A DNA stretch of 64,000 nt from Geothrix sp. 21YS21S-2 (GCF_030846775.1 NZ_CP132910.1:964001-1028000); one strand, 5' to 3'; positions 1-64,000 are shown, counted from the stretch's first letter. Numbers and translations: made by a program. The notes: generated from the letters alone by a model not told the origin.

Positions 1-11
1 TAGTAATTCTA

Positions 12-536
12 TTAATTATAGACCTTTGTTTTCTTTATCATTTCCAGGAATTTAAGATGGATTGCACTTGTATTTTCAGCGTATTTCTTCATATCAATTG
101 AATATATTGCCGCTAATGGCCCAGTGGTGATATAAACAAAATCAGACTTAACATCTTTGACAATTCCATCGATTCCGTCGATTACATTTTGGTCTCCAGA
201 CAAAAGATGTAAATCATATAATGTTAATTCAATAGATTCCAATTCATGACCTATTTCCTGTGATAATTGATTGACCTTGCTTGGATTTGTGCTATAAGAA
301 GCATCAAATCTAGGGTCACGATAATTTGGATCAATCTTTCCATTAAATTCATTTGAAATTTCACGTCTATAGCCTATTATTTTATTAATGCTTTTATAAA
401 TTGATATATAATCACTTTTGGCAAGATCAGCCTTTTTGAGGGTAATCTCATTTTTTAATTGATTTTTGTTTGACATGTAGCTTCCAGCTATCGCAAGGAT
501 ACCTCCAACCATTACTGACATCACCGGCATTAGCAT
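12..536 (-). CDS. Membrane-anchored hypothetical protein of the integrated element
   Basis: I do not recognise a family. The product is about 175 aa: one N-terminal hydrophobic segment (residues ~4-20, MPVMSVMVGGILAIAGSY) followed by a soluble, partly helical domain rich in Lys, Asp and Ile. The frame is open up to 659, but I choose the ATG at 536 because AAAAGGG lies 8 bases upstream (545-551) and the membrane segment then sits at the very N-terminus. Base composition is strongly AT-rich compared with the chromosome right of 3.2 kb, so it belongs to the foreign segment with the integrase. A one-pass membrane protein with a cytoplasmic or periplasmic domain is all that can be inferred. Confidence 0.6.
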   Translation of the reverse strand: MLMPVMSVMVGGILAIAGSYMSNKNQLKNEITLKKADLAKSDYISIYKSINKIIGYRREISNEFNGKIDPNYRDPRFDASYSTNPSKVNQLSQEIGHELESIELTLYDLHLLSGDQNVIDGIDGIVKDVKSDFVYITTGPLAAIYSIDMKKYAENTSAIHLKFLEMIKKTKVYN

Positions 537-717
537 CTCGCTAACCCTTTTCTGTTTGCCTTCATTAACATTCCTCAATCTATTAAAAATATAATACGGC
601 TTTCTACGCACTGGAAACCTCCTATGTGAAATCCTTAGCTTCCCGAGGAGAAAAGACACCCAATCTTCCGACCTCCGGTTTTGTGCCCTACCCTACTCCA
701 AAACCCCAAATAAAAAA

Positions 718-739
718 AGAGCCTCAATCAAGAGGCTCT
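718..739 (-). terminator. Intrinsic terminator of the 765-1478 gene
   Basis: On the minus strand AGAGCCTC (739-732) pairs perfectly with GAGGCTCT (725-718) around a 6-base loop and runs straight into a T tract (complement of the A run at 712-718). It lies 26 bases after the stop codon of the upstream minus-strand gene, the textbook position for a rho-independent terminator. Confidence 0.85.
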
Positions 740-764
740 GATCTTGAGTGGTAGCTAGTGCTGG

Positions 765-1478
765 CTACTTGAGCTTCTTAGAGGCGCGAGCCTTGGCAAG
801 AGCCTTGATGGCGGCCAGATTCCCCTTCCGGCTCGACGTTTTGATGTATCCGGTCGGGCCAGTGCCGAATTGCTTCTGATACGAGGTAAGAATGTCGATC
901 GCTTCAGCCTTGAAGGTTTCAGTAGCTACGGCCACCTGGAATTGCATCACCATCTCTTCAGGAGTGCCCTTGAACCTCTTGGCAATACCCTTAGCGAAGG
1001 TTTCAGCATTCTTCTCAACCTGCGTAGCCCTCTGACCTGTTCCCACGCTCTTCTTAGGCTTGATGGCAACCATAGCCGAGAGAGCTTCAGAGTATTCCAT
1101 TTCAGCCGCCTCAACAGCATCAAGGAAGGCTGAATACTTCTTCTCCAGAGCCGCATAGATGATGTGGTTCTGTCGTGCTTCAGGCTTGCCAGCAATTTCA
1201 GATTCAAGCCTAGTGATTACAGCGGCAGGGATGGAGATCTTGCCAAAGCGATATTCGGCCTTGTCGCTCTTGCCGGTGCCTTTGATGTAGCTGAAGAGGT
1301 TTTCCTTTTTCATTACGGGCATCTTGTCTCCTGTGGGTTGTGGTGCCGGTGAAGGTGGAAGAGATGGAGTAGCAGAGATGATGATTTGTGTAGCTTGAGC
1401 CTCTGTCTTTTGAGCGTCAAGCTGTTTCTGCTTCTCCAGCTTGGCTCTAGCACTATTCGGAAATTTGAAGATTGACAT
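765..1478 (-). CDS. Hypothetical element-borne protein with a basic C-terminal tail
   Basis: A 237-aa protein of no family I recognise. The start ATG at 1478 is set by GGAGG 8 bases upstream (1487-1491); an in-frame ATG at 1493 has no such site. The sequence shows an Ala/Gln-rich helical N-terminus, a Pro-rich linker (residues ~35-50), a charged helical core and a strongly basic tail ending in KALAKARASKKLK. The basic tail suggests nucleic-acid binding, but that is inference. It is divergent from the integrase gene with 219 bases between the starts, so both may share a control region. AT-richer codon use than the host places it in the integrated element. Confidence 0.7.
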   Translation of the reverse strand: MSIFKFPNSARAKLEKQKQLDAQKTEAQATQIIISATPSLPPSPAPQPTGDKMPVMKKENLFSYIKGTGKSDKAEYRFGKISIPAAVITRLESEIAGKPEARQNHIIYAALEKKYSAFLDAVEAAEMEYSEALSAMVAIKPKKSVGTGQRATQVEKNAETFAKGIAKRFKGTPEEMVMQFQVAVATETFKAEAIDILTSYQKQFGTGPTGYIKTSSRKGNLAAIKALAKARASKKLK

Positions 1479-1697
1479 ATGCACTACCTCCAATGTTCAG
1501 TATATGCTTATGATATAGATTGCAAGATATTATTTTACGATTGTTATTCAATGCTAGATCCAGCCTTGAGAAGCCATCTCATCCACCCCTGAACCAAAGA
1601 TTTTCTTCTCCAGGCCTCTTCTGATAGTGCTACCATTTCCTAGCTTTCTTGCCTAACAGAATGTCCGAGATGCTAGACCATCTACAGGAGAGATGAG

Positions 1698-2888
1698 ATG
1701 CCAGCACCAAAGCTAAAGGCACCAATTATTAAGCTTGCAACAAAGGAAGAGGCTGTAGCTAAAGACAGGGTATCCAGGGGCGGATTGAAGAAGAGAGGCC
1801 GATACTACCACTATCGATTTGAGGTAGAAGGCCATGAATACACAGGCTCCACCAAACAGGAGACCTTGAAAGAGGCTAAGAAAGAGCTAGAAAGGCAGAG
1901 ACAGAAGATCCACCATCGGACCAAAGGAACACCTTTCAATCCCCTACTTTCCGAGCTAATCACAGAATGGGAGAAGACCCAAAGAGCGGACAACCATTCA
2001 GAGAAGCACATAGCCAATTGTTCCAGACTCTTCAAGGATCATGTCTACCCTGTCATCAAAGAACACTTCAACCATGAGACTGGAGACATCAAGCTTGATT
2101 CATTTACAGATAAGATGGTTGAACAGATTAAGATTGAATACCAAAAGACACATACTGAGCATGGATGCAATACGCTACTTAGATACGTGTCTGGCATTCT
2201 CAAGTATGGAAACAAAAATTACAAGATCGACATTCCAGCCGTATCCAAGCTCAAAGCGCAGAAGAAGCCAATCACGTATCTTGATGAAGAAGAAATATTT
2301 ACTTTCTTGGATCACATTGATTTCAAGAACAGCAAGGCTGGCAATGGAGCCAAGGTCCCATTGAATGTCCAAATCAGCTTTGCTGTAAGGGTAATGCTCT
2401 TCATGGGATTCAGAGAAGATGAAGTGCTGGATATGACCTGGAATAATTACAATGCAAAGAATATGACCTACACCTTGAATCAAGACACCAAAGGCGGTGA
2501 ATCTCCTACCGTAGCTGTTCCAGAAGAAGTAGCAGAGTGGTTGCCCAAGCTCAAAGTGAATGGAGCCTACCTACTGCATCAGCCGGATGGATCTAGGCAC
2601 CACGAGGGATACACGAGCAACCCGATTAGACGAGCTTCAAAGAAGATGGGTCGTAATTTTGGGCCTCACGAGCTACGCAGGACTCACGGCTGTATGCTGG
2701 CCTTTCTTCAGACTGGAGCCTTCACCATCCAAAAGGCACTACGTCACAAGAGCATTGCCACTTCACAGGCATATGTGGATATAGCCAATCGGGTGGTAGC
2801 AGAGGCACAGGGAAAGATGATGGAGAACCTACGGAAAAATAGAGAGGCCCGGAAGCAGAAAGCAGATATAGAAGCAAGCAAAAAGTAA
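1698..2888 (+). CDS. Tyrosine site-specific integrase
   Basis: A 396-aa phage-type integrase of the tyrosine recombinase family. It catalyses strand exchange between an element and the chromosome through a covalent 3'-phosphotyrosine intermediate. The N-terminal ~65 residues (GGLKKRGRYYHYRFEVEG) look like an arm-binding domain, followed by a SAM-like core-binding domain (~70-180) and the catalytic domain (~200-375). Visible catalytic residues are Arg in GFREDEVLDM, the HELRRTH box, the RHKS box and Tyr in SQAYVDIA. Start ATG at 1698 has AGGAGA 6 bases upstream. The gene ends 250 bases from the 3' end of tRNA-Cys, the usual position of an integrase that uses a tRNA as attachment site. It appears intact. 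Confidence 0.93.
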   Translation: MPAPKLKAPIIKLATKEEAVAKDRVSRGGLKKRGRYYHYRFEVEGHEYTGSTKQETLKEAKKELERQRQKIHHRTKGTPFNPLLSELITEWEKTQRADNHSEKHIANCSRLFKDHVYPVIKEHFNHETGDIKLDSFTDKMVEQIKIEYQKTHTEHGCNTLLRYVSGILKYGNKNYKIDIPAVSKLKAQKKPITYLDEEEIFTFLDHIDFKNSKAGNGAKVPLNVQISFAVRVMLFMGFREDEVLDMTWNNYNAKNMTYTLNQDTKGGESPTVAVPEEVAEWLPKLKVNGAYLLHQPDGSRHHEGYTSNPIRRASKKMGRNFGPHELRRTHGCMLAFLQTGAFTIQKALRHKSIATSQAYVDIANRVVAEAQGKMMENLRKNREARKQKADIEASKK

Positions 2889-2920
2889 CATCTCAAAAAT
2901 ATTATTAGAAACCAATTGAC

Positions 2921-2949
2921 AGAGGCTAGGATCTATGATCTTGGCCTCT
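2921..2949 (+). terminator. Hairpin downstream of the integrase, probable terminator
   Basis: AGAGGC and the following bases fold into a 13-bp stem (2921-2933 with 2937-2949, two G-T wobbles) around a TAT loop, 32 bases after the integrase stop. The following T tract is weak (TTCCCAATTTT), so termination is probable rather than certain. Confidence 0.5.
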
Positions 2950-3085
2950 TCCCAATTTTGAGACTATCTGATCTGGGACAAGAGAGCCTGGATCAGTGAT
3001 GGAGAGAAGCGGCCAAAAATTAGTAGTGGCGTGATTGGGCCTAGCTGAAAGGTCGTGCAAAAGTCGTAGCACAGCGTGGAACAAT

Positions 3086-3112
3086 GAAAAGGCCCCGTGG
3101 AACACAGGGCCT
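3086..3112 (-). terminator. Terminator of tRNA-Cys
   Basis: Read on the minus strand, AGGCCC (3112-3107) pairs with GGGCCT (3095-3090) and is followed by TTTTC, 25 bases after the tRNA 3' end. If the element integrated at the tRNA 3' end, this terminator may have been brought in by the element, which would keep tRNA-Cys transcription insulated from it. Confidence 0.6.
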
Positions 3113-3136
3113 AAATCGTTGAATCTATTGGTGTTT

Positions 3137-3211
3137 TGGAGGCGCCGATCGGAATCGAACCGATGAATGGCAGATTTGCAGTCTGCGGCCTTACCACTTG
3201 GCTACGGCGCC
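3137..3211 (-). tRNA. tRNA-Cys (GCA)
   Basis: A complete cloverleaf on the minus strand: acceptor stem GGCGCCG with CGGCGCC, discriminator T and encoded CCA (complement of 3137-3139), anticodon stem GCAGA/TCTGC with loop CTGCAAA, giving anticodon GCA, and a T arm GGTTCGATTCC. The integrase gene lies 3' of it, so its 3' half is the likely attachment site (attR or attL); the second repeat copy must lie left of the window. Confidence 0.95.
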
Positions 3212-3263
3212 ATAGCCCATAGGCTACCACAGCCTGCCCGGATCGGCTCCCCCAAAGTCGGGA

Positions 3264-5288
3264 TCACACCCCGGGCGCCAGCGCCCTGGCGGCTTCCAGG
3301 CCCCGCTTCACATCGTCGAGGCTGTAGGGCTTGGGCAGCAGAACCACGGCCGGGAACCGGTCCACGAGGTCCAGCACGGCCCGGTCCACGTGGCCCGTGG
3401 CGAGCAGCACCGGCACCGGCCAGCGCTCCCGGAGGCGCGGCAGGGTGCCCGAGCCCCCGAGGCCGGGCATGTTCATGTCCAGGATGACCACGTCGGGCAG
3501 CGGGCCCAGGGTCAGGGCCTCCAGGGCCTCCTCGCCGGTGGAGGCGGTGGAGGGACAGGTGCCCAGGAGTTCCAGGAGCACCTGCATGGTGCAGCGGATC
3601 AGCTCGTCGTCGTCCACCACCAGCACGTTCATGGGGGCGGCGTCCCCGGCGGGGCGGGGGGCGGCGGGCTCCGGGCGGCCCGGGGCCGCGGCGGAGGCGG
3701 GCAGACGGATCCGCACCTGGGTTCCGGCGCCCGGCTCGCTCTGGATGTCCAGCTGGCCCCGGTGGGCCTTCACGGTGCGGAAGACCATGGCGAGCCCCAG
3801 GCCGGTGCCCTTGCCCACGTCCTTCGTCGTGAAGAACGGGTCCGTGGCCCGGGCGAGGACCTCGGGGCTCATGCCGCACCCCGTGTCCTCCACGACGACC
3901 TCCACCCAGTCGTTGTCGGCGTTGCGCGTGCGGAGCGTGAGCGTGCCGGCGTCCCCCATGGCGTCCACGGCGTTCACGCAGAGGTTCATGAGCAGGTGCA
4001 CCAGGGCGCCGGGGTCCCCCCGGATGCCCCGGAGCGCCGGATCCAGGTCCAGGCGCAGGTCGACCCGGGACAGGGTGCTGCGTTCCAGGAGGGCCACCTC
4101 CTCGTGGAGCAGCTCGTTCAGGTCCAGCTCCCGCTCCTCCGCGGGCCGCGCCCGGGCGAAGTCCAGCAGGCCCCTGACCATCTTCCCGCCGCGCTGGGCC
4201 GCCTTGATGATGGTCTCGAAGGCAAGGCGGGCCGGGCTGCCCGGGGGCTGGGCCCCCAGGTTGGCCGAGGCCAGCCCCAGGATGGCGCCCAGCACGTTGT
4301 TCATGTCGTGGGCGATGCCGCCGGCCATGCTGCCAAGGCTGTCCATCTTCTGGGACTGGAGGAGCTGGTTCTGGAGCCGGAGGGTCTCGGCCTCCGCGCG
4401 CCTGCGCGGGCCGATATCCCGGATGAACGCGAACAGCTCGTCGCCGTCCGGCAGCGCCTGCACGCAGAGCTCCACCGGCATGAGGCTGCCGTCCTTGCGC
4501 CGGTGCACGGTCTCGAAGCGGTTGTTCTCCCCGGTGCGGATGGCCTTGATGTGGTCGAGGATCTCCCCGGGGCCCTCCTGGGCCTCCACGAGGGCGATGG
4601 GCTGGCCCAGGAGCTCCTCGCGGGCATACAGGCTCATGGCGCAGTACGCGTCGTTCACGGAGCGGATCCGGCCGCCGTGGTCCGCCGTCCAGAAGCCGTC
4701 CATCGCGGTCCGGAGGATCGCGCGGGAGCGCTCCTCGCTCAGCTCCAGCGACGCCCGGGCCTCCTGAGTGCGCCGCTGCATCATGCCCTGGCTGGCCATG
4801 GATTCGGCGAGCCGGGTGATGAAGCCGAGGTGCCGGTCGATCAGCTCGCGGGTGAGGACCGGCACCCGGGCGAAGGCCTCCCCGTAGGCCGCCCCGTCAA
4901 ACCCGAAGGCCGCCGCCTGGGCCTTCACCGCCTCCGGGTCCGGGGGCTCCAGGAGGACCTGCCCCGTGAAGACGTTGGCCAGGTGCCTCCCCTCGACCAC
5001 CAGGGGGGCAGCGGCGTCGACCAGGCCGCGCGGGCAGGTGGCCTGCGCCTTCCCGGCGGAGGTGAGCCCGGCGGCCAGGCCCAGGTCGCTGGCGAGACAA
5101 TCCCTGGCCGCGTCCGGATGAAGGCGGTGGAACTTCGCGCAGACCTCCTGCCAGCCCGAGGCCGTCAGCACCTGGCCTTCCAGGCCGATGATGGCGGACG
5201 GAATCCCAGCCGACTCGAACAGGGCGTCCAGAAGGACCTGGAGCCTGGGCAGGTCGAGGATTTCCTGGAGGCGTGGGGCCTCAGGCAA
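3264..5288 (-). CDS. Hybrid sensor histidine kinase with PocR and receiver domains
   Basis: A 674-aa cytoplasmic hybrid kinase. Residues ~15-165 match the PocR-type ligand-binding domain (Cys-rich, VCAKFHRLHPDA, ANVFTGQVLL), ~185-295 a PAS domain, ~312-380 the phosphoacceptor domain with H-box GGIAHDMNN (His327), ~425-530 the ATPase domain (N-box [31 protein letters not shown]), and ~554-670 a receiver with Asp604 (VILDMNMPG) and Lys653. There is no membrane segment. PocR domains are thought to bind small ligands, in some cases hydrocarbon derivatives; the ligand here is unknown. The start is TTG at 5288, with GGGAGG 5 bases upstream (5294-5299). A TATTAT box at 5344-5349 (minus) could be its -10. 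It is unpaired with a DNA-binding regulator in this window. Confidence 0.9.
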   Translation of the reverse strand: MPEAPRLQEILDLPRLQVLLDALFESAGIPSAIIGLEGQVLTASGWQEVCAKFHRLHPDAARDCLASDLGLAAGLTSAGKAQATCPRGLVDAAAPLVVEGRHLANVFTGQVLLEPPDPEAVKAQAAAFGFDGAAYGEAFARVPVLTRELIDRHLGFITRLAESMASQGMMQRRTQEARASLELSEERSRAILRTAMDGFWTADHGGRIRSVNDAYCAMSLYAREELLGQPIALVEAQEGPGEILDHIKAIRTGENNRFETVHRRKDGSLMPVELCVQALPDGDELFAFIRDIGPRRRAEAETLRLQNQLLQSQKMDSLGSMAGGIAHDMNNVLGAILGLASANLGAQPPGSPARLAFETIIKAAQRGGKMVRGLLDFARARPAEERELDLNELLHEEVALLERSTLSRVDLRLDLDPALRGIRGDPGALVHLLMNLCVNAVDAMGDAGTLTLRTRNADNDWVEVVVEDTGCGMSPEVLARATDPFFTTKDVGKGTGLGLAMVFRTVKAHRGQLDIQSEPGAGTQVRIRLPASAAAPGRPEPAAPRPAGDAAPMNVLVVDDDELIRCTMQVLLELLGTCPSTASTGEEALEALTLGPLPDVVILDMNMPGLGGSGTLPRLRERWPVPVLLATGHVDRAVLDLVDRFPAVVLLPKPYSLDDVKRGLEAARALAPGV

Positions 5289-5477
5289 GGGAGCCTCCCG
5301 GACGAAGACGGCGTGGCTGGCAAAGAGGGGACCACCTAGGCAAATAATAGGCTCATTCCAGCAGCGGGCTCATGAACATTGCGCCTTTATGCCTAATCGC
5401 AATCCCGTCCCCAGGGGTGGGCGGGGGCGCCGGAAGGACCGTATATTGGGACATCCCCCCGCCTCCAAGGAGGTCCC

Positions 5478-5726
5478 GTGGCCGTCCTGGATGCATGCAA
5501 CCTCTGCGGAGGAATGGGGTTCCTCCGGTTTCCCGAGGGGGACCGGCACCTCTCGGGCCGCTGTCCGGCCTGCCGTGGCGCCGGGGTGGTGGAATCCTGG
5601 CGGCAGGCGACAGCCGCCGGGCATGCCGGGTGGCTGTGCGGGCCCGCCCACAGGCTGGATGGAGCTGAAGTCCGCCTCACCTTGCGGGTGCGCGCCGAAC
5701 GTGAGTTCCGGGCCTCGGAGCGGTGA
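5478..5726 (+). CDS. Small protein with a DnaJ-like zinc-finger motif
   Basis: An 82-aa protein beginning at GTG 5478, four bases after a strong AAGGAGG site (5468-5474), which makes it a real gene despite its size. Residues 8-37 carry CNLCGGMGF and CPACRGAG, the paired CxxCxGxG motifs of the DnaJ cysteine-rich zinc domain, here with only one pair set, enough for a single zinc ribbon. The C-terminal half is basic and has no recognised domain. It is not a full DnaJ. The downstream PAS-like pseudogene starts at an ATG overlapping its stop (TGATG), suggesting that the two were once translationally coupled. The function is unknown; a redox- or metal-sensitive adaptor is a guess. Confidence 0.65.
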   Translation: MAVLDACNLCGGMGFLRFPEGDRHLSGRCPACRGAGVVESWRQATAAGHAGWLCGPAHRLDGAEVRLTLRVRAEREFRASER

Positions 5727-6144
5727 TGGAAACCACCCATGGTTCGTGGTCGTGCCCCCCCGGCAGCGGGAGCCGGCCGAAAGCGGGCAGCCCTTCCGAA
5801 CCGTGGCGGAGGAGCGTCCGGTGGGCTTCCTCATGCACCGGGAGGGACCCTTCGTGGTTGCGAATCCGGAGGACGCCCGCCAGCCTCATCGGCAGGCGGG
5901 TCCAGGCCTTCATCCCTCCCGATGATCTTAGGGAAGCCTGCAAAGCGGTCCAGGCGACCCTGGCCTCCGGCCGGCCCCCAGGGGGCGCCTCCCGCGCGGG
6001 GACGGGTCCCTCGCCGGCGTGGCCGCCAACCGCCGGGCCGTGACCTGCGGGGAGCGGATCAGGCCCGACGGCCGCGCGCGCGGTTCCGTCCGGATCAGCT
6101 TCCTCGACCTGAGGATTTTTCCCGCCCGGGCCTCGCGCCGCTGA
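5726..6144 (+). pseudogene. Frameshifted PAS-like gene
   Basis: No single frame codes through this stretch, but a coherent PAS-like protein appears if the frame changes three times. It begins at ATG 5726 (overlapping the upstream stop) and shifts at the seven-C run at 5755-5761 into a frame with RPVGFLMHREGPFVVANPED. Near 5885 it shifts to LIGRRVQAFIPPDDLREA, and near 5985, at CCCCCAGGGGG, to GDGSLAGVAANRRAV and an end at 6144. The segment order (GxFVVANPE, then LIGRRV..FIPPDD) is typical of the PAS fold. Two breaks fall at homopolymers, so either this is a decayed gene or the assembly carries indel errors. No promoter of its own is visible. Confidence 0.45.
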
Positions 6145-6195
6145 CCATTTCGCCTAAATTGGGGGGACACCGCAGGTTGGGTAGGAGGAGACGTC

Positions 6196-6396
6196 ATGTC
6201 GCGTACCTCGCCGCACACTGTCCAATGCACAGGCTGTCGAAGGATCTTCGTGAACCCGTTCTGGATGCGGGAGCGCAGGGAATACCACGTCAAGTACCGC
6301 GTAAGCGTCTGCCCCCAGTGCATCGACCTGGGCGGCGCCCATCGGCCCGTGCCCCGGGAATCCACACCCCCCCCGAAGAGCTACGACCGGCCTTGA
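6196..6396 (+). CDS. Small zinc-ribbon-like hypothetical protein
   Basis: A 66-aa protein with a GGAGGAG site five bases before ATG 6196. Residues 11-14 (CTGC) and 39-42 (CPQC) form two CxxC pairs about 25 residues apart, the spacing of a zinc ribbon. Aromatic and basic residues lie between the pairs, and a Pro-rich tail follows. No family is recognised. Together with the 5478 gene and the broken PAS gene it forms a run of small, probably soluble proteins upstream of tRNA-Gly. DNA- or protein-binding is possible but not shown. Confidence 0.6.
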   Translation: MSRTSPHTVQCTGCRRIFVNPFWMRERREYHVKYRVSVCPQCIDLGGAHRPVPRESTPPPKSYDRP

Positions 6397-6470
6397 AACG
6401 GTACAGGGCCTCCAAAGGGGATCAAAGCCCTGCATCGTGAAGGCGCCCGGATCCGTCGTGGTCATGGCAA

Positions 6471-6500
6471 AAAACAAGGCCTCCGAAGAGGCCTTGTTTT
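6471..6500. terminator. Bidirectional intrinsic terminator
   Basis: A perfect 13-bp stem (AAAACAAGGCCTC, 6471-6483, with its complement at 6488-6500) closed by a CGAA tetraloop has T runs when read on either strand. It directly follows the minus-strand tRNA-Gly and also ends plus-strand transcription from the 6196 gene. Confidence 0.9.
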
Positions 6501-6501
6501 T

Positions 6502-6576
<75 letters not shown>

Positions 6577-6612
6577 GGGGGAGATTCAAGACTACCACAT
6601 TCGGCCGGAACG

Positions 6613-7053
6613 TCAACCCTGATTTGCTCCGCTGCAGGCGGGGCAGATGCCGAAGAGGCTGAGTTGGTGGCGGGTTATGCGGTACCCGCTCATCTTTTCC
6701 ATGCCGGCGAGACTGGATTCGATGCCGCATGCGTCCACCTCCACCGTCCGGCCGCAGGACTCGCAGGAAAGGTGGTGGTGGTGGGAGGAGGAGCGGCACA
6801 GGACGAAGCGCATCACCTGGTCCTGCCCCTGGAGGCTCTCCGCCCAGCCTTCGGTCACGAAGCGCTCCAAATTCCGGTACACGGTGGGCACGCCCGAACG
6901 GCCCTTCTCGAGGCGCTCCCAGATCTCCTCCACCGTCAGGGGGCGGTCGGAGGTCTGCAGGACCTTGAGGATGGCCTCCCGCTGCGGAGTCTGGCGCATG
7001 CCTGCGGCCCTCAGGGAGGGGGTCTGGGGATGGGCATGCTCGGCGTGGGACAT
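6613..7053 (-). CDS. Fur-family metal-responsive repressor
   Basis: A 146-aa Fur/Zur/PerR-type regulator. The N-terminal winged helix (residues ~12-85) contains RQTPQREAILKVL and GVPTVYRNLERFV, the DNA-recognition region. The dimerisation domain has the HHHHL metal motif and two CxxC pairs (CESC, CPAC) for structural zinc. Whether it senses zinc, iron or peroxide cannot be told from sequence; the two CxxC pairs fit Fur or Zur equally. The frame is open further upstream, but ATG 7053 (MSHAEHAHP) is the natural family start. It is divergent from the kinase at 7131, and an inverted repeat lies in the 77-base gap, so autoregulation and control of the kinase gene are plausible. Confidence 0.88.
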   Translation of the reverse strand: MSHAEHAHPQTPSLRAAGMRQTPQREAILKVLQTSDRPLTVEEIWERLEKGRSGVPTVYRNLERFVTEGWAESLQGQDQVMRFVLCRSSSHHHHLSCESCGRTVEVDACGIESSLAGMEKMSGYRITRHQLSLFGICPACSGANQG

Positions 7054-7060
7054 GGTCCCA

Positions 7061-7080
7061 GAATGCCAAAAAAGGCGTTC
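7061..7080. promoter_or_regulatory. Inverted repeat in the Fur/kinase divergent region, candidate operator
   Basis: GAATGCC-N6-GGCGTTC (7061-7067 and 7074-7080, one mismatch) is centred between the divergent starts at 7053 and 7131. Arm size and symmetry suit a dimeric winged-helix repressor, but it does not match the Escherichia coli Fur or Zur box closely. Confidence 0.35.
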
Positions 7081-7130
7081 CCTGAGACATTTTTCTCTGA
7101 AAAACCCGCCGGGGGAGGCATCCTTACCCC

Positions 7131-8801
7131 ATGACGCCCCAGGAGACGGTCCCGAAAGCGGCAAGGGATACCGCGCCGCCCTTCCTGCCCTTGGCCTTCA
7201 GGCTGGCGGCCTCCTTCGGCCTGGCCGTGCTCCACCTGGCCCTGCCCTGGGAGGGCCCGGCCCCGGCGGAGGGCCTCTACCTGGCCCTGCTGGGCGCCCT
7301 GTTCCTGGAAAGCGTCTGGGAGGCGGCGCGCAGCCACACCCGCAGCGGCGCCCCCTTCGCCACGCCGGCGCCCGCGTGGATCCGCATCAACCTGATCCTC
7401 GACCTGGCGCTGGTCACCCTCATCATCGCCTTCCACGGGGTGGACCAGGAGCGGCTCGCCACCATCTACATCTTCCCGGTGCTGGCCTCGGCCTTCTACC
7501 TGCACATCTCCGAGATCGTGGCGGTGGGCCTGCTCAGCTCCGCGGCCCACATCGCCTGCGTCATGCTGTTCACCTCCGGGACGCTGCCGCCCTTCGGCCA
7601 CTCCGGGCCCATCGGGGTGGAACCCTACCAGCTGGCCTACCTCCTGGGGTTCGCGTCCCTGCAGATCTTCGGCGCGACCCTGGTGGTGGTGGTGATCCGC
7701 AGTCACATGGAGGGGCTGCGCACCGACCTGAGCCGCAGCGAGGCGGCGGTGGACGAGCTGAGCGCGCTGTACCGGAGGGTCTTCGACTCCATGTTCTCGG
7801 GACTGATCACCGCCGACCTGCAGGGCCGGATCACGTCGGCCAATCCGGCCGCGGAGAAGATCCTCCATTCCAGCCTCGTGCCGGGATCGCCCATCGGGCC
7901 CTTCGGGTTCGGGGACCTGCAGGACCTCGGCCACCAGGTCAAGGAGCAGCGCTTCGAGATCAGCTTCCAGGCCGCCGACGGCGACCGGCGCATCGTGGGC
8001 GGCAACCTGGCCCCGCTGCTGGGCTTCGAGGGCGAGCCCACCGGGCACCTCCTGGTCTTCCAGGACCTCACCGACATCAAGGCCCTGGAGGAACGCACGC
8101 GCATCTCCGAGCGCATGGCCACCGTGGGCGAGCTCTCCAGCGAGATGGCCCACGAGCTGCGCAACCCCCTGGCCTCGATCCTCGGCTGCGTCCAGCTCCT
8201 CAAGCAGGGCGAGCCGCCCCGGGCCATGACCGAGCGGGTGCTCACCATCCTCCTGCGCGAGTCCGAGCGCGTGAGCACCATCGTGACGGACTTCCTGGAC
8301 TTCACCCGGCCCCGGCCGGTGCGCATCCAGCCCATCGCCCTGGGCGGCGTGGCCGACGAGCTCAAGGCCAGCTGGGAGACCGACCCCCGCACCGCGGGCC
8401 TCGCCCTGGAGGTGGAGGAGCCGCCCCCCGCCATGGTGCTGGGCGATCCCGCCTGGGTGCACCAGGTCTTCATCAACCTCCTGAGCAACGCCCGCAAGGC
8501 CGTGCGGGACGAGCCGGCGCCCGCCATCCGCGTGGGGTTCCGCATCCAGGGAACCTTCGTGAGCGCCACCGTGACCGACAACGGCTGCGGCATGCCGGAG
8601 GAGCGCCGCCGGACGATTTTCATGCCTTTCTCAAGCGGTTTCGAGGAGGGGACGGGGCTGGGCATGAGCCTGGTATTCCAGTTCGTCCAGCAGATGGGGT
8701 GGGCCATCCAGGTGGAGAGCGAGGTGGGCGCGGGCACCACGGTGACCTTGAAAATTCCGCTGGCTCCGGGAACCTTTTCCCCGGTCGCGAAATATCAGTA
8801 A
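7131..8801 (+). CDS. Membrane PAS sensor histidine kinase (PilS/NtrB-like)
   Basis: A 556-aa kinase with about six hydrophobic segments (residues ~20-190), a PAS domain (~210-315), a phosphoacceptor domain with H-box SSEMAHELRNPLASI (His341), and an ATPase domain with N-box FINLLSNARKAV, DNGCGM and EGTGLGMSLV. The arrangement matches PilS-like kinases that feed sigma-54 regulators, but no partner regulator is adjacent. No strong ribosome site precedes ATG 7131, so the exact start is less certain. It ends 146 bases before the Hfq-like gene. The membrane signal it senses cannot be deduced. Confidence 0.9.
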   Translation: MTPQETVPKAARDTAPPFLPLAFRLAASFGLAVLHLALPWEGPAPAEGLYLALLGALFLESVWEAARSHTRSGAPFATPAPAWIRINLILDLALVTLIIAFHGVDQERLATIYIFPVLASAFYLHISEIVAVGLLSSAAHIACVMLFTSGTLPPFGHSGPIGVEPYQLAYLLGFASLQIFGATLVVVVIRSHMEGLRTDLSRSEAAVDELSALYRRVFDSMFSGLITADLQGRITSANPAAEKILHSSLVPGSPIGPFGFGDLQDLGHQVKEQRFEISFQAADGDRRIVGGNLAPLLGFEGEPTGHLLVFQDLTDIKALEERTRISERMATVGELSSEMAHELRNPLASILGCVQLLKQGEPPRAMTERVLTILLRESERVSTIVTDFLDFTRPRPVRIQPIALGGVADELKASWETDPRTAGLALEVEEPPPAMVLGDPAWVHQVFINLLSNARKAVRDEPAPAIRVGFRIQGTFVSATVTDNGCGMPEERRRTIFMPFSSGFEEGTGLGMSLVFQFVQQMGWAIQVESEVGAGTTVTLKIPLAPGTFSPVAKYQ

Positions 8802-8947
8802 TGATTTGTCGGAAGGGGCCGGAAAACCTTGCCAATTCCCCTGGAAGGTGGGACATTGCCATTACTTTTTGACGTCGGTCCCGGGGTAGGGGAATTCCTC
8901 AAGAGGATCAACCAACCCTTGCCTTTTAAGTGTTTTCAGGATTCACG

Positions 8948-9433
8948 ATGAATCGCAAGCTCATACGCCCCAACCTGACCGCCATCAAGGAAAAAATCGG
9001 GCGGACCCCCAAGGCCGCGACCCCGGCCGATGCGCCCACGGTGGTCAAGCCCCCGGCGGAGGCCGTCATCGCCGGAAGCGGCGGGCCCAACCCCGACGCG
9101 GCCAGCCTGCCCCAGGGCACCAGCAGTCCCCGTCGCAAGATCGCGCCCCCCGAGCAGACCAACGCCGAGAGCTTCTACTACCTCAAGCAGATGCAGGCCA
9201 AGACGCCCATGGTGATCGTGCTCCAGGACGACGAGAAGCTCCGCGGCGTCATCGAGTGGTACGACAAGCACTGCCTGAAGATCAACCGCGTCAAGGAACC
9301 CAACGTGGTCGTCCCCAAGCACAACATCAAGTACCTCTACAAGGCGGACGAGGAGCCCCGCATCCGCCGCAGCCGGGGGGGCAAGAAGGACGACGCGTCC
9401 TCCCCCGATGTGGAACTGCCCCTCTACGACTGA
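8948..9433 (+). CDS. hfq: Hfq-like Sm-domain RNA-binding protein
   Basis: A 161-aa protein whose residues ~68-128 read as an Hfq/Sm fold. NAESFYYLKQMQ resembles the N-terminal helix, TPMVIVLQDDEKLRGVIEWYD the Sm1 strands, and VVVPKHNIKYLYK the Sm2 KHxI motif. Hfq hexamers bind U-rich and A-rich RNA and support small-RNA regulation. This one is unusual: it has a ~65-residue Pro/Ala-rich, probably disordered N-terminal extension and a charged C-terminal tail (RIRRSRGGKKDD), whereas typical Hfq starts almost directly with the helix and is 70-100 aa. ATG 8948 (MNRKLI) has CAGGA seven bases upstream; an in-frame ATG at 8930 is less likely. It runs directly into pdxA (2 bases apart). Confidence 0.75.
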   Translation: MNRKLIRPNLTAIKEKIGRTPKAATPADAPTVVKPPAEAVIAGSGGPNPDAASLPQGTSSPRRKIAPPEQTNAESFYYLKQMQAKTPMVIVLQDDEKLRGVIEWYDKHCLKINRVKEPNVVVPKHNIKYLYKADEEPRIRRSRGGKKDDASSPDVELPLYD

Positions 9434-9435
9434 TC

Positions 9436-10524
9436 ATGCCCCTGCCCCGCATCGTGGTCACGCTTGGAGATCCCTGTGGGATCGGCCCTGAGCTCCTGCT
9501 CCGCACCCTCCCGGAGCTGGCCTCGGGCGCCTCCGTCGTGGTGGCCGGCGCCCGCGCCGGCGTGGACCTGCTCGCGGGCGGCCCCGTGCCCTTCGCCTGG
9601 GATGGGGACCACCTGGTCACCGGCGGCTGCCGCATCCCCTGGATCGACCCCACGCCGCAGATCACGCCGGGCGACCTCGCCCTGGGCCGGGGCGGTGCGG
9701 CCTCGGGCCTCGCGGCGGTGGAGGGGGTGCGGGCCGGCGCCCTGCGGGTGCAGGCCGGCCTCGGCGACGCCCTGGTGACCCTGCCGCTCTCCAAGGCCGC
9801 CGCCCACGCGGCGGGCTTCGCCATCCCCGGGCACACGGAGTTCCTCCAGGCGCTCGCGGGCTCGCCCATCACGCGCATGGCCTTCGCGAGCCCGGGCCTG
9901 TGCGTCGTCCTCCACACCGTGCACCAGAGCCTGCGCTCGGTGATCGAGGAGCTCGACGAAGCCGCGGTGGCCGAGACCCTGTCGTTCGCCGCGGACCGCT
10001 TCGCGCAGCTCGCGGGCCGCCCCAACCTGCGGATCGCCCTGTGCGCCCTGAACCCCCATGCCGGCGAAGGCGGCGCCTTCGGCAACGAGGAGGAGCTCCT
10101 CGTGCGCGCCCTGGCCCGCGCGGAAGCCGCCTGCGGGGCGGGCGCCTGGTCCGGCCTGCCCTCCCCCTTCCCGCCGGGCCCGGCCCCCGCGGGCTGGGAG
10201 CTCTATCCGGGCCGCCCCGCCCGGACGGGGGACACCCTGTCGTTCTCCGGACCCCACCCCGCCGACACCGTCTTCCTGCGGGCCTGGCGCGGCGAGTTCG
10301 ACCTGGTGGTCGCGCTCTACCACGACCAGGGCCTGATCCCCATCAAGGTCCTGGAGCCGGAGACGGCGGTGAACCTCACCCTGGGCCTGCCCTACGTGCG
10401 CACCTCACCCGACCACGGCACCGCCTTCGGCATCGCCGGCCTCTGGCAGGCGGACCCCGCGAACTTCCTGCAGGCAGCCTCCCTTGCGGCAAGGCTGGCG
10501 CGCCGCGCCAGGGGGGACGCGTGA
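9436..10524 (+). CDS. pdxA: 4-hydroxythreonine-4-phosphate dehydrogenase
   Basis: A 362-aa PdxA. It oxidises 4-phosphohydroxy-L-threonine with NAD(P)+ in the DXP-dependent route to pyridoxal phosphate, in the cytoplasm. Family marks are LGDPCGIGPE at the N-terminus, PGHTEFL, LCALNPHAGEGG, the metal-binding YHDQGLIPIKVL and RTSPDHGTAFGIAG. Length is normal for the family (about 330-360). ATG 9436 lies two bases after the Hfq-like stop and the 3' end overlaps the next gene by GTGA, so it is inside an operon hfq-pdxA-PAS protein-glmU. Confidence 0.95.
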   Translation: MPLPRIVVTLGDPCGIGPELLLRTLPELASGASVVVAGARAGVDLLAGGPVPFAWDGDHLVTGGCRIPWIDPTPQITPGDLALGRGGAASGLAAVEGVRAGALRVQAGLGDALVTLPLSKAAAHAAGFAIPGHTEFLQALAGSPITRMAFASPGLCVVLHTVHQSLRSVIEELDEAAVAETLSFAADRFAQLAGRPNLRIALCALNPHAGEGGAFGNEEELLVRALARAEAACGAGAWSGLPSPFPPGPAPAGWELYPGRPARTGDTLSFSGPHPADTVFLRAWRGEFDLVVALYHDQGLIPIKVLEPETAVNLTLGLPYVRTSPDHGTAFGIAGLWQADPANFLQAASLAARLARRARGDA

Positions 10525-12353
10525 GGAGCCAGGACCTGCTCCTGGCGCTCCTGCTGGCGGTCCCGCCCTGGGTGGGCTTCCTCACCTTCCGGTGGAAGGG
10601 GCGCGTCGGGCTCAGCTACGGCTACTTCCTGGGCGGAATCCTGGCCATCCTCGCCATCCCCTGGCCCGCCCTGGGCACGCGGGGCCTGCCTTCGGCCCAC
10701 CTGGGCGGAGCCCTGCTGGGCTTCACCTTCTTCCTGCAGGCCAACCGCGACGGCCGCAACGGCGTGCGGCGCCTGGCGGTGGGGGTGGGCGGGGCGACCT
10801 TCTTCGCCTGGCTCCTGGGCACGACCCTGGGCATGGACATGCGCAGCGTGCTGGCCTTCTGGGGCACCGCCATGCTGGAAGGGAGCCTCTGGCTGCTGCT
10901 CTCGGACCTGGGGTACCGCCTCACGAAGGGCCGGTGGCTTGCCATCCGCATGCCCGCGGCGGGCGGCGCCGCGTTCCTGACGGCCACGGCCATCTACCAC
11001 GTGTTCACCCTGGGGACCCCGCCGCTCTCCTGGGCCGCGTCGCTGCTCGCGGGCGTCCTGCTGGGGCTCGTGGCGCTCCATCAGCTGGCCTGGCTCAGGG
11101 ACCAGGGCATCTGGGTGGAAGGGCGGGGCGACGGCTTCCGCACGGCCCTCTCGGCCCTGGAGGGGGACCGCCCCCCCGAGGGGCCCACCCTCGCCTATGC
11201 CATCGAGGCCCGCCAGCCCATGTTCCTGGTCAACGAGAAGGGCATGCTCCTGGAGACCAACACGGCCTTCAGCCGCCTGGTGGGGCTGCCGCGCTACCAG
11301 ATGAAGGGATTCCTGGTCCAGGACCTCTTCCAGGGCCAGGAGGCGCCCACGTGGGACAGCCTGCGCGCCGAGCTCCTCCAGGACTCCCGGGGCCGGGCCG
11401 TGGCCACCCTGGTGCGGCGCGACTCGGGCTTCCAGACCGTTCGGCTGGAGGCGGTGGCCTTCGACCGGAACATGGCCCTGGTGTGGATCGCCGACACCGG
11501 CCCGGGCACCCTCGCCCTGCGGGGCGACGGCGTCGTTCCGCTCTACCCCCCGGCCCCCCCGCCCCGCCACGCCGCGCCCCACCGCCTCCCCGCCGTTCCG
11601 GCCCTGGAGGCCATGCTGCCCCGCCTCCGGCTGATGCTCCCCGAGGGGATCACCGCCGCGCTGCGCATCGAACCGGTCACCCTCCTGCTGGAGGAGGAGC
11701 CCCTGCGCCGCGCCGCCACCCAGATGCTCCTCCACGGCCGCCAGGGCCTGCGCGAAGGCGTGGTCACCCTGTCCCTTTCGGCCATGACCCTCGCCGGGCG
11801 CCCCTGGGCGCGCCTCGAGCTCGAGCTGGCCGGCCCGGGCGCGGACTGGGAGGGGGACTTCCTGGGCCTCAGCTGGCTGCACAAGACCGTTCAGGAGTGC
11901 TCCGGCATCCTGGAGGTGAACCAGGACGACCGCGGCTTCCTGACGCCCCGCGTGCTCCTGCCGTGCCTGCCCGCGGAGGCCGAGGCGGCCCCCGGGCTCC
12001 TCGAAGGCCGGCGGATCGGGATCGTCCACCAGGACCCCGCCGTGCGCAAGGAACTCGCCGCCGCCGTGGCCGAGGCCGGCGGCGCCCCGGCGCCCTTCGG
12101 GGACCTGCGGGCCCTCCTGGAGGCGTCGCATCGCCACGCACCCCCCGACGTCCTGGTCCTGGAGCGCACCCGCGCCCTGGAGCGCTGGCAGAGCCGCCTG
12201 TGCGGCCTGGGCGGCCGGGACCTCCCCGCCCTCCTCCTGGACGACGGCCGCCCCCTGCCCCAGGGCGGGCGCGCCCCCAGGCGCCTCGCGCTCCTGGAGA
12301 AGCCGTTTCCCGGGCCTGATTTCATTCCTTGTATCCTGGCCCTGTTGCAGTAG
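10521..12353 (+). CDS. Membrane PAS protein with degenerate kinase and receiver domains
   Basis: A 610-aa protein starting at GTG 10521, overlapping the pdxA stop by four bases. The first ~200 residues hold six or seven hydrophobic segments. A PAS domain follows (~230-345; MFLVNEKGMLLETNTAF). Residues ~360-490 sit where a kinase ATPase domain would be but show no N-, G1- or G2-box. The C-terminus (~495-610) looks like a receiver fold (RRIGIVHQDPAVRKELAAAV, DVLVLERTRAL, LLEKPF) in which the phosphorylated Asp is replaced (VLERT). It is therefore probably a signalling protein without kinase activity. It is co-transcribed with pdxA and glmU, a context with no obvious signalling link. Confidence 0.7.
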   Translation: MRSQDLLLALLLAVPPWVGFLTFRWKGRVGLSYGYFLGGILAILAIPWPALGTRGLPSAHLGGALLGFTFFLQANRDGRNGVRRLAVGVGGATFFAWLLGTTLGMDMRSVLAFWGTAMLEGSLWLLLSDLGYRLTKGRWLAIRMPAAGGAAFLTATAIYHVFTLGTPPLSWAASLLAGVLLGLVALHQLAWLRDQGIWVEGRGDGFRTALSALEGDRPPEGPTLAYAIEARQPMFLVNEKGMLLETNTAFSRLVGLPRYQMKGFLVQDLFQGQEAPTWDSLRAELLQDSRGRAVATLVRRDSGFQTVRLEAVAFDRNMALVWIADTGPGTLALRGDGVVPLYPPAPPPRHAAPHRLPAVPALEAMLPRLRLMLPEGITAALRIEPVTLLLEEEPLRRAATQMLLHGRQGLREGVVTLSLSAMTLAGRPWARLELELAGPGADWEGDFLGLSWLHKTVQECSGILEVNQDDRGFLTPRVLLPCLPAEAEAAPGLLEGRRIGIVHQDPAVRKELAAAVAEAGGAPAPFGDLRALLEASHRHAPPDVLVLERTRALERWQSRLCGLGGRDLPALLLDDGRPLPQGGRAPRRLALLEKPFPGPDFIPCILALLQ

Positions 12354-12362
12354 GAGCATCCC

Positions 12363-13763
12363 ATGCCGACCATCGCCCTCGTTCTCGCCGCCGGCCTCGG
12401 CAAGCGCATGAAGTCCGCCCTGCCCAAGGTGCTCCACCCCATCCTCGGCGACCCGTCCCTGCTCTGGGTGCTGCGCGCCCTTCCGGAGGAGGTGCGCCAC
12501 GCCGTGGTGGTGGTCCACCACGGCAGGGAGCAGGTGGAGGCGGCCCTGGCCTCCTGGGCCGCCGCGGGCCTCCTGCCCTGCCCCGCGACCACCGTGGACC
12601 AGGGCGAACCCCTGGGCACCGGGCACGCCGTGGCCCGGGCCATTCCCGAACTGGACCGCCTCGGCGCCGAGCGGGTGGTGATCCTCTGCGGCGACGTGCC
12701 CCTCATCCGCCGGGAGACCGTCGCGGCCCTCACCCGCGCCGAGGCCTCCGTCCTGGCCATGGACCTGGACGACCCCGCGGGCTACGGCCGCGTGGTGGAG
12801 GCGGACGGCGCCCTGCGGGCCATCGTCGAGCACAAGGACGCCTCCGAGGCCGTGCGGGCCATCCGCCGGGTCAACGGCGGCGCCTACGCGCTGCCCTGGG
12901 CGCCCCTGCGGGAGGCCCTCGGCCGGCTCACCAACGCCAACGCCCAGGGCGAGTACTACCTCACCGACGCCGTCGTGGACGTGGCCTCCAGGGTGCGGGT
13001 GGCCGTGGACCTCTGCGAGCCCGCCGAGATGATGGGCATGAACTCCCGCGTCGACCAGGCCGCGCTCCAGCGCTTCGCCCAGGAGCGGGTGAACCGCGCC
13101 TGGATGGAGGCGGGCGTGACCTTCCTGGATCCCGCCGCGACCCTGGTGGGTCCCCGGGTGGAGCTGGGCCAGGACGTCCTCCTGGCGCCCGGCGCGCGCC
13201 TTGAAGGCGCGGTCGCGGTGGGCGCCGGCTCCCAGGTGGGCCAGGGCTGCGTCATCACCGACAGCACCCTCGCCGAAGGCGTCGAGGTGCGCCCCTACTG
13301 CGTCATCAACCTGTCGCAGGTGGGCCCGGGCGCCATGCTGGGGCCCTTCGCGCACCTGCGGGAAGGCACGGTGCTGGACCGGGGCGTGCACATGGGCAAC
13401 TTCGTCGAGACCAAGAAGACCCATATGCATGAGGGCTCCAAGGCCAACCACCTGAGCTACCTCGGCGACTGCGAGGTGGGCGAGCGCACCAACATCGGCG
13501 CCGGTCTCATCACCTGCAACTACGACGGCGTCAACAAGCACCGCACCGTCATCGGCAAGGACGTCTTCGTGGGCTCGGACTGCCAGCTGGTGGCCCCCAT
13601 CACCCTCGGGGACGGCTGCCTCATCGGGGCGGGCTCCACGCTTACGCAGGACGTGCCCGCGGACGCCATCGCCCTGACGCGGGCCCCGCTGACCGTGCGC
13701 GAGGGGGGGGCCAGCCGCCTCAGGGCCCGGCTGAAGGCGATCAAGCAAGGAATGAAGCGTTAG
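12363..13763 (+). CDS. glmU: Bifunctional GlcNAc-1-phosphate uridyltransferase / GlcN-1-phosphate acetyltransferase
   Basis: A 466-aa GlmU that makes UDP-GlcNAc for peptidoglycan and lipopolysaccharide. The N-terminal uridyltransferase domain shows LAAGLGKRMKSALPKVLHPI, GEPLGTGHAV, GDVPLI and NGGAYAL. The C-terminal left-handed beta-helix (~250-466) shows hexapeptide repeats and the acetyltransferase region GPFAHLREG, NFVETKK and NIGAGLITCNYDG. Length matches the family (about 450-470). AGGAG lies six bases before ATG 12363, nine bases after the previous stop. It is the last gene of the pdxA operon; the gap to mlaE is 61 bases with no clear terminator. Confidence 0.97.
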   Translation: MPTIALVLAAGLGKRMKSALPKVLHPILGDPSLLWVLRALPEEVRHAVVVVHHGREQVEAALASWAAAGLLPCPATTVDQGEPLGTGHAVARAIPELDRLGAERVVILCGDVPLIRRETVAALTRAEASVLAMDLDDPAGYGRVVEADGALRAIVEHKDASEAVRAIRRVNGGAYALPWAPLREALGRLTNANAQGEYYLTDAVVDVASRVRVAVDLCEPAEMMGMNSRVDQAALQRFAQERVNRAWMEAGVTFLDPAATLVGPRVELGQDVLLAPGARLEGAVAVGAGSQVGQGCVITDSTLAEGVEVRPYCVINLSQVGPGAMLGPFAHLREGTVLDRGVHMGNFVETKKTHMHEGSKANHLSYLGDCEVGERTNIGAGLITCNYDGVNKHRTVIGKDVFVGSDCQLVAPITLGDGCLIGAGSTLTQDVPADAIALTRAPLTVREGGASRLRARLKAIKQGMKR

Positions 13764-13824
13764 GCTACAGTTGTACAAGTGACCAAGGCTCCTCCCACCC
13801 CCCCCACCCCCTCCCAGGTACCGA

Positions 13825-14601
13825 ATGATCAGCAGGCTCCTTGAACAGATCGGCGCGAAGATCATCGAGATCCTCGGGGACGTGGGCGACCTCGTGACCC
13901 TGGGTCTCCGGACCTTCGCGGGGTTCTTCCGCAAGCCCTTCGACGGACCCAATTTCCTCTACCAGCTCCAGGCCGTGGGCGTGAACTCCGTGCCGGTGGT
14001 GGTGCTCACCTCCGTGGCCGTGAGCATGGTGTTCGCCGTCCAGCTCTCCTTCGGGTTCAAGCAGTTCCAGGCCGAGGGCCTGGCCGGGCAGGTCGAGGGC
14101 CTCGCGGTGGTGCGGGAGCTGGCCCCGGTGATCACCGGGCTCATGATGGCCGGACGCGTGGGCTCGGCCATGGCCGCCGAGCTGGGCACGATGCAGGTCA
14201 CCGAGCAGATCGACGCCCTGGAATGCCTTGCGACGGACCCCGTGCACTACCTCTTCGTGCCGCGGGTGCTTGCGAGCCTCGTGATGCTCCCGCTGCTCAC
14301 GGGCCTGGCCATCTACGTGGGCTACCTGGGCGGCTACGTCCTGCTGGTGTGGGTGCAGGGCCAGAGCGCCTTCGTCTACAGCCAGGACTTCTTCAAGCTC
14401 ATCAAGGGCAGGGATCTCATCATCGCCCTCATCAAGGGGCTGTCGTTCGGCCTGATCATCTCCATGGTGGGGTGCTGGCGGGGCTACCGCACCCGGGGCG
14501 GGGCCGAGGGCGTGGGCAACGCGCCCACCTCCAGCGTGGTGACCTCCAGCCTCTGGATCCTGGTCACCGACTTCTTCCTCACCAAGCTCCTCCTCGTCTG
14601 A
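13825..14601 (+). CDS. mlaE: MlaE-type ABC transporter permease
   Basis: A 258-aa inner-membrane permease of the MlaE family, which with MlaF and MCE proteins moves phospholipids between inner and outer membranes. It shows about five hydrophobic segments and the family stretch RELAPVITGLMMAGRVGSAM followed by AELGTMQVTEQIDALE. An N-terminal amphipathic helix (residues 1-40) precedes the membrane core, as in the family. ATG 13825 is preceded by AGG six to seven bases upstream. It is the first of three tightly spaced genes (7-base gap to mlaF, 4-base overlap mlaF-mlaD). Confidence 0.93.
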   Translation: MISRLLEQIGAKIIEILGDVGDLVTLGLRTFAGFFRKPFDGPNFLYQLQAVGVNSVPVVVLTSVAVSMVFAVQLSFGFKQFQAEGLAGQVEGLAVVRELAPVITGLMMAGRVGSAMAAELGTMQVTEQIDALECLATDPVHYLFVPRVLASLVMLPLLTGLAIYVGYLGGYVLLVWVQGQSAFVYSQDFFKLIKGRDLIIALIKGLSFGLIISMVGCWRGYRTRGGAEGVGNAPTSSVVTSSLWILVTDFFLTKLLLV

Positions 14602-14608
14602 GCGAACC

Positions 14609-15406
14609 GTGCCTGTCATCGACGTCTCCCATCTTTCGAAAGCCTTCGGCAAGCTCGTGGTCCTCGCCGACGTCAACCTGGCGGTGGAGGAGGGCGAGAG
14701 CTTGGTCATCCTGGGCGGCTCCGGCACCGGCAAGACCGTGCTCCTGCGCTGCATCATGGGCCTCCTGAAGCCCGACTCCGGCCACGTGGCCATCTCGGAC
14801 AAGGTCATCCAGGACATGACCCGGGACCAGCTCTTCGAGGCGCGCAAGGAGATCGGGATGTGCTTCCAGATGGCCGCGCTCTTCGATTCCATGTCGGTGG
14901 AGGAGAACGTCGGCTTCGCCCTGAAGCGCCACACGAGGATGACCAGGGGCGAAGTGCTGGACCGCGTGGACGAGTGCCTGAATCTCGTGGGCCTCAAGGG
15001 CACCAACAAGCTGCGCCCCTCGGAGCTCTCGGGCGGCATGAAGCGCCGCGTGGGCTTCGCCCGGGCCATCGCCCTCAAGCCCAAGATCCTCCTCTTCGAC
15101 GAGCCCACCACGGGCCTGGACCCGGTGATGACCGACGTGATCGGCCGGATCATCATGGACCTCAAGCGGGAACTGGGCGTCACCAGCATCACCATCACCC
15201 ACGACCTCAAGAGCGCGTTCGCCATCGCCGACCGCATCGCCCTGCTCTTCCGGGGCCAATGCCTTGCGGTCCAGAAGCCCGACGACTTCAAGGTGAACCC
15301 CAACGAGGTCATCCAGCAGTTCCTCCGGGGCGACGCCGACGGTCCCTTCCTCCAGGACCCGCCGCCGCCCTCCAAGAAGCCTTCCCCGTCCGAGGCCCAC
15401 CCATGA
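14609..15406 (+). CDS. mlaF: MlaF-type ABC transporter ATPase
   Basis: A 265-aa ABC ATPase that powers the MlaE permease. Walker A GGSGTGKTV (~34-42), Q-loop CFQMAALFDSM, signature LSGGMKRRVGFARA and Walker B ILLFDEPTTGLDP are all intact. The start is GTG 14609, seven bases after mlaE. Its stop overlaps the mlaD start (ATGA). The C-terminal ~20 residues are Pro/Ser-rich (DPPPPSKKPSPSE) and extend beyond the usual fold. Confidence 0.95.
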   Translation: MPVIDVSHLSKAFGKLVVLADVNLAVEEGESLVILGGSGTGKTVLLRCIMGLLKPDSGHVAISDKVIQDMTRDQLFEARKEIGMCFQMAALFDSMSVEENVGFALKRHTRMTRGEVLDRVDECLNLVGLKGTNKLRPSELSGGMKRRVGFARAIALKPKILLFDEPTTGLDPVMTDVIGRIIMDLKRELGVTSITITHDLKSAFAIADRIALLFRGQCLAVQKPDDFKVNPNEVIQQFLRGDADGPFLQDPPPPSKKPSPSEAHP

Positions 15407-16875
15407 GCATGAAACTTGAAACGAAAGTCGGAGCGTTCTTCGTCGCGAGCATCGGCGTCCTGGGCATCCTGATACTACGCATGGAGAAGCTCGAGCTCTT
15501 CGCCGGCAACGGGCAGAACCACATCGCCACGTCCTTCGCCCAGGTGGCCGGCCTGAGCCTGCAGAGCAAGGTGCGGGTCGCCGGCGTGCCGGTGGGCGCC
15601 GTGACCACCATCGAGCTCCAGGGCAAGACCGCCAGGGTCGTCCTCTCCCTGCCCCACGAGTTCAAGCTCTACAAGGACGCCTCGGCATCGCTGAGCTCCA
15701 TCGGCATCCTGGGCGAGAAGTACATCGAACTGGACCCCGGGCACCCCGAGGCCGGGGCCCTGCCCACCGACGGCACCATCCCCAGCAAGGCCGGCATGGG
15801 CATGGACACGATCATGGAGTCCATCGGCTCCATCAGCCAGGACGTCAAGAGCATCACGGGCGCCCTGAACAAGAGCATCGGCGGCGAGGAGGGCCGCATG
15901 AAGCTGGACGAGATCGTGGACAACATCCGCGTGCTCACCGCCGAATTCCGGGCCATGAGCCAGGAGAACCACGGCGCCATCAACGCCACCATGGCCAACG
16001 TCCAGCAGATGAGTTCCGAGCTGAGGGAGCGCCTGCCCAGGCTGGCCCAGCAGTTCGAGGACCTCGGAAAGAACCTCAACGCCATGGTCAACGACGGCCG
16101 GCCCGAGCTCAACGGCATCCTGAAGGACGTCCACAAGCTCTCCGCCGACCTCCACGTGACCGTCGACAACGTCAACCAGATCACCGGAAAGATGAACCGG
16201 GGCGAAGGCACCATCGGCAAGCTGCTCAACGACGAGACCACCGTGCAGAAGATCAACCTCGCCGTGGACAACGTCAACTCCATGCTGGGCGGCTGGAAGT
16301 CCATGGACCTGAACCTGGACCTGAACGCGGCCCGCTGGACCAAGCGCGGCGACTCCAAGGTGGGCATCGGCATCGACATCGTTCCCGCCCGCGACCACTG
16401 GTACGCGCTCGAGCTCTCCTCCACCCCCGACGGCAAGATCTCCGATTCCACCCACACCGCCACCATCGTCGACCCGAAGACGGGCCTGCCCACCCAGGTG
16501 CCGGTCTCCGAGCGGACCATCAACGTCGACCAGGCCTTCACCGTCTCGGCCCAGTTCGCCAAGCGCCTGGCCGAGAACTACGTCTTCACCGCCGGCCTCG
16601 TCGAGGGCAAGGGCGGCGTGGGCGCGGAGTTCCGGGCCTTCAACGACCGCTTCCGCTTCGGCGGCGTCGCCTACGACTTCACCAAGCGCGCCGACAAGCC
16701 CAACCCCCGCTACCGCCTGAGCACGAGCTACCAGTTCTACAAGGGGTTCTACGCCATGGCCGGCCTCCAGGACATCGCCAATTCCGACCTGCGCACCTTC
16801 TTCGTGGGCGGCGGCATCCGCTGGAAGGACGAGGACCTCAAAAAGCTTGTGGGGCTGGCCAGCGTTGGTAAATAA
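15403..16875 (+). CDS. mlaD: MCE (MlaD-like) protein with a C-terminal barrel-like domain
   Basis: A 490-aa MCE-family lipid-shuttle protein. One N-terminal membrane helix (residues ~8-25, VGAFFVASIGVLGILIL) is followed by the MCE domain (~38-120, VAGLSLQSKVRVAGVPVG), a long helical stretch (~130-290) of the kind that forms a tunnel or needle, and a C-terminal ~190 residues rich in alternating strands (YRLSTSYQFYKGFYAMAGLQ, GVGAEFRAF, FFVGGGIRW). Escherichia coli MlaD is only ~180 aa, so the tail is extra and resembles an outer-membrane barrel. That would let one protein span the periplasm and anchor in the outer membrane, which is inference. ATG 15403 overlaps the mlaF stop. Confidence 0.85.
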   Translation: MSMKLETKVGAFFVASIGVLGILILRMEKLELFAGNGQNHIATSFAQVAGLSLQSKVRVAGVPVGAVTTIELQGKTARVVLSLPHEFKLYKDASASLSSIGILGEKYIELDPGHPEAGALPTDGTIPSKAGMGMDTIMESIGSISQDVKSITGALNKSIGGEEGRMKLDEIVDNIRVLTAEFRAMSQENHGAINATMANVQQMSSELRERLPRLAQQFEDLGKNLNAMVNDGRPELNGILKDVHKLSADLHVTVDNVNQITGKMNRGEGTIGKLLNDETTVQKINLAVDNVNSMLGGWKSMDLNLDLNAARWTKRGDSKVGIGIDIVPARDHWYALELSSTPDGKISDSTHTATIVDPKTGLPTQVPVSERTINVDQAFTVSAQFAKRLAENYVFTAGLVEGKGGVGAEFRAFNDRFRFGGVAYDFTKRADKPNPRYRLSTSYQFYKGFYAMAGLQDIANSDLRTFFVGGGIRWKDEDLKKLVGLASVGK

Positions 16876-16882
16876 TGGCGGG

Positions 16883-17659
16883 ATGACGCAGCGCCCCCTG
16901 CCCCTGGAAAGCACCCGGCTGTTCATCGCCGTGCGCCGGGGCGTGCCCCTGGCCCTGGCCGCGGTGCTCATGGCGCTGGCGGTCATCGAGCCCGCCCGCC
17001 TCGGTTGGCCGCGTGGTTGGCTCATCCTCGGGGCCATGGGCTGCCTGGGCGAGGTGTGGCCCACCTTCAAGACCGGCCGGGCCTACGCCCGGGCCCGCAC
17101 CGCCATCCAGCGCTGGGATGCCGGCTGGGTGTGGGCCCTGCGCCCCCTCTTCCGCCGCCTGGGGATGGAGGACGCCTGGATCCTCTCCTTCTGCGCCTGG
17201 AACAACCACAAGGTGCGCGGCCTCTTCCGCGACGCCAAGGCCAGGAAGGCCCTGGTGCTCCTGCCCCACTGCATCCAGATGGCCCGCTGCAAGGCCGACG
17301 TGCTCACGGACCTGACGAGCTGCTACGAGTGCGGCCTGTGCCCCGTGGGCGACTTCCTGCCCATGAAGCTGAACCTGGGCTGGGAGACCCGCATCTCCAA
17401 CCGCAGCCACAAGGCCTACCGCGAGGCCCGGGAGTACCGTCCCGACCTCATCGTCGCCGTGAGCTGCACGGACCGGCTCTTCAAGGGGCTGGTGAAGCTC
17501 CCCGAGGTGCCCTGCTACGTCATCCCCCTGCAGCTGCCCCACCGCATGTGCGTGGACACCACCTTCTCCGTCCCCCACCTCCTGGCCGCCATGGAGAACC
17601 TCGTGGAGCCCAGGGAGGCCGAGCGGGTCGTCCCCTTCCGCCGGGAGGGCATCGCCTAG
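16883..17659 (+). CDS. DUF116 family cysteine-rich membrane protein
   Basis: A 258-aa DUF116 protein. Two N-terminal hydrophobic segments (residues ~10-60) precede a soluble domain with the family cysteines: LLPHCIQMARCKADV and CYECGLCPVGD (~130-160), then VAVSCTDRLFKGL. The Cys pattern suggests a metal or Fe-S site; the biochemical role of DUF116 is not established. ATG 16883 follows mlaD by seven bases and the gene overlaps the prenyltransferase by one base, so it is probably the fourth gene of the mla operon. A role in envelope lipid metabolism would fit the neighbours but is inference. Confidence 0.8.
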   Translation: MTQRPLPLESTRLFIAVRRGVPLALAAVLMALAVIEPARLGWPRGWLILGAMGCLGEVWPTFKTGRAYARARTAIQRWDAGWVWALRPLFRRLGMEDAWILSFCAWNNHKVRGLFRDAKARKALVLLPHCIQMARCKADVLTDLTSCYECGLCPVGDFLPMKLNLGWETRISNRSHKAYREAREYRPDLIVAVSCTDRLFKGLVKLPEVPCYVIPLQLPHRMCVDTTFSVPHLLAAMENLVEPREAERVVPFRREGIA

Positions 17660-18549
17660 TGGCCTATCCCGTCCGCAGCGCCTTCGAGCGGATCGCGGGG
17701 CCCGAGGCCACCGCGTACCTCCTCCACCTGCGCCCCATGGAGTGGCCCATCATGTCGGCCCACTTCCTCCTGGGGGCGCTGCTGGCCACGGGCTGGCGCA
17801 CCCCCCTGAAGCCCGCCCTGCTGGGCTGGGTGGTCTTCGTGGCGCTGCTCAACGGCGGCACCCTGGCCATCAACAGCGCCTTCGACAAGGACGAGGGGGA
17901 CATCGGCTACCTGAAGGCCCCGCCCAAGCCGCCCCGGTACCTGCTGCACATGTCGGCCGCGATGCTGGCCCTGTCGCTCCTCCTGGGCTTCCTGCTGCCG
18001 CCGGTCTTCGCCTGGAGCAACGCCGCCTGCGTGGCGATGTCCGTCCTCTACTCGGTCCCCCCCGCGCGCCTCAAGGCCCGGGCCGGCTGGGACCTGGTGA
18101 TCAACTGCCTCGGCTTCGGCGCCCTGGCCCCCCTGGCCGGCTGGGGCCTCACGGGCCTGCCCGTCACCCCCGGCATGCGGAGCGTGGTCATCGGCTTCGC
18201 GTTCCTCTTCGGGGCCCTGTACCCCGCCACCCAGCTCTACCAGATCGCCGAGGACCGCGCCCGGGGCGACCGCACCCTGGCCATCGTCCTGGGCGAGGGT
18301 CCCAGCCTGGGCTTCGCCGCGGGCCTGGCCGCCGCCGCGCACCTGTGGTTCGCCTGGGCCGCCCTGCAGTCCGGCCGGAGCCCCCTGCCGATGCTTATTT
18401 CACTGGGTGCCTGGCTGGGCGTGCTCCTCCCCTGGTGGGCGAAATGGCGGACGTTCACCAACGCACAGCATGAAGCGGGAATGTACCGGTGCCTGACCGC
18501 CTGGGCCATTACCGATGTAAGCATTCTGCTTCTGCTCTGGCCGCGGTGA
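17659..18549 (+). CDS. UbiA-type prenyltransferase
   Basis: A 296-aa integral membrane protein of the UbiA superfamily, with about eight hydrophobic segments. The first Asp-rich motif is seen as NSAFDKDEGDIGYLKAPPKP (variant of NDxxDxxxD with the following Pro/Arg region) and the second as YQIAEDRARGDRTL. These enzymes transfer a polyprenyl group to an aromatic or lipid acceptor, for example in quinone or ether-lipid synthesis; the acceptor cannot be read from sequence. GTG 17659 overlaps the DUF116 stop by one base. It ends the mla-DUF116 operon. Confidence 0.82.
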   Translation: MAYPVRSAFERIAGPEATAYLLHLRPMEWPIMSAHFLLGALLATGWRTPLKPALLGWVVFVALLNGGTLAINSAFDKDEGDIGYLKAPPKPPRYLLHMSAAMLALSLLLGFLLPPVFAWSNAACVAMSVLYSVPPARLKARAGWDLVINCLGFGALAPLAGWGLTGLPVTPGMRSVVIGFAFLFGALYPATQLYQIAEDRARGDRTLAIVLGEGPSLGFAAGLAAAAHLWFAWAALQSGRSPLPMLISLGAWLGVLLPWWAKWRTFTNAQHEAGMYRCLTAWAITDVSILLLLWPR

Positions 18550-18836
18550 CTTACTTTTCCCCATTCGTTGGAAATTTTGTATCCCCCCAGCCACCCCCAT
18601 CCATCCGAAAGTGCTGATCTGCAAAAGGCTTTTGGGCTTTTCCTTCGGCGATCCTCGGTCCCCTCGGCGCCGGCGTTAGGCTTTTAGCCGGGTGCCTCGG
18701 CGCGAGTAATCTTTTCCGGAAGGGCCTGATGCATTCAAGCGTTTGAATTCGGCATGGATGCCTATGTCCACAACCCTATTGGCACTGAGTCTCCGTCACA
18801 GCATACTAGGGCAATGACAAGCTCATCAGATTGTCC
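18550..18836. other. Intergenic region between UbiA-type gene and Ser/Thr kinase
   Basis: About 290 bases with no gene. It holds the half-copy of the GCCGAGG repeat (18643-18686) and a small dyad ATTCAA-N4-TTGAAT (18733-18748) roughly 90 bases before the kinase start that could be an operator. No convincing -35/-10 pair is visible. Confidence 0.5.
18643..18686. repeat. Half-copy of the palindromic GCCGAGG repeat
   Basis: The core CGGCGATCCTCGG, then CTCGGCGCC, then TAGGCTTTT matches the right arm of the hairpin repeat at 56359-56452 in order and with only a few substitutions and small gaps. The complementary left arm is missing, so this is a degenerate or truncated member of the same family. 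Confidence 0.6.
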
Positions 18837-21179
18837 ATGGCCCACGATGTCCTGAACCTACAACCCATGTGGCTGGATGCCCAATGCCCCCGCATGGGCC
18901 GGTACGTCCTGGGCCCGCTTCTGGGCAAGGGCGGCATGGGCGAGGTGCTGGAGGGCTGGGACGTGGTGCTCTGCCGCGTGGTGGCCCTCAAGATCCTGCG
19001 GAACATGGACCCCACGGCGGTGATCCGGTTCATGCACGAGGCCCAGGTGCACGCCCGGGTGGCCCACCCCAACATCTGCCGGGTCTACGACGTGGAGGTG
19101 TCCGACGGCACCGTCATGATCGCCATGCAACTGGTGAGGGGACTCAACCTGGACCAGGCGCGCCCGGACCTGGCGACGGAGGAGGCCGTCACCCTCATGG
19201 CGCAGGTGGCCGAGGGGGTGCATGCGGCCCACCGGCTCAAGCTCATCCACCGGGACCTCAAGCCCTCCAACATCCTCCTGGAGCGGGGTGAGGACGGCCG
19301 CTGGGTGCCCTACATCTGCGACTTCGGCCTGGCCATGGCCCTGGACGAGCCGGCCTTCACGGCCAGCAACGGCATCATCGGGACCCCGGCCTACATGGCT
19401 CCCGAGCAGTTCCGGGGCGACCGGGCCCAGATCGGACCGGCCACGGACGTGTTCTGCCTGGGCGGGACCCTCCACTACCTGGTGTATGGCCGTCCTCCAG
19501 CCGGCTCCTTGGCCTCGGCCGGCGGGCCCGGCGGGAGGAAGCGCACCATCGAGCTGCCCACGAACCGGGAGGTGCACCGGGACCTCAAGAACATCCTCAT
19601 CAAGTGCCTCCAGCCCGACCCCGGGCTCCGCTACGGCACCGCGGCCAGCCTGGCGGAGGACCTCTGGGCCCACGTGAACGGGGAGAAGGTCAACGCCACC
19701 CTCCCCGGTCCCCTGGGCCGCCTCTGGCGCCGGTCGCGCTCCAAAGTGGCCGCGGTCCTGCCCTACGCCCTGGGCGCGGGCGGGCTCCTGTGCGGCGGCA
19801 CGGCCACCGGACTCTACCTCGGCCACGCCCAGGCCCGGGAGGCGCTCCTGGCCCACCGTTTCGAGGTGGAGATCGGGCAGATGGAGCGGGACCTCCAGCT
19901 GGAACGGGCCCAGCCCCTCCATGACCTCCGGCCCGCCCTGATCCGGGCGCGCTCCCGCATGGAGACCCTCCAGGCGGAAATGAAGGCCGGGGACGCAGCC
20001 GGTCCCGGCCACCTGGCCCTGGCCCGGGCCGCCCTGCTGCTGAGGGACTACGGCCGGGCCCGGGCCGAGGCCGAGCGGGCCTGGGACGCCGGCGGCCGGG
20101 GCCCCGCCTACGCCCGGGTCCTGGCCCATGCCCTGGGGAGCGAGGCCACCCTGGGAGAGGGCCTGGGCGACCCGCCCGATATCGGCCGCCTGGAAACCCT
20201 CCTCCTCCAGGGCCGGGGCCTCACCGGCCAGGGGGAAGCCTTCGGGCAGGCCCTCGCGGCCCGCCTGCGCCGGGACGACCCCAAGGCCGCCGCGGAAGGC
20301 CTGGCCGAAGCCAAGGCGAACCCCTGGCGGGTGGAGGCGGTGGCTCTGGCGTCCACCAGCCTGTGCGCCCTGGGCCATGCCGCCCGGGACGGCGGGGATC
20401 TCCCCGGAGCCCAGGCGAAGTACCGCGAGGCCCTGGAGGCCGCCCAGGGCTGCATCGCCCTGGCCCCCAGCGACGCGCTGGCCCACCACGCCGCCCTGGA
20501 ATCGGCCAGGAGCCTGGCCGGGCTCCAGCTGGACCAGGGCCAGCTCACCCTGGAGGCCCTGGCCGGATTGGAGGCCCAGTGCCGCCAGGCCCTCCGGCTG
20601 GACCCCGGGGACCCCGGGCTCCAGGACGACTGGCTCGGGCTGCGCATCCTCAAGGTCATGAGGCTGCGGGACCTGGGCCGCGATGCGCGGGAGGATCTGG
20701 ACGAGGCCATGATCTTCCAGGGCACCCGCCTGAAGGAGCCGCTCACCCGGGCCCTGCGCACGGGCCGCATGGCGGTGCTCCTGCTGCAGGCCCGGGCCGC
20801 CTTCCAGCGCGGGGAGGACCCCGGGCCGGCCCTGCAGGAGTGCCTGAAGGTCGCCGACCCCGGCCCCTTCCTGTCCCGCGACCTGCGCCGCGAGGCCCTG
20901 ATCTTCAAGGCCCGGGTGGAAGCCTCCCGCGGCGTGGACCCCGGGCCCACCCTGGGCGAGGCCCTGGCCCGGATCCCCGTCACGGACCACCCCTCCTGGA
21001 CGGCCTCCCAGAGCGCCTGCGAGGCCTGGCTGGTGCGCGCGGAGTGGGAGGCGGCCCACGGGCAGGACGGCGCAGCCAGCCTGCGCAAGGCCCGGACCTT
21101 CATCAACGCCGCCCTGCAGCTCAACCCCGGCTCCCTCCCCGGACGGGCCCTGGAGGCGCGGCTCAGGGGGCGCCCGTGA
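18837..21179 (+). CDS. Membrane Ser/Thr protein kinase with helical-repeat C-terminus
   Basis: A ~780-aa Hanks-type kinase. Residues ~20-285 contain LLGKGGMGEVLEGWD (P-loop), VVALKIL (catalytic Lys), LIHRDLKPSNILLE, CDFGLAM and TPAYMAPEQF, all intact, so it should be active. One membrane helix follows (~302-325), then ~450 residues of Ala/Leu-rich helical repeats resembling TPR units (GDLPGAQAKYREALEAAQGC). The kinase domain would face the cytoplasm. The frame is open from TTG 18831, but ATG 18837 is the likelier start; no clear ribosome site is visible. It overlaps the next gene by GTGA, so kinase and downstream sensor are coupled. Confidence 0.88.
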   Translation: MAHDVLNLQPMWLDAQCPRMGRYVLGPLLGKGGMGEVLEGWDVVLCRVVALKILRNMDPTAVIRFMHEAQVHARVAHPNICRVYDVEVSDGTVMIAMQLVRGLNLDQARPDLATEEAVTLMAQVAEGVHAAHRLKLIHRDLKPSNILLERGEDGRWVPYICDFGLAMALDEPAFTASNGIIGTPAYMAPEQFRGDRAQIGPATDVFCLGGTLHYLVYGRPPAGSLASAGGPGGRKRTIELPTNREVHRDLKNILIKCLQPDPGLRYGTAASLAEDLWAHVNGEKVNATLPGPLGRLWRRSRSKVAAVLPYALGAGGLLCGGTATGLYLGHAQAREALLAHRFEVEIGQMERDLQLERAQPLHDLRPALIRARSRMETLQAEMKAGDAAGPGHLALARAALLLRDYGRARAEAERAWDAGGRGPAYARVLAHALGSEATLGEGLGDPPDIGRLETLLLQGRGLTGQGEAFGQALAARLRRDDPKAAAEGLAEAKANPWRVEAVALASTSLCALGHAARDGGDLPGAQAKYREALEAAQGCIALAPSDALAHHAALESARSLAGLQLDQGQLTLEALAGLEAQCRQALRLDPGDPGLQDDWLGLRILKVMRLRDLGRDAREDLDEAMIFQGTRLKEPLTRALRTGRMAVLLLQARAAFQRGEDPGPALQECLKVADPGPFLSRDLRREALIFKARVEASRGVDPGPTLGEALARIPVTDHPSWTASQSACEAWLVRAEWEAAHGQDGAASLRKARTFINAALQLNPGSLPGRALEARLRGRP

Positions 21180-22978
21180 AGGCCAGGATCCTCCATTCGA
21201 CGCCCCGGGAGGACGTCGGGAAGGCGGTCGCCGCCCTCCTGGCGGGGGACTACATCCCCTGTGAATCCACCTGGGTCGCCGGGGCCGCGGCCTTCCTTAG
21301 CGCGCTCCGGGGCGGGATCCGCTTCGACCTGGTCATCCTGGACTTCGACACCCCGGAGGACGCGGCGTGCCTCCGGGAAACCGCGCGGCTGCATCCCGGG
21401 GTCCCGGTGATCCTCCTGTGCGGGGACGACGGGGAGGAGCGGGCCCTGGCGGCCCTGCGCTCAGGCGCCACGGACTACGTGCCCCGCGACCACCTGCGCC
21501 GCCTGCCCTCCATGGTGCGCCGCGCCCTGGCGGAGGTGCGGGACGCCGCCATGCGCAAGGAGGCCGAGAGCGCGAACGCGCGCCTGGGTTCGCTCCTGCG
21601 GGCCATTCTCGACGCCACCTCCGAAGGCATCCTCGTGGGGGACCTGGCGGGCCGGATCACCACCTACAACCGCAAGTTCATGAGCCTCTGCGGCATCCCG
21701 GAGTACATCCTGGCCACCATGGAAATGGACAAGGTGCTCCAGTTCCTCATGGACCACTTCCAGGACCCCGGCGCGTTCATGGACGAGGTGCGCCACCTGG
21801 GCGCCCAGTCCGACCGGGAGACCCTGGGCCTGCTGAAGTCCATCGAGGACCGCCAGATCGAAGGCGCGGGCCGGCCCTACCGCCAGGGCGGCGAGACCGT
21901 GGGGAGGGTCTTCAGCTTCCGGGACGTGACGGACCGCGAGCGCAGCGCCGAGCGCCTGAAACTTGTGATCAACGCCCAGCGCCCCCTCCTGGAGGCCGCG
22001 GCGGGCGCGGGGCTGGTGCTCTGGCACGAGGCCGGCGGGGTCCTGGCGCTGTCGGAAGCCGCCGGGAAGCTGCTGGGCCTGGAGGACCGGGACCTGCCCC
22101 GGACCCTGGACGCCCTGGCCGCCCTGGCCCACCCCGAGGACGCCCCGGCACTGCGGGCGGCGCTGGAAGGTCCCGGCTCGGAGCTCGAGGTGCGCCTGCG
22201 CACCGCCGCCGGCGCCTGGATCCGCACCGGGTGGGTGCTGAGCCGGGACCCCGGGGGCCGCCGGGGAGGCGCCTTCCGGGACATCACGGAGGGCCGCCTG
22301 GCCCGCCTGGAGGCGGAGGCCCGGTCCCGCACCCGGTGGATGACCACCCTGGCCTCCAACTTCGCCCGGGCCCTGCGCACGCCCCTGGAGAACCTGCGCA
22401 TCCACCTGGGCGCCATCTCCGCCGGGGGGCCGCACCTGGAGGAGGCCCAGGCCTGCGCCGGGATCCTCGCCGGCCTCCTGGACCAGGCCGGCCGGGCCGC
22501 CCTGTGCGAGCCCGCGCCGGACCTGCTGCTGGAGCTCAACGCCGTGGTGGAGCGGGTCCGCCCCTGGGCCGAGGGGATCGCCGGGCCCGGCATCACGCTG
22601 GGGTGGGACCTGGAACCGGGCCTGCCGTTCCTCCCCATCAGCCCGGGGCGTCTGGAACCGGTCCTCATGAACCTCCTGCGCAACGCCCGGGAGGCCCTGG
22701 ACGGCCAGGGCGAGATCCGCGTGCGAACCTTCCTGGCCGCGCCCGAACCCGCCGGGACGGAGTCCCCGCGCCTGGTGCTGGAGGTGCGCGACAACGGCCC
22801 GGGCATCCCGCCCCGGGTGAAGGACCAGATGTTCGACCCCTACTTCACCACCCGCGACGGGGCCCGGGGCCTGGGGCTGACGGTGGTGCGGTGCCTGGTG
22901 GAGGGCGCCGGCGGGAGCATCCAGGTGGACACGGAGCCCCTTCGGGGGACGTCGGTGAAGGTCAGCCTGCCGATCTAG
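21176..22978 (+). CDS. Receiver/PAS/ATPase signalling protein lacking the phosphoacceptor His
   Basis: A 600-aa protein starting at GTG 21176 inside the Ser/Thr kinase stop. Residues ~1-125 form a receiver-like domain (DLVILDFDTPED retains Asp), ~145-260 a PAS domain, ~265-370 a second PAS-like domain, ~380-440 the dimerisation helix pair, and ~490-600 an ATPase domain with N-box LMNLLRNAREAL, DNGPGIPP and GLGLTVVRC. In the H-box position the sequence is NFARALRTPL where SHELRTPL is expected: His is Arg. It should bind ATP but cannot autophosphorylate in the usual way. Being coupled to a Ser/Thr kinase, it may be a kinase target or scaffold; that is inference. It ends convergently with a LuxR regulator (4-base overlap). 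Confidence 0.82.
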   Translation: MKARILHSTPREDVGKAVAALLAGDYIPCESTWVAGAAAFLSALRGGIRFDLVILDFDTPEDAACLRETARLHPGVPVILLCGDDGEERALAALRSGATDYVPRDHLRRLPSMVRRALAEVRDAAMRKEAESANARLGSLLRAILDATSEGILVGDLAGRITTYNRKFMSLCGIPEYILATMEMDKVLQFLMDHFQDPGAFMDEVRHLGAQSDRETLGLLKSIEDRQIEGAGRPYRQGGETVGRVFSFRDVTDRERSAERLKLVINAQRPLLEAAAGAGLVLWHEAGGVLALSEAAGKLLGLEDRDLPRTLDALAALAHPEDAPALRAALEGPGSELEVRLRTAAGAWIRTGWVLSRDPGGRRGGAFRDITEGRLARLEAEARSRTRWMTTLASNFARALRTPLENLRIHLGAISAGGPHLEEAQACAGILAGLLDQAGRAALCEPAPDLLLELNAVVERVRPWAEGIAGPGITLGWDLEPGLPFLPISPGRLEPVLMNLLRNAREALDGQGEIRVRTFLAAPEPAGTESPRLVLEVRDNGPGIPPRVKDQMFDPYFTTRDGARGLGLTVVRCLVEGAGGSIQVDTEPLRGTSVKVSLPI

Positions 22979-23637
22979 GCCGAGACGAGCCCCTTCTCGA
23001 TCGCGTAGGCGGTCAACCCCGAGATGTTGTGCACGTTCAGCTTCACCATCAGGTTGGCCCGGTGCTTCTCCACGGTCTTGGGGCTGATGCAGAGGAACTC
23101 CGCGATCTCCTTGGACCGGTGGCCCTCGGCCACCAGCTTGAGCACCTCCCGTTCGCGGTCGGAAAGCACGTCGTAGGTCGGGCGCACCGCCTGCCCATCC
23201 TTGGAGTTCAGGTACAGTCCCACCACCACGGTGGCCACCGCGGGGCTCAGGTACCGCTCGCCGGCGAGCACGCTCCGGATGGCCGCGAAGAGGTCCGCGC
23301 TGCTGGTGTCCTTCAGCACGTAGCCATCCCCGCCGGCCTGGAGGACCGCGTAGACCTGGTCCTCGGCCTTGCTGACGGTGAGCACCAGGACCTTGATCCT
23401 CGGGTTCACCCGCTTGATCTCCTTGAGGGCCTCCAGGCCGTTGGTCCGGGGCATGGAGAGGTCCAGCAGCACCAGGTCGGGCAGCAACTCGGAAGCCAGC
23501 CGCATGGCCTCCCGGCCGTCCACGGCCTCGCCGACCACCTCGACCCCGGGCATGCGGACCAGGAGTTCCCGGAGCCCCTCCCGCAGGAGGTTGTGGTCCT
23601 CGGCGAGGATCACCCGGCACGTCTGGTTTGGATTCAT
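22975..23637 (-). CDS. NarL/LuxR-type response regulator
   Basis: A 220-aa two-component regulator. The receiver (residues ~8-125) has AEDHN acidic pair, phospho-Asp in LVLLDLSMPR and Lys in GYVLKD. The LuxR helix-turn-helix (~152-215) has LSDREREVLKLVAEGHRSKEIAEFL split over the first two helices and SPKTVEKHRANLM as recognition region. ATG 23637 is preceded by GGGGGA four bases upstream. It is closely similar to the regulator at 31419, including the recognition helix, so both may read the same DNA site. The neighbouring minus-strand hybrid kinase (161 bases upstream) is the obvious partner. Confidence 0.93.
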   Translation of the reverse strand: MNPNQTCRVILAEDHNLLREGLRELLVRMPGVEVVGEAVDGREAMRLASELLPDLVLLDLSMPRTNGLEALKEIKRVNPRIKVLVLTVSKAEDQVYAVLQAGGDGYVLKDTSSADLFAAIRSVLAGERYLSPAVATVVVGLYLNSKDGQAVRPTYDVLSDREREVLKLVAEGHRSKEIAEFLCISPKTVEKHRANLMVKLNVHNISGLTAYAIEKGLVSA

Positions 23638-23798
23638 CACGTCCCCCGAGGTGGACCCGGACCGTGGACTGGACCCGGGAAGGCGCCGGCAACGAAATTC
23701 ATGGAGATTGTTTTCCCCATGGTAGGCCTGCCGGTAAGCACTTTCAAGGAAGGAGATGGAAACACAGGGGGTTAGCATGCGACCGACCAACCGGCAAC

Positions 23799-26699
23799 TC
23801 AGGTGACCCATGTGCCTTCAGGCTCGAGCTTGCAGGCCCGGATCGCACGGATCAGGTGGCCGGAGGGTCCGCCCTTGGTGAGGTACCCGGCGGCGCCCGC
23901 TTCGCGCATGGCGCTGGCCGCGCTGGGCTCGTTGCTCATGGACAGGCCGAGGATCTTCGTGGCGGGCATCTCCCGGTGGAGGATCCGCGTCAGGACGAGG
24001 CCGTCCATCACGGGCATGGTGAGATCGGTCACCACCACGTCGGGTTTCAGCTGGCGGGCCAGGTCCAGCCCCTGCTGGCCATCCTGGGCCTCCCCGACCA
24101 CCTCCAGGTCCGGATCGATCTGGAGCAGGCTGAGCAGGCCCTCCCGCATGATCCGGTGGTCGTCCACCAGCAGGATCCGGATCCGGGAGCCCTGGGCCCC
24201 GGCCGGCTCCGCGACGGCCCCTGCCGGCGGGGATGCCGGCACGGGAGCGGCGGGGCGCTCGCCGGCCCCGTCATCCTCCGGGGCCAGGAGGGTGACCCGC
24301 ACCCCTTGATCGGGATGGCTCTCGATCTCCACCCGGCCCCCCAGGCAGCCCAGGCGCTGACGGATGTTGAAGAGCCCGAAGGAGCCATCCGTCCGGGATG
24401 CCGTGATGCCGGGCGGGAAGCCGCGCCCCCGGTCCTCCACGGTGATCCGGATCCAGCCCCCCTCCAGGCGGTCGAGGGTCAGCCAGGCCTCCTTGCCGCC
24501 GGAATGCTTGACCGCGTTCAGGAGCAGTTCCCGCACCGACTGGAAGAGCAGGAAGCGGACCGTTTCCGACCTGGGTTCGATGGGGCTGCCGGCACGGACG
24601 TGGACCCGGAAAAGGCTGGATTCCTCCGTTCGCTGGGCCAGCCAGACCAGCGCGGGCACCAGCCCCGCCTGGGAGAGCACGGGCGGGCAGAGTTCCACCG
24701 CCAGGGATCGGGAGGCGGCCAGGGCCTCCTGGAGGATCGAATCCACCACCTGGACCCGCGCCGGAAGACCGGCCTTCTTCTCCCCCGGCACCAGGGTGAG
24801 CTGCAACCGGGCGGCTACGAGGAACTGCTGAAGGTGATCGTGGAGGATGTCCGCGAGGTGCTTGCGCTCGCGCTGTTCGGTGCCGGCCAGTTCGGCCACC
24901 AGCGCCCTCAGTTCGGAGGCCAGCTGCTCCGACTCCCCGGTGCGTTCGCTGACCCTCCGCTCCAGCTCCTCGTTCAGGTGGCGCAGCGCCTCCTCGGCGC
25001 GAAGGCGGGACGTGGTCTCGAACAGGGACCACACAAGTCCGGCCACCTGCCCACCCGGGTCCTTCACCGGCGCGAGGGTCCAGTCCCAGAAGGTCGTTCC
25101 GGGCGCCGCGGACTCCCGGAACCGGATGGGCTGGTCCCGGGCTTCCCGCGTTTCCCCGGCCTCCAGGGCCCCCTGGAAGGCCAAGGCGTTCACCGGGTCG
25201 GGGTGGAGGTCGAAGTGGTTCAGGCCGACCAGTTCCTCCGGGCGGCAGCCGCAGCGGGCGGCGTAGGCGGAGTTGACCCGAAGGTACCGGAAGTCGCGGT
25301 CGAGATAGGCCAGCAGGGAATTCGGCGCTCCGTCCATGACCGCCTGGAGCAGATCGCGCTCGACCTGGAGGGTGGCCTCGGCTTCCTTGCGGGCGCTGAT
25401 GTCCTGGAAGGCTCCGAACACCTTCACGGTCCTGCCGTTCACCTGGACGGGGCGGCTGGTGGCGTGGACCCAGATCTTGCGCCCCTTGGCGGTGATCAGT
25501 TCCAGCTCCAGGCTGAAGGACTCGAACAGTTCGATGGACCTGCGCACCGCCTCCCGCACCTTGGGCAGCGACTCCGGGGCGTAGAAGGAGAGCGCGGACT
25601 CCACCGTGGGCGTGAATTCCCCGGGGCTCGTTTCGTGGATCCGGTAGGTCTCCTCGGTCCAATGAAGGGTGTTGGCGATCAGATCGATCTCCCAGCCGCC
25701 CACCCGGGCCAGAGCCTGGGATTCCCGGAGCAGGGCATGGAGGCGGGCCACCTCCGCATTGGCCTCCTTCCGGCGGGTGATGTCCTTGAACGTGGAATAG
25801 GTCTGGAAGGCGACGGCTTCCCCGGGACGGAAAAGGGGGACGGAGCTGACATTGAGCCAGACGATGGCCCCCGAACCGGGATCGAGCAGGCCCATGGTCA
25901 CGTCGTTGACGGGCCGCCCCGTGCGCCGGGCCAGGAAGGACGGGCGCTCCCCCGTGGGGAATTCGCTGAAGTCCTCGCGGATGAACCGCCACAGGGGGTT
26001 GATCCCGGTCGTGCCCTGCATGTCCTCCAGGGAGCGACCGAGGATTCGCTGGGCCGCCTCGTTGGCCGATAGGACGAAGCCCGTGGTGTCCTGGTAGACG
26101 ATCCCCATCTGGGCCGTGTCGAACAGGGCCCGGTGGCGCGTCTCCGACTGCATCTGCCCCAGGTTCAAGGTCGTGACGAGCCCGGCGAGTTCCAGGAGGA
26201 AGTCCAGGTGGCGCCGGACCGCGTCCCTGCTGAACCGCGGCACCTGCCCGGCCGCGGCCAGGTAGTCCTCCGCGTCGAAGCCCCATGTCCCGGCGCGGGC
26301 GCGGAAGTCCTGGAGGCCGGCCTCCTCGTCGTCATACAGGAACTGGCCGGTGTACAGGCTCCCGATCTGGACCTCCCCGGCGTACAGGGGCGTCACCACG
26401 TCCCAGAGGCCGTTGCCGCATTTTTCGGCCACCCGCTCTCCGCGCGCGGCCCCCTGGACCAGGCGGAGCCTGCAGTCGCCGCAGAGGGCTGCCGTGCCGG
26501 GGTGGACCTTGTGGAACCGGAGGCACACGTCCTGCCCGCCGGTTTCGACCACGACCCGGCCCTCGAGGTCGAGGACGGCGGCCACCGCCCCGGTGAGGGC
26601 GCGGAAGCGCTCCAGCAGGGCACGCAGGGCCGGCACGTCCAGGATGGCCTGGATCGGCGGAATCACCGGGTCGGCCTTCCATGGCGAGGACAGGTTCAT
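23799..26699 (-). CDS. PocR/PAS hybrid histidine kinase with C-terminal receiver
   Basis: A 966-aa soluble hybrid kinase. Residues ~15-175 are a PocR-like domain with conserved cysteines (VCLRFHKVHPG, LCGDCRLRL, EKCGNGLWD), then three PAS domains (~195-310, ~325-440, ~450-570). A NarX/DegS-type phosphoacceptor domain follows (QRERKHLADILHDHLQQFL, His near residue 620), then an ATPase domain (~690-790, VKHSGGKEAWL, EDRGRGFPPG) and a receiver (~840-960, LLVDDHRIM, VVVTDLTMPVMDG). The HisKA_3 class pairs with LuxR-type regulators, which fits the gene at 22975. ATG 26699 has GGAG seven bases upstream. PocR plus PAS suggests sensing of a small cytoplasmic ligand and redox state, but no ligand can be named. 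Confidence 0.9.
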   Translation of the reverse strand: MNLSSPWKADPVIPPIQAILDVPALRALLERFRALTGAVAAVLDLEGRVVVETGGQDVCLRFHKVHPGTAALCGDCRLRLVQGAARGERVAEKCGNGLWDVVTPLYAGEVQIGSLYTGQFLYDDEEAGLQDFRARAGTWGFDAEDYLAAAGQVPRFSRDAVRRHLDFLLELAGLVTTLNLGQMQSETRHRALFDTAQMGIVYQDTTGFVLSANEAAQRILGRSLEDMQGTTGINPLWRFIREDFSEFPTGERPSFLARRTGRPVNDVTMGLLDPGSGAIVWLNVSSVPLFRPGEAVAFQTYSTFKDITRRKEANAEVARLHALLRESQALARVGGWEIDLIANTLHWTEETYRIHETSPGEFTPTVESALSFYAPESLPKVREAVRRSIELFESFSLELELITAKGRKIWVHATSRPVQVNGRTVKVFGAFQDISARKEAEATLQVERDLLQAVMDGAPNSLLAYLDRDFRYLRVNSAYAARCGCRPEELVGLNHFDLHPDPVNALAFQGALEAGETREARDQPIRFRESAAPGTTFWDWTLAPVKDPGGQVAGLVWSLFETTSRLRAEEALRHLNEELERRVSERTGESEQLASELRALVAELAGTEQRERKHLADILHDHLQQFLVAARLQLTLVPGEKKAGLPARVQVVDSILQEALAASRSLAVELCPPVLSQAGLVPALVWLAQRTEESSLFRVHVRAGSPIEPRSETVRFLLFQSVRELLLNAVKHSGGKEAWLTLDRLEGGWIRITVEDRGRGFPPGITASRTDGSFGLFNIRQRLGCLGGRVEIESHPDQGVRVTLLAPEDDGAGERPAAPVPASPPAGAVAEPAGAQGSRIRILLVDDHRIMREGLLSLLQIDPDLEVVGEAQDGQQGLDLARQLKPDVVVTDLTMPVMDGLVLTRILHREMPATKILGLSMSNEPSAASAMREAGAAGYLTKGGPSGHLIRAIRACKLEPEGTWVT

Positions 26700-26808
26700 G
26701 GCCGCGCTCCGGGGGCGGGGTGAGGGGTGAGAGACGAACAGGATGCCCGGAGTGGAGGGCCCCGTCCAGAGGGGACCGTCCGCTCCGGGCCGTCCTGCGC
26801 TCAAGTCA

Positions 26809-27492
26809 TCAATTGCGGATGCCCAGCAGCTCCAGCTCAAAGCAGAGGGTCGCGTAGGGCTGGATCCTGGGCAGCGCGCCCTTCTCGCCGTAGGCTAGAG
26901 CGTAAGGAACCCAGATCTGCCACTTGGAGCCGACCGGCATGCGCTGCAGGGCTTCGCGGAGACCGGGAACGGTCTGTTTGAGCCCCAGGCTGGCGGGCTC
27001 CCCCCGGCGGAGGGTGTTGTCGAATTCCGTACCGTCGAGGAGCAGGCCCCGGTAGTTGCAGGACACGACGTCCCCCTCCGAAGGCAGGGGCCCCTTCCCT
27101 TCCGCGAGGACCTTGTACTGCACCCCGCTGGCCAGGGCGACGACGCCGGGTTCGCCCTGGTTCCTGGCGAGGAAGGCCTCCCCTTCGCTGCGGTTCCGGT
27201 TGGCCACCATCTGGAGGGGCCGGGCCCGCTGCAGCTTGATTTCGGTCTGGAGGGCGTTGAGGGCCGCCTGGAGTTCCTTCTCCGTCAGTTTGAGTCCGCC
27301 GGACGCGTAGGCGTCCTGCAGCCCCTGGAGGAGGGCCTGGATGTCCAGTTCGGCGCCCTGGCGCCGGAGGGCCTTGCCCATGTCCACGCCGGCCGCGTAG
27401 CTCTGCTTCTCCTTGTCCGAGGCCAGCTCCTGCGCGCCCAGGGAGGACAGCAGGAGACCGGAGACCAGGAGCGCAACCCATCGTGACGACAT
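26809..27492 (-). CDS. FKBP-type peptidyl-prolyl isomerase, exported
   Basis: A 227-aa Mip/FkpA-like protein. A signal peptide (residues 1-20, ending LGAQ) is followed by an N-terminal helical dimerisation domain (~25-100, SYAAGVDMGKALRRQG) and an FKBP domain (~125-225) with VSCNYRGLLLDGTEFDNT, VPGLREALQRMPVGSKW and PYALAYGEKG. It helps fold periplasmic proteins. GAGGAGG lies four bases before ATG 27492. It follows the multicopper oxidase by 79 bases on the same strand, so it may be co-transcribed and assist folding of the large oxidase. Confidence 0.92.
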   Translation of the reverse strand: MSSRWVALLVSGLLLSSLGAQELASDKEKQSYAAGVDMGKALRRQGAELDIQALLQGLQDAYASGGLKLTEKELQAALNALQTEIKLQRARPLQMVANRNRSEGEAFLARNQGEPGVVALASGVQYKVLAEGKGPLPSEGDVVSCNYRGLLLDGTEFDNTLRRGEPASLGLKQTVPGLREALQRMPVGSKWQIWVPYALAYGEKGALPRIQPYATLCFELELLGIRN

Positions 27493-27571
27493 TTCTCCTC
27501 CTCGGGGCGGGGCGTAGGGAACGCCTGCGGGGCGGGCCGGAGCCCTCCCCGCAGGTCACTGCACGTCAGGT

Positions 27572-30500
27572 TCAGGGGGTGACGACCGGCGCGGGGGCGG
27601 CGTTCACCCAGGCGGAGTTTCCGGCAGCGTTCACCGCCTGGACACGGTAGTAGTACCGGGCCCCGCGGGGCAGGCCGTTCTGCACGAAGCTGGTGATGTT
27701 GCCTGCGACGCTGTAGTTGTTCAGGCCCGTCGTGAAGGTGGCGTTGGTCGCGCGCTGGATGTTGAAGGCGGTGTTGTTGGTGGAGTTGTCGACCCACGTG
27801 AGGGTGACCCGGTCGCTGTTGTTGGTGACCCGGACCGCGGCGGCGGCGACGCGGGTGGGCGCGGCCGGCGCAGCCAGGAGGACGGACACGGGACCCGCGA
27901 AGGCCGAGGAGCCGGCCCCGTTGGTGGAGGCGATCCGGTAGGCGTAGGTGTTGCCGGTGGACACGCTGACATCCGTGAAGGCGGTCGCGTTGGCCGCGGT
28001 GACGACCAGCAGGGTGAAGGCGCCGCCGTTGACCGACCGCTGGATGGTGAAGCCGGTTTCATTGTTGGAGTTGTCGGTCCAGGTGATGCGGATGGACCGG
28101 GCCGTCTGGATGGCCGCGGCCGGGTTCGTGGGCGCCGCGGGAGGCAGCGGCATGTTCGAAGCCACGGCCGCCGTGTAGGCGGAACTGGCCATGGCATTGG
28201 GGAAGCCCACCACGCCGCTGCCCACCAGGTTGTTGGCCATCACGCGGTAGTAGTAGACCGTGGAGGTGTTGCCGATGACGTCGGTGTAGGTGGTCACGTT
28301 GCCCAGGCTGATGGTGGTGGTGCCCACCGCGAGGAAGAGGGGATCGGTGGACTTCTGGATGGTGAACCCGGTGGCGTTCAAGGCGCTGTTGACCCACTTC
28401 AGGACGACGGACTTGGAGCGGCCCGAGCCCGTGATGGCGGCGGTGAGGGCGGTGGGCGCGTCCGGCGTCAGGGCGACGGACATGGGCCGCATCATGTCGT
28501 TCTCCTCGTGGCCCAGGAGGTGGCAGTGCCAGGTGTACTCGGCGCCGAAGTTCGCCACCTTGTTGGCGATGGTGACGGGGTTGTTGTTGGGGTCCACGCC
28601 CAGGAAGCTGGTGGAGCTGCCGATGGGAATCGTGGGATCCAGGGGCCGGATGTTGTTGGGCATCTTGAAGTTGACGGCCGGGGACTTGGCGTGGAGGGCG
28701 ACGACGATGTCCTCCAGGGGGTTCATCTTGACCGTTTCCTTCCAGCCGATCTCTTCCGGATAGGGCGGCTTGATGGCGCCGTCCCAGCCGACGCGGTTGA
28801 CCACCTGGACGTTGAAGAGGTGGAAGTGGATCGCGTGGGTGTCCACGCCGTTGTGGGTGATCTTCCAGAGCTGGACGGTGTTGTCGGGGAAGACCTCCGT
28901 GACGGGATCGGCGAACCCGAAGGGGATCGTGGTCTGGATGGTGGCGGTGGTGAAGGGCACTTCCACGCCCAGCGTGGCGTTCATGCGGCCGAAGGGATCG
29001 AAGAGCTCCTGGATGGCCTTGGGCTGCAGGGGATACACGACCCCGTTGATGTTCATGCTGGTGTCGGAGATGCGGGCGTAGGTGTTGGCCGGCACGATGG
29101 GGGCGTCCTCGGTGGCGTAGGCCGCGGCCATGGGCGCCGCCAGGGTGGCGGGATCCAGGACCGTCGCGGCGCCGTTGGCGTCGACCCGGATCTGCATGAT
29201 GGTCCGGGTGTTGGGGCCGTAGCCCGGCAGGGTCGGCGGGGCGCCGCCCTGGCTGGTCATATCGGGCCCGCCGGTGTAGAAGTCGTACCGGGGATCGCCC
29301 GCAGGCACGGGAGCCGGGGCGTCGTTGTAGAGGATGATGGTCTTCCCGGCGTACTGGGAGAAGTCCACGATCACGTCGGCGCGCTCGGCGGGGCCGAGGA
29401 AGAGCGTGTGCTCCAGGGTGTTCAGCACGGTGACGCTGCGCTTGTTGTTCTCGTAGCCGATGGGCGTGTTGGGGAGCACCACGGGCGCGGGGGCGATGCC
29501 GCCCTCGGAACCGATGTGGATGAAGGAGGGGCCCATCAGGCTGGGGCTGGGATCGGGCACGCCGCCGAACCGGTTGTCCAGGATGTTGGGGGTCATGCCG
29601 ACGGTGTCGTTGGCGGTCCAGGTGGCGGGCCAGGTCGTCCCCGGATCCAGGGCGCCGGCGGCGACCCCGGTGCCCTTGACGGCCGGGATCATCTTGACCT
29701 CGGTGAGTCCGCCGGGTCCCGTCACGGAGGGATCGGCCACGTACATCTGGAGGTTGAGGTACCGGTCGTTGCAGCCGTTGAGGATGCGGAACCGGTAGGC
29801 CGTGGGCTTGGCGCTCATGTAGGGATAGGCGGTGCCGTTGATGACCGGCGTGTCCATGAAGGCCTCGGGCACGATGGACGTGGCCGGGGGCACCATGGAC
29901 GGGAACACGGGCCAGAACCATGCGCCGTAGTCCCAGCGGCCCAGGGGGTTGGCGCCGGAGAGGTCGTTGGGGTTCTGGTTCGGCATGTAGACGTGGGGGA
30001 ACCAGAGGCTGCCCTTGGTCTGGCCCCAGGGACCGGAGGCCCAGAGCGGGTCGACCACGGTGGTGGCGGGGCTGGCGGTGCCGGTGAAGCCGGCGGGAAC
30101 CGTGCCGTCGCTCACGAAGGTCTTGTCCTGGATGATGAGGGGCACTTCCCCGCCGGGCGCGAAGGCGTTCAGGGCCCGCTCGGTGGGATCCACCAGGAGG
30201 TAGCCCGCGGCCGCGCCGCCGTATACGTTCAGGCGGGTGATGCCCATGGCGTGGTCATGGTAGAACATGAGCCGGCCGGACTGCCCATTGGGCCAGAAGA
30301 AGGTGGCGGAACCGTTGGCGGGCACCGGCATGTCGGGGACGTTCTGCTGGCTGGCGCCCTTCAGGAGGGAACCGGCCTCCCCGGCGGGGGTGATCCACTG
30401 GTGGGCCGTGCCGTCGCTGATCCAGGGGTTGTCGCCGCCGTGGAGGTGGAGCGTGGCGCGGGTTTGGGGATAGTTGGTGCCGTCGGGACCCATGCCGGCG

Positions 30501-31087
30501 CCCATGACCGTGACGTCCGTGGGGATGAAGAGGTTGCCGGTCGCGCCGGTGGGGAGCAGGTTGTCGAAGGTGACGCGGGTGGGCACGCCCTTGGTGGCCA
30601 CGATGGTGGGGCCCAGGTAGCTGGGGTTGTCGATGCCGAACTTGCCGCCTGGCAGCGGGACATGCTTGCTCACCATGGCGGGGGTCATGGCGGCCATGGC
30701 GGCGAGGGTGCCCGGGGTCTCCACCTGCACGTAGCCGCGCAGCCTGGTGGGGCCCAGGTCGGAGTGCATCTGCTCGGAGTACTCCACCAGGGCGATCTCG
30801 TAGCTGGCGGTGCCGGCGAAGGTGGTCAGGTCGGCCACGGCCACGGGGATGTACTGGCCGAGGTTGTTCGCGCCGGCCGCCGTGAGGCCCGGCAGCGAGT
30901 CGACGAACTTCCTGAGGATGGGGCTGTAGGCGAAGTTGGGCTTGGTGTAGTCCACGCCGGTGGCGAGCGGGGGCGGGGCGACGTACTGCGCGTAGAGCAG
31001 CGGCGTGGACCCCAGGCAGAGGAGGGCCGAGATCGTGACCGTTCGCGTGAGGCGGGCAGGCTTGGCCTTGGCTTGGTATTTGTTCAT
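27572..31087 (-). CDS. Exported multicopper oxidase with three fibronectin type III domains
   Basis: An 1171-aa secreted protein with a signal peptide (residues ~1-33, ISALLCLGSTPLLYAQ). All four copper-binding motifs are present: HLHGGDNPW (~215), YHDHAMG (~275), HAIHFHLFNV (~750) and HCHLLGHEENDMM (~853), the last giving the type 1 copper Cys, His and Met. The cupredoxin part is followed by three fibronectin III repeats (~875-1171; TGFTIQ recurs). Such oxidases oxidise metals such as Mn(II), Fe(II) or Cu(I), or phenolics; the substrate is unknown. The usual family length is 450-650 aa, so this is a large variant. GGAG lies seven bases before ATG 31087. The promoter carries the ATGGGGG palindrome. 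Confidence 0.92.
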   Translation of the reverse strand: MNKYQAKAKPARLTRTVTISALLCLGSTPLLYAQYVAPPPLATGVDYTKPNFAYSPILRKFVDSLPGLTAAGANNLGQYIPVAVADLTTFAGTASYEIALVEYSEQMHSDLGPTRLRGYVQVETPGTLAAMAAMTPAMVSKHVPLPGGKFGIDNPSYLGPTIVATKGVPTRVTFDNLLPTGATGNLFIPTDVTVMGAGMGPDGTNYPQTRATLHLHGGDNPWISDGTAHQWITPAGEAGSLLKGASQQNVPDMPVPANGSATFFWPNGQSGRLMFYHDHAMGITRLNVYGGAAAGYLLVDPTERALNAFAPGGEVPLIIQDKTFVSDGTVPAGFTGTASPATTVVDPLWASGPWGQTKGSLWFPHVYMPNQNPNDLSGANPLGRWDYGAWFWPVFPSMVPPATSIVPEAFMDTPVINGTAYPYMSAKPTAYRFRILNGCNDRYLNLQMYVADPSVTGPGGLTEVKMIPAVKGTGVAAGALDPGTTWPATWTANDTVGMTPNILDNRFGGVPDPSPSLMGPSFIHIGSEGGIAPAPVVLPNTPIGYENNKRSVTVLNTLEHTLFLGPAERADVIVDFSQYAGKTIILYNDAPAPVPAGDPRYDFYTGGPDMTSQGGAPPTLPGYGPNTRTIMQIRVDANGAATVLDPATLAAPMAAAYATEDAPIVPANTYARISDTSMNINGVVYPLQPKAIQELFDPFGRMNATLGVEVPFTTATIQTTIPFGFADPVTEVFPDNTVQLWKITHNGVDTHAIHFHLFNVQVVNRVGWDGAIKPPYPEEIGWKETVKMNPLEDIVVALHAKSPAVNFKMPNNIRPLDPTIPIGSSTSFLGVDPNNNPVTIANKVANFGAEYTWHCHLLGHEENDMMRPMSVALTPDAPTALTAAITGSGRSKSVVLKWVNSALNATGFTIQKSTDPLFLAVGTTTISLGNVTTYTDVIGNTSTVYYYRVMANNLVGSGVVGFPNAMASSAYTAAVASNMPLPPAAPTNPAAAIQTARSIRITWTDNSNNETGFTIQRSVNGGAFTLLVVTAANATAFTDVSVSTGNTYAYRIASTNGAGSSAFAGPVSVLLAAPAAPTRVAAAAVRVTNNSDRVTLTWVDNSTNNTAFNIQRATNATFTTGLNNYSVAGNITSFVQNGLPRGARYYYRVQAVNAAGNSAWVNAAPAPVVTP

Positions 31088-31275
31088 GGGAGTTCTCCGT
31101 GAAGGAAGCAGGTGGGCTTGGCACGATCAAGGGGGGGAGCCGGGGGTGGGGTTATCTCATAGGCCTCCAGGTCCGCGGATGCGCGCCCGGACGCGCTCCC
31201 AGGTTCGTTCCGCATTCGGATCGGCGATGGACATCCGGGTGGTCCCTTTCTCATGGGCAGGTTTTCGCATGCCAA

Positions 31276-31281
31276 AAGGTA
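31276..31281 (-). promoter_or_regulatory. Candidate -10 box of the multicopper oxidase promoter
   Basis: TACCTT on the minus strand begins exactly 22 bases after the palindrome ending at 31304. The same CCTACCTT and the same 22-base gap occur before the cytochrome fusion gene, which is the main support. The implied leader to ATG 31087 is long, about 180 bases. Confidence 0.45.
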
Positions 31282-31303
31282 GGCCGGGCCCCGGACGGCC
31301 ACT

Positions 31304-31321
31304 ATGGGGGGATCCCCCCAT
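31304..31321. promoter_or_regulatory. Palindromic operator copy 1 (ATGGGGG-N4-CCCCCAT)
   Basis: ATGGGGG-GATC-CCCCCAT, perfectly symmetrical and extendable to 20 bp (TATGGGGGGAT and complement). Arm size and symmetry fit a NarL/LuxR-type dimer. It lies at about -42 relative to the inferred oxidase start site, a class II activator position. Two further copies are at 32150 and 36818. Confidence 0.7.
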
Positions 31322-31381
31322 ATGGGGACGGGAAAGCATGTAATTGGGTGCCCCGGTATGGAAATGGCGCGGGGCCGGGAC

Positions 31382-31387
31382 TACCTT
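31382..31387 (+). promoter_or_regulatory. Candidate -10 box of the LuxR regulator gene
   Basis: TACCTT (in ACTACCTTGCC) lies about 25 bases before the inferred leader end. At the palindrome position used elsewhere (centre 31350.5) there is only a degenerate match (AATTGGG-TGCC-CCGGTAT, 8 of 14 arm positions), which would suit weak autoregulation. Confidence 0.35.
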
Positions 31388-31418
31388 GCCTGCACGACAC
31401 CCCCCTGGAGGCCCTCCC

Positions 31419-32126
31419 TTGATCAACCCTAGGAAGCACCGCCTGGTACTCGCCGAAGACCACACCCTTCTCCGGGACGGCCTCCGCTCGATCCTGGAAT
31501 CCCGGACCGGCTACGAGATCGTCGGGGAAGCCGGGGACGGCCGCGAAGCGATCCGCCTGGTCGCCGAGCTGGAGCCCGACCTGGTGATCCTGGACCTGTC
31601 CATGCCCCGCACCAACGGTCTCGAAGCCCTCCGTGAGATCAAGCGGATCCGGGAGCAGACCTGCGTCCTCATCCTGACCGCCCACACCGGCGAGGACTGG
31701 GTCTTCGAGGCCATCAAGTCCGGAGCCAACGGCTACCTCCTGAAGGATGGCAGCGCCGCCGAACTCCTGGAGGCGGTGGCGAGCCTCCTCCGGGGGGAGC
31801 GCTTCCTCAGCCCCGGGATCGCCACCACGGTGGTCGCCGCCTTCCTGCGCCTGCAGCAGCCCGCCCCCCGGCGCACGCCCTACGAGGACCTCACCCAGCG
31901 CGAACGGGAGGTGCTCAAGCTCGTGGCCGAGGGCTACCGCACCCGGGACATCGCCGCCTACCTGTGCATCAGCCCCAAGACCGTGGAGAAGCACCGGGGC
32001 AGCCTGATGAAGCGCCTCATGATCCACAACGTGTCCGCCCTGACGGCCTTCGCCATCGAGAAGGGGCTCGTCTCCGCGGCCCGTCCTCTCCCCGGCCCCG
32101 CCGAAGGGTCCGGAAGGCCCGACTAG
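31419..32126 (+). CDS. NarL/LuxR-type response regulator of the electron-transfer locus
   Basis: A 235-aa regulator. The start is TTG 31419, with GGAGG seven bases upstream (31407-31411). The receiver (~8-125) has AEDHT, phospho-Asp in LVILDLSMPR and Lys in GYLLKDG. The LuxR domain (~150-215) has LTQREREVLKLVAEG and SPKTVEKHRGSLM. It is a close paralogue of the 22975 regulator. It lies between the oxidase and the cytochrome operon, whose promoters both carry the ATGGGGG palindrome, so it is the best candidate to bind it. The likely kinase partners are the HisKA_3 hybrids at 23799 and 42943. Confidence 0.92.
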   Translation: MINPRKHRLVLAEDHTLLRDGLRSILESRTGYEIVGEAGDGREAIRLVAELEPDLVILDLSMPRTNGLEALREIKRIREQTCVLILTAHTGEDWVFEAIKSGANGYLLKDGSAAELLEAVASLLRGERFLSPGIATTVVAAFLRLQQPAPRRTPYEDLTQREREVLKLVAEGYRTRDIAAYLCISPKTVEKHRGSLMKRLMIHNVSALTAFAIEKGLVSAARPLPGPAEGSGRPD

Positions 32127-32149
32127 ATACGGATTTTCCCCGGGCCAGT

Positions 32150-32167
32150 ATGGGGGAAAACCCCCAT
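32150..32167. promoter_or_regulatory. Palindromic operator copy 2 (ATGGGGG-N4-CCCCCAT)
   Basis: ATGGGGG-AAAA-CCCCCAT, arms identical to copy 1. It lies 24 bases after the regulator stop and 63 bases before the cytochrome fusion gene, followed after exactly 22 bases by TACCTT. Confidence 0.7.
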
Positions 32168-32189
32168 GGGCGCCGGGGGGTGGATCACC

Positions 32190-32195
32190 TACCTT
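32190..32195 (+). promoter_or_regulatory. Candidate -10 box of the cytochrome fusion operon
   Basis: TACCTT in CACCTACCTTGC, 22 bases after operator copy 2. A start site near 32202 would give a 29-base leader to GTG 32231. The palindrome takes the place of a -35 element. Confidence 0.45.
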
Positions 32196-32230
32196 GCTGG
32201 GTATCCGATTCCCCGGAAAGCGAGGCCCCC

Positions 32231-33847
32231 GTGAACACCCGAATCCTGAACGGACTCCTGCTGGCGGCGCTCCTGGCGGGGCCCGTCCCCGCCGCGGAGC
32301 CCCGGCGGCCCCTGGACCTGGGAGAGCGAATGTACCGGGACGGCCTCCTTCCTTCGGGCCAGCCTCTCCAGGCCGTGATGAAGGCCGGCACCCGGGTCCC
32401 GGGGACGGCGTTCGCCTGCGCGGGCTGCCACGGCCGCAGCGGCATCCCGCCCATGCAGGAGGACGGCGTGCGCGTGCGCGCCATCAACGGCCGGACCCTG
32501 TTCCAGCCCCTGTACCTCCACTTCACCGGCCTCACGCAGGAGGAGCGGGAGGCCCTCGTCCCCGCGCGGTTCAAGACCGCGCCCCTCAGGCCCGCCTACA
32601 CGGAACGCTCCCTGATGGACGCCCTCGTCAAGGGCGTGGACCCCTCCGGACGCGAGCTGGGCCCCGCCATGCCCCGCTACCGGGCCTCCGATGCGGATCT
32701 GGCGCCCCTGGTCCAGTATCTCGGCCGGCTCTCCTCCGCGTTCGCGCCCGGCGTCACGGACAAAAGCGTCACCTTCGCCACGGTCGTGACCGAGGAGGTG
32801 CCCGCCGCGGACCGCGCCGCCATGACCGGCGCCATCGAGCGATCGCTGCGCTCCCACAGCAACCTGCGCCCCAACCCCCGGCAGAAGATGGGCCAGATGC
32901 TCAACATGCAGCTCATGGGCATCGGCTTCCGGGAATGGAGGCTGGCCACCTGGGTCCTGAAGGGCGAGCCCGCCACCTGGCAAGCCCAGCTGGAGGCCTT
33001 CTACGCCCAGGAACCCGTGTTCGCGCTCCTGGGCGGCATCTCCACCCGGACCTGGGAGCCGGTGCACCGGTTCTGCGAGGACCTCCGGCTGCCCTGCGTC
33101 CTGCCCATCACCGACCAGCCCGGCCTGGAGGGTTCCTACACCTTCTACTACACCAGGGGCTACCACCAGGAGGGCGCGTCCGCGGCCCGGTTCCTGGCGC
33201 AGGCGCCCCCCGCCCGGGTCGTCCAGATCCTGGGGCCGGGATCCGAGGCCGCCCTCCTGGCCAAGGGCTTCGAGGAGGCCTGGGCGGGCCGGACCCCCGT
33301 GCAGTCCATCCCCTGGAACCCCTCCCGCCCGGTCAAGGCCGACAAGGACACCGCCCTCCTGATGTGGACCGGCCCCGACGCGTACCGGGCCCTGGAGGCG
33401 ATGGCCAGGACCTCCCCGCCCCAGGTGTTCATGTCCTCCACCCTCCTGGCCGAGCGGCTCTGGGACCTGCCGGAAGCGGCCCGGGGCTTCACCCGGGTGG
33501 TGTACCCCTACCGCCAGCCCGGCCCGAAGACCCTGCCGCCCCGCATGGGCGCGCGGGTGGGGGCCGTCGTGGACAAGCCCTTCCAGGCCAATGACCGGCG
33601 CATCGCCTCCCGCATGGAGGACGCCATGAAGGTGCTGTCGGAGGCGCTGGCCCGCATGGAGCGGAACTACTACCGGGACTACCTCCTGGACACCCTGGAC
33701 GCCGCCCCCGCCGCCGACGCGACCGACTACGACCTGCTGAACTTCTCCCCGGGCCTGCGCCACCTGTCCGAGGGCTGCCACGTCGTGCGCCTCCAGCCCG
33801 GTCCCGCGCGCGGATTCGATCCCAACGAAACCTGGGGCCTCTACTAG
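32231..33847 (+). CDS. Monoheme cytochrome c fused to a periplasmic-binding-protein fold
   Basis: A 538-aa exported protein: signal peptide (residues ~1-22, LLLAALLAGPVPAAEP), then a cytochrome c domain (~30-165) with one CAGCH heme site (~63-67) and possible Met ligand in GPAMPRYR. A ~330-residue domain follows (~180-510) that reads as a type 1 periplasmic binding fold (FYAQEPVFALLGGISTRTW, LPCVLPITDQPG, ARVVQILGPGSEAALLAKGF), as in amino-acid ABC receptors. Such a fusion could couple ligand binding to electron transfer, but the ligand is unknown. GTG 32231 has GAGG five bases upstream. It is first in the operon with the YtkA-like, FMN-binding-like and ABC genes. Confidence 0.8.
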   Translation: MNTRILNGLLLAALLAGPVPAAEPRRPLDLGERMYRDGLLPSGQPLQAVMKAGTRVPGTAFACAGCHGRSGIPPMQEDGVRVRAINGRTLFQPLYLHFTGLTQEEREALVPARFKTAPLRPAYTERSLMDALVKGVDPSGRELGPAMPRYRASDADLAPLVQYLGRLSSAFAPGVTDKSVTFATVVTEEVPAADRAAMTGAIERSLRSHSNLRPNPRQKMGQMLNMQLMGIGFREWRLATWVLKGEPATWQAQLEAFYAQEPVFALLGGISTRTWEPVHRFCEDLRLPCVLPITDQPGLEGSYTFYYTRGYHQEGASAARFLAQAPPARVVQILGPGSEAALLAKGFEEAWAGRTPVQSIPWNPSRPVKADKDTALLMWTGPDAYRALEAMARTSPPQVFMSSTLLAERLWDLPEAARGFTRVVYPYRQPGPKTLPPRMGARVGAVVDKPFQANDRRIASRMEDAMKVLSEALARMERNYYRDYLLDTLDAAPAADATDYDLLNFSPGLRHLSEGCHVVRLQPGPARGFDPNETWGLY

Positions 33848-33868
33848 CCCCCCCTCCCTGGAGCCCCC

Positions 33869-34270
33869 ATGAACCTCCTCGCCCCGGCCCTCGTCGCTCT
33901 GCTCGCCGGAGTCCCCGCCCCGTCGGACTACGTCCGCCTCGCCAGGCCCGGCGACCGGATCCCGCTGGACGCCGAGACCTCCTTCGTCTACGGCTTCACC
34001 AAGGCGCCCAAGCTGGGGACCGCCACCCTGCGGGTGGAGATCCTCCGCCGCGACGGCACCAGGGACACCTCCTTCACCGTGCGGGGCGACGCCGACATGC
34101 CCTCCATGCGGGGCGCGCACAGCACGGGCAGCAAGGCGTTCTCCGTGTCCTCCAAGGGCGTCTACCTGCTTCCCGTGAACCTGGTGATGCCCGGGGACTG
34201 GGAGGTCCGCCTGACCTTCGAGCGGGGCGGGAAGACCCTCCTGCGCGGCGCCTACCTCTTCGACATCTGA
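33869..34270 (+). CDS. YtkA-like exported protein
   Basis: A 133-aa protein with a short N-terminal signal (MNLLAPALVALLAGVPAP) and a single beta-sandwich domain. The stretch GDADMPSMRG followed by GVYLLPVNLVMPGDWEVRLTF resembles the YtkA-like/FixH-like family (DxxMPxM...Y...pMpGxWxv). Members occur with copper- or cytochrome-related genes; a direct biochemical role is not established. The visible Met pair and His in MPSMRGAHSTG could bind copper, which is inference. It sits 21 bases after the cytochrome fusion gene. Confidence 0.7.
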   Translation: MNLLAPALVALLAGVPAPSDYVRLARPGDRIPLDAETSFVYGFTKAPKLGTATLRVEILRRDGTRDTSFTVRGDADMPSMRGAHSTGSKAFSVSSKGVYLLPVNLVMPGDWEVRLTFERGGKTLLRGAYLFDI

Positions 34271-34280
34271 GGGAGCGCCC

Positions 34281-34895
34281 ATGACCCGGACCTGGCCCCG
34301 CCTGGCGATCGCCCCGGTGCTGCTGACCCTGCCCGCGGCCGCGGCCATCACCTGCGACCTGAACAGTCCCGCCACCGACGTCCCCCGGCTGTTCCCGGGG
34401 GCCACCCGCTTCAAGACGACCTATTTCTCCGTGACCGGCCCGGACCTGCAGAAGGTCCTCCGCCGGCTCGGGGAGCCCAACCGCCCCCTCTACGAGCCCC
34501 TGGAGGTCCCCTACACCCTCTACGAGATCTTCAAGGGCGACGCCCGGGCCGGCTACATCCACGGCATCAACCAGAAGGGCCAGTTCGGCGTCATCCAGGT
34601 GTTCCTGGCCCTGGACCTCCAGGGCAGGGTCATCACCTTCTACATCCAGAAGATGACCGGCCCCCTCGCCCCGAAGCTGCGCGACCCGGCCTTCGCGGGG
34701 CAGTTCACGGCGCTGTCCCTGCGCGATTTCAGGACCTTCGACCCGGTCCTGGGCAAGGGCACGGGACGCCTGGCGAAGATCCGGAACCCCGTGCCGGGCA
34801 TGGACACCGACTTCTTCGGCGTCCTCAGGGGCCTCTACAAGAACCTGGTCCTCATGGACGCCTGCTTCTATTCCCACGCGGGGGACCCGGCATGA
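34281..34895 (+). CDS. Exported protein weakly resembling FMN-binding domains
   Basis: A 204-aa protein with a signal peptide (residues 1-22, LTLPAAAAI) and a soluble domain. GQFGVIQVFLALDLQGRVITF, read as two strands, and then a LAPKLRDPAFAGQF-like segment recall the FMN_bind fold of RnfG/NosR-type proteins. The covalent-flavin Thr motif is not clear, so the assignment is tentative. The gene overlaps the FtsX permease by ATGA. Within the operon it could be a periplasmic redox or lipid-handling partner of the ABC pair. Confidence 0.5.
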   Translation: MTRTWPRLAIAPVLLTLPAAAAITCDLNSPATDVPRLFPGATRFKTTYFSVTGPDLQKVLRRLGEPNRPLYEPLEVPYTLYEIFKGDARAGYIHGINQKGQFGVIQVFLALDLQGRVITFYIQKMTGPLAPKLRDPAFAGQFTALSLRDFRTFDPVLGKGTGRLAKIRNPVPGMDTDFFGVLRGLYKNLVLMDACFYSHAGDPA

Positions 34896-36076
34896 TCAGC
34901 CTCTTCCAGATCGCCTACAAGAACCTCTTCCGCAAGAAGGCCCGCAGCCTCCTCACCCTGGGCGGCATCGCCCTCTCCTCCTGGGTGCTGGTGAGCCTGC
35001 TGGGCTTCAACCACGGCTACGAGGAGGCCCTGAACCGGGACATCGGGAACCTCGGCTACCAGCTCATGGTCATGGCCAAGGGCTGCCCGTACGAGGCCGC
35101 GACCCTGATGCTCCAGGGCGGCGGCGGCCTGCGCTACATGGACCCCGCCCTGGTGGAGACCGTGCGCCGGGAACCCGAGGTCGAAGGCATCACCCCCATC
35201 CTCATGCAGGCCTACTTCGACCCCAACAAGGGCGAGAACGGCGGCATCGCCGGGTACTTCGGCGTGGATCCCGCGACCTTCCCCGCCATGAAGCCCTTCC
35301 TCCGCTTCGAGCGCGGCGCCTGGTTCAGCGACAACGACGCCGAGGAGGTGGTCATGGGCCACGAGGCCGCGGAGCTGGAACAGCGCAGCGTCGGGGACCT
35401 GACCCTCGTGCCCGAGAAGAACGTCCCCCTGAAGGTCGTGGGCATCCTGGAACGCACCGGCACCCAGGACGACGGCACCATCTTCCTGCCCCTGGGCCGC
35501 CTCCAGAAGATCGCCGGCACCCCCAGCATCACCACCATCGGCATCCGCACCCGCCCCGGCATGGACCTGGCCGCCCTGGAGGCCAGGCTCTACCGGCTCC
35601 CCGACGTGCAGGTGGTGAGCTTCACCCAGGTGCGGCAGACGATCCTGAAGCTCATCGCCACGGCGCGGGTGATGGTGCTGTCCATCGCCCTCATCGCCAC
35701 CCTCATCGCCATGATCGGCGTGGTGAACACCATCCTCATGTCCGTGCTGGAGCGCCTGCAGGAGATCGGGATCCTCAAGACCATGGGGGCCATGCCCCTG
35801 GACGTGTTCCTGCTGGTGTGGACGGAGACCCTGATCCTCTGCACCTGCGGGGCCCTGGCCGGCGTCGCGGCGGCCCTGGGCCTCGCCCGCGTCACGGATG
35901 GCCTGGCGCGCCAGGTGCTCCCCTATGCCCCCCGGGGCGGCCTGGTGGACATCGACGCACGCCAGGTCCTGCTGACGGTGGCCATCATCGTATCCGTCGG
36001 TCTGCTCAGCGGTTTGTACCCGGCCTGGAAGGCCGGCCGCGTCAAGCCCCTGGACACCATTCGAGGTGAATCATGA
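34892..36076 (+). CDS. FtsX/MacB-type ABC transporter permease
   Basis: A 394-aa permease with one N-terminal membrane helix (~20-40), a large periplasmic domain (~45-260) and three C-terminal membrane helices (~270-390): the MacB/LolC topology. The FtsX-type core is seen in SVLERLQEIGILKTMGA and the last helix ends SGLYPAWKAGRVKPLDTIRG, the family end. Such proteins act as mechanotransmitters that extract lipoproteins or export substrates rather than form a channel. ATG 34892 overlaps the previous stop and the gene overlaps the ATPase by four bases, so all are coupled. Confidence 0.9.
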   Translation: MISLFQIAYKNLFRKKARSLLTLGGIALSSWVLVSLLGFNHGYEEALNRDIGNLGYQLMVMAKGCPYEAATLMLQGGGGLRYMDPALVETVRREPEVEGITPILMQAYFDPNKGENGGIAGYFGVDPATFPAMKPFLRFERGAWFSDNDAEEVVMGHEAAELEQRSVGDLTLVPEKNVPLKVVGILERTGTQDDGTIFLPLGRLQKIAGTPSITTIGIRTRPGMDLAALEARLYRLPDVQVVSFTQVRQTILKLIATARVMVLSIALIATLIAMIGVVNTILMSVLERLQEIGILKTMGAMPLDVFLLVWTETLILCTCGALAGVAAALGLARVTDGLARQVLPYAPRGGLVDIDARQVLLTVAIIVSVGLLSGLYPAWKAGRVKPLDTIRGES

Positions 36077-36762
36077 CGAGCACCACCGTTCTCGAGGCAA
36101 GGGGCCTGACCCGCGTGTACCGGAGGGGCAGCGAGGACATCAGGGCCGTGGACGACGTCTCCCTGGCGATCCGGGCCGGGGAGGTGGTCGCCGTCACCGG
36201 CCCGTCCGGGTCCGGCAAGACCACCCTCATCAACCTGCTCGGCTGCCTCGACAACCCCACCAGCGGCGAACTCGAGCTCGCCGGCAGGCGGATGCACGGG
36301 GAAGGCCGGCCCCTGGCCGAAACCGAACTCACGCGGGTCCGGCGGGCGGTCTTCGGCTACATCTTCCAGAACTTCCACCTGATTCCCACCCTGACGGTGC
36401 GGGAGAACGTGGCGGTCCCCCTGGCCTTCTGCCCCCGGCCGGATGGCGCCGGAGACGTGGACCGGCTGCTGGGGATCCTGGGGCTGGAAGGCCGGCGGAA
36501 CCACCTCCCGAGGGAGATCTCGGGCGGGGAGATGCAGCGGGTGGCCATCGCCAGGGCGCTGGTGAACCGGCCGAAGATCCTCCTGGCCGACGAGCCCACG
36601 GGGAGCCTCGATTCCCGGCGGATGGAGGAGATCGGGGAGACCCTGAAGTGCCTCAACCGGGTGGAGGGGCTGACGATCATCATGGTCACCCACGATGCCC
36701 AGCTGGCCAGGATCGCGGACCGGTGCCTGGAGATCCGGGATGGCCGGGTGCACGCCGCGTAG
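36073..36762 (+). CDS. LolD/MacB-type ABC ATPase
   Basis: A 229-aa ATPase. Walker A GPSGSGKTTLINLLG (~43-57), Q-loop FGYIFQNFHLIP, signature ISGGEMQRVAIARAL and Walker B ILLADEPTGSLD are intact, with the family-specific LIPTLTVRENV. It pairs with the FtsX-type permease encoded just upstream (4-base overlap). The pair might handle lipoproteins such as the giant cytochrome encoded next, or protect the envelope; this is inference from position. After the gene there are 130 bases containing operator copy 3. Confidence 0.92.
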   Translation: MTSTTVLEARGLTRVYRRGSEDIRAVDDVSLAIRAGEVVAVTGPSGSGKTTLINLLGCLDNPTSGELELAGRRMHGEGRPLAETELTRVRRAVFGYIFQNFHLIPTLTVRENVAVPLAFCPRPDGAGDVDRLLGILGLEGRRNHLPREISGGEMQRVAIARALVNRPKILLADEPTGSLDSRRMEEIGETLKCLNRVEGLTIIMVTHDAQLARIADRCLEIRDGRVHAA

Positions 36763-36817
36763 CCCGGCGAGGGGCGTTCCTTCCGGGAGGGGAAATACAG
36801 CATCCCCCCCCGGGAGA

Positions 36818-36835
36818 ATGGGGGATTCCCCCCAT
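36818..36835. promoter_or_regulatory. Palindromic operator copy 3 (ATGGGGG-N4-CCCCCAT)
   Basis: ATGGGGG-ATTC-CCCCCAT, arms identical to copies 1 and 2. It lies 56 bases after the ABC ATPase stop and 60-65 bases before the giant cytochrome. A TAAACT/TTTAAA -10-like box follows at 36855-36862, i.e. 19-21 bases away. Confidence 0.68.
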
Positions 36836-36894
36836 AGGCAGGCCCCTGCCGGTTTTTAAACTGGGGCGTCGACACATTTCCCGACCGGAGGCCC

Positions 36895-39800
36895 GTGGCC
36901 ATGCCAGTCCGATCCAGAGGTGGAGAATCCAGGCCCCGGCCCGTCCTGCGGGCCCTGGCCCTCCTGCTGTGCCTGGCCATCCTGGCGGGCTGCGGCGGCG
37001 GAGGGAAGCCCCCGGCGGGCGGCTACCATCCCGCCGGATGGCTCACGGCCCATCCGGCCCAGGCCCTGGCGGGCCTCGATCACTGCAGGACCTGCCACGA
37101 AACGACCGTCCTCAAGGCAGGCAGCGGCATTCCCGGCTGCATGACCTCCGCCTGCCACCATGGGACCCTGCCCGGTTTCGGCCTCCCGGCCGCCCACGGC
37201 GTGCGGGCCAAGGCCGCCCAGGACGCCACCGGCGGCGGGCTCGTGTCCTGCCAGGCCTGCCACGGTGCGGACTTCGGCGGAGGCGGCTCGGCGGTCTCCT
37301 GCAAGAGCTGCCATGGGGTCGCCGCCCCCCATCCCCCCAGGCCCTGGAACGGCCTGGCCACCCACAGCACGACGGACCCCTCCAACGCGGCGGTGTGCGC
37401 CCGGTGCCACTTCGCGGGGGCCCCGGCCAACCCCGCCGGCCACCCCGCCCAGCCCGCCCCGGCGGGCACGGTGCCCACCTGCTACAACAACACGCTCTGC
37501 CATGGGGCCAACACCGCCAGCCACCCGGTGCCCTTCCTGGGGCCCCTGCACGCCGGCGCGACCCAGGCCGCCTTCACCGCCGGCTGTGCCACCTGCCACG
37601 CCCTCGACGGCGCGTCGCCCGTGGCCTCCGCCCCGCAGTGCTCCGCCTGCCACCAGGCGGGCTCGCCCCTCACCCGGACCGGGTGCGCGTCGTGCCATGG
37701 GAAACCGCCCGCGGGCAGCGCCTTCCCGGATGTGAAGGGGGCCCACGCCAGGCACGACGCCCTGGGCGGGGTGACGGGGACCTGCACGCCCTGCCACACG
37801 TCGTACGACGCCGGTTCCCTGGCCCACTACAACCGCGGCAACGCGAGGCCCGGCCTGGATTCCCTGCGGGTGCCCCCCGGGGCCGTGCAGGTCCCGGCGG
37901 CCTTCAACGCCAAGGCCGGCCCGGCCGCCTTCGACCGAGCCGCCCTCACCTGCTCCAACGTCAGCTGCCACGGCGGCGCGATCACCCCGGCCTGGGGCAC
38001 GGGCACCCTCGACAGCGCCTCGGACGCGGGCTGCCGCCAGTGCCACGCCGCGGGCGGGGCCGAGAGCAACGCGGCGGCGACGCCCCTCCATGCCTTCCAC
38101 CTGGGGGCCCCGGTGGGCGCCCTGTGCACCGACTGCCATGCCATGGCCAACGGCACGCCCGGCGCCCTCAACCACTTCGCGCACCTGGACACGCCGCAGA
38201 TGGAGGGTCCCGCCGGCGACACCATCCAATACGCCGGGAACCGCTCCGTCTACAACGCCGCGAACAGGTCCTGCACCCTCACCTGCCACGGGTACCAGCA
38301 CGCGGGGTCCACCTGGGCCAGCCCCGCGGGCACCTACCATGCCACAGGCTGGCTGGCGGTCCACCCGGGCCAGGCCCTCGCCCCCCAGGCCACCTGCACC
38401 GTCTGCCACGCCATGACCGTGCCTGCGGCGCCCAGCGCCATCCCCAGCTGCATGACGGCGGCCTGCCACCATGGCACCATCACCGGGTACAACCTGGCGG
38501 CCACGCACGGCCCGCGGGCCAAGGCCCTCCAGGGCCCGGGGGGCGGCGGGCTCCGGTCCTGCCAGGCCTGCCATGGGCCGACCTTCGCCGGCGGCGCCTC
38601 CACCGTGTCCTGCCAGAGTTGCCACGGCGTTCCCGCCCCCCATGCGCCCAGGCCCTGGAACGACGCCGCCGGGCTCACCCACAGCACCACCGATCCCTCC
38701 AACGCCGCCGTGTGCGCACAGTGCCACCTGGCGGGCTCTTCCAGCAACCCCCCGGGCCACCCGGCCCAGCCCGCCCCGGCGGGAACCGTGCCCACCTGCT
38801 TCAACAACACGATGTGCCACGGTCCCGAGGACGCCCCCCACCCCCTGGGCGCCGGGTGGCGGGACGCCACCAGCACCGCCTTCCACGGCCTCGCGGCCAA
38901 GAAGGACCTCCTGGCCTGCCAGGCCTGCCACGGCATCCCGGGAACCCCCGGGTTCGCCGGAGGCTCCGCGCCCACGTCCTGCGCGGCCTGCCACGCCGCC
39001 GCCTCCTCCCACTCCACCACCTGGGCCCCCGCGCCGGTGGAGACCTTCCCCGGCTACGTGCCCTCCCACCGGGACGCCCAGAACCGGGACAACGCCTGCC
39101 CCGTGTGCCATGACTACGCCAAGGGCCGGACCGCCCCCCTTCCAGCGGCCCCGAGCTGCTTCGCCAGCGCCGCAGGCGCCGTGGCCTGCCACGCCGCCGG
39201 CCCCGGCCAGCCCAACCACGCCGTCCCCTTCCTGGGCGCGCTCCACACCGGCGCCACCCCGGCCAGCTTCGCCTCCGACTGCGGCACCTGCCACGTCGTG
39301 ACGGGAACGCCGCCCCTGGCCTCGGCCCCCGCCTGCGTCCTCTGCCACCAGGCCGGCTCGCCCCTGGCTCTGGCCGCCTGCGCCTCCTGCCACGGCAAGC
39401 CCCCGGCGGGCGGCGCCTTCCCGGACCTGGCGGGGTCCCACGCCAAGCACGACGCCCTGGCGCGCGTGACGGGGCTCTGCTCCACCTGCCACGACACCTT
39501 CGACGCGGGCTCCCAGGCGCACTATGACCGCGGCAACGCCCGGCCCGGACTGAACACCCTGCGGGTGCCCCCCGCTCCGGTGCGGCTGCTGGCCACCTTC
39601 AACGCCAAGGCGGGCGCGGCGGCCATGAACGCGAGCAACCTCACCTGCTCGAACGTCAGCTGCCACGGGGGCGTGACCACCCCGGCCTGGGGCACGGGCA
39701 CCATCGCTGCCACCACGGACGGCGGCTGCCGCCAGTGCCACCAGGTGGGCTCCGCCCAGGCCACCCCGGAGAACAACGCCGCCTGGTCCGGTCTCCACGG

Positions 39801-40863
39801 CTTCCACCTCGCGTCCGTCGTCGGCGCCCTGTGCACCGACTGCCACAGCATGACCGGCGGCACCGCGGGCGCCGCCAACCACTTCGCGCACCTTGACACG
39901 CCGCAGATGGAAGGCCCCGCCGGCGACACCATCCTGCTGCCGGGAAGCTCCGCCAACGCCTACGACGCCGCCAACCGCACCTGCACCGTCACCTGCCACG
40001 GCCACGCGCACGCCGCCTCGAGCTGGAACGGCGGCCCCTCCCACCCGGTGCCCTACCTGGGCACGGGCCACACCGGCGCCAATTCCCAGGCCGCCTTCGC
40101 CTCCGGCTGCGCCTCCTGCCACGGGGTCACGGGCGCCTCCCCCCTGTCCACCGCACCCCTGTGCACCGTGTGCCACCAGGCGGGGTCGCCCCTCGCGGTG
40201 GCCAACTGCGCCTCCTGCCACGCCCGGCCGCCGGCGGGCGCGGCCTTCCCGGATCTCCCCGGCAGGCATGCCAAGCACAACGCCCTGCCTTCCGTCACCG
40301 GCCAGTGCGGCTCCTGCCACACCAACTACGACGCCGGCACCCTGAACCACTACACCCACGCCAACGCCCGCCCCGGCGCCGACGCGCTCAGGGTGCCGCC
40401 CGCGCCCACCGGCTTCTCCGCGACCTACAACGCCAAGGCCGGCGCCGCGTCCTTCAGCCCCACCGCCTACACCTGCACCAGCGTGAGCTGCCACGGCGCC
40501 CTGGCGGCCCCCAGCTGGCAGACCGGGACGCTGGATTCCACCGGGGCCACCGGCGACGCGGGCTGCCGCGCCTGTCACGCCCGCGGCACGTCCCTTGGCG
40601 TTCCGGAGAACAACAGCTACTACTCAGGCCACCACGGCACGCACCTGGGCTCCGAGGTCAGCGCCAAGTGCACCGACTGCCATGGAATGGCCAACGGGAC
40701 CCCCGGAGCCCTTGCCCACTTCACGAGGCTCGACACGCCTCAGATGGAGGGCCCGGCCAGCGACACCATCCAGTACCTCGGCAGCCGGACCGTCTACAAC
40801 GCCACCAGCAGGACCTGCACCCTCACCTGCCACGGCGAGAACCACACCAACCGCGGCTGGTAG
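36895..40863 (+). CDS. Giant lipoprotein multiheme c-type cytochrome (29 CxxCH)
   Basis: A 1322-aa exported cytochrome. A lipoprotein signal (LLLCLAILAGC, lipidated Cys near residue 33) points to outer-membrane anchoring. I count 29 CxxCH sites plus non-standard pairs: three CX3CH (CTLTCH, CTVTCH), five CX4CH (CSNVSCH, CTSVSCH, CMTSACH, CMTAACH) and two CX5CH (CYNNTLCH, CFNNTMCH). CSNVSCHGG...WGTGT...CRQCH is the CxxxxCH/CxxCH module known from Geobacter outer-surface cytochromes. HLDTPQMEGPA recurs at ~430, ~1000 and ~1277, showing internal duplication. GGAGG at 36887 serves either GTG 36895 or ATG 36901. It is probably a long heme wire for extracellular electron transfer. Confidence 0.93.
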   Translation: MAMPVRSRGGESRPRPVLRALALLLCLAILAGCGGGGKPPAGGYHPAGWLTAHPAQALAGLDHCRTCHETTVLKAGSGIPGCMTSACHHGTLPGFGLPAAHGVRAKAAQDATGGGLVSCQACHGADFGGGGSAVSCKSCHGVAAPHPPRPWNGLATHSTTDPSNAAVCARCHFAGAPANPAGHPAQPAPAGTVPTCYNNTLCHGANTASHPVPFLGPLHAGATQAAFTAGCATCHALDGASPVASAPQCSACHQAGSPLTRTGCASCHGKPPAGSAFPDVKGAHARHDALGGVTGTCTPCHTSYDAGSLAHYNRGNARPGLDSLRVPPGAVQVPAAFNAKAGPAAFDRAALTCSNVSCHGGAITPAWGTGTLDSASDAGCRQCHAAGGAESNAAATPLHAFHLGAPVGALCTDCHAMANGTPGALNHFAHLDTPQMEGPAGDTIQYAGNRSVYNAANRSCTLTCHGYQHAGSTWASPAGTYHATGWLAVHPGQALAPQATCTVCHAMTVPAAPSAIPSCMTAACHHGTITGYNLAATHGPRAKALQGPGGGGLRSCQACHGPTFAGGASTVSCQSCHGVPAPHAPRPWNDAAGLTHSTTDPSNAAVCAQCHLAGSSSNPPGHPAQPAPAGTVPTCFNNTMCHGPEDAPHPLGAGWRDATSTAFHGLAAKKDLLACQACHGIPGTPGFAGGSAPTSCAACHAAASSHSTTWAPAPVETFPGYVPSHRDAQNRDNACPVCHDYAKGRTAPLPAAPSCFASAAGAVACHAAGPGQPNHAVPFLGALHTGATPASFASDCGTCHVVTGTPPLASAPACVLCHQAGSPLALAACASCHGKPPAGGAFPDLAGSHAKHDALARVTGLCSTCHDTFDAGSQAHYDRGNARPGLNTLRVPPAPVRLLATFNAKAGAAAMNASNLTCSNVSCHGGVTTPAWGTGTIAATTDGGCRQCHQVGSAQATPENNAAWSGLHGFHLASVVGALCTDCHSMTGGTAGAANHFAHLDTPQMEGPAGDTILLPGSSANAYDAANRTCTVTCHGHAHAASSWNGGPSHPVPYLGTGHTGANSQAAFASGCASCHGVTGASPLSTAPLCTVCHQAGSPLAVANCASCHARPPAGAAFPDLPGRHAKHNALPSVTGQCGSCHTNYDAGTLNHYTHANARPGADALRVPPAPTGFSATYNAKAGAASFSPTAYTCTSVSCHGALAAPSWQTGTLDSTGATGDAGCRACHARGTSLGVPENNSYYSGHHGTHLGSEVSAKCTDCHGMANGTPGALAHFTRLDTPQMEGPASDTIQYLGSRTVYNATSRTCTLTCHGENHTNRGW

Positions 40864-40883
40864 GCCGTATTCCAGGAGGCATC

Positions 40884-41237
40884 ATGCTCATCGCCCGCAT
40901 CGCCCTCATCGCCTTCGCAACCTTCCAGACCCTTTCCGCCCAGCCGAAGAAGGAGGCCCCCCCCTTCGGGGGCGACTACCCCAAGTACTGGCTGGACGTG
41001 TGCGCCCGCTGCCACGGCGTGAACGGCAACGGCCGCGACAACGCCGGCCAGCAGCTGCCCGACAACGGCTTCGATTTCACCGACAGCCGCAAGGCGGGCC
41101 GCAAGAAGGATTCCGACTGGGTCCGCATCACCCTGGAAGGCAAGGAGAAGATGCCGGCCTTCAAGGGCAAGATGACCCCCGAGCAGGCCCAGAAGATGAT
41201 CACCGACATCATCCGTCCCTTCGGCGCCAGGCGCTAG
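40884..41237 (+). CDS. Small monoheme cytochrome c
   Basis: A 117-aa periplasmic cytochrome. The signal peptide (residues 1-19, ending LSAQ) precedes one heme site CARCHGVNGNGRDNAGQ (~42) and a C-terminal axial Met in MPAFKGKMT, the class I pattern. AGGAGG lies four bases before ATG 40884, 20 bases after the giant cytochrome. It probably shuttles single electrons between the inner-membrane heme protein encoded downstream and the multiheme cytochrome. Confidence 0.92.
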   Translation: MLIARIALIAFATFQTLSAQPKKEAPPFGGDYPKYWLDVCARCHGVNGNGRDNAGQQLPDNGFDFTDSRKAGRKKDSDWVRITLEGKEKMPAFKGKMTPEQAQKMITDIIRPFGARR

Positions 41238-41245
41238 GAGCACCC

Positions 41246-42028
41246 ATGACCCCGCGCCTGCGAACCGCCGCCCTGTGCCTGGCCTCGGGCCTCCTCTTCG
41301 GCGAGTCCTCCGAGTACCCCCTGGGGGTCAACCTGCCCACGGGCGACATGATGCAGTTCTGGGACCTGGGGATCGCCTTCACCCACCGCTTCTCCACGCC
41401 CGCCTCCGGCCACGGCAGGGACGCCTACGGCCTGGACGGCTACGCCTACCCGGGCTTCGGCGTGGACTTCGGATTCAAGCCCGTCAAGGGCCTCAACGTG
41501 ATCCTCTACCGCACGGCGGACAACAAGACCTTCACGTTCGCCCTCCAGCAGCGGCTCCTCAACGCCGACTTCGTGCGCATGGCCCTCCGGGCCGAGCGGT
41601 TCGACGAGGTGGTCAGGCGCGACGAGACGCCCCTCGGCACCGTGGGCCTCACCGGCGCCGCCTGCCAGCTGCCCACGGAAGTCTTCCTCGGGGACTTCGG
41701 GACCCTGACGGTGGTTCCCACCTGGCTGAGCCGCACCACCACCCGGAAGAAGGCCGTCTTCACGGCGGGAGCGGGACTGCGCATCGATTTCACCGACAAG
41801 CTGGGCTTCGTGGCCGAGTACTACCCGCGCCCCTCGAAGATCGACAAGGCCTTCAAGCCGGGCTACGCCGCGGGCTTCACCTACAAGACCTTCAAGCACC
41901 GGTTCACCCTGGTGGGCACCACCACCTCGGGCACCACGGCCAACCAGGTCCTGTCCGGGGACTACGGCGGGGGCGCGCGCTCCACCGGCCAGTGGGCCCT
42001 GGGGTTCAACGTGGAAAGGACCTTCTGA
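41246..42028 (+). CDS. DUF5777-like outer-membrane beta-barrel protein
   Basis: A 260-aa exported protein with a signal peptide (residues ~1-19) and alternating amphipathic strands throughout, ending in an aromatic residue (ALGFNVERTF), the usual outer-membrane insertion signal. MMQFWDLGIAFTHRF and GVDFGFKPVKGLNVILYRT resemble the DUF5777 barrel family found beside cytochrome genes in several phyla. It may form the pore around or beside the electron conduit. AGGAG lies five bases before ATG 41246; it is tightly spaced in the operon. Confidence 0.75.
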   Translation: MTPRLRTAALCLASGLLFGESSEYPLGVNLPTGDMMQFWDLGIAFTHRFSTPASGHGRDAYGLDGYAYPGFGVDFGFKPVKGLNVILYRTADNKTFTFALQQRLLNADFVRMALRAERFDEVVRRDETPLGTVGLTGAACQLPTEVFLGDFGTLTVVPTWLSRTTTRKKAVFTAGAGLRIDFTDKLGFVAEYYPRPSKIDKAFKPGYAAGFTYKTFKHRFTLVGTTTSGTTANQVLSGDYGGGARSTGQWALGFNVERTF

Positions 42029-42031
42029 GCC

Positions 42032-42934
42032 ATGACGGGCCCCATCGAGCTGTTCTCCAGGGAGCATCCCGCCTTCGTCCACGTACCGCTGGGCCTGGTG
42101 GTGTGCCTGCCTTTCATGATCGCGGCCGCCTACCGGTCCCGGTACCCCCAGACCTGGCGGCGCATGGCCCTCCGGGTGGCCCTGGTGGCCCTCGGCGGAG
42201 GCCTCCTGACCATGGCCAGCGGACTCTACTGGGGCCGGCTGCTCAACCTGATCCCCGCCGGAAGGCTCCTGCCGGTCGTCTCCTCCCAGGGCCAGGCGCT
42301 CCAGCGGACCCTGCGGTCCCACGAGGTGAACGCCCTGGCCGGAGCCGTCCTCGGCATCCTGTGCGTGCTGCTCCTGCGCAGGGCCTGCCGGGAGCCCGGG
42401 GATGCCCGCTGGACCGGAGCCTGCCTCCTGGGGACGGTCCTGTGGGCCGGGACGTGGGGGTACGTGGGCAAGCAGGGGGGCGTGATGGTCTTCGGCGACG
42501 CCGAGACCAACAAGGCCGCCGCGGAGGCCATCAACGCGAAGAAGAACGACGCCGAGGCGGAACTCCCCCTCCGGGCCCTGGACTATGCCAGCCTGGAGCC
42601 GCTGCAGGCGGCGCCCTTCCGCAGCAGGGCCCACGGGGGCCGGGAGGCCCGCTCCTGGGTCACCGCCTCGGGCAGCGACGCGCTGGCCGCCGGAAGGCCG
42701 CTTCCCGTCGGGGCCTACGCCGTCCTGACCACGTGGACCCTGGGCCTTCCCGGTCCCCTCCACATGCGCGAGGCCAAGGCCGACGGCACCCAGGCCTTCG
42801 CCCTCTACTGGCCCCGCGTGCCCGAGGGCGAGCGCGCGGCTTTCGGGGGGGAGGATTCGGTCTACTGGCGGAGCCCCCACCCGGCCCTGGAAGCCTGCGC
42901 CGGCTGCCATGCCGCGGGGAAGGCGCGGCCCTGA
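42032..42934 (+). CDS. DUF2231-like membrane protein with a C-terminal heme site
   Basis: A 300-aa protein with four hydrophobic segments (residues ~15-165). The beginning HPAFVHVPLGLVVCLPF and ASGLYWG match the DUF2231 type of membrane domain, whose conserved His residues may bind heme. The soluble C-terminal part (~170-300) ends in CAGCHAAGK, a single CxxCH heme-attachment site placed nearly at the C-terminus. It could be the inner-membrane quinol-side entry of the conduit; this is inference from topology and operon position. It starts three bases after the barrel gene. Confidence 0.72.
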   Translation: MTGPIELFSREHPAFVHVPLGLVVCLPFMIAAAYRSRYPQTWRRMALRVALVALGGGLLTMASGLYWGRLLNLIPAGRLLPVVSSQGQALQRTLRSHEVNALAGAVLGILCVLLLRRACREPGDARWTGACLLGTVLWAGTWGYVGKQGGVMVFGDAETNKAAAEAINAKKNDAEAELPLRALDYASLEPLQAAPFRSRAHGGREARSWVTASGSDALAAGRPLPVGAYAVLTTWTLGLPGPLHMREAKADGTQAFALYWPRVPEGERAAFGGEDSVYWRSPHPALEACAGCHAAGKARP

Positions 42935-42942
42935 TCCGGCCT

Positions 42943-45900
42943 TCAGGCGGGGCCGGGGGAGCCCTGGGTCTCCCGTATGGCCCTCAACAGGTCTGAAGTC
43001 GGTCCCCGCAGGGCACCCCCGGACGCCTCCGCATGGGACGAGAACCCGATGATGCGGATCCCTTGGCTTTCCCGCCAGAGGGTGCGCGCCAGATCCGCCC
43101 CGACCGGCCCCGCCGCGCCGGCATCCACCACCACCACATCCGGCTTGAGCCTTCGCACCAGGTCCCGCGCCTCCTCCCCGTCCTTCGCCACCCCCACCAC
43201 GTCCAGGTCGTCCTCCTCAGCCAGGAGGTCCTCCAGCACCCCGCGCTGCGCGGGATGGCCCCCCACCAGGAGGATGGCGATCCGCGCACCCTGGCCCCCG
43301 GCGCCCTCGGCCAGCGGCACCTTCGCCTCGTTCCGGGCGTAGATCGTCGTGCGGGTGCCCTCGCCGGGGCCGCCCACGATCTCCATGCGGCCGCCCACGT
43401 GGGCGAGCCGCTGCTGGATGTTGAACAGGCCGAAGCCCCCCCGGCCCAGGGCCAGCGGGGCCGGGTCGATGCCGCGGCCCTGGTCGGCCACCACCAGCTT
43501 CAGCCATCCGCCGCCTTCCCGGGTGAGCGTGACCCTGGCCTCCTTCACCCCGGAGTGCTTCGCGGAGTTCAGCACGAGTTCCCGCACCGAATTGAACAGG
43601 AGGAGCTTCAGGGATTCCTCCGCCGGCTCGGTGCCGGGATCCGCCTGGATGTCCACCCGGAAGCCCGACTGCGCGGCCAGGCGCTGGGCGAGCCAGGTGA
43701 GCGCGGCCAGGAGGCCGCCCTGCTGGAGGATGGGCGGGCACAGCTCCACCGCCAGGGAGCGGGACGCCTCGATGGCCTCCCGCAGGATGGCGTCCACCTC
43801 CCCGAAGCGGGCGGGAATGTCCTCACCTCCCGAGAGCTGGATCAGCTCCACCTTCATCCTGGCGGCCACCAGAAGCTGCTGGAGGTGGTCGTGGAGGACC
43901 AGGGCCAGGCGCTGGCGCTCGCGCTGCTCGGCCTGGGTGAGCTCCAGGGCCAGCGCGCGCAGGCGGCTGACCAGCCCCTGGACCTCGGCCGTTCGTTCGG
44001 CCACGCGGCGTTCCAGGTCCTCGTTGGAAAGGCGGAGGACCTCCTTGTTCTTCTTCTTCTCGAGTGCGATGGCCAGGTGGGTGGAGAGGGCGTTGATGAG
44101 GGCCAGGTCCCCCTCGTTGAAGGCCTCCCTTTCGGCGCCGAAGGCGAGGGTGCCGAAGATCCGTCCGTCGCTGCCCAGAAGGGAGCGGCAGGCGAAGGCC
44201 TTGATCCCGTATTCGGAGGCGAGCTGGGCGGGCGGGCAGAAACCCGGGCCGCACGGGACGGGCGCGTCCTCCCGGGCGTCGCACGCGCAGTCCGGCGCCC
44301 TGGAGCAGGCGGCCTCGAAGCTCGCCGAATCCTCCGGGCGCAGGCCGCTGCTGGAGTAGAGGCGCAGGTCACCTGCCGGTCCGGCGAGAAGGTTCAGGAA
44401 GACCTGGCAGTCCAGCGCCACCATGCATTGCCGGGCCAGGGACTCCATGAGGGCTTCGGGATCCTCCTGGTGGAGAAGGGCGGCCATGGCGGCGGCGAGG
44501 GTCTCCAGACGGTGGTGGTTCCGGCGCAGGGTCTCCTCCGAGCGCTTGGCCTGGGTGATGTCCCGGGTGAAGCTGCCGACGCCCGACACCTGGCCGAGCT
44601 TGTCGAGCACCGGGTAGAACGAGTGATGGAAGGAGATGCCGTCCCTTTCATCCTCGAATCCCATGGGCTCGCGGGTGGCGACGACCCGCGCCAGGACGGC
44701 CCTCCGCGCGGCGGCGACGTCCGGGGGGACGAACTCGTCCATCAACCTGCCCACCAGTTCCTCCTGGGAGCGCCCCACCCTCAGGGCCGCGGTGGGATTG
44801 GCCAGGACGACCCGCCCCTCGGGGCTGAAGAGCCATATGGATTCCGTCGTCGCCGCCATGAAGGCCTGCATTCTCGCCGCCGTCTGGAGGAGTTCCCCCT
44901 CCATGCGCTTGCGCTCGGAGATGTCCCGGATGACGCTCAGGATCCGCTCCTGGCCTTCGAGGGTGATGCTCCGGGCATTCACCTCCACCTGGACCTGCGT
45001 GCCGTCCTTGCGCCGGTGGACGGTCTCGAACAGGGTGCCGTGGTTCCGGGCCTCGAGGATCTGCCGGCGGACGATCCCGGGTTCGTCCACCCGCAGATCC
45101 TGGATGGAGAGCGCCACAAGCTCGTCGTGGGCATAGCCGTAGAAATCCACGGCGGCCTGGTTGGCCTCCTCCACCCGGCCCTCCACATCCACCAGGATGA
45201 GGGGATCCCGGGCGTGCCTGGCGATGAGGTGGTAGCGCTCGGCCACCGCCTGGGCCTTCCGGCGGGCGGTGACGTCCCGCAGGGCCACCATGCGCCGGGC
45301 CTGGCCCTCGAACATGAACGGCCTGGAGGTCGCCTCCAGGTCGAGGACGGTGCCGTCCCCCCGGAGGGCACTGAGCTCGCCCATCCGGCCATCCCCCTCC
45401 AGGACGGCGTCCAGGGCCCCGGCCCGGTCCGGCCCCGGCAGGATCGCATCGAGCTCCGCTTCCAGGATCGCCTCCTTGTCCCGGCCCAGCATCCTGCAGA
45501 AGCGGTCGTTGGCATCCACGATCCGCCGCCCGTCCAGGATGGCGATGCCCTCGGAGGTGGCCTCGGCCAGGAGGCGGAAGCGGGTCTCCCGGTCCCGGAG
45601 CGCCTCCGCGGCGGCCGCGCGTTCGGCCGCGACCTGGGCCCGGGTCTCGGCCTGGGAGGCCCGGGCCCGGGCCTTGAGCATCGACCCCACCACGGACGTG
45701 ATCAGGCAGCTGCCCACCAGGAACACCAGGAGCTCGGCGCGCTGGGCGGGGTCGTTGTCCACGAGGCTGCCGGGGGTGATCAGGTACCAGTCCACCACGA
45801 AGCCGGAGAGCAGGGTGGCCAGGAGGCCGCCCCGCAGGCCCCCCGCCAAGGCCGCGAGCAGGACGGCCGGATAGAAGGTGATGAACGGGTGGCTGGCCTC

Positions 45901-46812
45901 CAGCCCCGACAGGAAGAGGGCCCGGAACCCCCAGGCCGCCGCCACGATGAGAAGCACCACCAGGGGCCAGAACCGTTCCATGCGGCGCAGGAGGAGGAAG
46001 GCGCGCCCGGCCTGCGGAGCGGGCCCGCCCCGGCCCAGGGCGGCCAGGACGAGGTAGGCTCCGCCCAGGAACTGGGCCCAGTGCCCGGTCCAGCCCAGGA
46101 GGCCGCCGGGAACCGGGTCGAGGGTCAGGCCCAAGGCGCCCAGCGCGAACAGGGCAAGGGCCGCGGCGTAGAAACGGCCGAAGACGGACGGGGCCCGGCG
46201 GTCCCGGACGGCCTGGATCCCGGCAGCGGCCAGCAGTGCGGCAAGGGTGGAGACGGCCATTCCGGAACCCAGCCCGGCGGGGCCCCAGGCCGGAACCCGG
46301 AGGCCCAGCCACCCCCCCAGGGCCAGGGTCGCCACCCCCGCCACCGCCAGCCAGACCCGGGGCGACCGCGGGGACGCGCCGGGCCGGGCCAGGAGGAGCA
46401 CCGCCGCCAGGTGGCAATGGGAGGCGGCCCAGAGGCACACCGCCTGGAGGCGTTCCACGCCCGGGCCTTCCCCGAAGTCTGGACGGGACGCGAGGATCGC
46501 CCAGGCGCCTTGCATCAGGGCCCCGCCCATCAGGAGGAGAAGCCCCGGTTCCCCCGAGCGCAGGTACAGGCGGCCCAGGCGATGGATCACCAGCGCCGAC
46601 GTGAGGATCAGGAACAGGAAGTTGAGATGCAGAAAGAGGAAAGCCGAACCGTAGGGCGTGCGGAGTTCCGCCCGCAGCAGGACCAGTTCCGCGGCGAGGA
46701 TGAGGGGAATGGGCAGCCATGCCAGGGTCGCGAGCCGCCCCGGACCGGAGCCCGGAATGCCCGGGCCCTTCCGTGGGGCCGGCCCTGGGAATGGACCCGC
46801 ATCCGTGGTCAA
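42943..46812 (-). CDS. Large membrane hybrid histidine kinase (3 PAS, GAF, degenerate receiver)
   Basis: A 1289-aa kinase. About a dozen hydrophobic segments (residues ~15-375) include a KdpD-like DUF4118 region (SHPFITFYPAVLLAALAGGL). Three PAS domains follow (~405-520, ~525-645, ~650-770), then a GAF domain (~790-930), a HisKA_3 domain (ERQRLALVLHDHLQQLL), an ATPase domain (VLNSAKHSGVKEARV, DQGRGIDP) and a receiver-like end (~1175-1285). There the acidic pair is lost (ILLVGGHPAQ) and Lys is absent, though Asp remains (DVVVVDAG). The start is TTG 46812, four bases after AGGAGG. HisKA_3 predicts a LuxR-type partner, probably the 31419 regulator. It converges with the cytochrome operon. Confidence 0.9.
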   Translation of the reverse strand: MTTDAGPFPGPAPRKGPGIPGSGPGRLATLAWLPIPLILAAELVLLRAELRTPYGSAFLFLHLNFLFLILTSALVIHRLGRLYLRSGEPGLLLLMGGALMQGAWAILASRPDFGEGPGVERLQAVCLWAASHCHLAAVLLLARPGASPRSPRVWLAVAGVATLALGGWLGLRVPAWGPAGLGSGMAVSTLAALLAAAGIQAVRDRRAPSVFGRFYAAALALFALGALGLTLDPVPGGLLGWTGHWAQFLGGAYLVLAALGRGGPAPQAGRAFLLLRRMERFWPLVVLLIVAAAWGFRALFLSGLEASHPFITFYPAVLLAALAGGLRGGLLATLLSGFVVDWYLITPGSLVDNDPAQRAELLVFLVGSCLITSVVGSMLKARARASQAETRAQVAAERAAAAEALRDRETRFRLLAEATSEGIAILDGRRIVDANDRFCRMLGRDKEAILEAELDAILPGPDRAGALDAVLEGDGRMGELSALRGDGTVLDLEATSRPFMFEGQARRMVALRDVTARRKAQAVAERYHLIARHARDPLILVDVEGRVEEANQAAVDFYGYAHDELVALSIQDLRVDEPGIVRRQILEARNHGTLFETVHRRKDGTQVQVEVNARSITLEGQERILSVIRDISERKRMEGELLQTAARMQAFMAATTESIWLFSPEGRVVLANPTAALRVGRSQEELVGRLMDEFVPPDVAAARRAVLARVVATREPMGFEDERDGISFHHSFYPVLDKLGQVSGVGSFTRDITQAKRSEETLRRNHHRLETLAAAMAALLHQEDPEALMESLARQCMVALDCQVFLNLLAGPAGDLRLYSSSGLRPEDSASFEAACSRAPDCACDAREDAPVPCGPGFCPPAQLASEYGIKAFACRSLLGSDGRIFGTLAFGAEREAFNEGDLALINALSTHLAIALEKKKNKEVLRLSNEDLERRVAERTAEVQGLVSRLRALALELTQAEQRERQRLALVLHDHLQQLLVAARMKVELIQLSGGEDIPARFGEVDAILREAIEASRSLAVELCPPILQQGGLLAALTWLAQRLAAQSGFRVDIQADPGTEPAEESLKLLLFNSVRELVLNSAKHSGVKEARVTLTREGGGWLKLVVADQGRGIDPAPLALGRGGFGLFNIQQRLAHVGGRMEIVGGPGEGTRTTIYARNEAKVPLAEGAGGQGARIAILLVGGHPAQRGVLEDLLAEEDDLDVVGVAKDGEEARDLVRRLKPDVVVVDAGAAGPVGADLARTLWRESQGIRIIGFSSHAEASGGALRGPTSDLLRAIRETQGSPGPA

Positions 46813-46859
46813 GAAACCTCCTGAAAAGTACCGGTGTGCACAAGGCGGATCGATGGCTA

Positions 46860-46889
46860 TCTATAATGTTCGGATTTCCAGAAATGCAA
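46860..46889 (-). promoter_or_regulatory. Candidate promoter of the large hybrid kinase
   Basis: Minus strand TTGCAT (46889-46884), 18-base spacer, TATAGA (46865-46860); a start near 46853 gives a ~40-base leader to the TTG start at 46812. The -35 match is only moderate. Confidence 0.35.
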
Positions 46890-47084
46890 CATGAATTCCA
46901 ATGTGATTGGCAACACATGATGCGTTTGGGATGAATCAGGCGAGCGGGCGACTGCCAGGCATCAGGATTGAGTCTGCATTTCAGGCTTGATTATCAAATT
47001 GATTAATCTTTGGCGATATGAACTCTTCTTCCTTCAATTGGAAATCGAATCCAGGTTCGATTCTCGCAAACAGGCTCAAACAAA

Positions 47085-47112
47085 TTGACTGATCATAATA
47101 ATGCGACATAAA
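47085..47112 (+). promoter_or_regulatory. Candidate promoter in AT-rich intergenic region
   Basis: TTGACT (47085-47090), 16-base spacer, CATAAA (47107-47112). It would give a leader of about 250 bases to the soluble kinase at 47369, longer than expected, so the assignment is weak. Confidence 0.3.
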
Positions 47113-47368
47113 TATCGCGTTTTTCACGCGTTCGCTCTAGTGTTCCATTTTCTCATCCACTCCAACCCGCTAGATAAATTGCCCATGGAGTCTTATATGT
47201 GAAATTATTTATAAATTCACGCTGCCACGATAAGAAAAATTCAAAGACCTGATTTTGCACATCTCGAATTGGTCCATCTTATACTTTCACTGCCAGCACT
47301 TCGGGCAGGAAACGGAATGGCCGCAAAGGACCATCCAACGAAGCCGGTTTCCGGGGGAGGGCGCAACC

Positions 47369-48202
47369 ATGCGCCCCTGCCGGACAGGGTGCCGGAATCA
47401 CGACGGGCGTTTGGTTTCGACAGGAGAGCAGGTGCTGAATGACCCGGCTTCGTCCGACCCCGGCAGAACCCCTGCCTTCGAGGCTGCGCTCCGGTCCCGG
47501 AAGGCCGAGGCCCTCAACGCGCTCGCCAGCGGGATCGTCCACGACCTCAACAACCTCCTCACCGCCATCATCGGGAACGCAACCCTGGCCCGCATGGCCG
47601 TCGAGCCCGATGACCGAATGGCCGGCTACCTCCGGGGCATCGACCAGGCCGCCCAGAGGACCGCAGCCCGGATCGGCCAGCTCCAGGCCTTCACGGGCAA
47701 AGGCGTGTTCCGGTTCACCCAGGTGGACCTCGATCAGCTGGTCCGGGACGCCGTGCGCCAGGCCCCGCCCCTTCCCCCGCAGGTGGACCTGGTCTGCGAA
47801 CCGGCCCGCGATACCCCCCGGGTGATCGGCGACTCCGCCCTGCTGGCCCAGGTCATCGCCCAGCTCCTCCTGAACGCCCAGGAGGCGTTTCCCGATGGCA
47901 GGAAAGGCCGCATCACGGTGTCCACCGGGCCGGGCCTGGCGGAGGGCGGGGAAGCGGCGGAATGGATCGTCCCCATGGCCCCCGGACCCTGCGCCTTCCT
48001 GGAGGTGGCCGACGAGGGGACCGGGATGACGCCGGAGGTCCTGGCAAGAGCCTTCGATCCCTTCTTCACCACCAAGTTCATGGACCGCGGACTGGGCCTG
48101 CCGGCGGTGATGGGGATCCTAAGGAAACACGGCGGGGGCCTCCGGGTGGAGACGGAGCCTGGGAAGGGTACGCGGATGAAGGTGTTCCTGCCCCCCGCCT
48201 AG
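47369..48202 (+). CDS. Soluble histidine kinase without a sensor domain
   Basis: A 277-aa NtrB-like kinase core. An unstructured ~45-residue N-terminus precedes the phosphoacceptor domain (ASGIVHDLNNLLTAIIG, His near residue 60) and an ATPase domain with N-box QLLLNAQEAFPDG, DEGTGMTP and RGLGLPAVMG; a final strand GTRMKVFLP ends it. No PAS, receiver or membrane segment is present, so its input must come from a partner. The frame is open from 47255, but ATG 47369 has GGAGG eight bases upstream and is the likelier start. Its stop overlaps the stop of the small minus-strand gene at 48199. Confidence 0.85.
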   Translation: MRPCRTGCRNHDGRLVSTGEQVLNDPASSDPGRTPAFEAALRSRKAEALNALASGIVHDLNNLLTAIIGNATLARMAVEPDDRMAGYLRGIDQAAQRTAARIGQLQAFTGKGVFRFTQVDLDQLVRDAVRQAPPLPPQVDLVCEPARDTPRVIGDSALLAQVIAQLLLNAQEAFPDGRKGRITVSTGPGLAEGGEAAEWIVPMAPGPCAFLEVADEGTGMTPEVLARAFDPFFTTKFMDRGLGLPAVMGILRKHGGGLRVETEPGKGTRMKVFLPPA

Positions 48203-48423
48203 CAGGCCGGGCCTGCGGTGCCGGCGCGGATCCTGGCGTCCCGGAGCGCGTTCCGCCGGGCCTGGGTGAACCGCAGGCGCCGGGTCCACCCCTCGTCCCG
48301 GGCCGAGCGCCGGATGTGGCCGGGCGCGTCCGTGCAGGGCCACCGGGGAGCCTGGGCCGAGGCAACGGTCATGCAGGCGCCCAGGAGCATGGCGAGGCGG
48401 GTGAGGGCTCGGGTCATGGGCAT
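48199..48423 (-). CDS. Tiny exported protein downstream of chrA-type gene
   Basis: A 74-aa protein with a clear signal peptide (residues 1-22: TRALTRLAMLLGACMTVASA, cut before QAPRW) and a short basic mature part of about 50 residues with two Cys. GGGAGGA stands four bases before ATG 48423. The gene lies 53 bases behind the chromate-transporter-type gene on the same strand, so it may be the third gene of that operon. No family is recognised. The signal peptide plus ribosome site argue for a real gene despite the size. Confidence 0.55.
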   Translation of the reverse strand: MPMTRALTRLAMLLGACMTVASAQAPRWPCTDAPGHIRRSARDEGWTRRLRFTQARRNALRDARIRAGTAGPAC

Positions 48424-48476
48424 GGGGTCCTCCCGGTTGTCCATGAGAGGAGCGGGCGGGAGGAAAGGTTGAGAGC

Positions 48477-49574
48477 CTATCTCAACAAAAGCAGGCCCAC
48501 CCCCCCGCCCCCCAGGACCAGCCAGGTGGGGTTCACTTTGAACCGGATGAGCAGGAAGCCGCTGGCCGCCCCCAGGGCGGCGGTCCAGGGATCCACCACG
48601 GCGGCCCGGCTCAAGGCCCAGGTCACCGAGGCCATGAGGGCCAGGGCCCCCACATTGATGCCGTCCAGGAAGGCGGCCATGCCGGCTGACTTGCGCAGCC
48701 TGGGAACCAGGAGCCCCAGGGCGGCCACGAAGAAGAACGAGGGCAGGAAGATCCCCACCGTGGCGGCAAGGGCCCCCGGCCAGCCCCGCAGGACGTAGCC
48801 GATGAAGGTCGCGGTGGTGAACACCGGACCCGGCGTCACCTGCCCCACCGCCACGGCGTCCAGGAGCTGGGCCTGGGTGAGCCAGCGGTACCGGTCCACC
48901 AGGTCCGCCTTGAGGAAGGCCAGGAGGACGTAGCCGCTGCCGAAGAGCACGGACCCCAGCTTGAGGAAGAAGAGGAACAGGCTCCCCAGGCCCACGGCGG
49001 GCAGGGCGCCCCCGGCGGCCATGGGCAGCCAGGCGATGGCGGTCCCCGGCTTCATCACCCGGACGGCGGCGGCCAGTCCGGCCCCCAGGAGCACCACCAG
49101 CGGATGGAGCCCCAGGAAGGCGGCGGCCAGCGCCAGGCCGCCCAGCACCGCCAGGAGGCGGGTCCGGAAGGCCGTCCGGCCCAGGTTCCACAGGGCCTGG
49201 AACACGATGGCGAGCACAACCGGCTTGATGCCGTAGAGGAGGCCCTGCGCCTGGGGCAGGCGGCCGAAGCGCACGTAACCCCATGCCAGCGCCAAGGTCA
49301 GGAGGGACGCCGGAAGGATGAAGCAGACCCCGCCCAGCGCGAGCCCGGCCCAGCCCGCCCGGCGGTAGCCCAGGCTCATGGCCAGCTGCGTGGAACTGGG
49401 CCCCGGGATGAGGTTGGCCGCCCCCAGCAGGTCCAGGAAGTCCGCCCGCGTCAGCCATTCCCGGCGGCCCACGGCCTCCTGCTCCATGAGGGCGATGTGG
49501 GCGGCGGGGCCTCCGAAGGCGGTGAAGCCCAGGCGGAGGAAGAAGCCGGCCACTTCAAGCAGGGGACCCGTCAT
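48477..49574 (-). CDS. chrA: ChrA-type chromate/anion transporter
   Basis: A 365-aa inner-membrane protein of the CHR family, with two homologous halves. The first contains FFLRLGFTAFGGPAAHIALM and ANLIPGPSSTQLAMSLGYRR, the second FFLKLGSVLFGSGYVLLAFL and VGQVTPGPVFTTATFIGYV: the duplicated FxxxGxxxFGG...xPGPxxxQ/T signature. Characterised members export chromate or sulfate by proton exchange; the actual substrate here is unproven. The length is near the usual 390-400. The start overlaps the upstream barrel gene by four bases, so both are co-expressed. Confidence 0.92.
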   Translation of the reverse strand: MTGPLLEVAGFFLRLGFTAFGGPAAHIALMEQEAVGRREWLTRADFLDLLGAANLIPGPSSTQLAMSLGYRRAGWAGLALGGVCFILPASLLTLALAWGYVRFGRLPQAQGLLYGIKPVVLAIVFQALWNLGRTAFRTRLLAVLGGLALAAAFLGLHPLVVLLGAGLAAAVRVMKPGTAIAWLPMAAGGALPAVGLGSLFLFFLKLGSVLFGSGYVLLAFLKADLVDRYRWLTQAQLLDAVAVGQVTPGPVFTTATFIGYVLRGWPGALAATVGIFLPSFFFVAALGLLVPRLRKSAGMAAFLDGINVGALALMASVTWALSRAAVVDPWTAALGAASGFLLIRFKVNPTWLVLGGGGVGLLLLR

Positions 49575-50308
49575 GGGCGGGCCCGGCGGAACCCGTCGGC
49601 CAGGTTGCCGAAGGGACCGGCCGTGAGCTGGTAGCCCACGTAGAAGAAGGTCTGCCCGTCAGTGCGACCGGCGCTGAACAGCAGGTGGTGCCGCTCCGAG
49701 ACGTTGATCTGGCCGCCGGCGGTGAAGCCGGCGGCTGGGTGGCCATCCTCCGTCTGGGCGGTGGTGCGGAAGGCCTCGGCCCCCAGCGTCAGCCTCTCCC
49801 CCAGGTCCCGCTGCAGGAGCCAGCCGGCGTAGGTCCAGTTCCGGGCCCCGGGGTTCCGCCACCAGCCGGCGCCGCCATAGGTGGTCCAGGGCCCCAGGCT
49901 CTTCTGCAGCCAGACGGGCAGGTACACCTGGGTGTGGCCGGCGCCCAGCCCCCGGGCGGCATCGCCCGCGGGCAGCTCCACCAAGGGGAAAACACCGATC
50001 TGGGGAACGGTGCCCGTCTCGTGGAGGAACCGCCACTTGAGGCCCACCTCCACATCGCCCGGCCCCGTCCGCAGGCCCGGATCCCGGACGTAGGCGAACG
50101 GCGCCACCAGGTGGAACTGGGTGTCGGGCAGGATGCCGTAGTTGAACTCCAGGGCGGGCCCGATGCCGGAGGCGTGCTGGCCCGCGGCGAAGACATAGAG
50201 TTCCAGGTGGCCCAGGTCCACGGGCTGCGGGTCATCGGTGCGGAAGGGCGGGCCGGCGGAAAGCCTGGCCAGGGCGAGACCGGTCAGCAGGAGCCTGCGC
50301 ATCGCCAT
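49571..50308 (-). CDS. Outer-membrane beta-barrel protein
   Basis: A 245-aa exported protein with an N-terminal signal (residues ~1-18, LLLTGLALARLSAGP) and strands typical of a small barrel: VDLGHLELYVFAAGQ, ALEFNYGILPDTQFHLVAPF, DVEVGLKWRFL, FFYVGYQLTAGPFG. It resembles the transporter-like barrels (MetA-pathway type) often encoded beside efflux genes. It precedes chrA with a 4-base overlap, suggesting an outer-membrane partner or an accessory pore. The specific role is not known. Confidence 0.7.
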   Translation of the reverse strand: MAMRRLLLTGLALARLSAGPPFRTDDPQPVDLGHLELYVFAAGQHASGIGPALEFNYGILPDTQFHLVAPFAYVRDPGLRTGPGDVEVGLKWRFLHETGTVPQIGVFPLVELPAGDAARGLGAGHTQVYLPVWLQKSLGPWTTYGGAGWWRNPGARNWTYAGWLLQRDLGERLTLGAEAFRTTAQTEDGHPAAGFTAGGQINVSERHHLLFSAGRTDGQTFFYVGYQLTAGPFGNLADGFRRARP

Positions 50309-50489
50309 GACCGCCTCCCTGGCGTCCGATCATAGGCGGGATGCGCGGCCGGCGTCCAGGGGTCCCGGACCCTGGCGGCGTGCCCCCGGGCCGATTCCAT
50401 GGTATAAAATCCCCCTCAGGTGATGGTGTCCACCCTGTAACCGCCCCTTCCGGCTGATGGCGCCTACGTTGCATGGCCCCGGGGGATGC

Positions 50490-51710
50490 ATGGTCGGACT
50501 GCGGTGGAGGGCGGCGCGCACCGCCTGGGATCTGGGGATGGGCACGGCGGTGGGCCTGCTGGCGGGGACTGCGAGCTTCCTGTTCCTGTGGCTCCTGGAG
50601 GGGACCCTGCGCCTGCGGGCGGGGCACCTCTGGCTGGTGGGGCTCCTGCCGGTCTTCGGGATCGCGAGCGCTTGGCTGTATACCCGCTGGGGTGGGGAAT
50701 CCGAGCGGGGCAGCGCCCTCATCCTGGACGAAGTGCTGGAATTCCAGGGTCGGGTCCCATCCCGCATGGCCCCCCTGGTGCTGGCGGGCACCCTCCTGAC
50801 CCACCTGGGCGGCGGCTCCGCGGGCCGGGAGGGCACGGCCGTGCAAATGGGCGCGAGCCTCGCCCGGACCATCGGCAAGCTCCCCTGGGCCTGGCTGCGC
50901 CTCACGCGGAGCCGTCAGCGCCTCCTCCTCATGGCGGGCGTGTCCGCGGGCTTCGGTTCGCTGTTCGGGACCCCGGTGGCCGGGGCCCTGTTCGGCATGG
51001 AGGTCATCGCCATCGGAAAGATCCACTATGAGGGCCTCCTCGTCTGCACCATGGCCAGCTTCGCCGGGGACGCCATCTGCCGGGGCCTGGGGGCCCCCCA
51101 CGTGCATTTCCACCCCGCGGCCCTGGGCCTGACGCCCGCGCTGGGGCTGAAGCTGGCGCTCTTCGCGCTGCCGGTGGCCCTGGTGGCCGGCGGGTTCTCG
51201 GAGCTCACCCACCGGTTGGCCGCCTGGACCCGCCGGGCCAACCCCTACCTGCGGGCCGGCCTGGGGGGCTGCGCGGTCGCCGCCCTGGCGCTGGCCTTCC
51301 GCACCACGGACTACCTCAACCTGGGCACGGTCTGGCTCCCCCGGGTCTTCGAGGGGGCCGGGCCGGTGCCCCCGTGGGCCTTCGCGGCCAAGGTCCTCTT
51401 CACGGTCGTGACGCTGGGCTTCGGGTTCAAGGGGGGCGAGGTCACGCCGCTGTTCGTCATCGGGGCGCTGCTGGGGGCGGCCCTGGCGCCGGTCCTGGGG
51501 GTGCCCGTGCCCTTCATCGCGGCGGTGGGGTTCATCGCCGTGTTCGCCGCGGCCAGCAACACGCCCATCGCGTCCACCCTCATGGGGATCGAGCTGTTCG
51601 GGGGCGGGTTCGCGGGGCCGCTGGCGATCACCTCCTTCCTGGCCTACATCCTCGTGGGGCACCGGGGCATCTACGGCGGGACCCGGGTCCACACGCAGAA
51701 GGACGGCTGA
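50490..51710 (+). CDS. ClC-type chloride channel/antiporter
   Basis: A 406-aa integral membrane protein of the ClC family. GGGSAGREGTAVQMGASLAR is the GREGP-type ion-pathway motif (Pro replaced by Thr), and GFKGGEVTPLFVIGALLGAAL the second family motif; ~10 hydrophobic segments are seen. The first motif (GSGIP) is not evident: the region reads GESERGSALILDEV, so selectivity may differ from classical ClC. ATG 50490 has GGGGG four bases upstream; an in-frame ATG at 50457 is possible. A TATAAA box at 50403 may be the -10. The gene is divergent from the barrel/chrA operon. Confidence 0.85.
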   Translation: MVGLRWRAARTAWDLGMGTAVGLLAGTASFLFLWLLEGTLRLRAGHLWLVGLLPVFGIASAWLYTRWGGESERGSALILDEVLEFQGRVPSRMAPLVLAGTLLTHLGGGSAGREGTAVQMGASLARTIGKLPWAWLRLTRSRQRLLLMAGVSAGFGSLFGTPVAGALFGMEVIAIGKIHYEGLLVCTMASFAGDAICRGLGAPHVHFHPAALGLTPALGLKLALFALPVALVAGGFSELTHRLAAWTRRANPYLRAGLGGCAVAALALAFRTTDYLNLGTVWLPRVFEGAGPVPPWAFAAKVLFTVVTLGFGFKGGEVTPLFVIGALLGAALAPVLGVPVPFIAAVGFIAVFAAASNTPIASTLMGIELFGGGFAGPLAITSFLAYILVGHRGIYGGTRVHTQKDG

Positions 51711-51809
51711 GGCCCCTTGTGGGCGCGGTGGCGCATGTATATGATCGGCGATACCGAACCTGAACGCTCCGAGCCAGCCGATGCCCCAGACGTGTGAGGA
51801 AAGGCCAAG

Positions 51810-53855
51810 TTGAACCTTCCCCCCCTGCCCCCCCTGGACCTCCACACCCTGGCCTTCGTGCTCGGACTCGGCTCCGTGCTGCAGGTGCTGGCCCTCTATG
51901 GCCAGTACCGGTCCAACGCCTCCCGGGCCGGCCTGGGCTCCTGGGCCCTGGGGAGCCTCGCCCTGGTGCTCGCCTTCGTCGCCAACGCGCTGCGGGCCGT
52001 GCCCGCCCTCAGCCCCTACGGCATCGTCGCCAACAACGTCCTCTTCATGGTCGGGGCGGCGCTCAACTACGTCGGCGTCCTCAAGTTCTTCGACCGCAAG
52101 CCCCCGGGCGCCGGGCTCGGGGTCTTCATGGGCGGCGCGCTGGCGACGGCGGCGGTGCTCACCTTCACCGGGGCCGATCCCTCCGGGCGCCGGGTCCTCC
52201 TGTCGGCGGGCATCGGGATCCTGTCCCTGCTGACCCTGCGCGCCCTCCGCGAGAACCGGGCCCCGTCCATCGCCCCTTCCGTCGATTTCCTCTCCGTGGT
52301 CTTCGGGGTGCACGGCGCCTTCTTCGTCTTCCGGGCCGCCACGCCCTTCCTGGGGCTCCCCGCGAACGGGCTGTTCATGACCACCCTGCTGCCGATCACG
52401 ACCTACCTGGCGGCCATCGCGGGGAGCATCCTCTGGAGCTTCGGGTTCATCATCCTGGTGAACCAGCGGCTGAACGCCGAGAGCCGCGAGGCGGGGGAAC
52501 ACCTCCAGGAGGTCAACCGGTTCCTCTCCGAGGTCATCGAGAACAACGGCGCCCTCATCTACGTCAAGGACCTGGAAGGCCGCTACGAGCTGGTCAACAG
52601 CAAGTGGGAGGAGGTCACGGGCCGCTCCCGCCGGGACGCCCTGGGCCGCACGGACGAGGAGATCTTCCCCGGCGGCGCGGGGGAGCGGTTCCGGCGCGTG
52701 GACGAGGAGGTCATGCGGGGCGGCAAGCTGGTGGAAGCGGAAGAGAGCCTCGCCACGGGAAACGGCCAGCGCTACTTCCTCTCCACCAAGTTTCCCCTCT
52801 GGACCGCCGGGAAGGCCGTTCGCGGCCTCTGCGGGATGTCCACCGACATCACCGGGAGCAAGCTGGACGCGATGCGGATCCAGGAACTGGCCACCCAGCT
52901 GGGCCTCGAGCGGGACTACGCCCAGGCCAGCGCCAGGACCGACGCCCTGACCCGCCTGGCCAACCGGGGGCAGTTCGACGAGGTGCTGCACGCCGAGTTC
53001 CAGCGGCTCAAGCGCTCCGGGTCGCCCCTGTCCCTGATCCTCCTGGACGTGGATCACTTCAAGCTCTACAACGACCGGTACGGGCATCCGGCGGGGGACG
53101 AGTGCCTGCGGCGCCTGGCGCGGGCCCTCAAGGCCGCCGTCGGGCGGCCCTCGGACCTCCCGGCCCGGTATGGCGGCGAGGAGTTCGCGGTGGTCCTCCC
53201 CGACACGGGGCCGAAGGGAACGCAGGCCCTGGCGGAGCGCATCCGCCGGGCCGTGGAGGACCTGGCCATCCCCCACGAGGGCAATTCCGCATCCGCCCAT
53301 GTCACCGTCAGCCTGGGGACCGCCACCCGCGCGGGCTCCGCACTCCACTCGCCCGACAAGCTTCTCATGCTGGCCGACGAGGCCCTCTACCGCGCCAAGC
53401 AGGGCGGACGGAACCGCATCGAAACCGCCCTGGGCGACTCCGGGCCGGACGAGGGCCACCCCGATCTGGTCCGGCTGGTGTGGCGGGATGCGGCGGAAAG
53501 CGGGAACGCCACCATCGACGCCCAGCACCGGGCCCTGTTCGACGACGCCAACAGCCTGCTCTCGGCCGTGGTGGCGGGACTGCCCCGGGAGGTATGCCTC
53601 CCCCTGATGGAGCGGCTCCTGGGGGACCTCGCCGGCCATTTCCGGCACGAGGAGGGCCTCCTCCGCGCCGCGGGCTATCCCCAGGCCGAAGCCCATGCCG
53701 CCTGCCATGCCGGCCTCCTCGCACGGGCCCGGGCCCTGGTCGCGGACTACGAACGGGATGCCCTGCAGGTGGGCGAGCTCTTCGGGTTCGTGGCCGACGA
53801 GGTGGTCTCCCAGCATATGTTCCGGGAGGACCGGAAGTACTTCCCCTATATGTGA
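51810..53855 (+). CDS. PAS diguanylate cyclase fused to hemerythrin
   Basis: A 681-aa protein. Seven hydrophobic segments (residues ~8-220) precede a PAS domain (~240-360), a GGDEF domain (~375-540; active site RYGGEEFAVVL and an inhibitory RxxD as RPSDLPARYGG) and a C-terminal hemerythrin domain (~545-681). The hemerythrin iron ligands are visible: DAQHRALF, FRHEEGLL, CHAGLL and SQHMFREDRKY. The enzyme should make cyclic di-GMP, with diiron hemerythrin sensing O2 or redox. The start is TTG 51810, close behind AGGAAAGG. The combination is well placed to link oxygen level to biofilm or surface attachment. Confidence 0.92.
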   Translation: MNLPPLPPLDLHTLAFVLGLGSVLQVLALYGQYRSNASRAGLGSWALGSLALVLAFVANALRAVPALSPYGIVANNVLFMVGAALNYVGVLKFFDRKPPGAGLGVFMGGALATAAVLTFTGADPSGRRVLLSAGIGILSLLTLRALRENRAPSIAPSVDFLSVVFGVHGAFFVFRAATPFLGLPANGLFMTTLLPITTYLAAIAGSILWSFGFIILVNQRLNAESREAGEHLQEVNRFLSEVIENNGALIYVKDLEGRYELVNSKWEEVTGRSRRDALGRTDEEIFPGGAGERFRRVDEEVMRGGKLVEAEESLATGNGQRYFLSTKFPLWTAGKAVRGLCGMSTDITGSKLDAMRIQELATQLGLERDYAQASARTDALTRLANRGQFDEVLHAEFQRLKRSGSPLSLILLDVDHFKLYNDRYGHPAGDECLRRLARALKAAVGRPSDLPARYGGEEFAVVLPDTGPKGTQALAERIRRAVEDLAIPHEGNSASAHVTVSLGTATRAGSALHSPDKLLMLADEALYRAKQGGRNRIETALGDSGPDEGHPDLVRLVWRDAAESGNATIDAQHRALFDDANSLLSAVVAGLPREVCLPLMERLLGDLAGHFRHEEGLLRAAGYPQAEAHAACHAGLLARARALVADYERDALQVGELFGFVADEVVSQHMFREDRKYFPYM

Positions 53856-53955
53856 ACCCCCGGGGGACCCTCCAGGCAGGGCCTGTTGAAATAGTCCATA
53901 ATGATTCATATCTTCTTGGCCCCGGGCGCACCCGGCGCCCGTCCGAGGTTTCCCC

Positions 53956-55680
<1,725 letters not shown>

Positions 55681-55720
55681 CCGGGAACCCCACGACGGAT
55701 CCAGGACAAGGAGCATCCCG

Positions 55721-56188
55721 ATGACCCAGGTTCCCGACGCCGTTGCCGCATTCCTTTCGGGCAGGCGAATCATCGTCGCCGGCGTTTCGCGGGCCGGTTC
55801 CTCGCCGGCGAACGCGATCTTCAGGAAGCTCAAAAGGTCCGGCTACGAGGTCGTTCCGGTCAATCCGAACGCGTCCAAGGTCGAAGGCCAGGATTGCTAC
55901 CCTGACATCCCGTCCGTGCCCGGCACGGTGGACGGCGTGATCGTCGCGACGCACCCGTCGGTCTCGGCCGGGGTGGCCAGCGCCGCCCTGGCCAGGGGCA
56001 TCCGGCACATCTGGTTCCACCGGTCCTTCGGGGATGGCAGCGTCTCCGTCGAAGCCCTCCAGGCCTGCCGCGATCACGGGGTGGAACCCATCGAGGGCGG
56101 TTGTCCGCTCATGTACTGCCAGCCGGTCGACCTGGGGCACCGGATCTTCCGGTGGTGGCTGGGACGCAGCCACCGGGTTCCGACCTAG
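55721..56188 (+). CDS. CoA-binding domain protein (YccU-like)
   Basis: A 155-aa protein of the CoA_binding_2 type, a single Rossmann domain. [12 protein letters not shown] is the nucleotide-binding loop, followed by [13 protein letters not shown] and [11 protein letters not shown], with HIWFHRSFG and EGGCPLMYC towards the end: the typical order. The family binds CoA or a similar nucleotide; a specific reaction is not established. AAGGAG lies seven bases before ATG 55721. Confidence 0.88.
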
Positions 56189-56703
56189 GGCCGGCGGACG
56201 GGAAAAGCGGTGGCGTCCCGGCACGGTCCTCCATGGATCACCGATGCCAATGGCATCCCCATGGCAGTCGCGGCCAGCCTCATCCGCTACTCAGCACTAG
56301 GATGAAGTTCGCTGCTGCCGACTTGTTATCCCATGAATCCGGCGAACTCCGTCGAAGGGCCTATCGCCGAGGCGCCGAGGAGCCGAGAATCGCCGAGGAA
56401 AAAAAGATCATTTCCCGGCGATCCTCGGCTCCTCGGCGCCTCGGCGATAGGCTTTTCGTTTCGAACTACCTTAATGACGGGATCAGGACGATCTACGACC
56501 ACCCGTCCCAGGGCCCTTCTCAAGCGCAGGCCAAAGCGAGTGTGGGTCGAAGCCTTCACTCCATTCCGTGAAGAACCTTCTAAAGCACCATTACATCCCT
56601 TTCAGCCCCGAGGCTCCCAATAACCAGCCGCCCGCATCAGGGAATGTGGAAGCCGCCAGCCCGATGCGCTAGAATCCTGGCCATTCGAAATCCCGGAGCC
56701 CCC
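56189..56703. other. Intergenic region with hairpin repeat
   Basis: About 515 bases without a gene. It holds the long palindromic repeat (56359-56452), a 15-bp dyad GATGCCA-A-TGGCATC (56243-56257) and a TAGAAT box (56670-56675) that may be the -10 of the SRPBCC gene. Nothing else is recognised. Confidence 0.5.
56359..56452. repeat. Long palindromic GCCGAGG repeat
   Basis: Two 39-base arms (56359-56397 and 56414-56452) are complementary at all but about two positions around a 16-base A-rich centre. The arms consist of repeated GCCGAGG-type units (GCCTATCGCCGAGGCGCCG, then AGGAGCCGAG). Such hairpins resemble dispersed REP/MITE-like elements. A half-copy lies at 18643-18686. Confidence 0.85.
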
Positions 56704-57141
56704 ATGTCGGTCTTCCGCCATTCCCGAGAGATCCCGGCCTCCCCCGCATCCGTCTTCGCCGCCATCCAGGATCCGGCGCGGCTTGCCCGCTGGTGGGGTC
56801 CGGACGGGTTCACGAACACGTTCAGCACCTTCGAATTCCGCCCGGGCGGACCTTGGCTGTTCACGATGCACGGCCCGGACGGGACTGGCTATCCGAACGA
56901 GTCGGAGTTCCTGGAGATCGTCCCCGGGTCCCTGGTCCGGATCCGGCACGTCAACCTGCCGCACTTCGAGCTTTCCATCGCCCTGGAGCCCTGCGCGGCC
57001 GGGACCCTCGTTACCTGGACCGGCGTCTTCGAAAACGCCGAATTCGCCGAGAACATGCGGGGGTTCCTCGAGAAGGCCAACGAACAGAACCTGGACCGGT
57101 TGGCGCGCGAGGTCGGCGCTGGCGGGCCGGTGGGCGTCTGA
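56704..57141 (+). CDS. SRPBCC (AHSA1-like) domain protein
   Basis: A 145-aa protein of the START/Bet v 1-like superfamily. SREIPASPASVFAAIQDPARLARWWGP, read in two parts, is the family opening (fxapaexVwxaltdpexlaxWwgp), followed by FEFRPGGPWLFTMHGPDG and ENMRGFLEKANEQNLDRL. These form a hydrophobic cavity for small molecules; the ligand is unknown. ATG 56704 is preceded by GGAG five to six bases upstream. The next gene (DUF1801) follows 26 bases later, a pair often found together. Confidence 0.9.
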   Translation: MSVFRHSREIPASPASVFAAIQDPARLARWWGPDGFTNTFSTFEFRPGGPWLFTMHGPDGTGYPNESEFLEIVPGSLVRIRHVNLPHFELSIALEPCAAGTLVTWTGVFENAEFAENMRGFLEKANEQNLDRLAREVGAGGPVGV

Positions 57142-57167
57142 CCCCTGCGGGGGCAAGGGAGGAGCGC

Positions 57168-57563
57168 ATGAAGAAGGCGGAAACCGCCCAGGATCCATCG
57201 GCATCGGAACTCATCTCCGACCGGATCGCCGGGCTCCGGGACTGGCGCGGGGAGGCCCTGGGCCGGATGCGCGCCCTCATCCGGGAGGCGGACCCGGACG
57301 TCGTCGAGGAATGGAAGTGGGCCAACCCGGTGTGGTCGCACGCGGGCATCATCTGCACGGGCGAATCCTACAAGAGCGTCGTGAAGCTCACCTTCGCCAG
57401 GGGCGCGTCCCTGGAGGACCCGGAACGGCTCTTCAACTCCAGCCTGGAGGGGAAGACGCGCCGGGCCATCGACATCCGCGAAGGCGAAGAGGTCGACGCG
57501 TCCGCCTTCAAGGCGCTCGTTCGCCAAGCGGCCGCCCTCAACCTCCTCAAGAACCCCGGTTAG
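57168..57563 (+). CDS. DUF1801 family protein
   Basis: A 131-aa YdhG-like protein. ALIREADPDVVEEWKWANPVW is the conserved opening of DUF1801, followed by GIICTGESYKSVVKLTF, GASLEDPERLFNSSLEG and the C-terminal helix AFKALVRQAAALN. The fold is known from structural genomics; a function is not established. GGGAGGAG lies directly before ATG 57168. It is probably co-transcribed with the SRPBCC gene. Confidence 0.9.
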   Translation: MKKAETAQDPSASELISDRIAGLRDWRGEALGRMRALIREADPDVVEEWKWANPVWSHAGIICTGESYKSVVKLTFARGASLEDPERLFNSSLEGKTRRAIDIREGEEVDASAFKALVRQAAALNLLKNPG

Positions 57564-57573
57564 CGCGGAGCGC

Positions 57574-57601
57574 CTGACACGCCCGCGGCCCCTGATATAG
57601 T
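57574..57601 (+). promoter_or_regulatory. Sigma-70 promoter placed for leaderless transcription
   Basis: CTGACA (57574-57579), 16-base spacer, TATAGT (57596-57601). The expected start site, six to seven bases later, coincides with the A of ATG 57608, and no ribosome site exists between the two. The spacing predicts a leaderless mRNA. Confidence 0.6.
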
Positions 57602-57607
57602 GGCCCC

Positions 57608-58780
57608 ATGACCCCAGCGGATCGCTCCAGTGGACGGCGCACCCTCTTCGTCGCCGGCATGGCCCATGCGATGCATGACGGCTACACGGACACGATCTTC
57701 GTGCTGCTGCCGCTGTGGCAGGCGGAATTCAGGCTGGGCTACGGGATGATCGCCATGATGCGCGGCCTCTATTCGGGGGCGATGGCGGGGCTGCAGGTGC
57801 CCGCCGGATTCCTTGCGGATCGCCTGGGCGGGCGGGTGGTGTTGGCGCTGGGCACGGCGCTCACGGCCCTGGGCTACCTGCTCGCGGGTTTCACGGGGAG
57901 TCTGGCGGGGCTCTGCCTGGCGCTGGCCGCGGCCGGCGCGGGGTCCAGCACCCAGCACCCCGTGGGCTCGGCGGCCGTGGCGCGGGCCTACGGCGACAAG
58001 GCGCGGGGTCCCTTGGGCATCTACAATTTCACGGGCGACCTGGGCAAGGCCGCCTTCCCCGCCGCGGCCGCGCTGCTGCTCATGCGGATGCCCTGGCGGG
58101 GGATGCTGGGGCTGATGGCGGCGTTCGGCCTCTGCGCCGCCCTCGCCATCGGCCTGCTCCTTCCGGACGCCCCGCAGGCCGGCAGCGCCCTGGGGCCGGA
58201 GACCCCGCGCCGGGGCGGAGGACGGGGCGGGTTTCCGCTGCTCTTCGCCATCGGGGTCATCGACAGTGCGGTGCGCATGGGGCTGCTGACGTTCCTGCCG
58301 TTCCTGCTCAAGGCCAAGGGCGCGGGCCTGCCCACGGTCGGCCTGGGCCTCGCCCTGGTGTTCCTGGGCGGCGCCGGGGGGAAGTTCAGCTGCGGCTGGC
58401 TGGGAGGCAGGATCGGAGTGCTGTGGACCGTCGCGCTCACGGAGGGAGGCACGGCCGCGGCCATCCTCCTCCTTCTTGCCCTGCCCCTGACGCCGGCGCT
58501 GGCGGTGCTGCCCCTGCTGGGGATCATGCTGAACGGCACCTCCTCGGTCCTCTACGGCACCGTCCCGGAGCTGGCCGCCACCGACCGGACGGAACGCGCC
58601 TTCGCACTGTTCTACACCGGCACCATCGGCAGCGGCGCCCTGTCGCCGGTCCTCTACGGCCTGCTGGGGGACGCGGTGGGGGTGACCTGGGCCGCCGCGG
58701 CCACCGCCCTCACGGCCCTGGCCACCCTGCCCCTGGCCGTGGCGCTGGCGCCGCACCTGGTCGGGGACCGGGCGGGTTGA
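57608..58780 (+). CDS. MFS transporter (fosmidomycin-resistance-like)
   Basis: A 390-aa major-facilitator protein with 12 hydrophobic segments in two halves and a central loop rich in Pro/Arg (~195-215). HAMHDGYTDTIFVLLPLWQ near the N-terminus, the loop GFLADRLGGRVVL (motif A type) and STQHPVGSAAVAR recall the Fsr-type subfamily of drug exporters. The substrate is unknown. ATG 57608 has no ribosome site, consistent with the leaderless promoter just upstream. Confidence 0.87.
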   Translation: MTPADRSSGRRTLFVAGMAHAMHDGYTDTIFVLLPLWQAEFRLGYGMIAMMRGLYSGAMAGLQVPAGFLADRLGGRVVLALGTALTALGYLLAGFTGSLAGLCLALAAAGAGSSTQHPVGSAAVARAYGDKARGPLGIYNFTGDLGKAAFPAAAALLLMRMPWRGMLGLMAAFGLCAALAIGLLLPDAPQAGSALGPETPRRGGGRGGFPLLFAIGVIDSAVRMGLLTFLPFLLKAKGAGLPTVGLGLALVFLGGAGGKFSCGWLGGRIGVLWTVALTEGGTAAAILLLLALPLTPALAVLPLLGIMLNGTSSVLYGTVPELAATDRTERAFALFYTGTIGSGALSPVLYGLLGDAVGVTWAAAATALTALATLPLAVALAPHLVGDRAG

Positions 58781-58787
58781 CCGGGCT

Positions 58788-60104
58788 TCACCTGGGGAAA
58801 TGCTCGGCCTTGTAGCGCATGGCGGTGAGGATGCGCTTGCGGGGGCTGGGATGGTCGAAGAAGAGGAACTCCTCCACCGGGCCCGGATCCGCCTTCCGGT
58901 ACTCCACCAGCTTCAGCTGCGCCTCGGCGAAGCCGTCGGGCTCCAGGGACGCGTTCACCCCGAACAGGTCCGCCTCGGTCTCCTGGACGCGGGTATCGGT
59001 GTTCAGCGCCGGCGTCAGGACGAACATGAAGAGGGTGAACAGGCCCGCCAGGAGCGGCAGCCCCGCCGGATCGCCGATGTCCCGGATGCCCCAGGACCCG
59101 GCACGGCTGCGCAGCGCCTCGAAGGCCCAGGCCACGAAGGCGAACCCGGCCAAGAGGACCAGCGCGAAGAACATCAGGGCCTTGTACAGGTGGTTGAGCA
59201 CGTAGTGGCCGAGCTCATGGGCCATGACGCCCTTGATCTCGGGCAGGGTGGACCGGTTGAGGAGGTTGTCGTTGAGGCGCACGGCGGTGGTGCCGAGGAT
59301 GCCGCTCACATTGGCGCTGACCCGGTTGGTCTGCCGGGAGGCGTCGAACCAGAGGACATCCTTGGCCGGCACGCCGTTGGCCCGGGCCAGAGAGAGGATG
59401 GCCTGGCGGGCGGGGCCCTCCGGAAGCGGCTTGTACGCGTTGAAGAGCGGGTCGATGAAGGCCGGGGCGATGAACATCACGAAGGCCAGGACCAGCACGC
59501 CCCCGCCGGTGCCCCAGATCCACCAGGTGCGGGGGAACCGCCGGAGGGCACCATAGAGGGCGGCCAGGGCGAGGGCCAGGATGACCGTGGAGACCAGCAG
59601 GCCCACCACCTGGTCCTTCATCCAATGGGGAAAGGACTGGGTGGCCATGCCGTACCGGTGCTCCCGGATGAAGTCGCCGGCCACGCCAAGGGGCAGCTGG
59701 ATGACCCAGGTGGCGGCCATGAACAGCACCGCGTAGAGCATGGTCTGAAGGGGCCGGCGGCGGGTGGCGCGCTCGGCGAACTCCCGCATGGCCGCGGAGG
59801 CGCCGGTGGCCAGCAGAAGCCCGAAGGAGCCGAGGGTGACCAGGAAGCTCCCCAGTTGAAGCCAGTAGCCTCCCGTGAAGTAGGCGTCCGAACGCCCGCG
59901 GGCCTCGGGGGAGATCCGGGCCAGGTAGGCCGCCGTGGCCTGTTCCGGATCCCGGGGCAGCGCCGCGCGCCAGGCGTCGTCCACGGGCCGGATCATGGCC
60001 GCCTCGCGGGACGCCGCGCCCGCGCGGACCTTGGCGGTGAAGCCCAGACCGAGGCCAAGCGCCAGGCAGGCGGCAAGGATCGCCCAGACGGATTTCTTTT
60101 TCAT
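58788..60104 (-). CDS. Ste24-type M48 zinc metalloprotease
   Basis: A 438-aa integral membrane protease of the CAAX prenyl protease 1 / M48 family. It shows about seven hydrophobic segments and the zinc motif GVMAHELGHYVLNH (His, Glu, His), with the third ligand Glu in QETEADLFG. The preceding FDASRQTNRVSANVSGI and the C-terminal FDHPSPRKRI complete the family pattern. In bacteria these enzymes act in membrane-protein quality control. ATG 60104 has GGGAG five bases upstream. It is divergent from pepT, and its 3' end converges with the MFS gene seven bases away. Confidence 0.92.
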   Translation of the reverse strand: MKKKSVWAILAACLALGLGLGFTAKVRAGAASREAAMIRPVDDAWRAALPRDPEQATAAYLARISPEARGRSDAYFTGGYWLQLGSFLVTLGSFGLLLATGASAAMREFAERATRRRPLQTMLYAVLFMAATWVIQLPLGVAGDFIREHRYGMATQSFPHWMKDQVVGLLVSTVILALALAALYGALRRFPRTWWIWGTGGGVLVLAFVMFIAPAFIDPLFNAYKPLPEGPARQAILSLARANGVPAKDVLWFDASRQTNRVSANVSGILGTTAVRLNDNLLNRSTLPEIKGVMAHELGHYVLNHLYKALMFFALVLLAGFAFVAWAFEALRSRAGSWGIRDIGDPAGLPLLAGLFTLFMFVLTPALNTDTRVQETEADLFGVNASLEPDGFAEAQLKLVEYRKADPGPVEEFLFFDHPSPRKRILTAMRYKAEHFPR

Positions 60105-60304
60105 GGCGTCTCCCGGGAGGGCGGCGTCGCGCGCGCCCATCGATGAACTTGCATTTGGAGGTATGGCCCATTCTGGACCCGGCCGCGCGCCGGGGCAAGC
60201 CGGGCCGCCGCCTGCCGGGTTAGACTAGCGTGAACCCAACCTTCGCCCCGGGCATCCCCGGGCGCACGCCATCCGCCGGCCCGGTCCGGCGCGGGAGTCC
60301 CGCG

Positions 60305-61588
60305 ATGACCATCTGGAAACTTGACGCCTCCGAACAGCAGGACCTCCTGGACCGCTTCCTCCGGTACGTGGCGGTGGACACGCGCAGCGACGACAACGCC
60401 GAATGCTTCCCCTCCACGGAAAAGCAGAAGGACCTGGCCCGGATCCTGGTGGCGGAACTGGAGGCCCTGGGCTGCGCGGGCGCGGCCATGGACGAGTGGG
60501 GCTACGTCACGGCCCGGGTTCCCGCCAATCTGCCCGCGGGCCATCCGGCCTTCGGCAAGGTGCCGGTGGTGGGCTTCCTGGCCCACCTGGACACCTACCA
60601 CGCCACTCCGGGGGCCAACGTGAAGCCCCGGATCATCCGGGGCTACGAGGGGGGCGACCTGGTGCTGGGCGCCGGCGAGACCCTGGTGGCGGACCACAAC
60701 CCCACCCTGGCCCAGTGCCTGGGACACACCCTGGTGACCACGGACGGCACGACCCTCCTGGGCGCCGACGACAAGGCCGGCATCGCCGAGATCCTGACCC
60801 TCCTGGCCTGGCTGCGGCGGAATCCGGACTTCCTGCACGGGGAGCTGCGCATCGGCTTCACCCCCGACGAGGAGGTGGGCCGGGGCACCGAGCACTTCGA
60901 CGTGGCGGCCTTCGGTGCGCAGTACGCCTACACCCTGGACGGCTCCGTGCTGGGCGAGGTGGAGGACGAGACCTTCTGCGCGGACACGGCCATCTTCACC
61001 ATCACCGGGCACGACGTGCACCCTGGCTACGCCAAGGGCGTCATGGTCAACGCCGTGCGGGTGGCGGCGAAGCTGGTGGAGCTGCTGCCTCCCGACAGCC
61101 TGCCGGAGACCACCGAGGACCGGCAGCCCTACCTCCACCCCTTCTCCCTCACCGGGGACGTGACCCGGGCCGAGCTCAAGCTCCTGGTGCGGGCCTTCAC
61201 CGAGGAGGAGCTGGAAGGCCGCGAGGAGATACTCCGGAAGCTTCAGCGCGATGCGGAAGGCTCCTTCCCCGGGGTGTCGATCCAGCTGGAGATCAAGGAA
61301 TCCTACCGGAACATGATCTACAGGATCGCCGAGGATCCCAAGGTGCTGGACTACGCCCTGGAGGCGGTGACCCGCCAGGGCATCACCCCCATCCGCCGGG
61401 CCATCCGCGGCGGAACGGACGGGGCCCGCCTGTCCTACATGGGCCTGCCCACGCCGAACATCTTCGCGGGCGGACAGAGCTTCCACTCCGTGCAGGAGTG
61501 GGTGTCCCTGGAGTGGATGGCGGCGGCGGTGGAGGTGTGCGTGCAGCTGCTGGGGGTGTGGGTGGAGAAGTCGGGGAAGGAAGCCTAG
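60305..61588 (+). CDS. pepT: Peptidase T (tripeptide aminopeptidase)
   Basis: A 427-aa M20 metallopeptidase that removes N-terminal residues from tripeptides. The dinuclear zinc site is visible: LAHLDTYH, LGADDKAGIAE, TPDEEVGRGTEHF and TLDGS, with GHDVHPGYAKGVMVNA and FAGGQSFHSVQEWV also typical of PepT. Length matches the family (about 410). GGGAG lies seven bases before ATG 60305. A strong hairpin follows the stop. Confidence 0.95.
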   Translation: MTIWKLDASEQQDLLDRFLRYVAVDTRSDDNAECFPSTEKQKDLARILVAELEALGCAGAAMDEWGYVTARVPANLPAGHPAFGKVPVVGFLAHLDTYHATPGANVKPRIIRGYEGGDLVLGAGETLVADHNPTLAQCLGHTLVTTDGTTLLGADDKAGIAEILTLLAWLRRNPDFLHGELRIGFTPDEEVGRGTEHFDVAAFGAQYAYTLDGSVLGEVEDETFCADTAIFTITGHDVHPGYAKGVMVNAVRVAAKLVELLPPDSLPETTEDRQPYLHPFSLTGDVTRAELKLLVRAFTEEELEGREEILRKLQRDAEGSFPGVSIQLEIKESYRNMIYRIAEDPKVLDYALEAVTRQGITPIRRAIRGGTDGARLSYMGLPTPNIFAGGQSFHSVQEWVSLEWMAAAVEVCVQLLGVWVEKSGKEA

Positions 61589-61589
61589 G

Positions 61590-61619
61590 ATCGTGGGGCC
61601 GGTGGACCGGCCCCACGAT
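61590..61619. terminator. Hairpin between convergent genes, probable bidirectional terminator
   Basis: ATCGTGGGGCCGG (61590-61602) and its perfect complement (61607-61619) around a TGGA loop, two bases after the pepT stop and 15 bases before the stop of the convergent cytochrome gene. No T tract follows on either side, so strength is uncertain. Confidence 0.65.
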
Positions 61620-61634
61620 TCACGGAGGAAGCAG

Positions 61635-63785
61635 TCAATCGCCGGTCGAAACCCAAACCGTATTGGATTTGGCGGAGCCATAAGGGTTGGCGACCATCAC
61701 ATGGATCCGGGCGTAACGGTCGGACGGGGCCACCGCGAAGGAGTAGGTCGCCGCTGTGGCGTTGGCCACAGCCGTTCCGTTCTTGTACCACTGGTAACGC
61801 AAGGGTGCCGAACCCGTGGCCACCACGGTGAACCGGGCGGTTTGGCCCACGCGCACCTGCTGGTTCGTGGGTTGGGTGGTTATCCGGGGGGCGGTGCCCG
61901 TGGTCGTCACCGTCAGGGTCGCGGGGTCGCTGATGGCCGAACCGGCGGAATTGGTCACCACCACCGTGAACTTCGTTCCGGAGTCGCCCGGGACGGTGGA
62001 GGGCGTGGTGTATCTGGACCCGGTCGCGGCGGGGATGGCGACGCCGTTCCTCCGCCATTGGTAGGTCAGTGGCACGGAACCGGTGGCCGTCACGGAGAAG
62101 GTGGCGGTGGCCCCCGCCCTCACGGTCAGATTGGCGGGTTGAGCGGTTATCGCTGGGGCGCTAACCGTGCCGACGACCAGCGTGAGGGTTGCGGGCTGGC
62201 TCGTCACGCTGCCCCCGGCAGCTTTCACGACCACCGTGAAGACCGCCCCATTGTCGGCAACCACGGCCGCCGGCGTGGTGTAGGCGGCCCCGGTTGCGCC
62301 CGCGACGGCCACGCTGTTCCTGAACCACTGATAGGTCACGGGGGTGGTGCCCGAGACCTGGACACTGAAGGTCGCAGTCTGCCCCAGGGTGACGGTCAGG
62401 CTCCTGGGCTGGGTGGCGATCACCGGCGCGCCGGGCAGTGGCGTTTCGGTCACGGGGACGTTCTTGACCGGGCCGGAGCCCACGGTTGCGGTGCGGGCGT
62501 TCCATTGGAACCCGTGGGGGAAGTTCACCTGCACCGGGTTCTGGAAGCCCGTGTGGCAGACGTTGCAGGCGGATTCCGTGGAGGTTCCGGTGCTGCCGTG
62601 CTCGGAGCGCCAGTCACTGAACCCTTCGCCGTGGTTCGAGGCGTGGCAGGCGCCGCAGCTGCCGATGGCCTTCGGGGCGGCGGCGGTGCCCTGGTACTGG
62701 GCGGCGGTGAAGGTGTCCATGGCCTGGCTGCTGGGGAGCATGGCGTGGGGCGAGTTGTGGCAGGCGGTGCAGGCCATGTTGCCGTGACCGGAGGCATTGC
62801 GGAACAGCACGCCGGCGGTGTCCACCCCGGGAACGTTGGTGTGGCACTGGCTGCAGCTCGGTTCATTCACCCAGGGCGTCCGGGCCTTGGTCAAGCTGGT
62901 CGCGGCGACGTTGGCCATGGAACCATGGCAGTTCGTGCAGGCGCCGGTCGCGTCCGTATGGGCCAGCGAGCGATTGCACCGGGTGGAGGCGCCGGGGTGG
63001 CAGTCGTAGCACGCGGCGCCACGGGTCGCGTGGGACCCATGGATGGCCTCGGACAGGTATGTGCCGGCGGAGCCGCGGCCGGTTTGGTTGAGCACCGGAC
63101 TTCCGTGGCAGCTTGCGCACAGAACGGGGGCGCTGCTGACCAGGTTGGTCAGGTGCTTCGCATCGTGCTTGTGCAGGATGTCGCCCAGAGGGTCGGCACT
63201 GCCGTGGCATTTCGCGCAGTTGATCTCATCGGAGGTCGGAACCACGATCTGGGTCCTGGCCACCGTGGCCCCGCTGGCATCCTTCACGGTGATGAGGCCG
63301 GTCTGGTAAGGGTTCCAGACCCCCGCATCATTGATGGGCGTAAGGGGGATGCCGTTCACCACGAAACGGTTGCCCTTGGCGATCATGGCGCCGGACAGGC
63401 CGTTCGAGATCGAGGGATCATCCAGGTTCAGGCCATGGTCCAGGGCGGGGCTGGCGCCGAACAGCTTGAAGGCGTTGGTCCAGAACTGGCCGAAGTTGCC
63501 TTTGTTGGCGGAGGTGGTGTTGCCGAGGATGCTGTAGCTGAGGTTGACGCCCGTGGTCACCACGACAGGCGGATTGCCCCGCTGGACCACCTGGGCCTGG
63601 ATCGTGTTGTACGGGGGCAGGATCACCGCCTTGTCGTAGGTGGGATTGAGGCAGTGCATGCCCAGGTCGTTCCAGGCAAATACAACGTATTTACTGGAGC
63701 CGGTGTTATTGGGCAGCTTCTGGGTGGACTGGCCGGGGAGAATGCTGGCTGCGGCCAGGAGGAGCGGTAGGAGTCGTCTTCGCAC
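61635..63785 (-). CDS. Exported octaheme cytochrome c with three Ig-like domains
   Basis: A 716-aa protein with a signal peptide (LLPLLLAAASILPGQ). After an N-terminal ~190-residue domain (VVFAWNDLGMHCLNPTYDKA), eight CxxCH heme sites occur between ~205 and ~430 (CAKCH, CASCH, CYDCH, CTNCH, CSQCH, CTACH, CGACH, CNVCH). The C-terminal ~270 residues form three Ig-like repeats, each with PxITxQPxxLTV...TYQW. The Ig domains may anchor or extend the heme part at the surface. GTG 63785 has GAGG five bases upstream; the frame is open further, without a ribosome site. The 215 bases upstream to the window end are AT-rich and hold no gene I can support. Confidence 0.88.
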   Translation of the reverse strand: MRRRLLPLLLAAASILPGQSTQKLPNNTGSSKYVVFAWNDLGMHCLNPTYDKAVILPPYNTIQAQVVQRGNPPVVVTTGVNLSYSILGNTTSANKGNFGQFWTNAFKLFGASPALDHGLNLDDPSISNGLSGAMIAKGNRFVVNGIPLTPINDAGVWNPYQTGLITVKDASGATVARTQIVVPTSDEINCAKCHGSADPLGDILHKHDAKHLTNLVSSAPVLCASCHGSPVLNQTGRGSAGTYLSEAIHGSHATRGAACYDCHPGASTRCNRSLAHTDATGACTNCHGSMANVAATSLTKARTPWVNEPSCSQCHTNVPGVDTAGVLFRNASGHGNMACTACHNSPHAMLPSSQAMDTFTAAQYQGTAAAPKAIGSCGACHASNHGEGFSDWRSEHGSTGTSTESACNVCHTGFQNPVQVNFPHGFQWNARTATVGSGPVKNVPVTETPLPGAPVIATQPRSLTVTLGQTATFSVQVSGTTPVTYQWFRNSVAVAGATGAAYTTPAAVVADNGAVFTVVVKAAGGSVTSQPATLTLVVGTVSAPAITAQPANLTVRAGATATFSVTATGSVPLTYQWRRNGVAIPAATGSRYTTPSTVPGDSGTKFTVVVTNSAGSAISDPATLTVTTTGTAPRITTQPTNQQVRVGQTARFTVVATGSAPLRYQWYKNGTAVANATAATYSFAVAPSDRYARIHVMVANPYGSAKSNTVWVSTGD

Positions 63786-64000
63786 AGGCACCTCATGGGA
63801 AGGGGAAGGTGTCGAGGGACCGGGGGGCGGTCTCAGGAGTCGCCCAATATCGGTTGGAGGTAAAGGAGTGCAAGGGTTGCACATGAGAAAAAAGATCCAA
63901 CATTCTGAAAATACTAAGGTAAAAAAGTTTTGGATTTAATGTCTATAGATCCAATCAGGAATACACCATTGATTTAGCGTCCCAGTCGCCCATGGATTGG

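Follow-up and report, generated by a model that had tools for sequence, protein, structure and literature searches.

A modular cytochrome gene and its neighbours

The window analysed in this study is a stretch of 64,000 nucleotides (C1:964001-1028000) of a genome that consists of a single 5.25-Mb contig. Its plus strand carries an open frame at 36895..40863, which encodes 1322 amino acids when read from a GTG. An ATG at 36901, giving 1320 amino acids, is the likelier start because a Shine-Dalgarno-like GGAGG (36887-36891) is located 9 nt 5′ of it and 3 nt 5′ of the GTG at 36895, which is kept as an alternative start. The gene (36901..40863, +) encodes a giant multiheme c-type cytochrome lipoprotein. 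Its predicted signal peptide (36901..36993, +) ends in a lipobox, LAGC, with the codon of Cys33 at 36991-36993, and the preliminary description was right to call the product a lipoprotein. A long antisense frame on the minus strand (36856..40578) appears to be a spurious product of high-GC coding DNA. Three genes follow on the plus strand, encoding a small monoheme cytochrome c of the Cytochrome_CBB3 family (40884..41237), a DUF5777 membrane β-barrel protein (41249..42028, start codon approximate) and a DUF2231 predicted membrane protein with a C-terminal CXXCH, CAGCH (42032..42934).

According to the repeats in the DNA and to alignments, the protein is built from three types of module in the order A-B-A-C-B-B, holding 6, 8, 6, 4, 8 and 8 C-Xn-CH sites respectively, 40 in total. 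Both A modules (37084..37503 and 38395..38820, +) display the Cys-Cys spacings 2-4-2-2-2-5, with the CX4CH at 37138-37158 and 38449-38469 and the CX5CH at 37480-37503 and 38797-38820. The three B modules (37585..38289, 39280..39999 and the terminal copy, 40108..40833, all +) share the spacings 2-2-2-2-4-2-2-3; their CX4CH motifs lie at 37951-37971, 39646-39666 and 40474-40494, and their CX3CH motifs at 38272-38289, 39982-39999 and 40816-40833. The CX3CH, CX4CH and CX5CH motifs thus each recur in the same place within the modules, as had been noticed before. A segment thought to occur three times as HLDTPQMEGPA is found in two exact copies, the third reading RLDTPQMEGPA.

Module C (38917..39192, +; spacings 2-2-2-9, with the CX9CH at 39157-39192) is similar to sites 3-6 of module A, with an hhalign score of 97.7% and an E-value of 2e-12. 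Since a control comparison of the profiles of module C and sites 1-4 of module B also scored high (89.6%, E 2e-6), part of the C-A score comes from the shared CXXCH pattern; in the C-A alignment the residues around the motifs match as well. Given this resemblance, the CX9CH or CX14CH of module C corresponds to the CX5CH of module A.

Wide cysteine pairs and the number of hemes

The 40 motifs comprise 29 CX2CH, three CX3CH, five CX4CH, two CX5CH and one CX9CH. The preliminary count of 29 CX2CH motifs is exact, and so are its counts of the CX3CH, CX4CH and CX5CH motifs, but its total of ten wider motifs falls short by one, the CX9CH at residue 755 (CFASAAGAVACH) having been missed. There are 40 CH dipeptides in the protein, each with a partner cysteine upstream, and 80 of the 82 cysteines sit in C-Xn-CH pairs, the remaining two being C26 of the signal peptide and C33 of the lipobox. 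When the 29 CX2CH blocks were held fixed and all other residues permuted in 20,000 rounds, no more than three wide pairs appeared in any shuffle, against 11 observed. In 24 homologs with 18-72 sites, no unpaired cysteine was found, counted from the first heme cysteine onward.

The spacing at several of these positions varies among relatives. We collected 90 complete A modules from the Holophagaceae and the order of a Geobacteraceae relative; the numbers given for them count sequences, not independent events. Site A2 appears as CX4CH in 40, CX9CH in 28, CX2CH in 19, CX3CH in two and CX14CH in one, and site A4 as CX2CH in 73, CX5CH in 16 and CX3CH in one. Sites A1, A3 and A5 are CX2CH without exception, while A6 is CX5CH in 89 modules and CX9CH in one. 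Among 160 matches to module B, site B2 is CX2CH in 145 and ranges from CX4CH to CX15CH in 13. Site B5 is CX4CH in all 143 B modules in which it could be aligned, and site B8 is CX3CH in 95 matches, CX4CH in ten, CX7CH in four, and CX5CH and CX9CH in one each, with the second Cys-His outside the alignment column in 19 rows. No CX2CH version of A6, B5 or B8 was found among the 90 A modules and 160 B matches.

The histidine after the second cysteine is kept at every site in 13 A, 34 B and nine C copies, and at site C4 both cysteines and the histidine are present in 9/9 copies, the cysteines being separated by 9 or by 14 residues. Apart from the motifs, seven histidines are conserved in module A, eight in B and four in C at an 80% threshold, in comparison with six, eight and four sites, so that a distal ligand is available for every site; for only 29 hemes, four (A), six (B) and three (C) would be needed.

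We consider it likely that the protein is an exported, lipid-anchored c-type cytochrome with three module types and 40 heme-attachment sites, each probably occupied by a bis-His heme c. To judge from its sequence, it probably holds about 40 hemes rather than 29; covalent heme at the 11 wide motifs and bis-His ligation are both predicted on this basis. Wide heme sites are known from other proteins. In MmcA, CX3CH and CX4CH were found by mass spectrometry to carry covalent heme (PMC11024163), heme 1 of OmcZ is held by a Cys pair with a 14-residue loop (PMC9473688), and in MccA/SirA a heme sits on CX15CH (PMC6976685). As for the arrangement of the chain, the odd-numbered sites of modules A and C would stay canonical CX2CH, whereas at the last site of A and C, at A2 and sometimes at A4 the Cys-Cys loop would lengthen (2, 3, 4, 5, 9 or 14 residues) with the heme retained. 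Module B would have its flexible or widened sites at 2, 5 and 8.

How far does the series of occupied sites extend? One could imagine that CX3CH, CX4CH and perhaps CX5CH carry heme c while CX9CH is empty, disulfide-bonded or attached through a single cysteine, giving 37-39 hemes. The direct precedent in MmcA for CX3CH and CX4CH (PMC11024163) and the failure to find one for CX9CH would suit this reading, as would a lone lyase (see below) that may refuse long loops. It is nevertheless unlikely, given that C4 keeps its Cys pair and histidine in all nine copies at either spacing and resembles A6, that the A2 column holds CX9CH in 28 modules and CX2CH in 19 others, and that OmcZ heme 1 has a loop of 14 residues (PMC9473688). 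That heme is attached at the 29 CX2CH sites only, the 11 wide pairs being structural disulfides or sites for another metal, is very unlikely: although our literature search found no precedent for CX5CH or CX9CH heme sites, and although a single recognisable System II lyase is present while the published CX15CH cases need dedicated lyases (PMC10663686), the A2, A4 and B2 columns mix CX2CH and wide motifs in relatives, every copy retains the histidine next to the second cysteine, a residue for which a disulfide has no need, the conserved distal histidines are enough for all sites, and heme attachment to CX3CH and CX4CH has been proven in another protein (PMC11024163).

The label of a 29-heme protein in the preliminary description is therefore not upheld, in view of the CX2CH motifs in the A2, A4 and B2 columns and the distal histidines sufficient for 40. 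It had left the CX3CH and CX5CH pairs as either further hemes or disulfides and metal sites; the spacing interchange and conserved histidines favor the former, and CX2CH in several of the same columns speaks against the latter. The assignment is weakest for sites A6, B5, B8 and C4. Since A6, B5 and B8 lack a CX2CH version, the case there rests on the conserved histidine, the lack of a spare cysteine and precedent. AlphaFold gave no usable fold for either module A (14 rows, mean pLDDT 45) or the stretch A2-C-B2 (23 rows, mean pLDDT 42). Searches of the PDB, with single sequences and with profiles, returned no convincing relative, the matches looking like shared CXXCH alone.

The genome encodes one CcsA-type protein (PF01578, a family that also takes in CcmF and CcmC) and one adjoining ResB-type protein, which together make up its only recognisable heme lyase, of System II. 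A single PF01578 match is also found in several other genomes with these cytochromes, including those with 72-site and CX14CH proteins (G098, G036, G074), and other carrier genomes have two to four. In Wolinella, separate System II lyases serve CX2CH, CX2CK and CX15CH (PMC10663686). Either the present lyase has a wider tolerance, or heme is missing from some of the wide sites; a diverged second lyase under the search threshold is possible. That one System II lyase serves all the spacings of one protein (2, 3, 4, 5 and 9 residues) and also the 14 of relatives is a tentative proposal, which we hold slightly less likely than not. If it is true, Cys spacing drifts freely at defined heme positions, and no dedicated lyase is needed for each unusual motif.

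Relatives and growth of the heme chain

Part of module B can be related to a known family. TIGR01904 (CxxxxCH/CxxCH) matches the protein in three stretches with 44.8 bits against a cut-off of 27, and all three B modules have CX4CH followed by CX2CH at sites B5-B6. The earlier placement of the CX4CH pairs in this module holds for these three copies, but not for the two in module A, which occupy a different site. Sites 5 and 6 of module B thus match the profile of the Geobacter family (TIGR01904/PF09698) above its cut-off; in contrast, the CX3CH, CX5CH and CX9CH sites and modules A and C lie outside this model, which covers the CX4CH-CX2CH pair only. Matches to the cytochrome c7/c3-like families PF14522 (95.2 bits, cut-off 24.8) and PF14537 (63.9 bits, cut-off 25) come from Cys-rich profiles and give a broad assignment. 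PF22113, the OmcA/MtrC decaheme family, matches residues 1128-1236 only (34.3 bits, cut-off 30), and the module order differs.

None of the filament-forming chains OmcS, OmcE and OmcZ was among the profile matches at E ≤ 1. OmcZ of Geobacter sulfurreducens (PMC9473688, PMC11208441) has one heme site with a 14-residue loop, and relatives of module C carry CX14CH; however, OmcZ has eight hemes and a known filament structure, and modules A and B have no profile match to it. MmcA of Methanosarcina acetivorans (PMC11024163) shares with the giant cytochrome the spacings CXXXCH and CXXXXCH, on which it bears covalent heme, but it has seven hemes and an archaeal maturation machinery, and is likened here by motif spacing. 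The MccA/SirA sulfite reductases (PMC6976685, PMC10663686) likewise possess a very wide Cys pair, CX15CH with heme; they need dedicated heme lyases, whereas the present genome shows one System II lyase. Single chains with very many heme motifs are known from Desulfuromonas soudanensis (69 motifs, PMC4914508) and D. acetexigens (86 motifs, PMC12133095). These giants, likened by motif number, exceed the 40 here, and the D. acetexigens protein has more than even the largest relative found for ours, so the heme number is no record.

The named relatives of the genome belong to the Holophagaceae, Acidobacteriota. B modules occur in 41 of 77 Holophagaceae genomes, where the host proteins hold 14 to 72 sites, and, at E ≤ 1e-8, in 79 of the 141 genomes from the order to which a Geobacteraceae relative belongs. 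The largest relative found has 72 sites, 53 of them CX2CH, in 2672 residues, with A-B-A-C followed by six B modules. The same genome as our protein encodes a paralog with 26 sites, A-C-B-B, as well as a 6-site A-type lipoprotein beside an OmcA/MtrC-like decaheme protein.

In trees of the modules, B3 clusters with the final B modules of the paralog and close relatives, B1 and B2 are both placed beside the first B of these proteins (95/97), and both A copies belong to one genus-level group (97/96). From these placements, an origin of the extra A-B unit inside the genus is most likely. The A-B-A-C start is also present in another genus (L057, L098), where the order probably arose separately, since the A and B copies there are placed elsewhere in the tree. 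Judging by the sequences, inner B copies multiply while the last B tends to stay conserved by position. Growth would proceed by duplication of entire modules, flanked by an A at the N-terminus and a B at the other end that are both conserved, and would lengthen the heme chain; growth by module duplication, as first suggested, is supported by the DNA repeats and the module tree.

The conserved cassette and its probable role

The giant cytochrome heads a cassette with the three downstream genes, and this gene order recurs in the majority of the Holophagaceae loci inspected, where the cytochromes have between 14 and 50 sites. The genes for the 72- and 54-site proteins are found outside such cassettes. 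An ABC transporter upstream was rejected as a member since it is not conserved beside homologs. Among 347 Acidobacteriota genomes sampled, 25 from the Holophagaceae and one other have relatives of the DUF5777 protein, and no literature on DUF5777 was found. A third DUF5777 locus in the genome encodes a small cytochrome and a DUF2231 protein without a giant cytochrome, which suggests that the giant protein was added to a smaller unit.

Proteins of this class ordinarily pass electrons along a chain of bis-His hemes, and the gene family and neighbours make electron transfer the best reading here; they also point to a likely location at the outer membrane or outside the cell. The giant cytochrome and its three partners would most likely pass on or store electrons between the envelope of the cell and an external acceptor. 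The β-barrel protein encoded two genes downstream in most cassettes might be compared with the porin of the conduits of the MtrCAB or OmbB-OmaB-OmcB type, but it has no Pfam match of the MtrB type. With the same 40 hemes, the protein might instead be a periplasmic electron store or a bridge between the membranes. The signal peptide and lipobox fit an outer-membrane lipoprotein facing inward, the cassette includes a DUF2231 membrane protein and a soluble cytochrome, and the minimal cassette of cytochrome c, DUF2231 and DUF5777 in the same genome does without the giant cytochrome. We regard this as a serious but less likely alternative, because the giant cytochromes of Desulfuromonas are predicted to be extracellular or are expressed in extracellular electron transfer (PMC4914508, PMC12133095), and because the A module also exists as the 6-site lipoprotein beside the OmcA/MtrC-like protein.

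Giant cytochromes as such are already known, and what we describe is a modular one with elastic Cys spacing at defined heme sites. Hemes in multiheme cytochromes are usually counted by CX2CH, at most by CX2-4CH (e.g. PMC7399161). In this family, counting by CX2CH overlooks roughly one in four of the likely sites, finding 29 of 40 here and 53 of 72 in the largest relative, and CX5CH, CX9CH and CX14CH sites escape even CX2-4CH counting. The five spacings at homologous positions amount to a natural experiment on lyase tolerance, with several genomes showing one lyase, and the same-locus cassettes with 14 to 50 sites form a series on chain length versus electron transfer.

Modular relatives of the giant cytochrome

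The 72-site relative from another genus (L098:2942-10957, (-) strand) is a protein of 2672 aa that begins with modules A-B-A-C and continues with six B modules; only 53 of the 72 C-Xn-CH sites are of the CX2CH type. Its gene is located outside the DUF5777 cassette. In the Desulfuromonadaceae relative (L038:380-3502, (+)), three A-type stretches occur in succession, the cysteine pairs are spaced by 1, 2, 4, 5, 6, 9 or 14 residues, and the last site of the C module is CX14CH.

Surroundings of the cassette in the window

Immediately upstream of the giant cytochrome lie genes for a YtkA-like protein and an unassigned secreted protein, together with those for an ABC ATPase and a permease of the MacB type (33869-36762, (+)), a group that showed no conservation next to giant cytochrome homologs at the loci compared. 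The gene of a large hybrid histidine kinase with PAS/GAF and receiver domains (42943-46812, (-)) is convergent with the cassette, and a LuxR-type response regulator is encoded at 31344-32126 (+). The window also encodes a cytochrome with eight CXXCH motifs and several immunoglobulin-like domains (61638-63884, (-); PF14522 with Ig_3/I-set) and a protein of 1171 aa in which multicopper-oxidase-like domains are combined with fibronectin III domains (27572-31087, (-); Cu-oxidase_2, fn3).

A-type lipoprotein and minimal cassette loci

Three kinds of cytochrome protein are encoded side by side at L067:6888-11036 (+): one with 5 hemes, an A-type lipoprotein of 6 sites (five CX2CH and one CX5CH), and a decaheme protein resembling OmcA/MtrC. 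The pair formed by the first two was found again at other Acidobacteriota loci, often alongside a larger multiheme protein. The third DUF5777 locus in the genome of the window (L218:7510-9135, (+)) carries the monoheme cytochrome c and DUF2231 genes without a giant cytochrome, and is a minimal form of the DUF5777 cassette.
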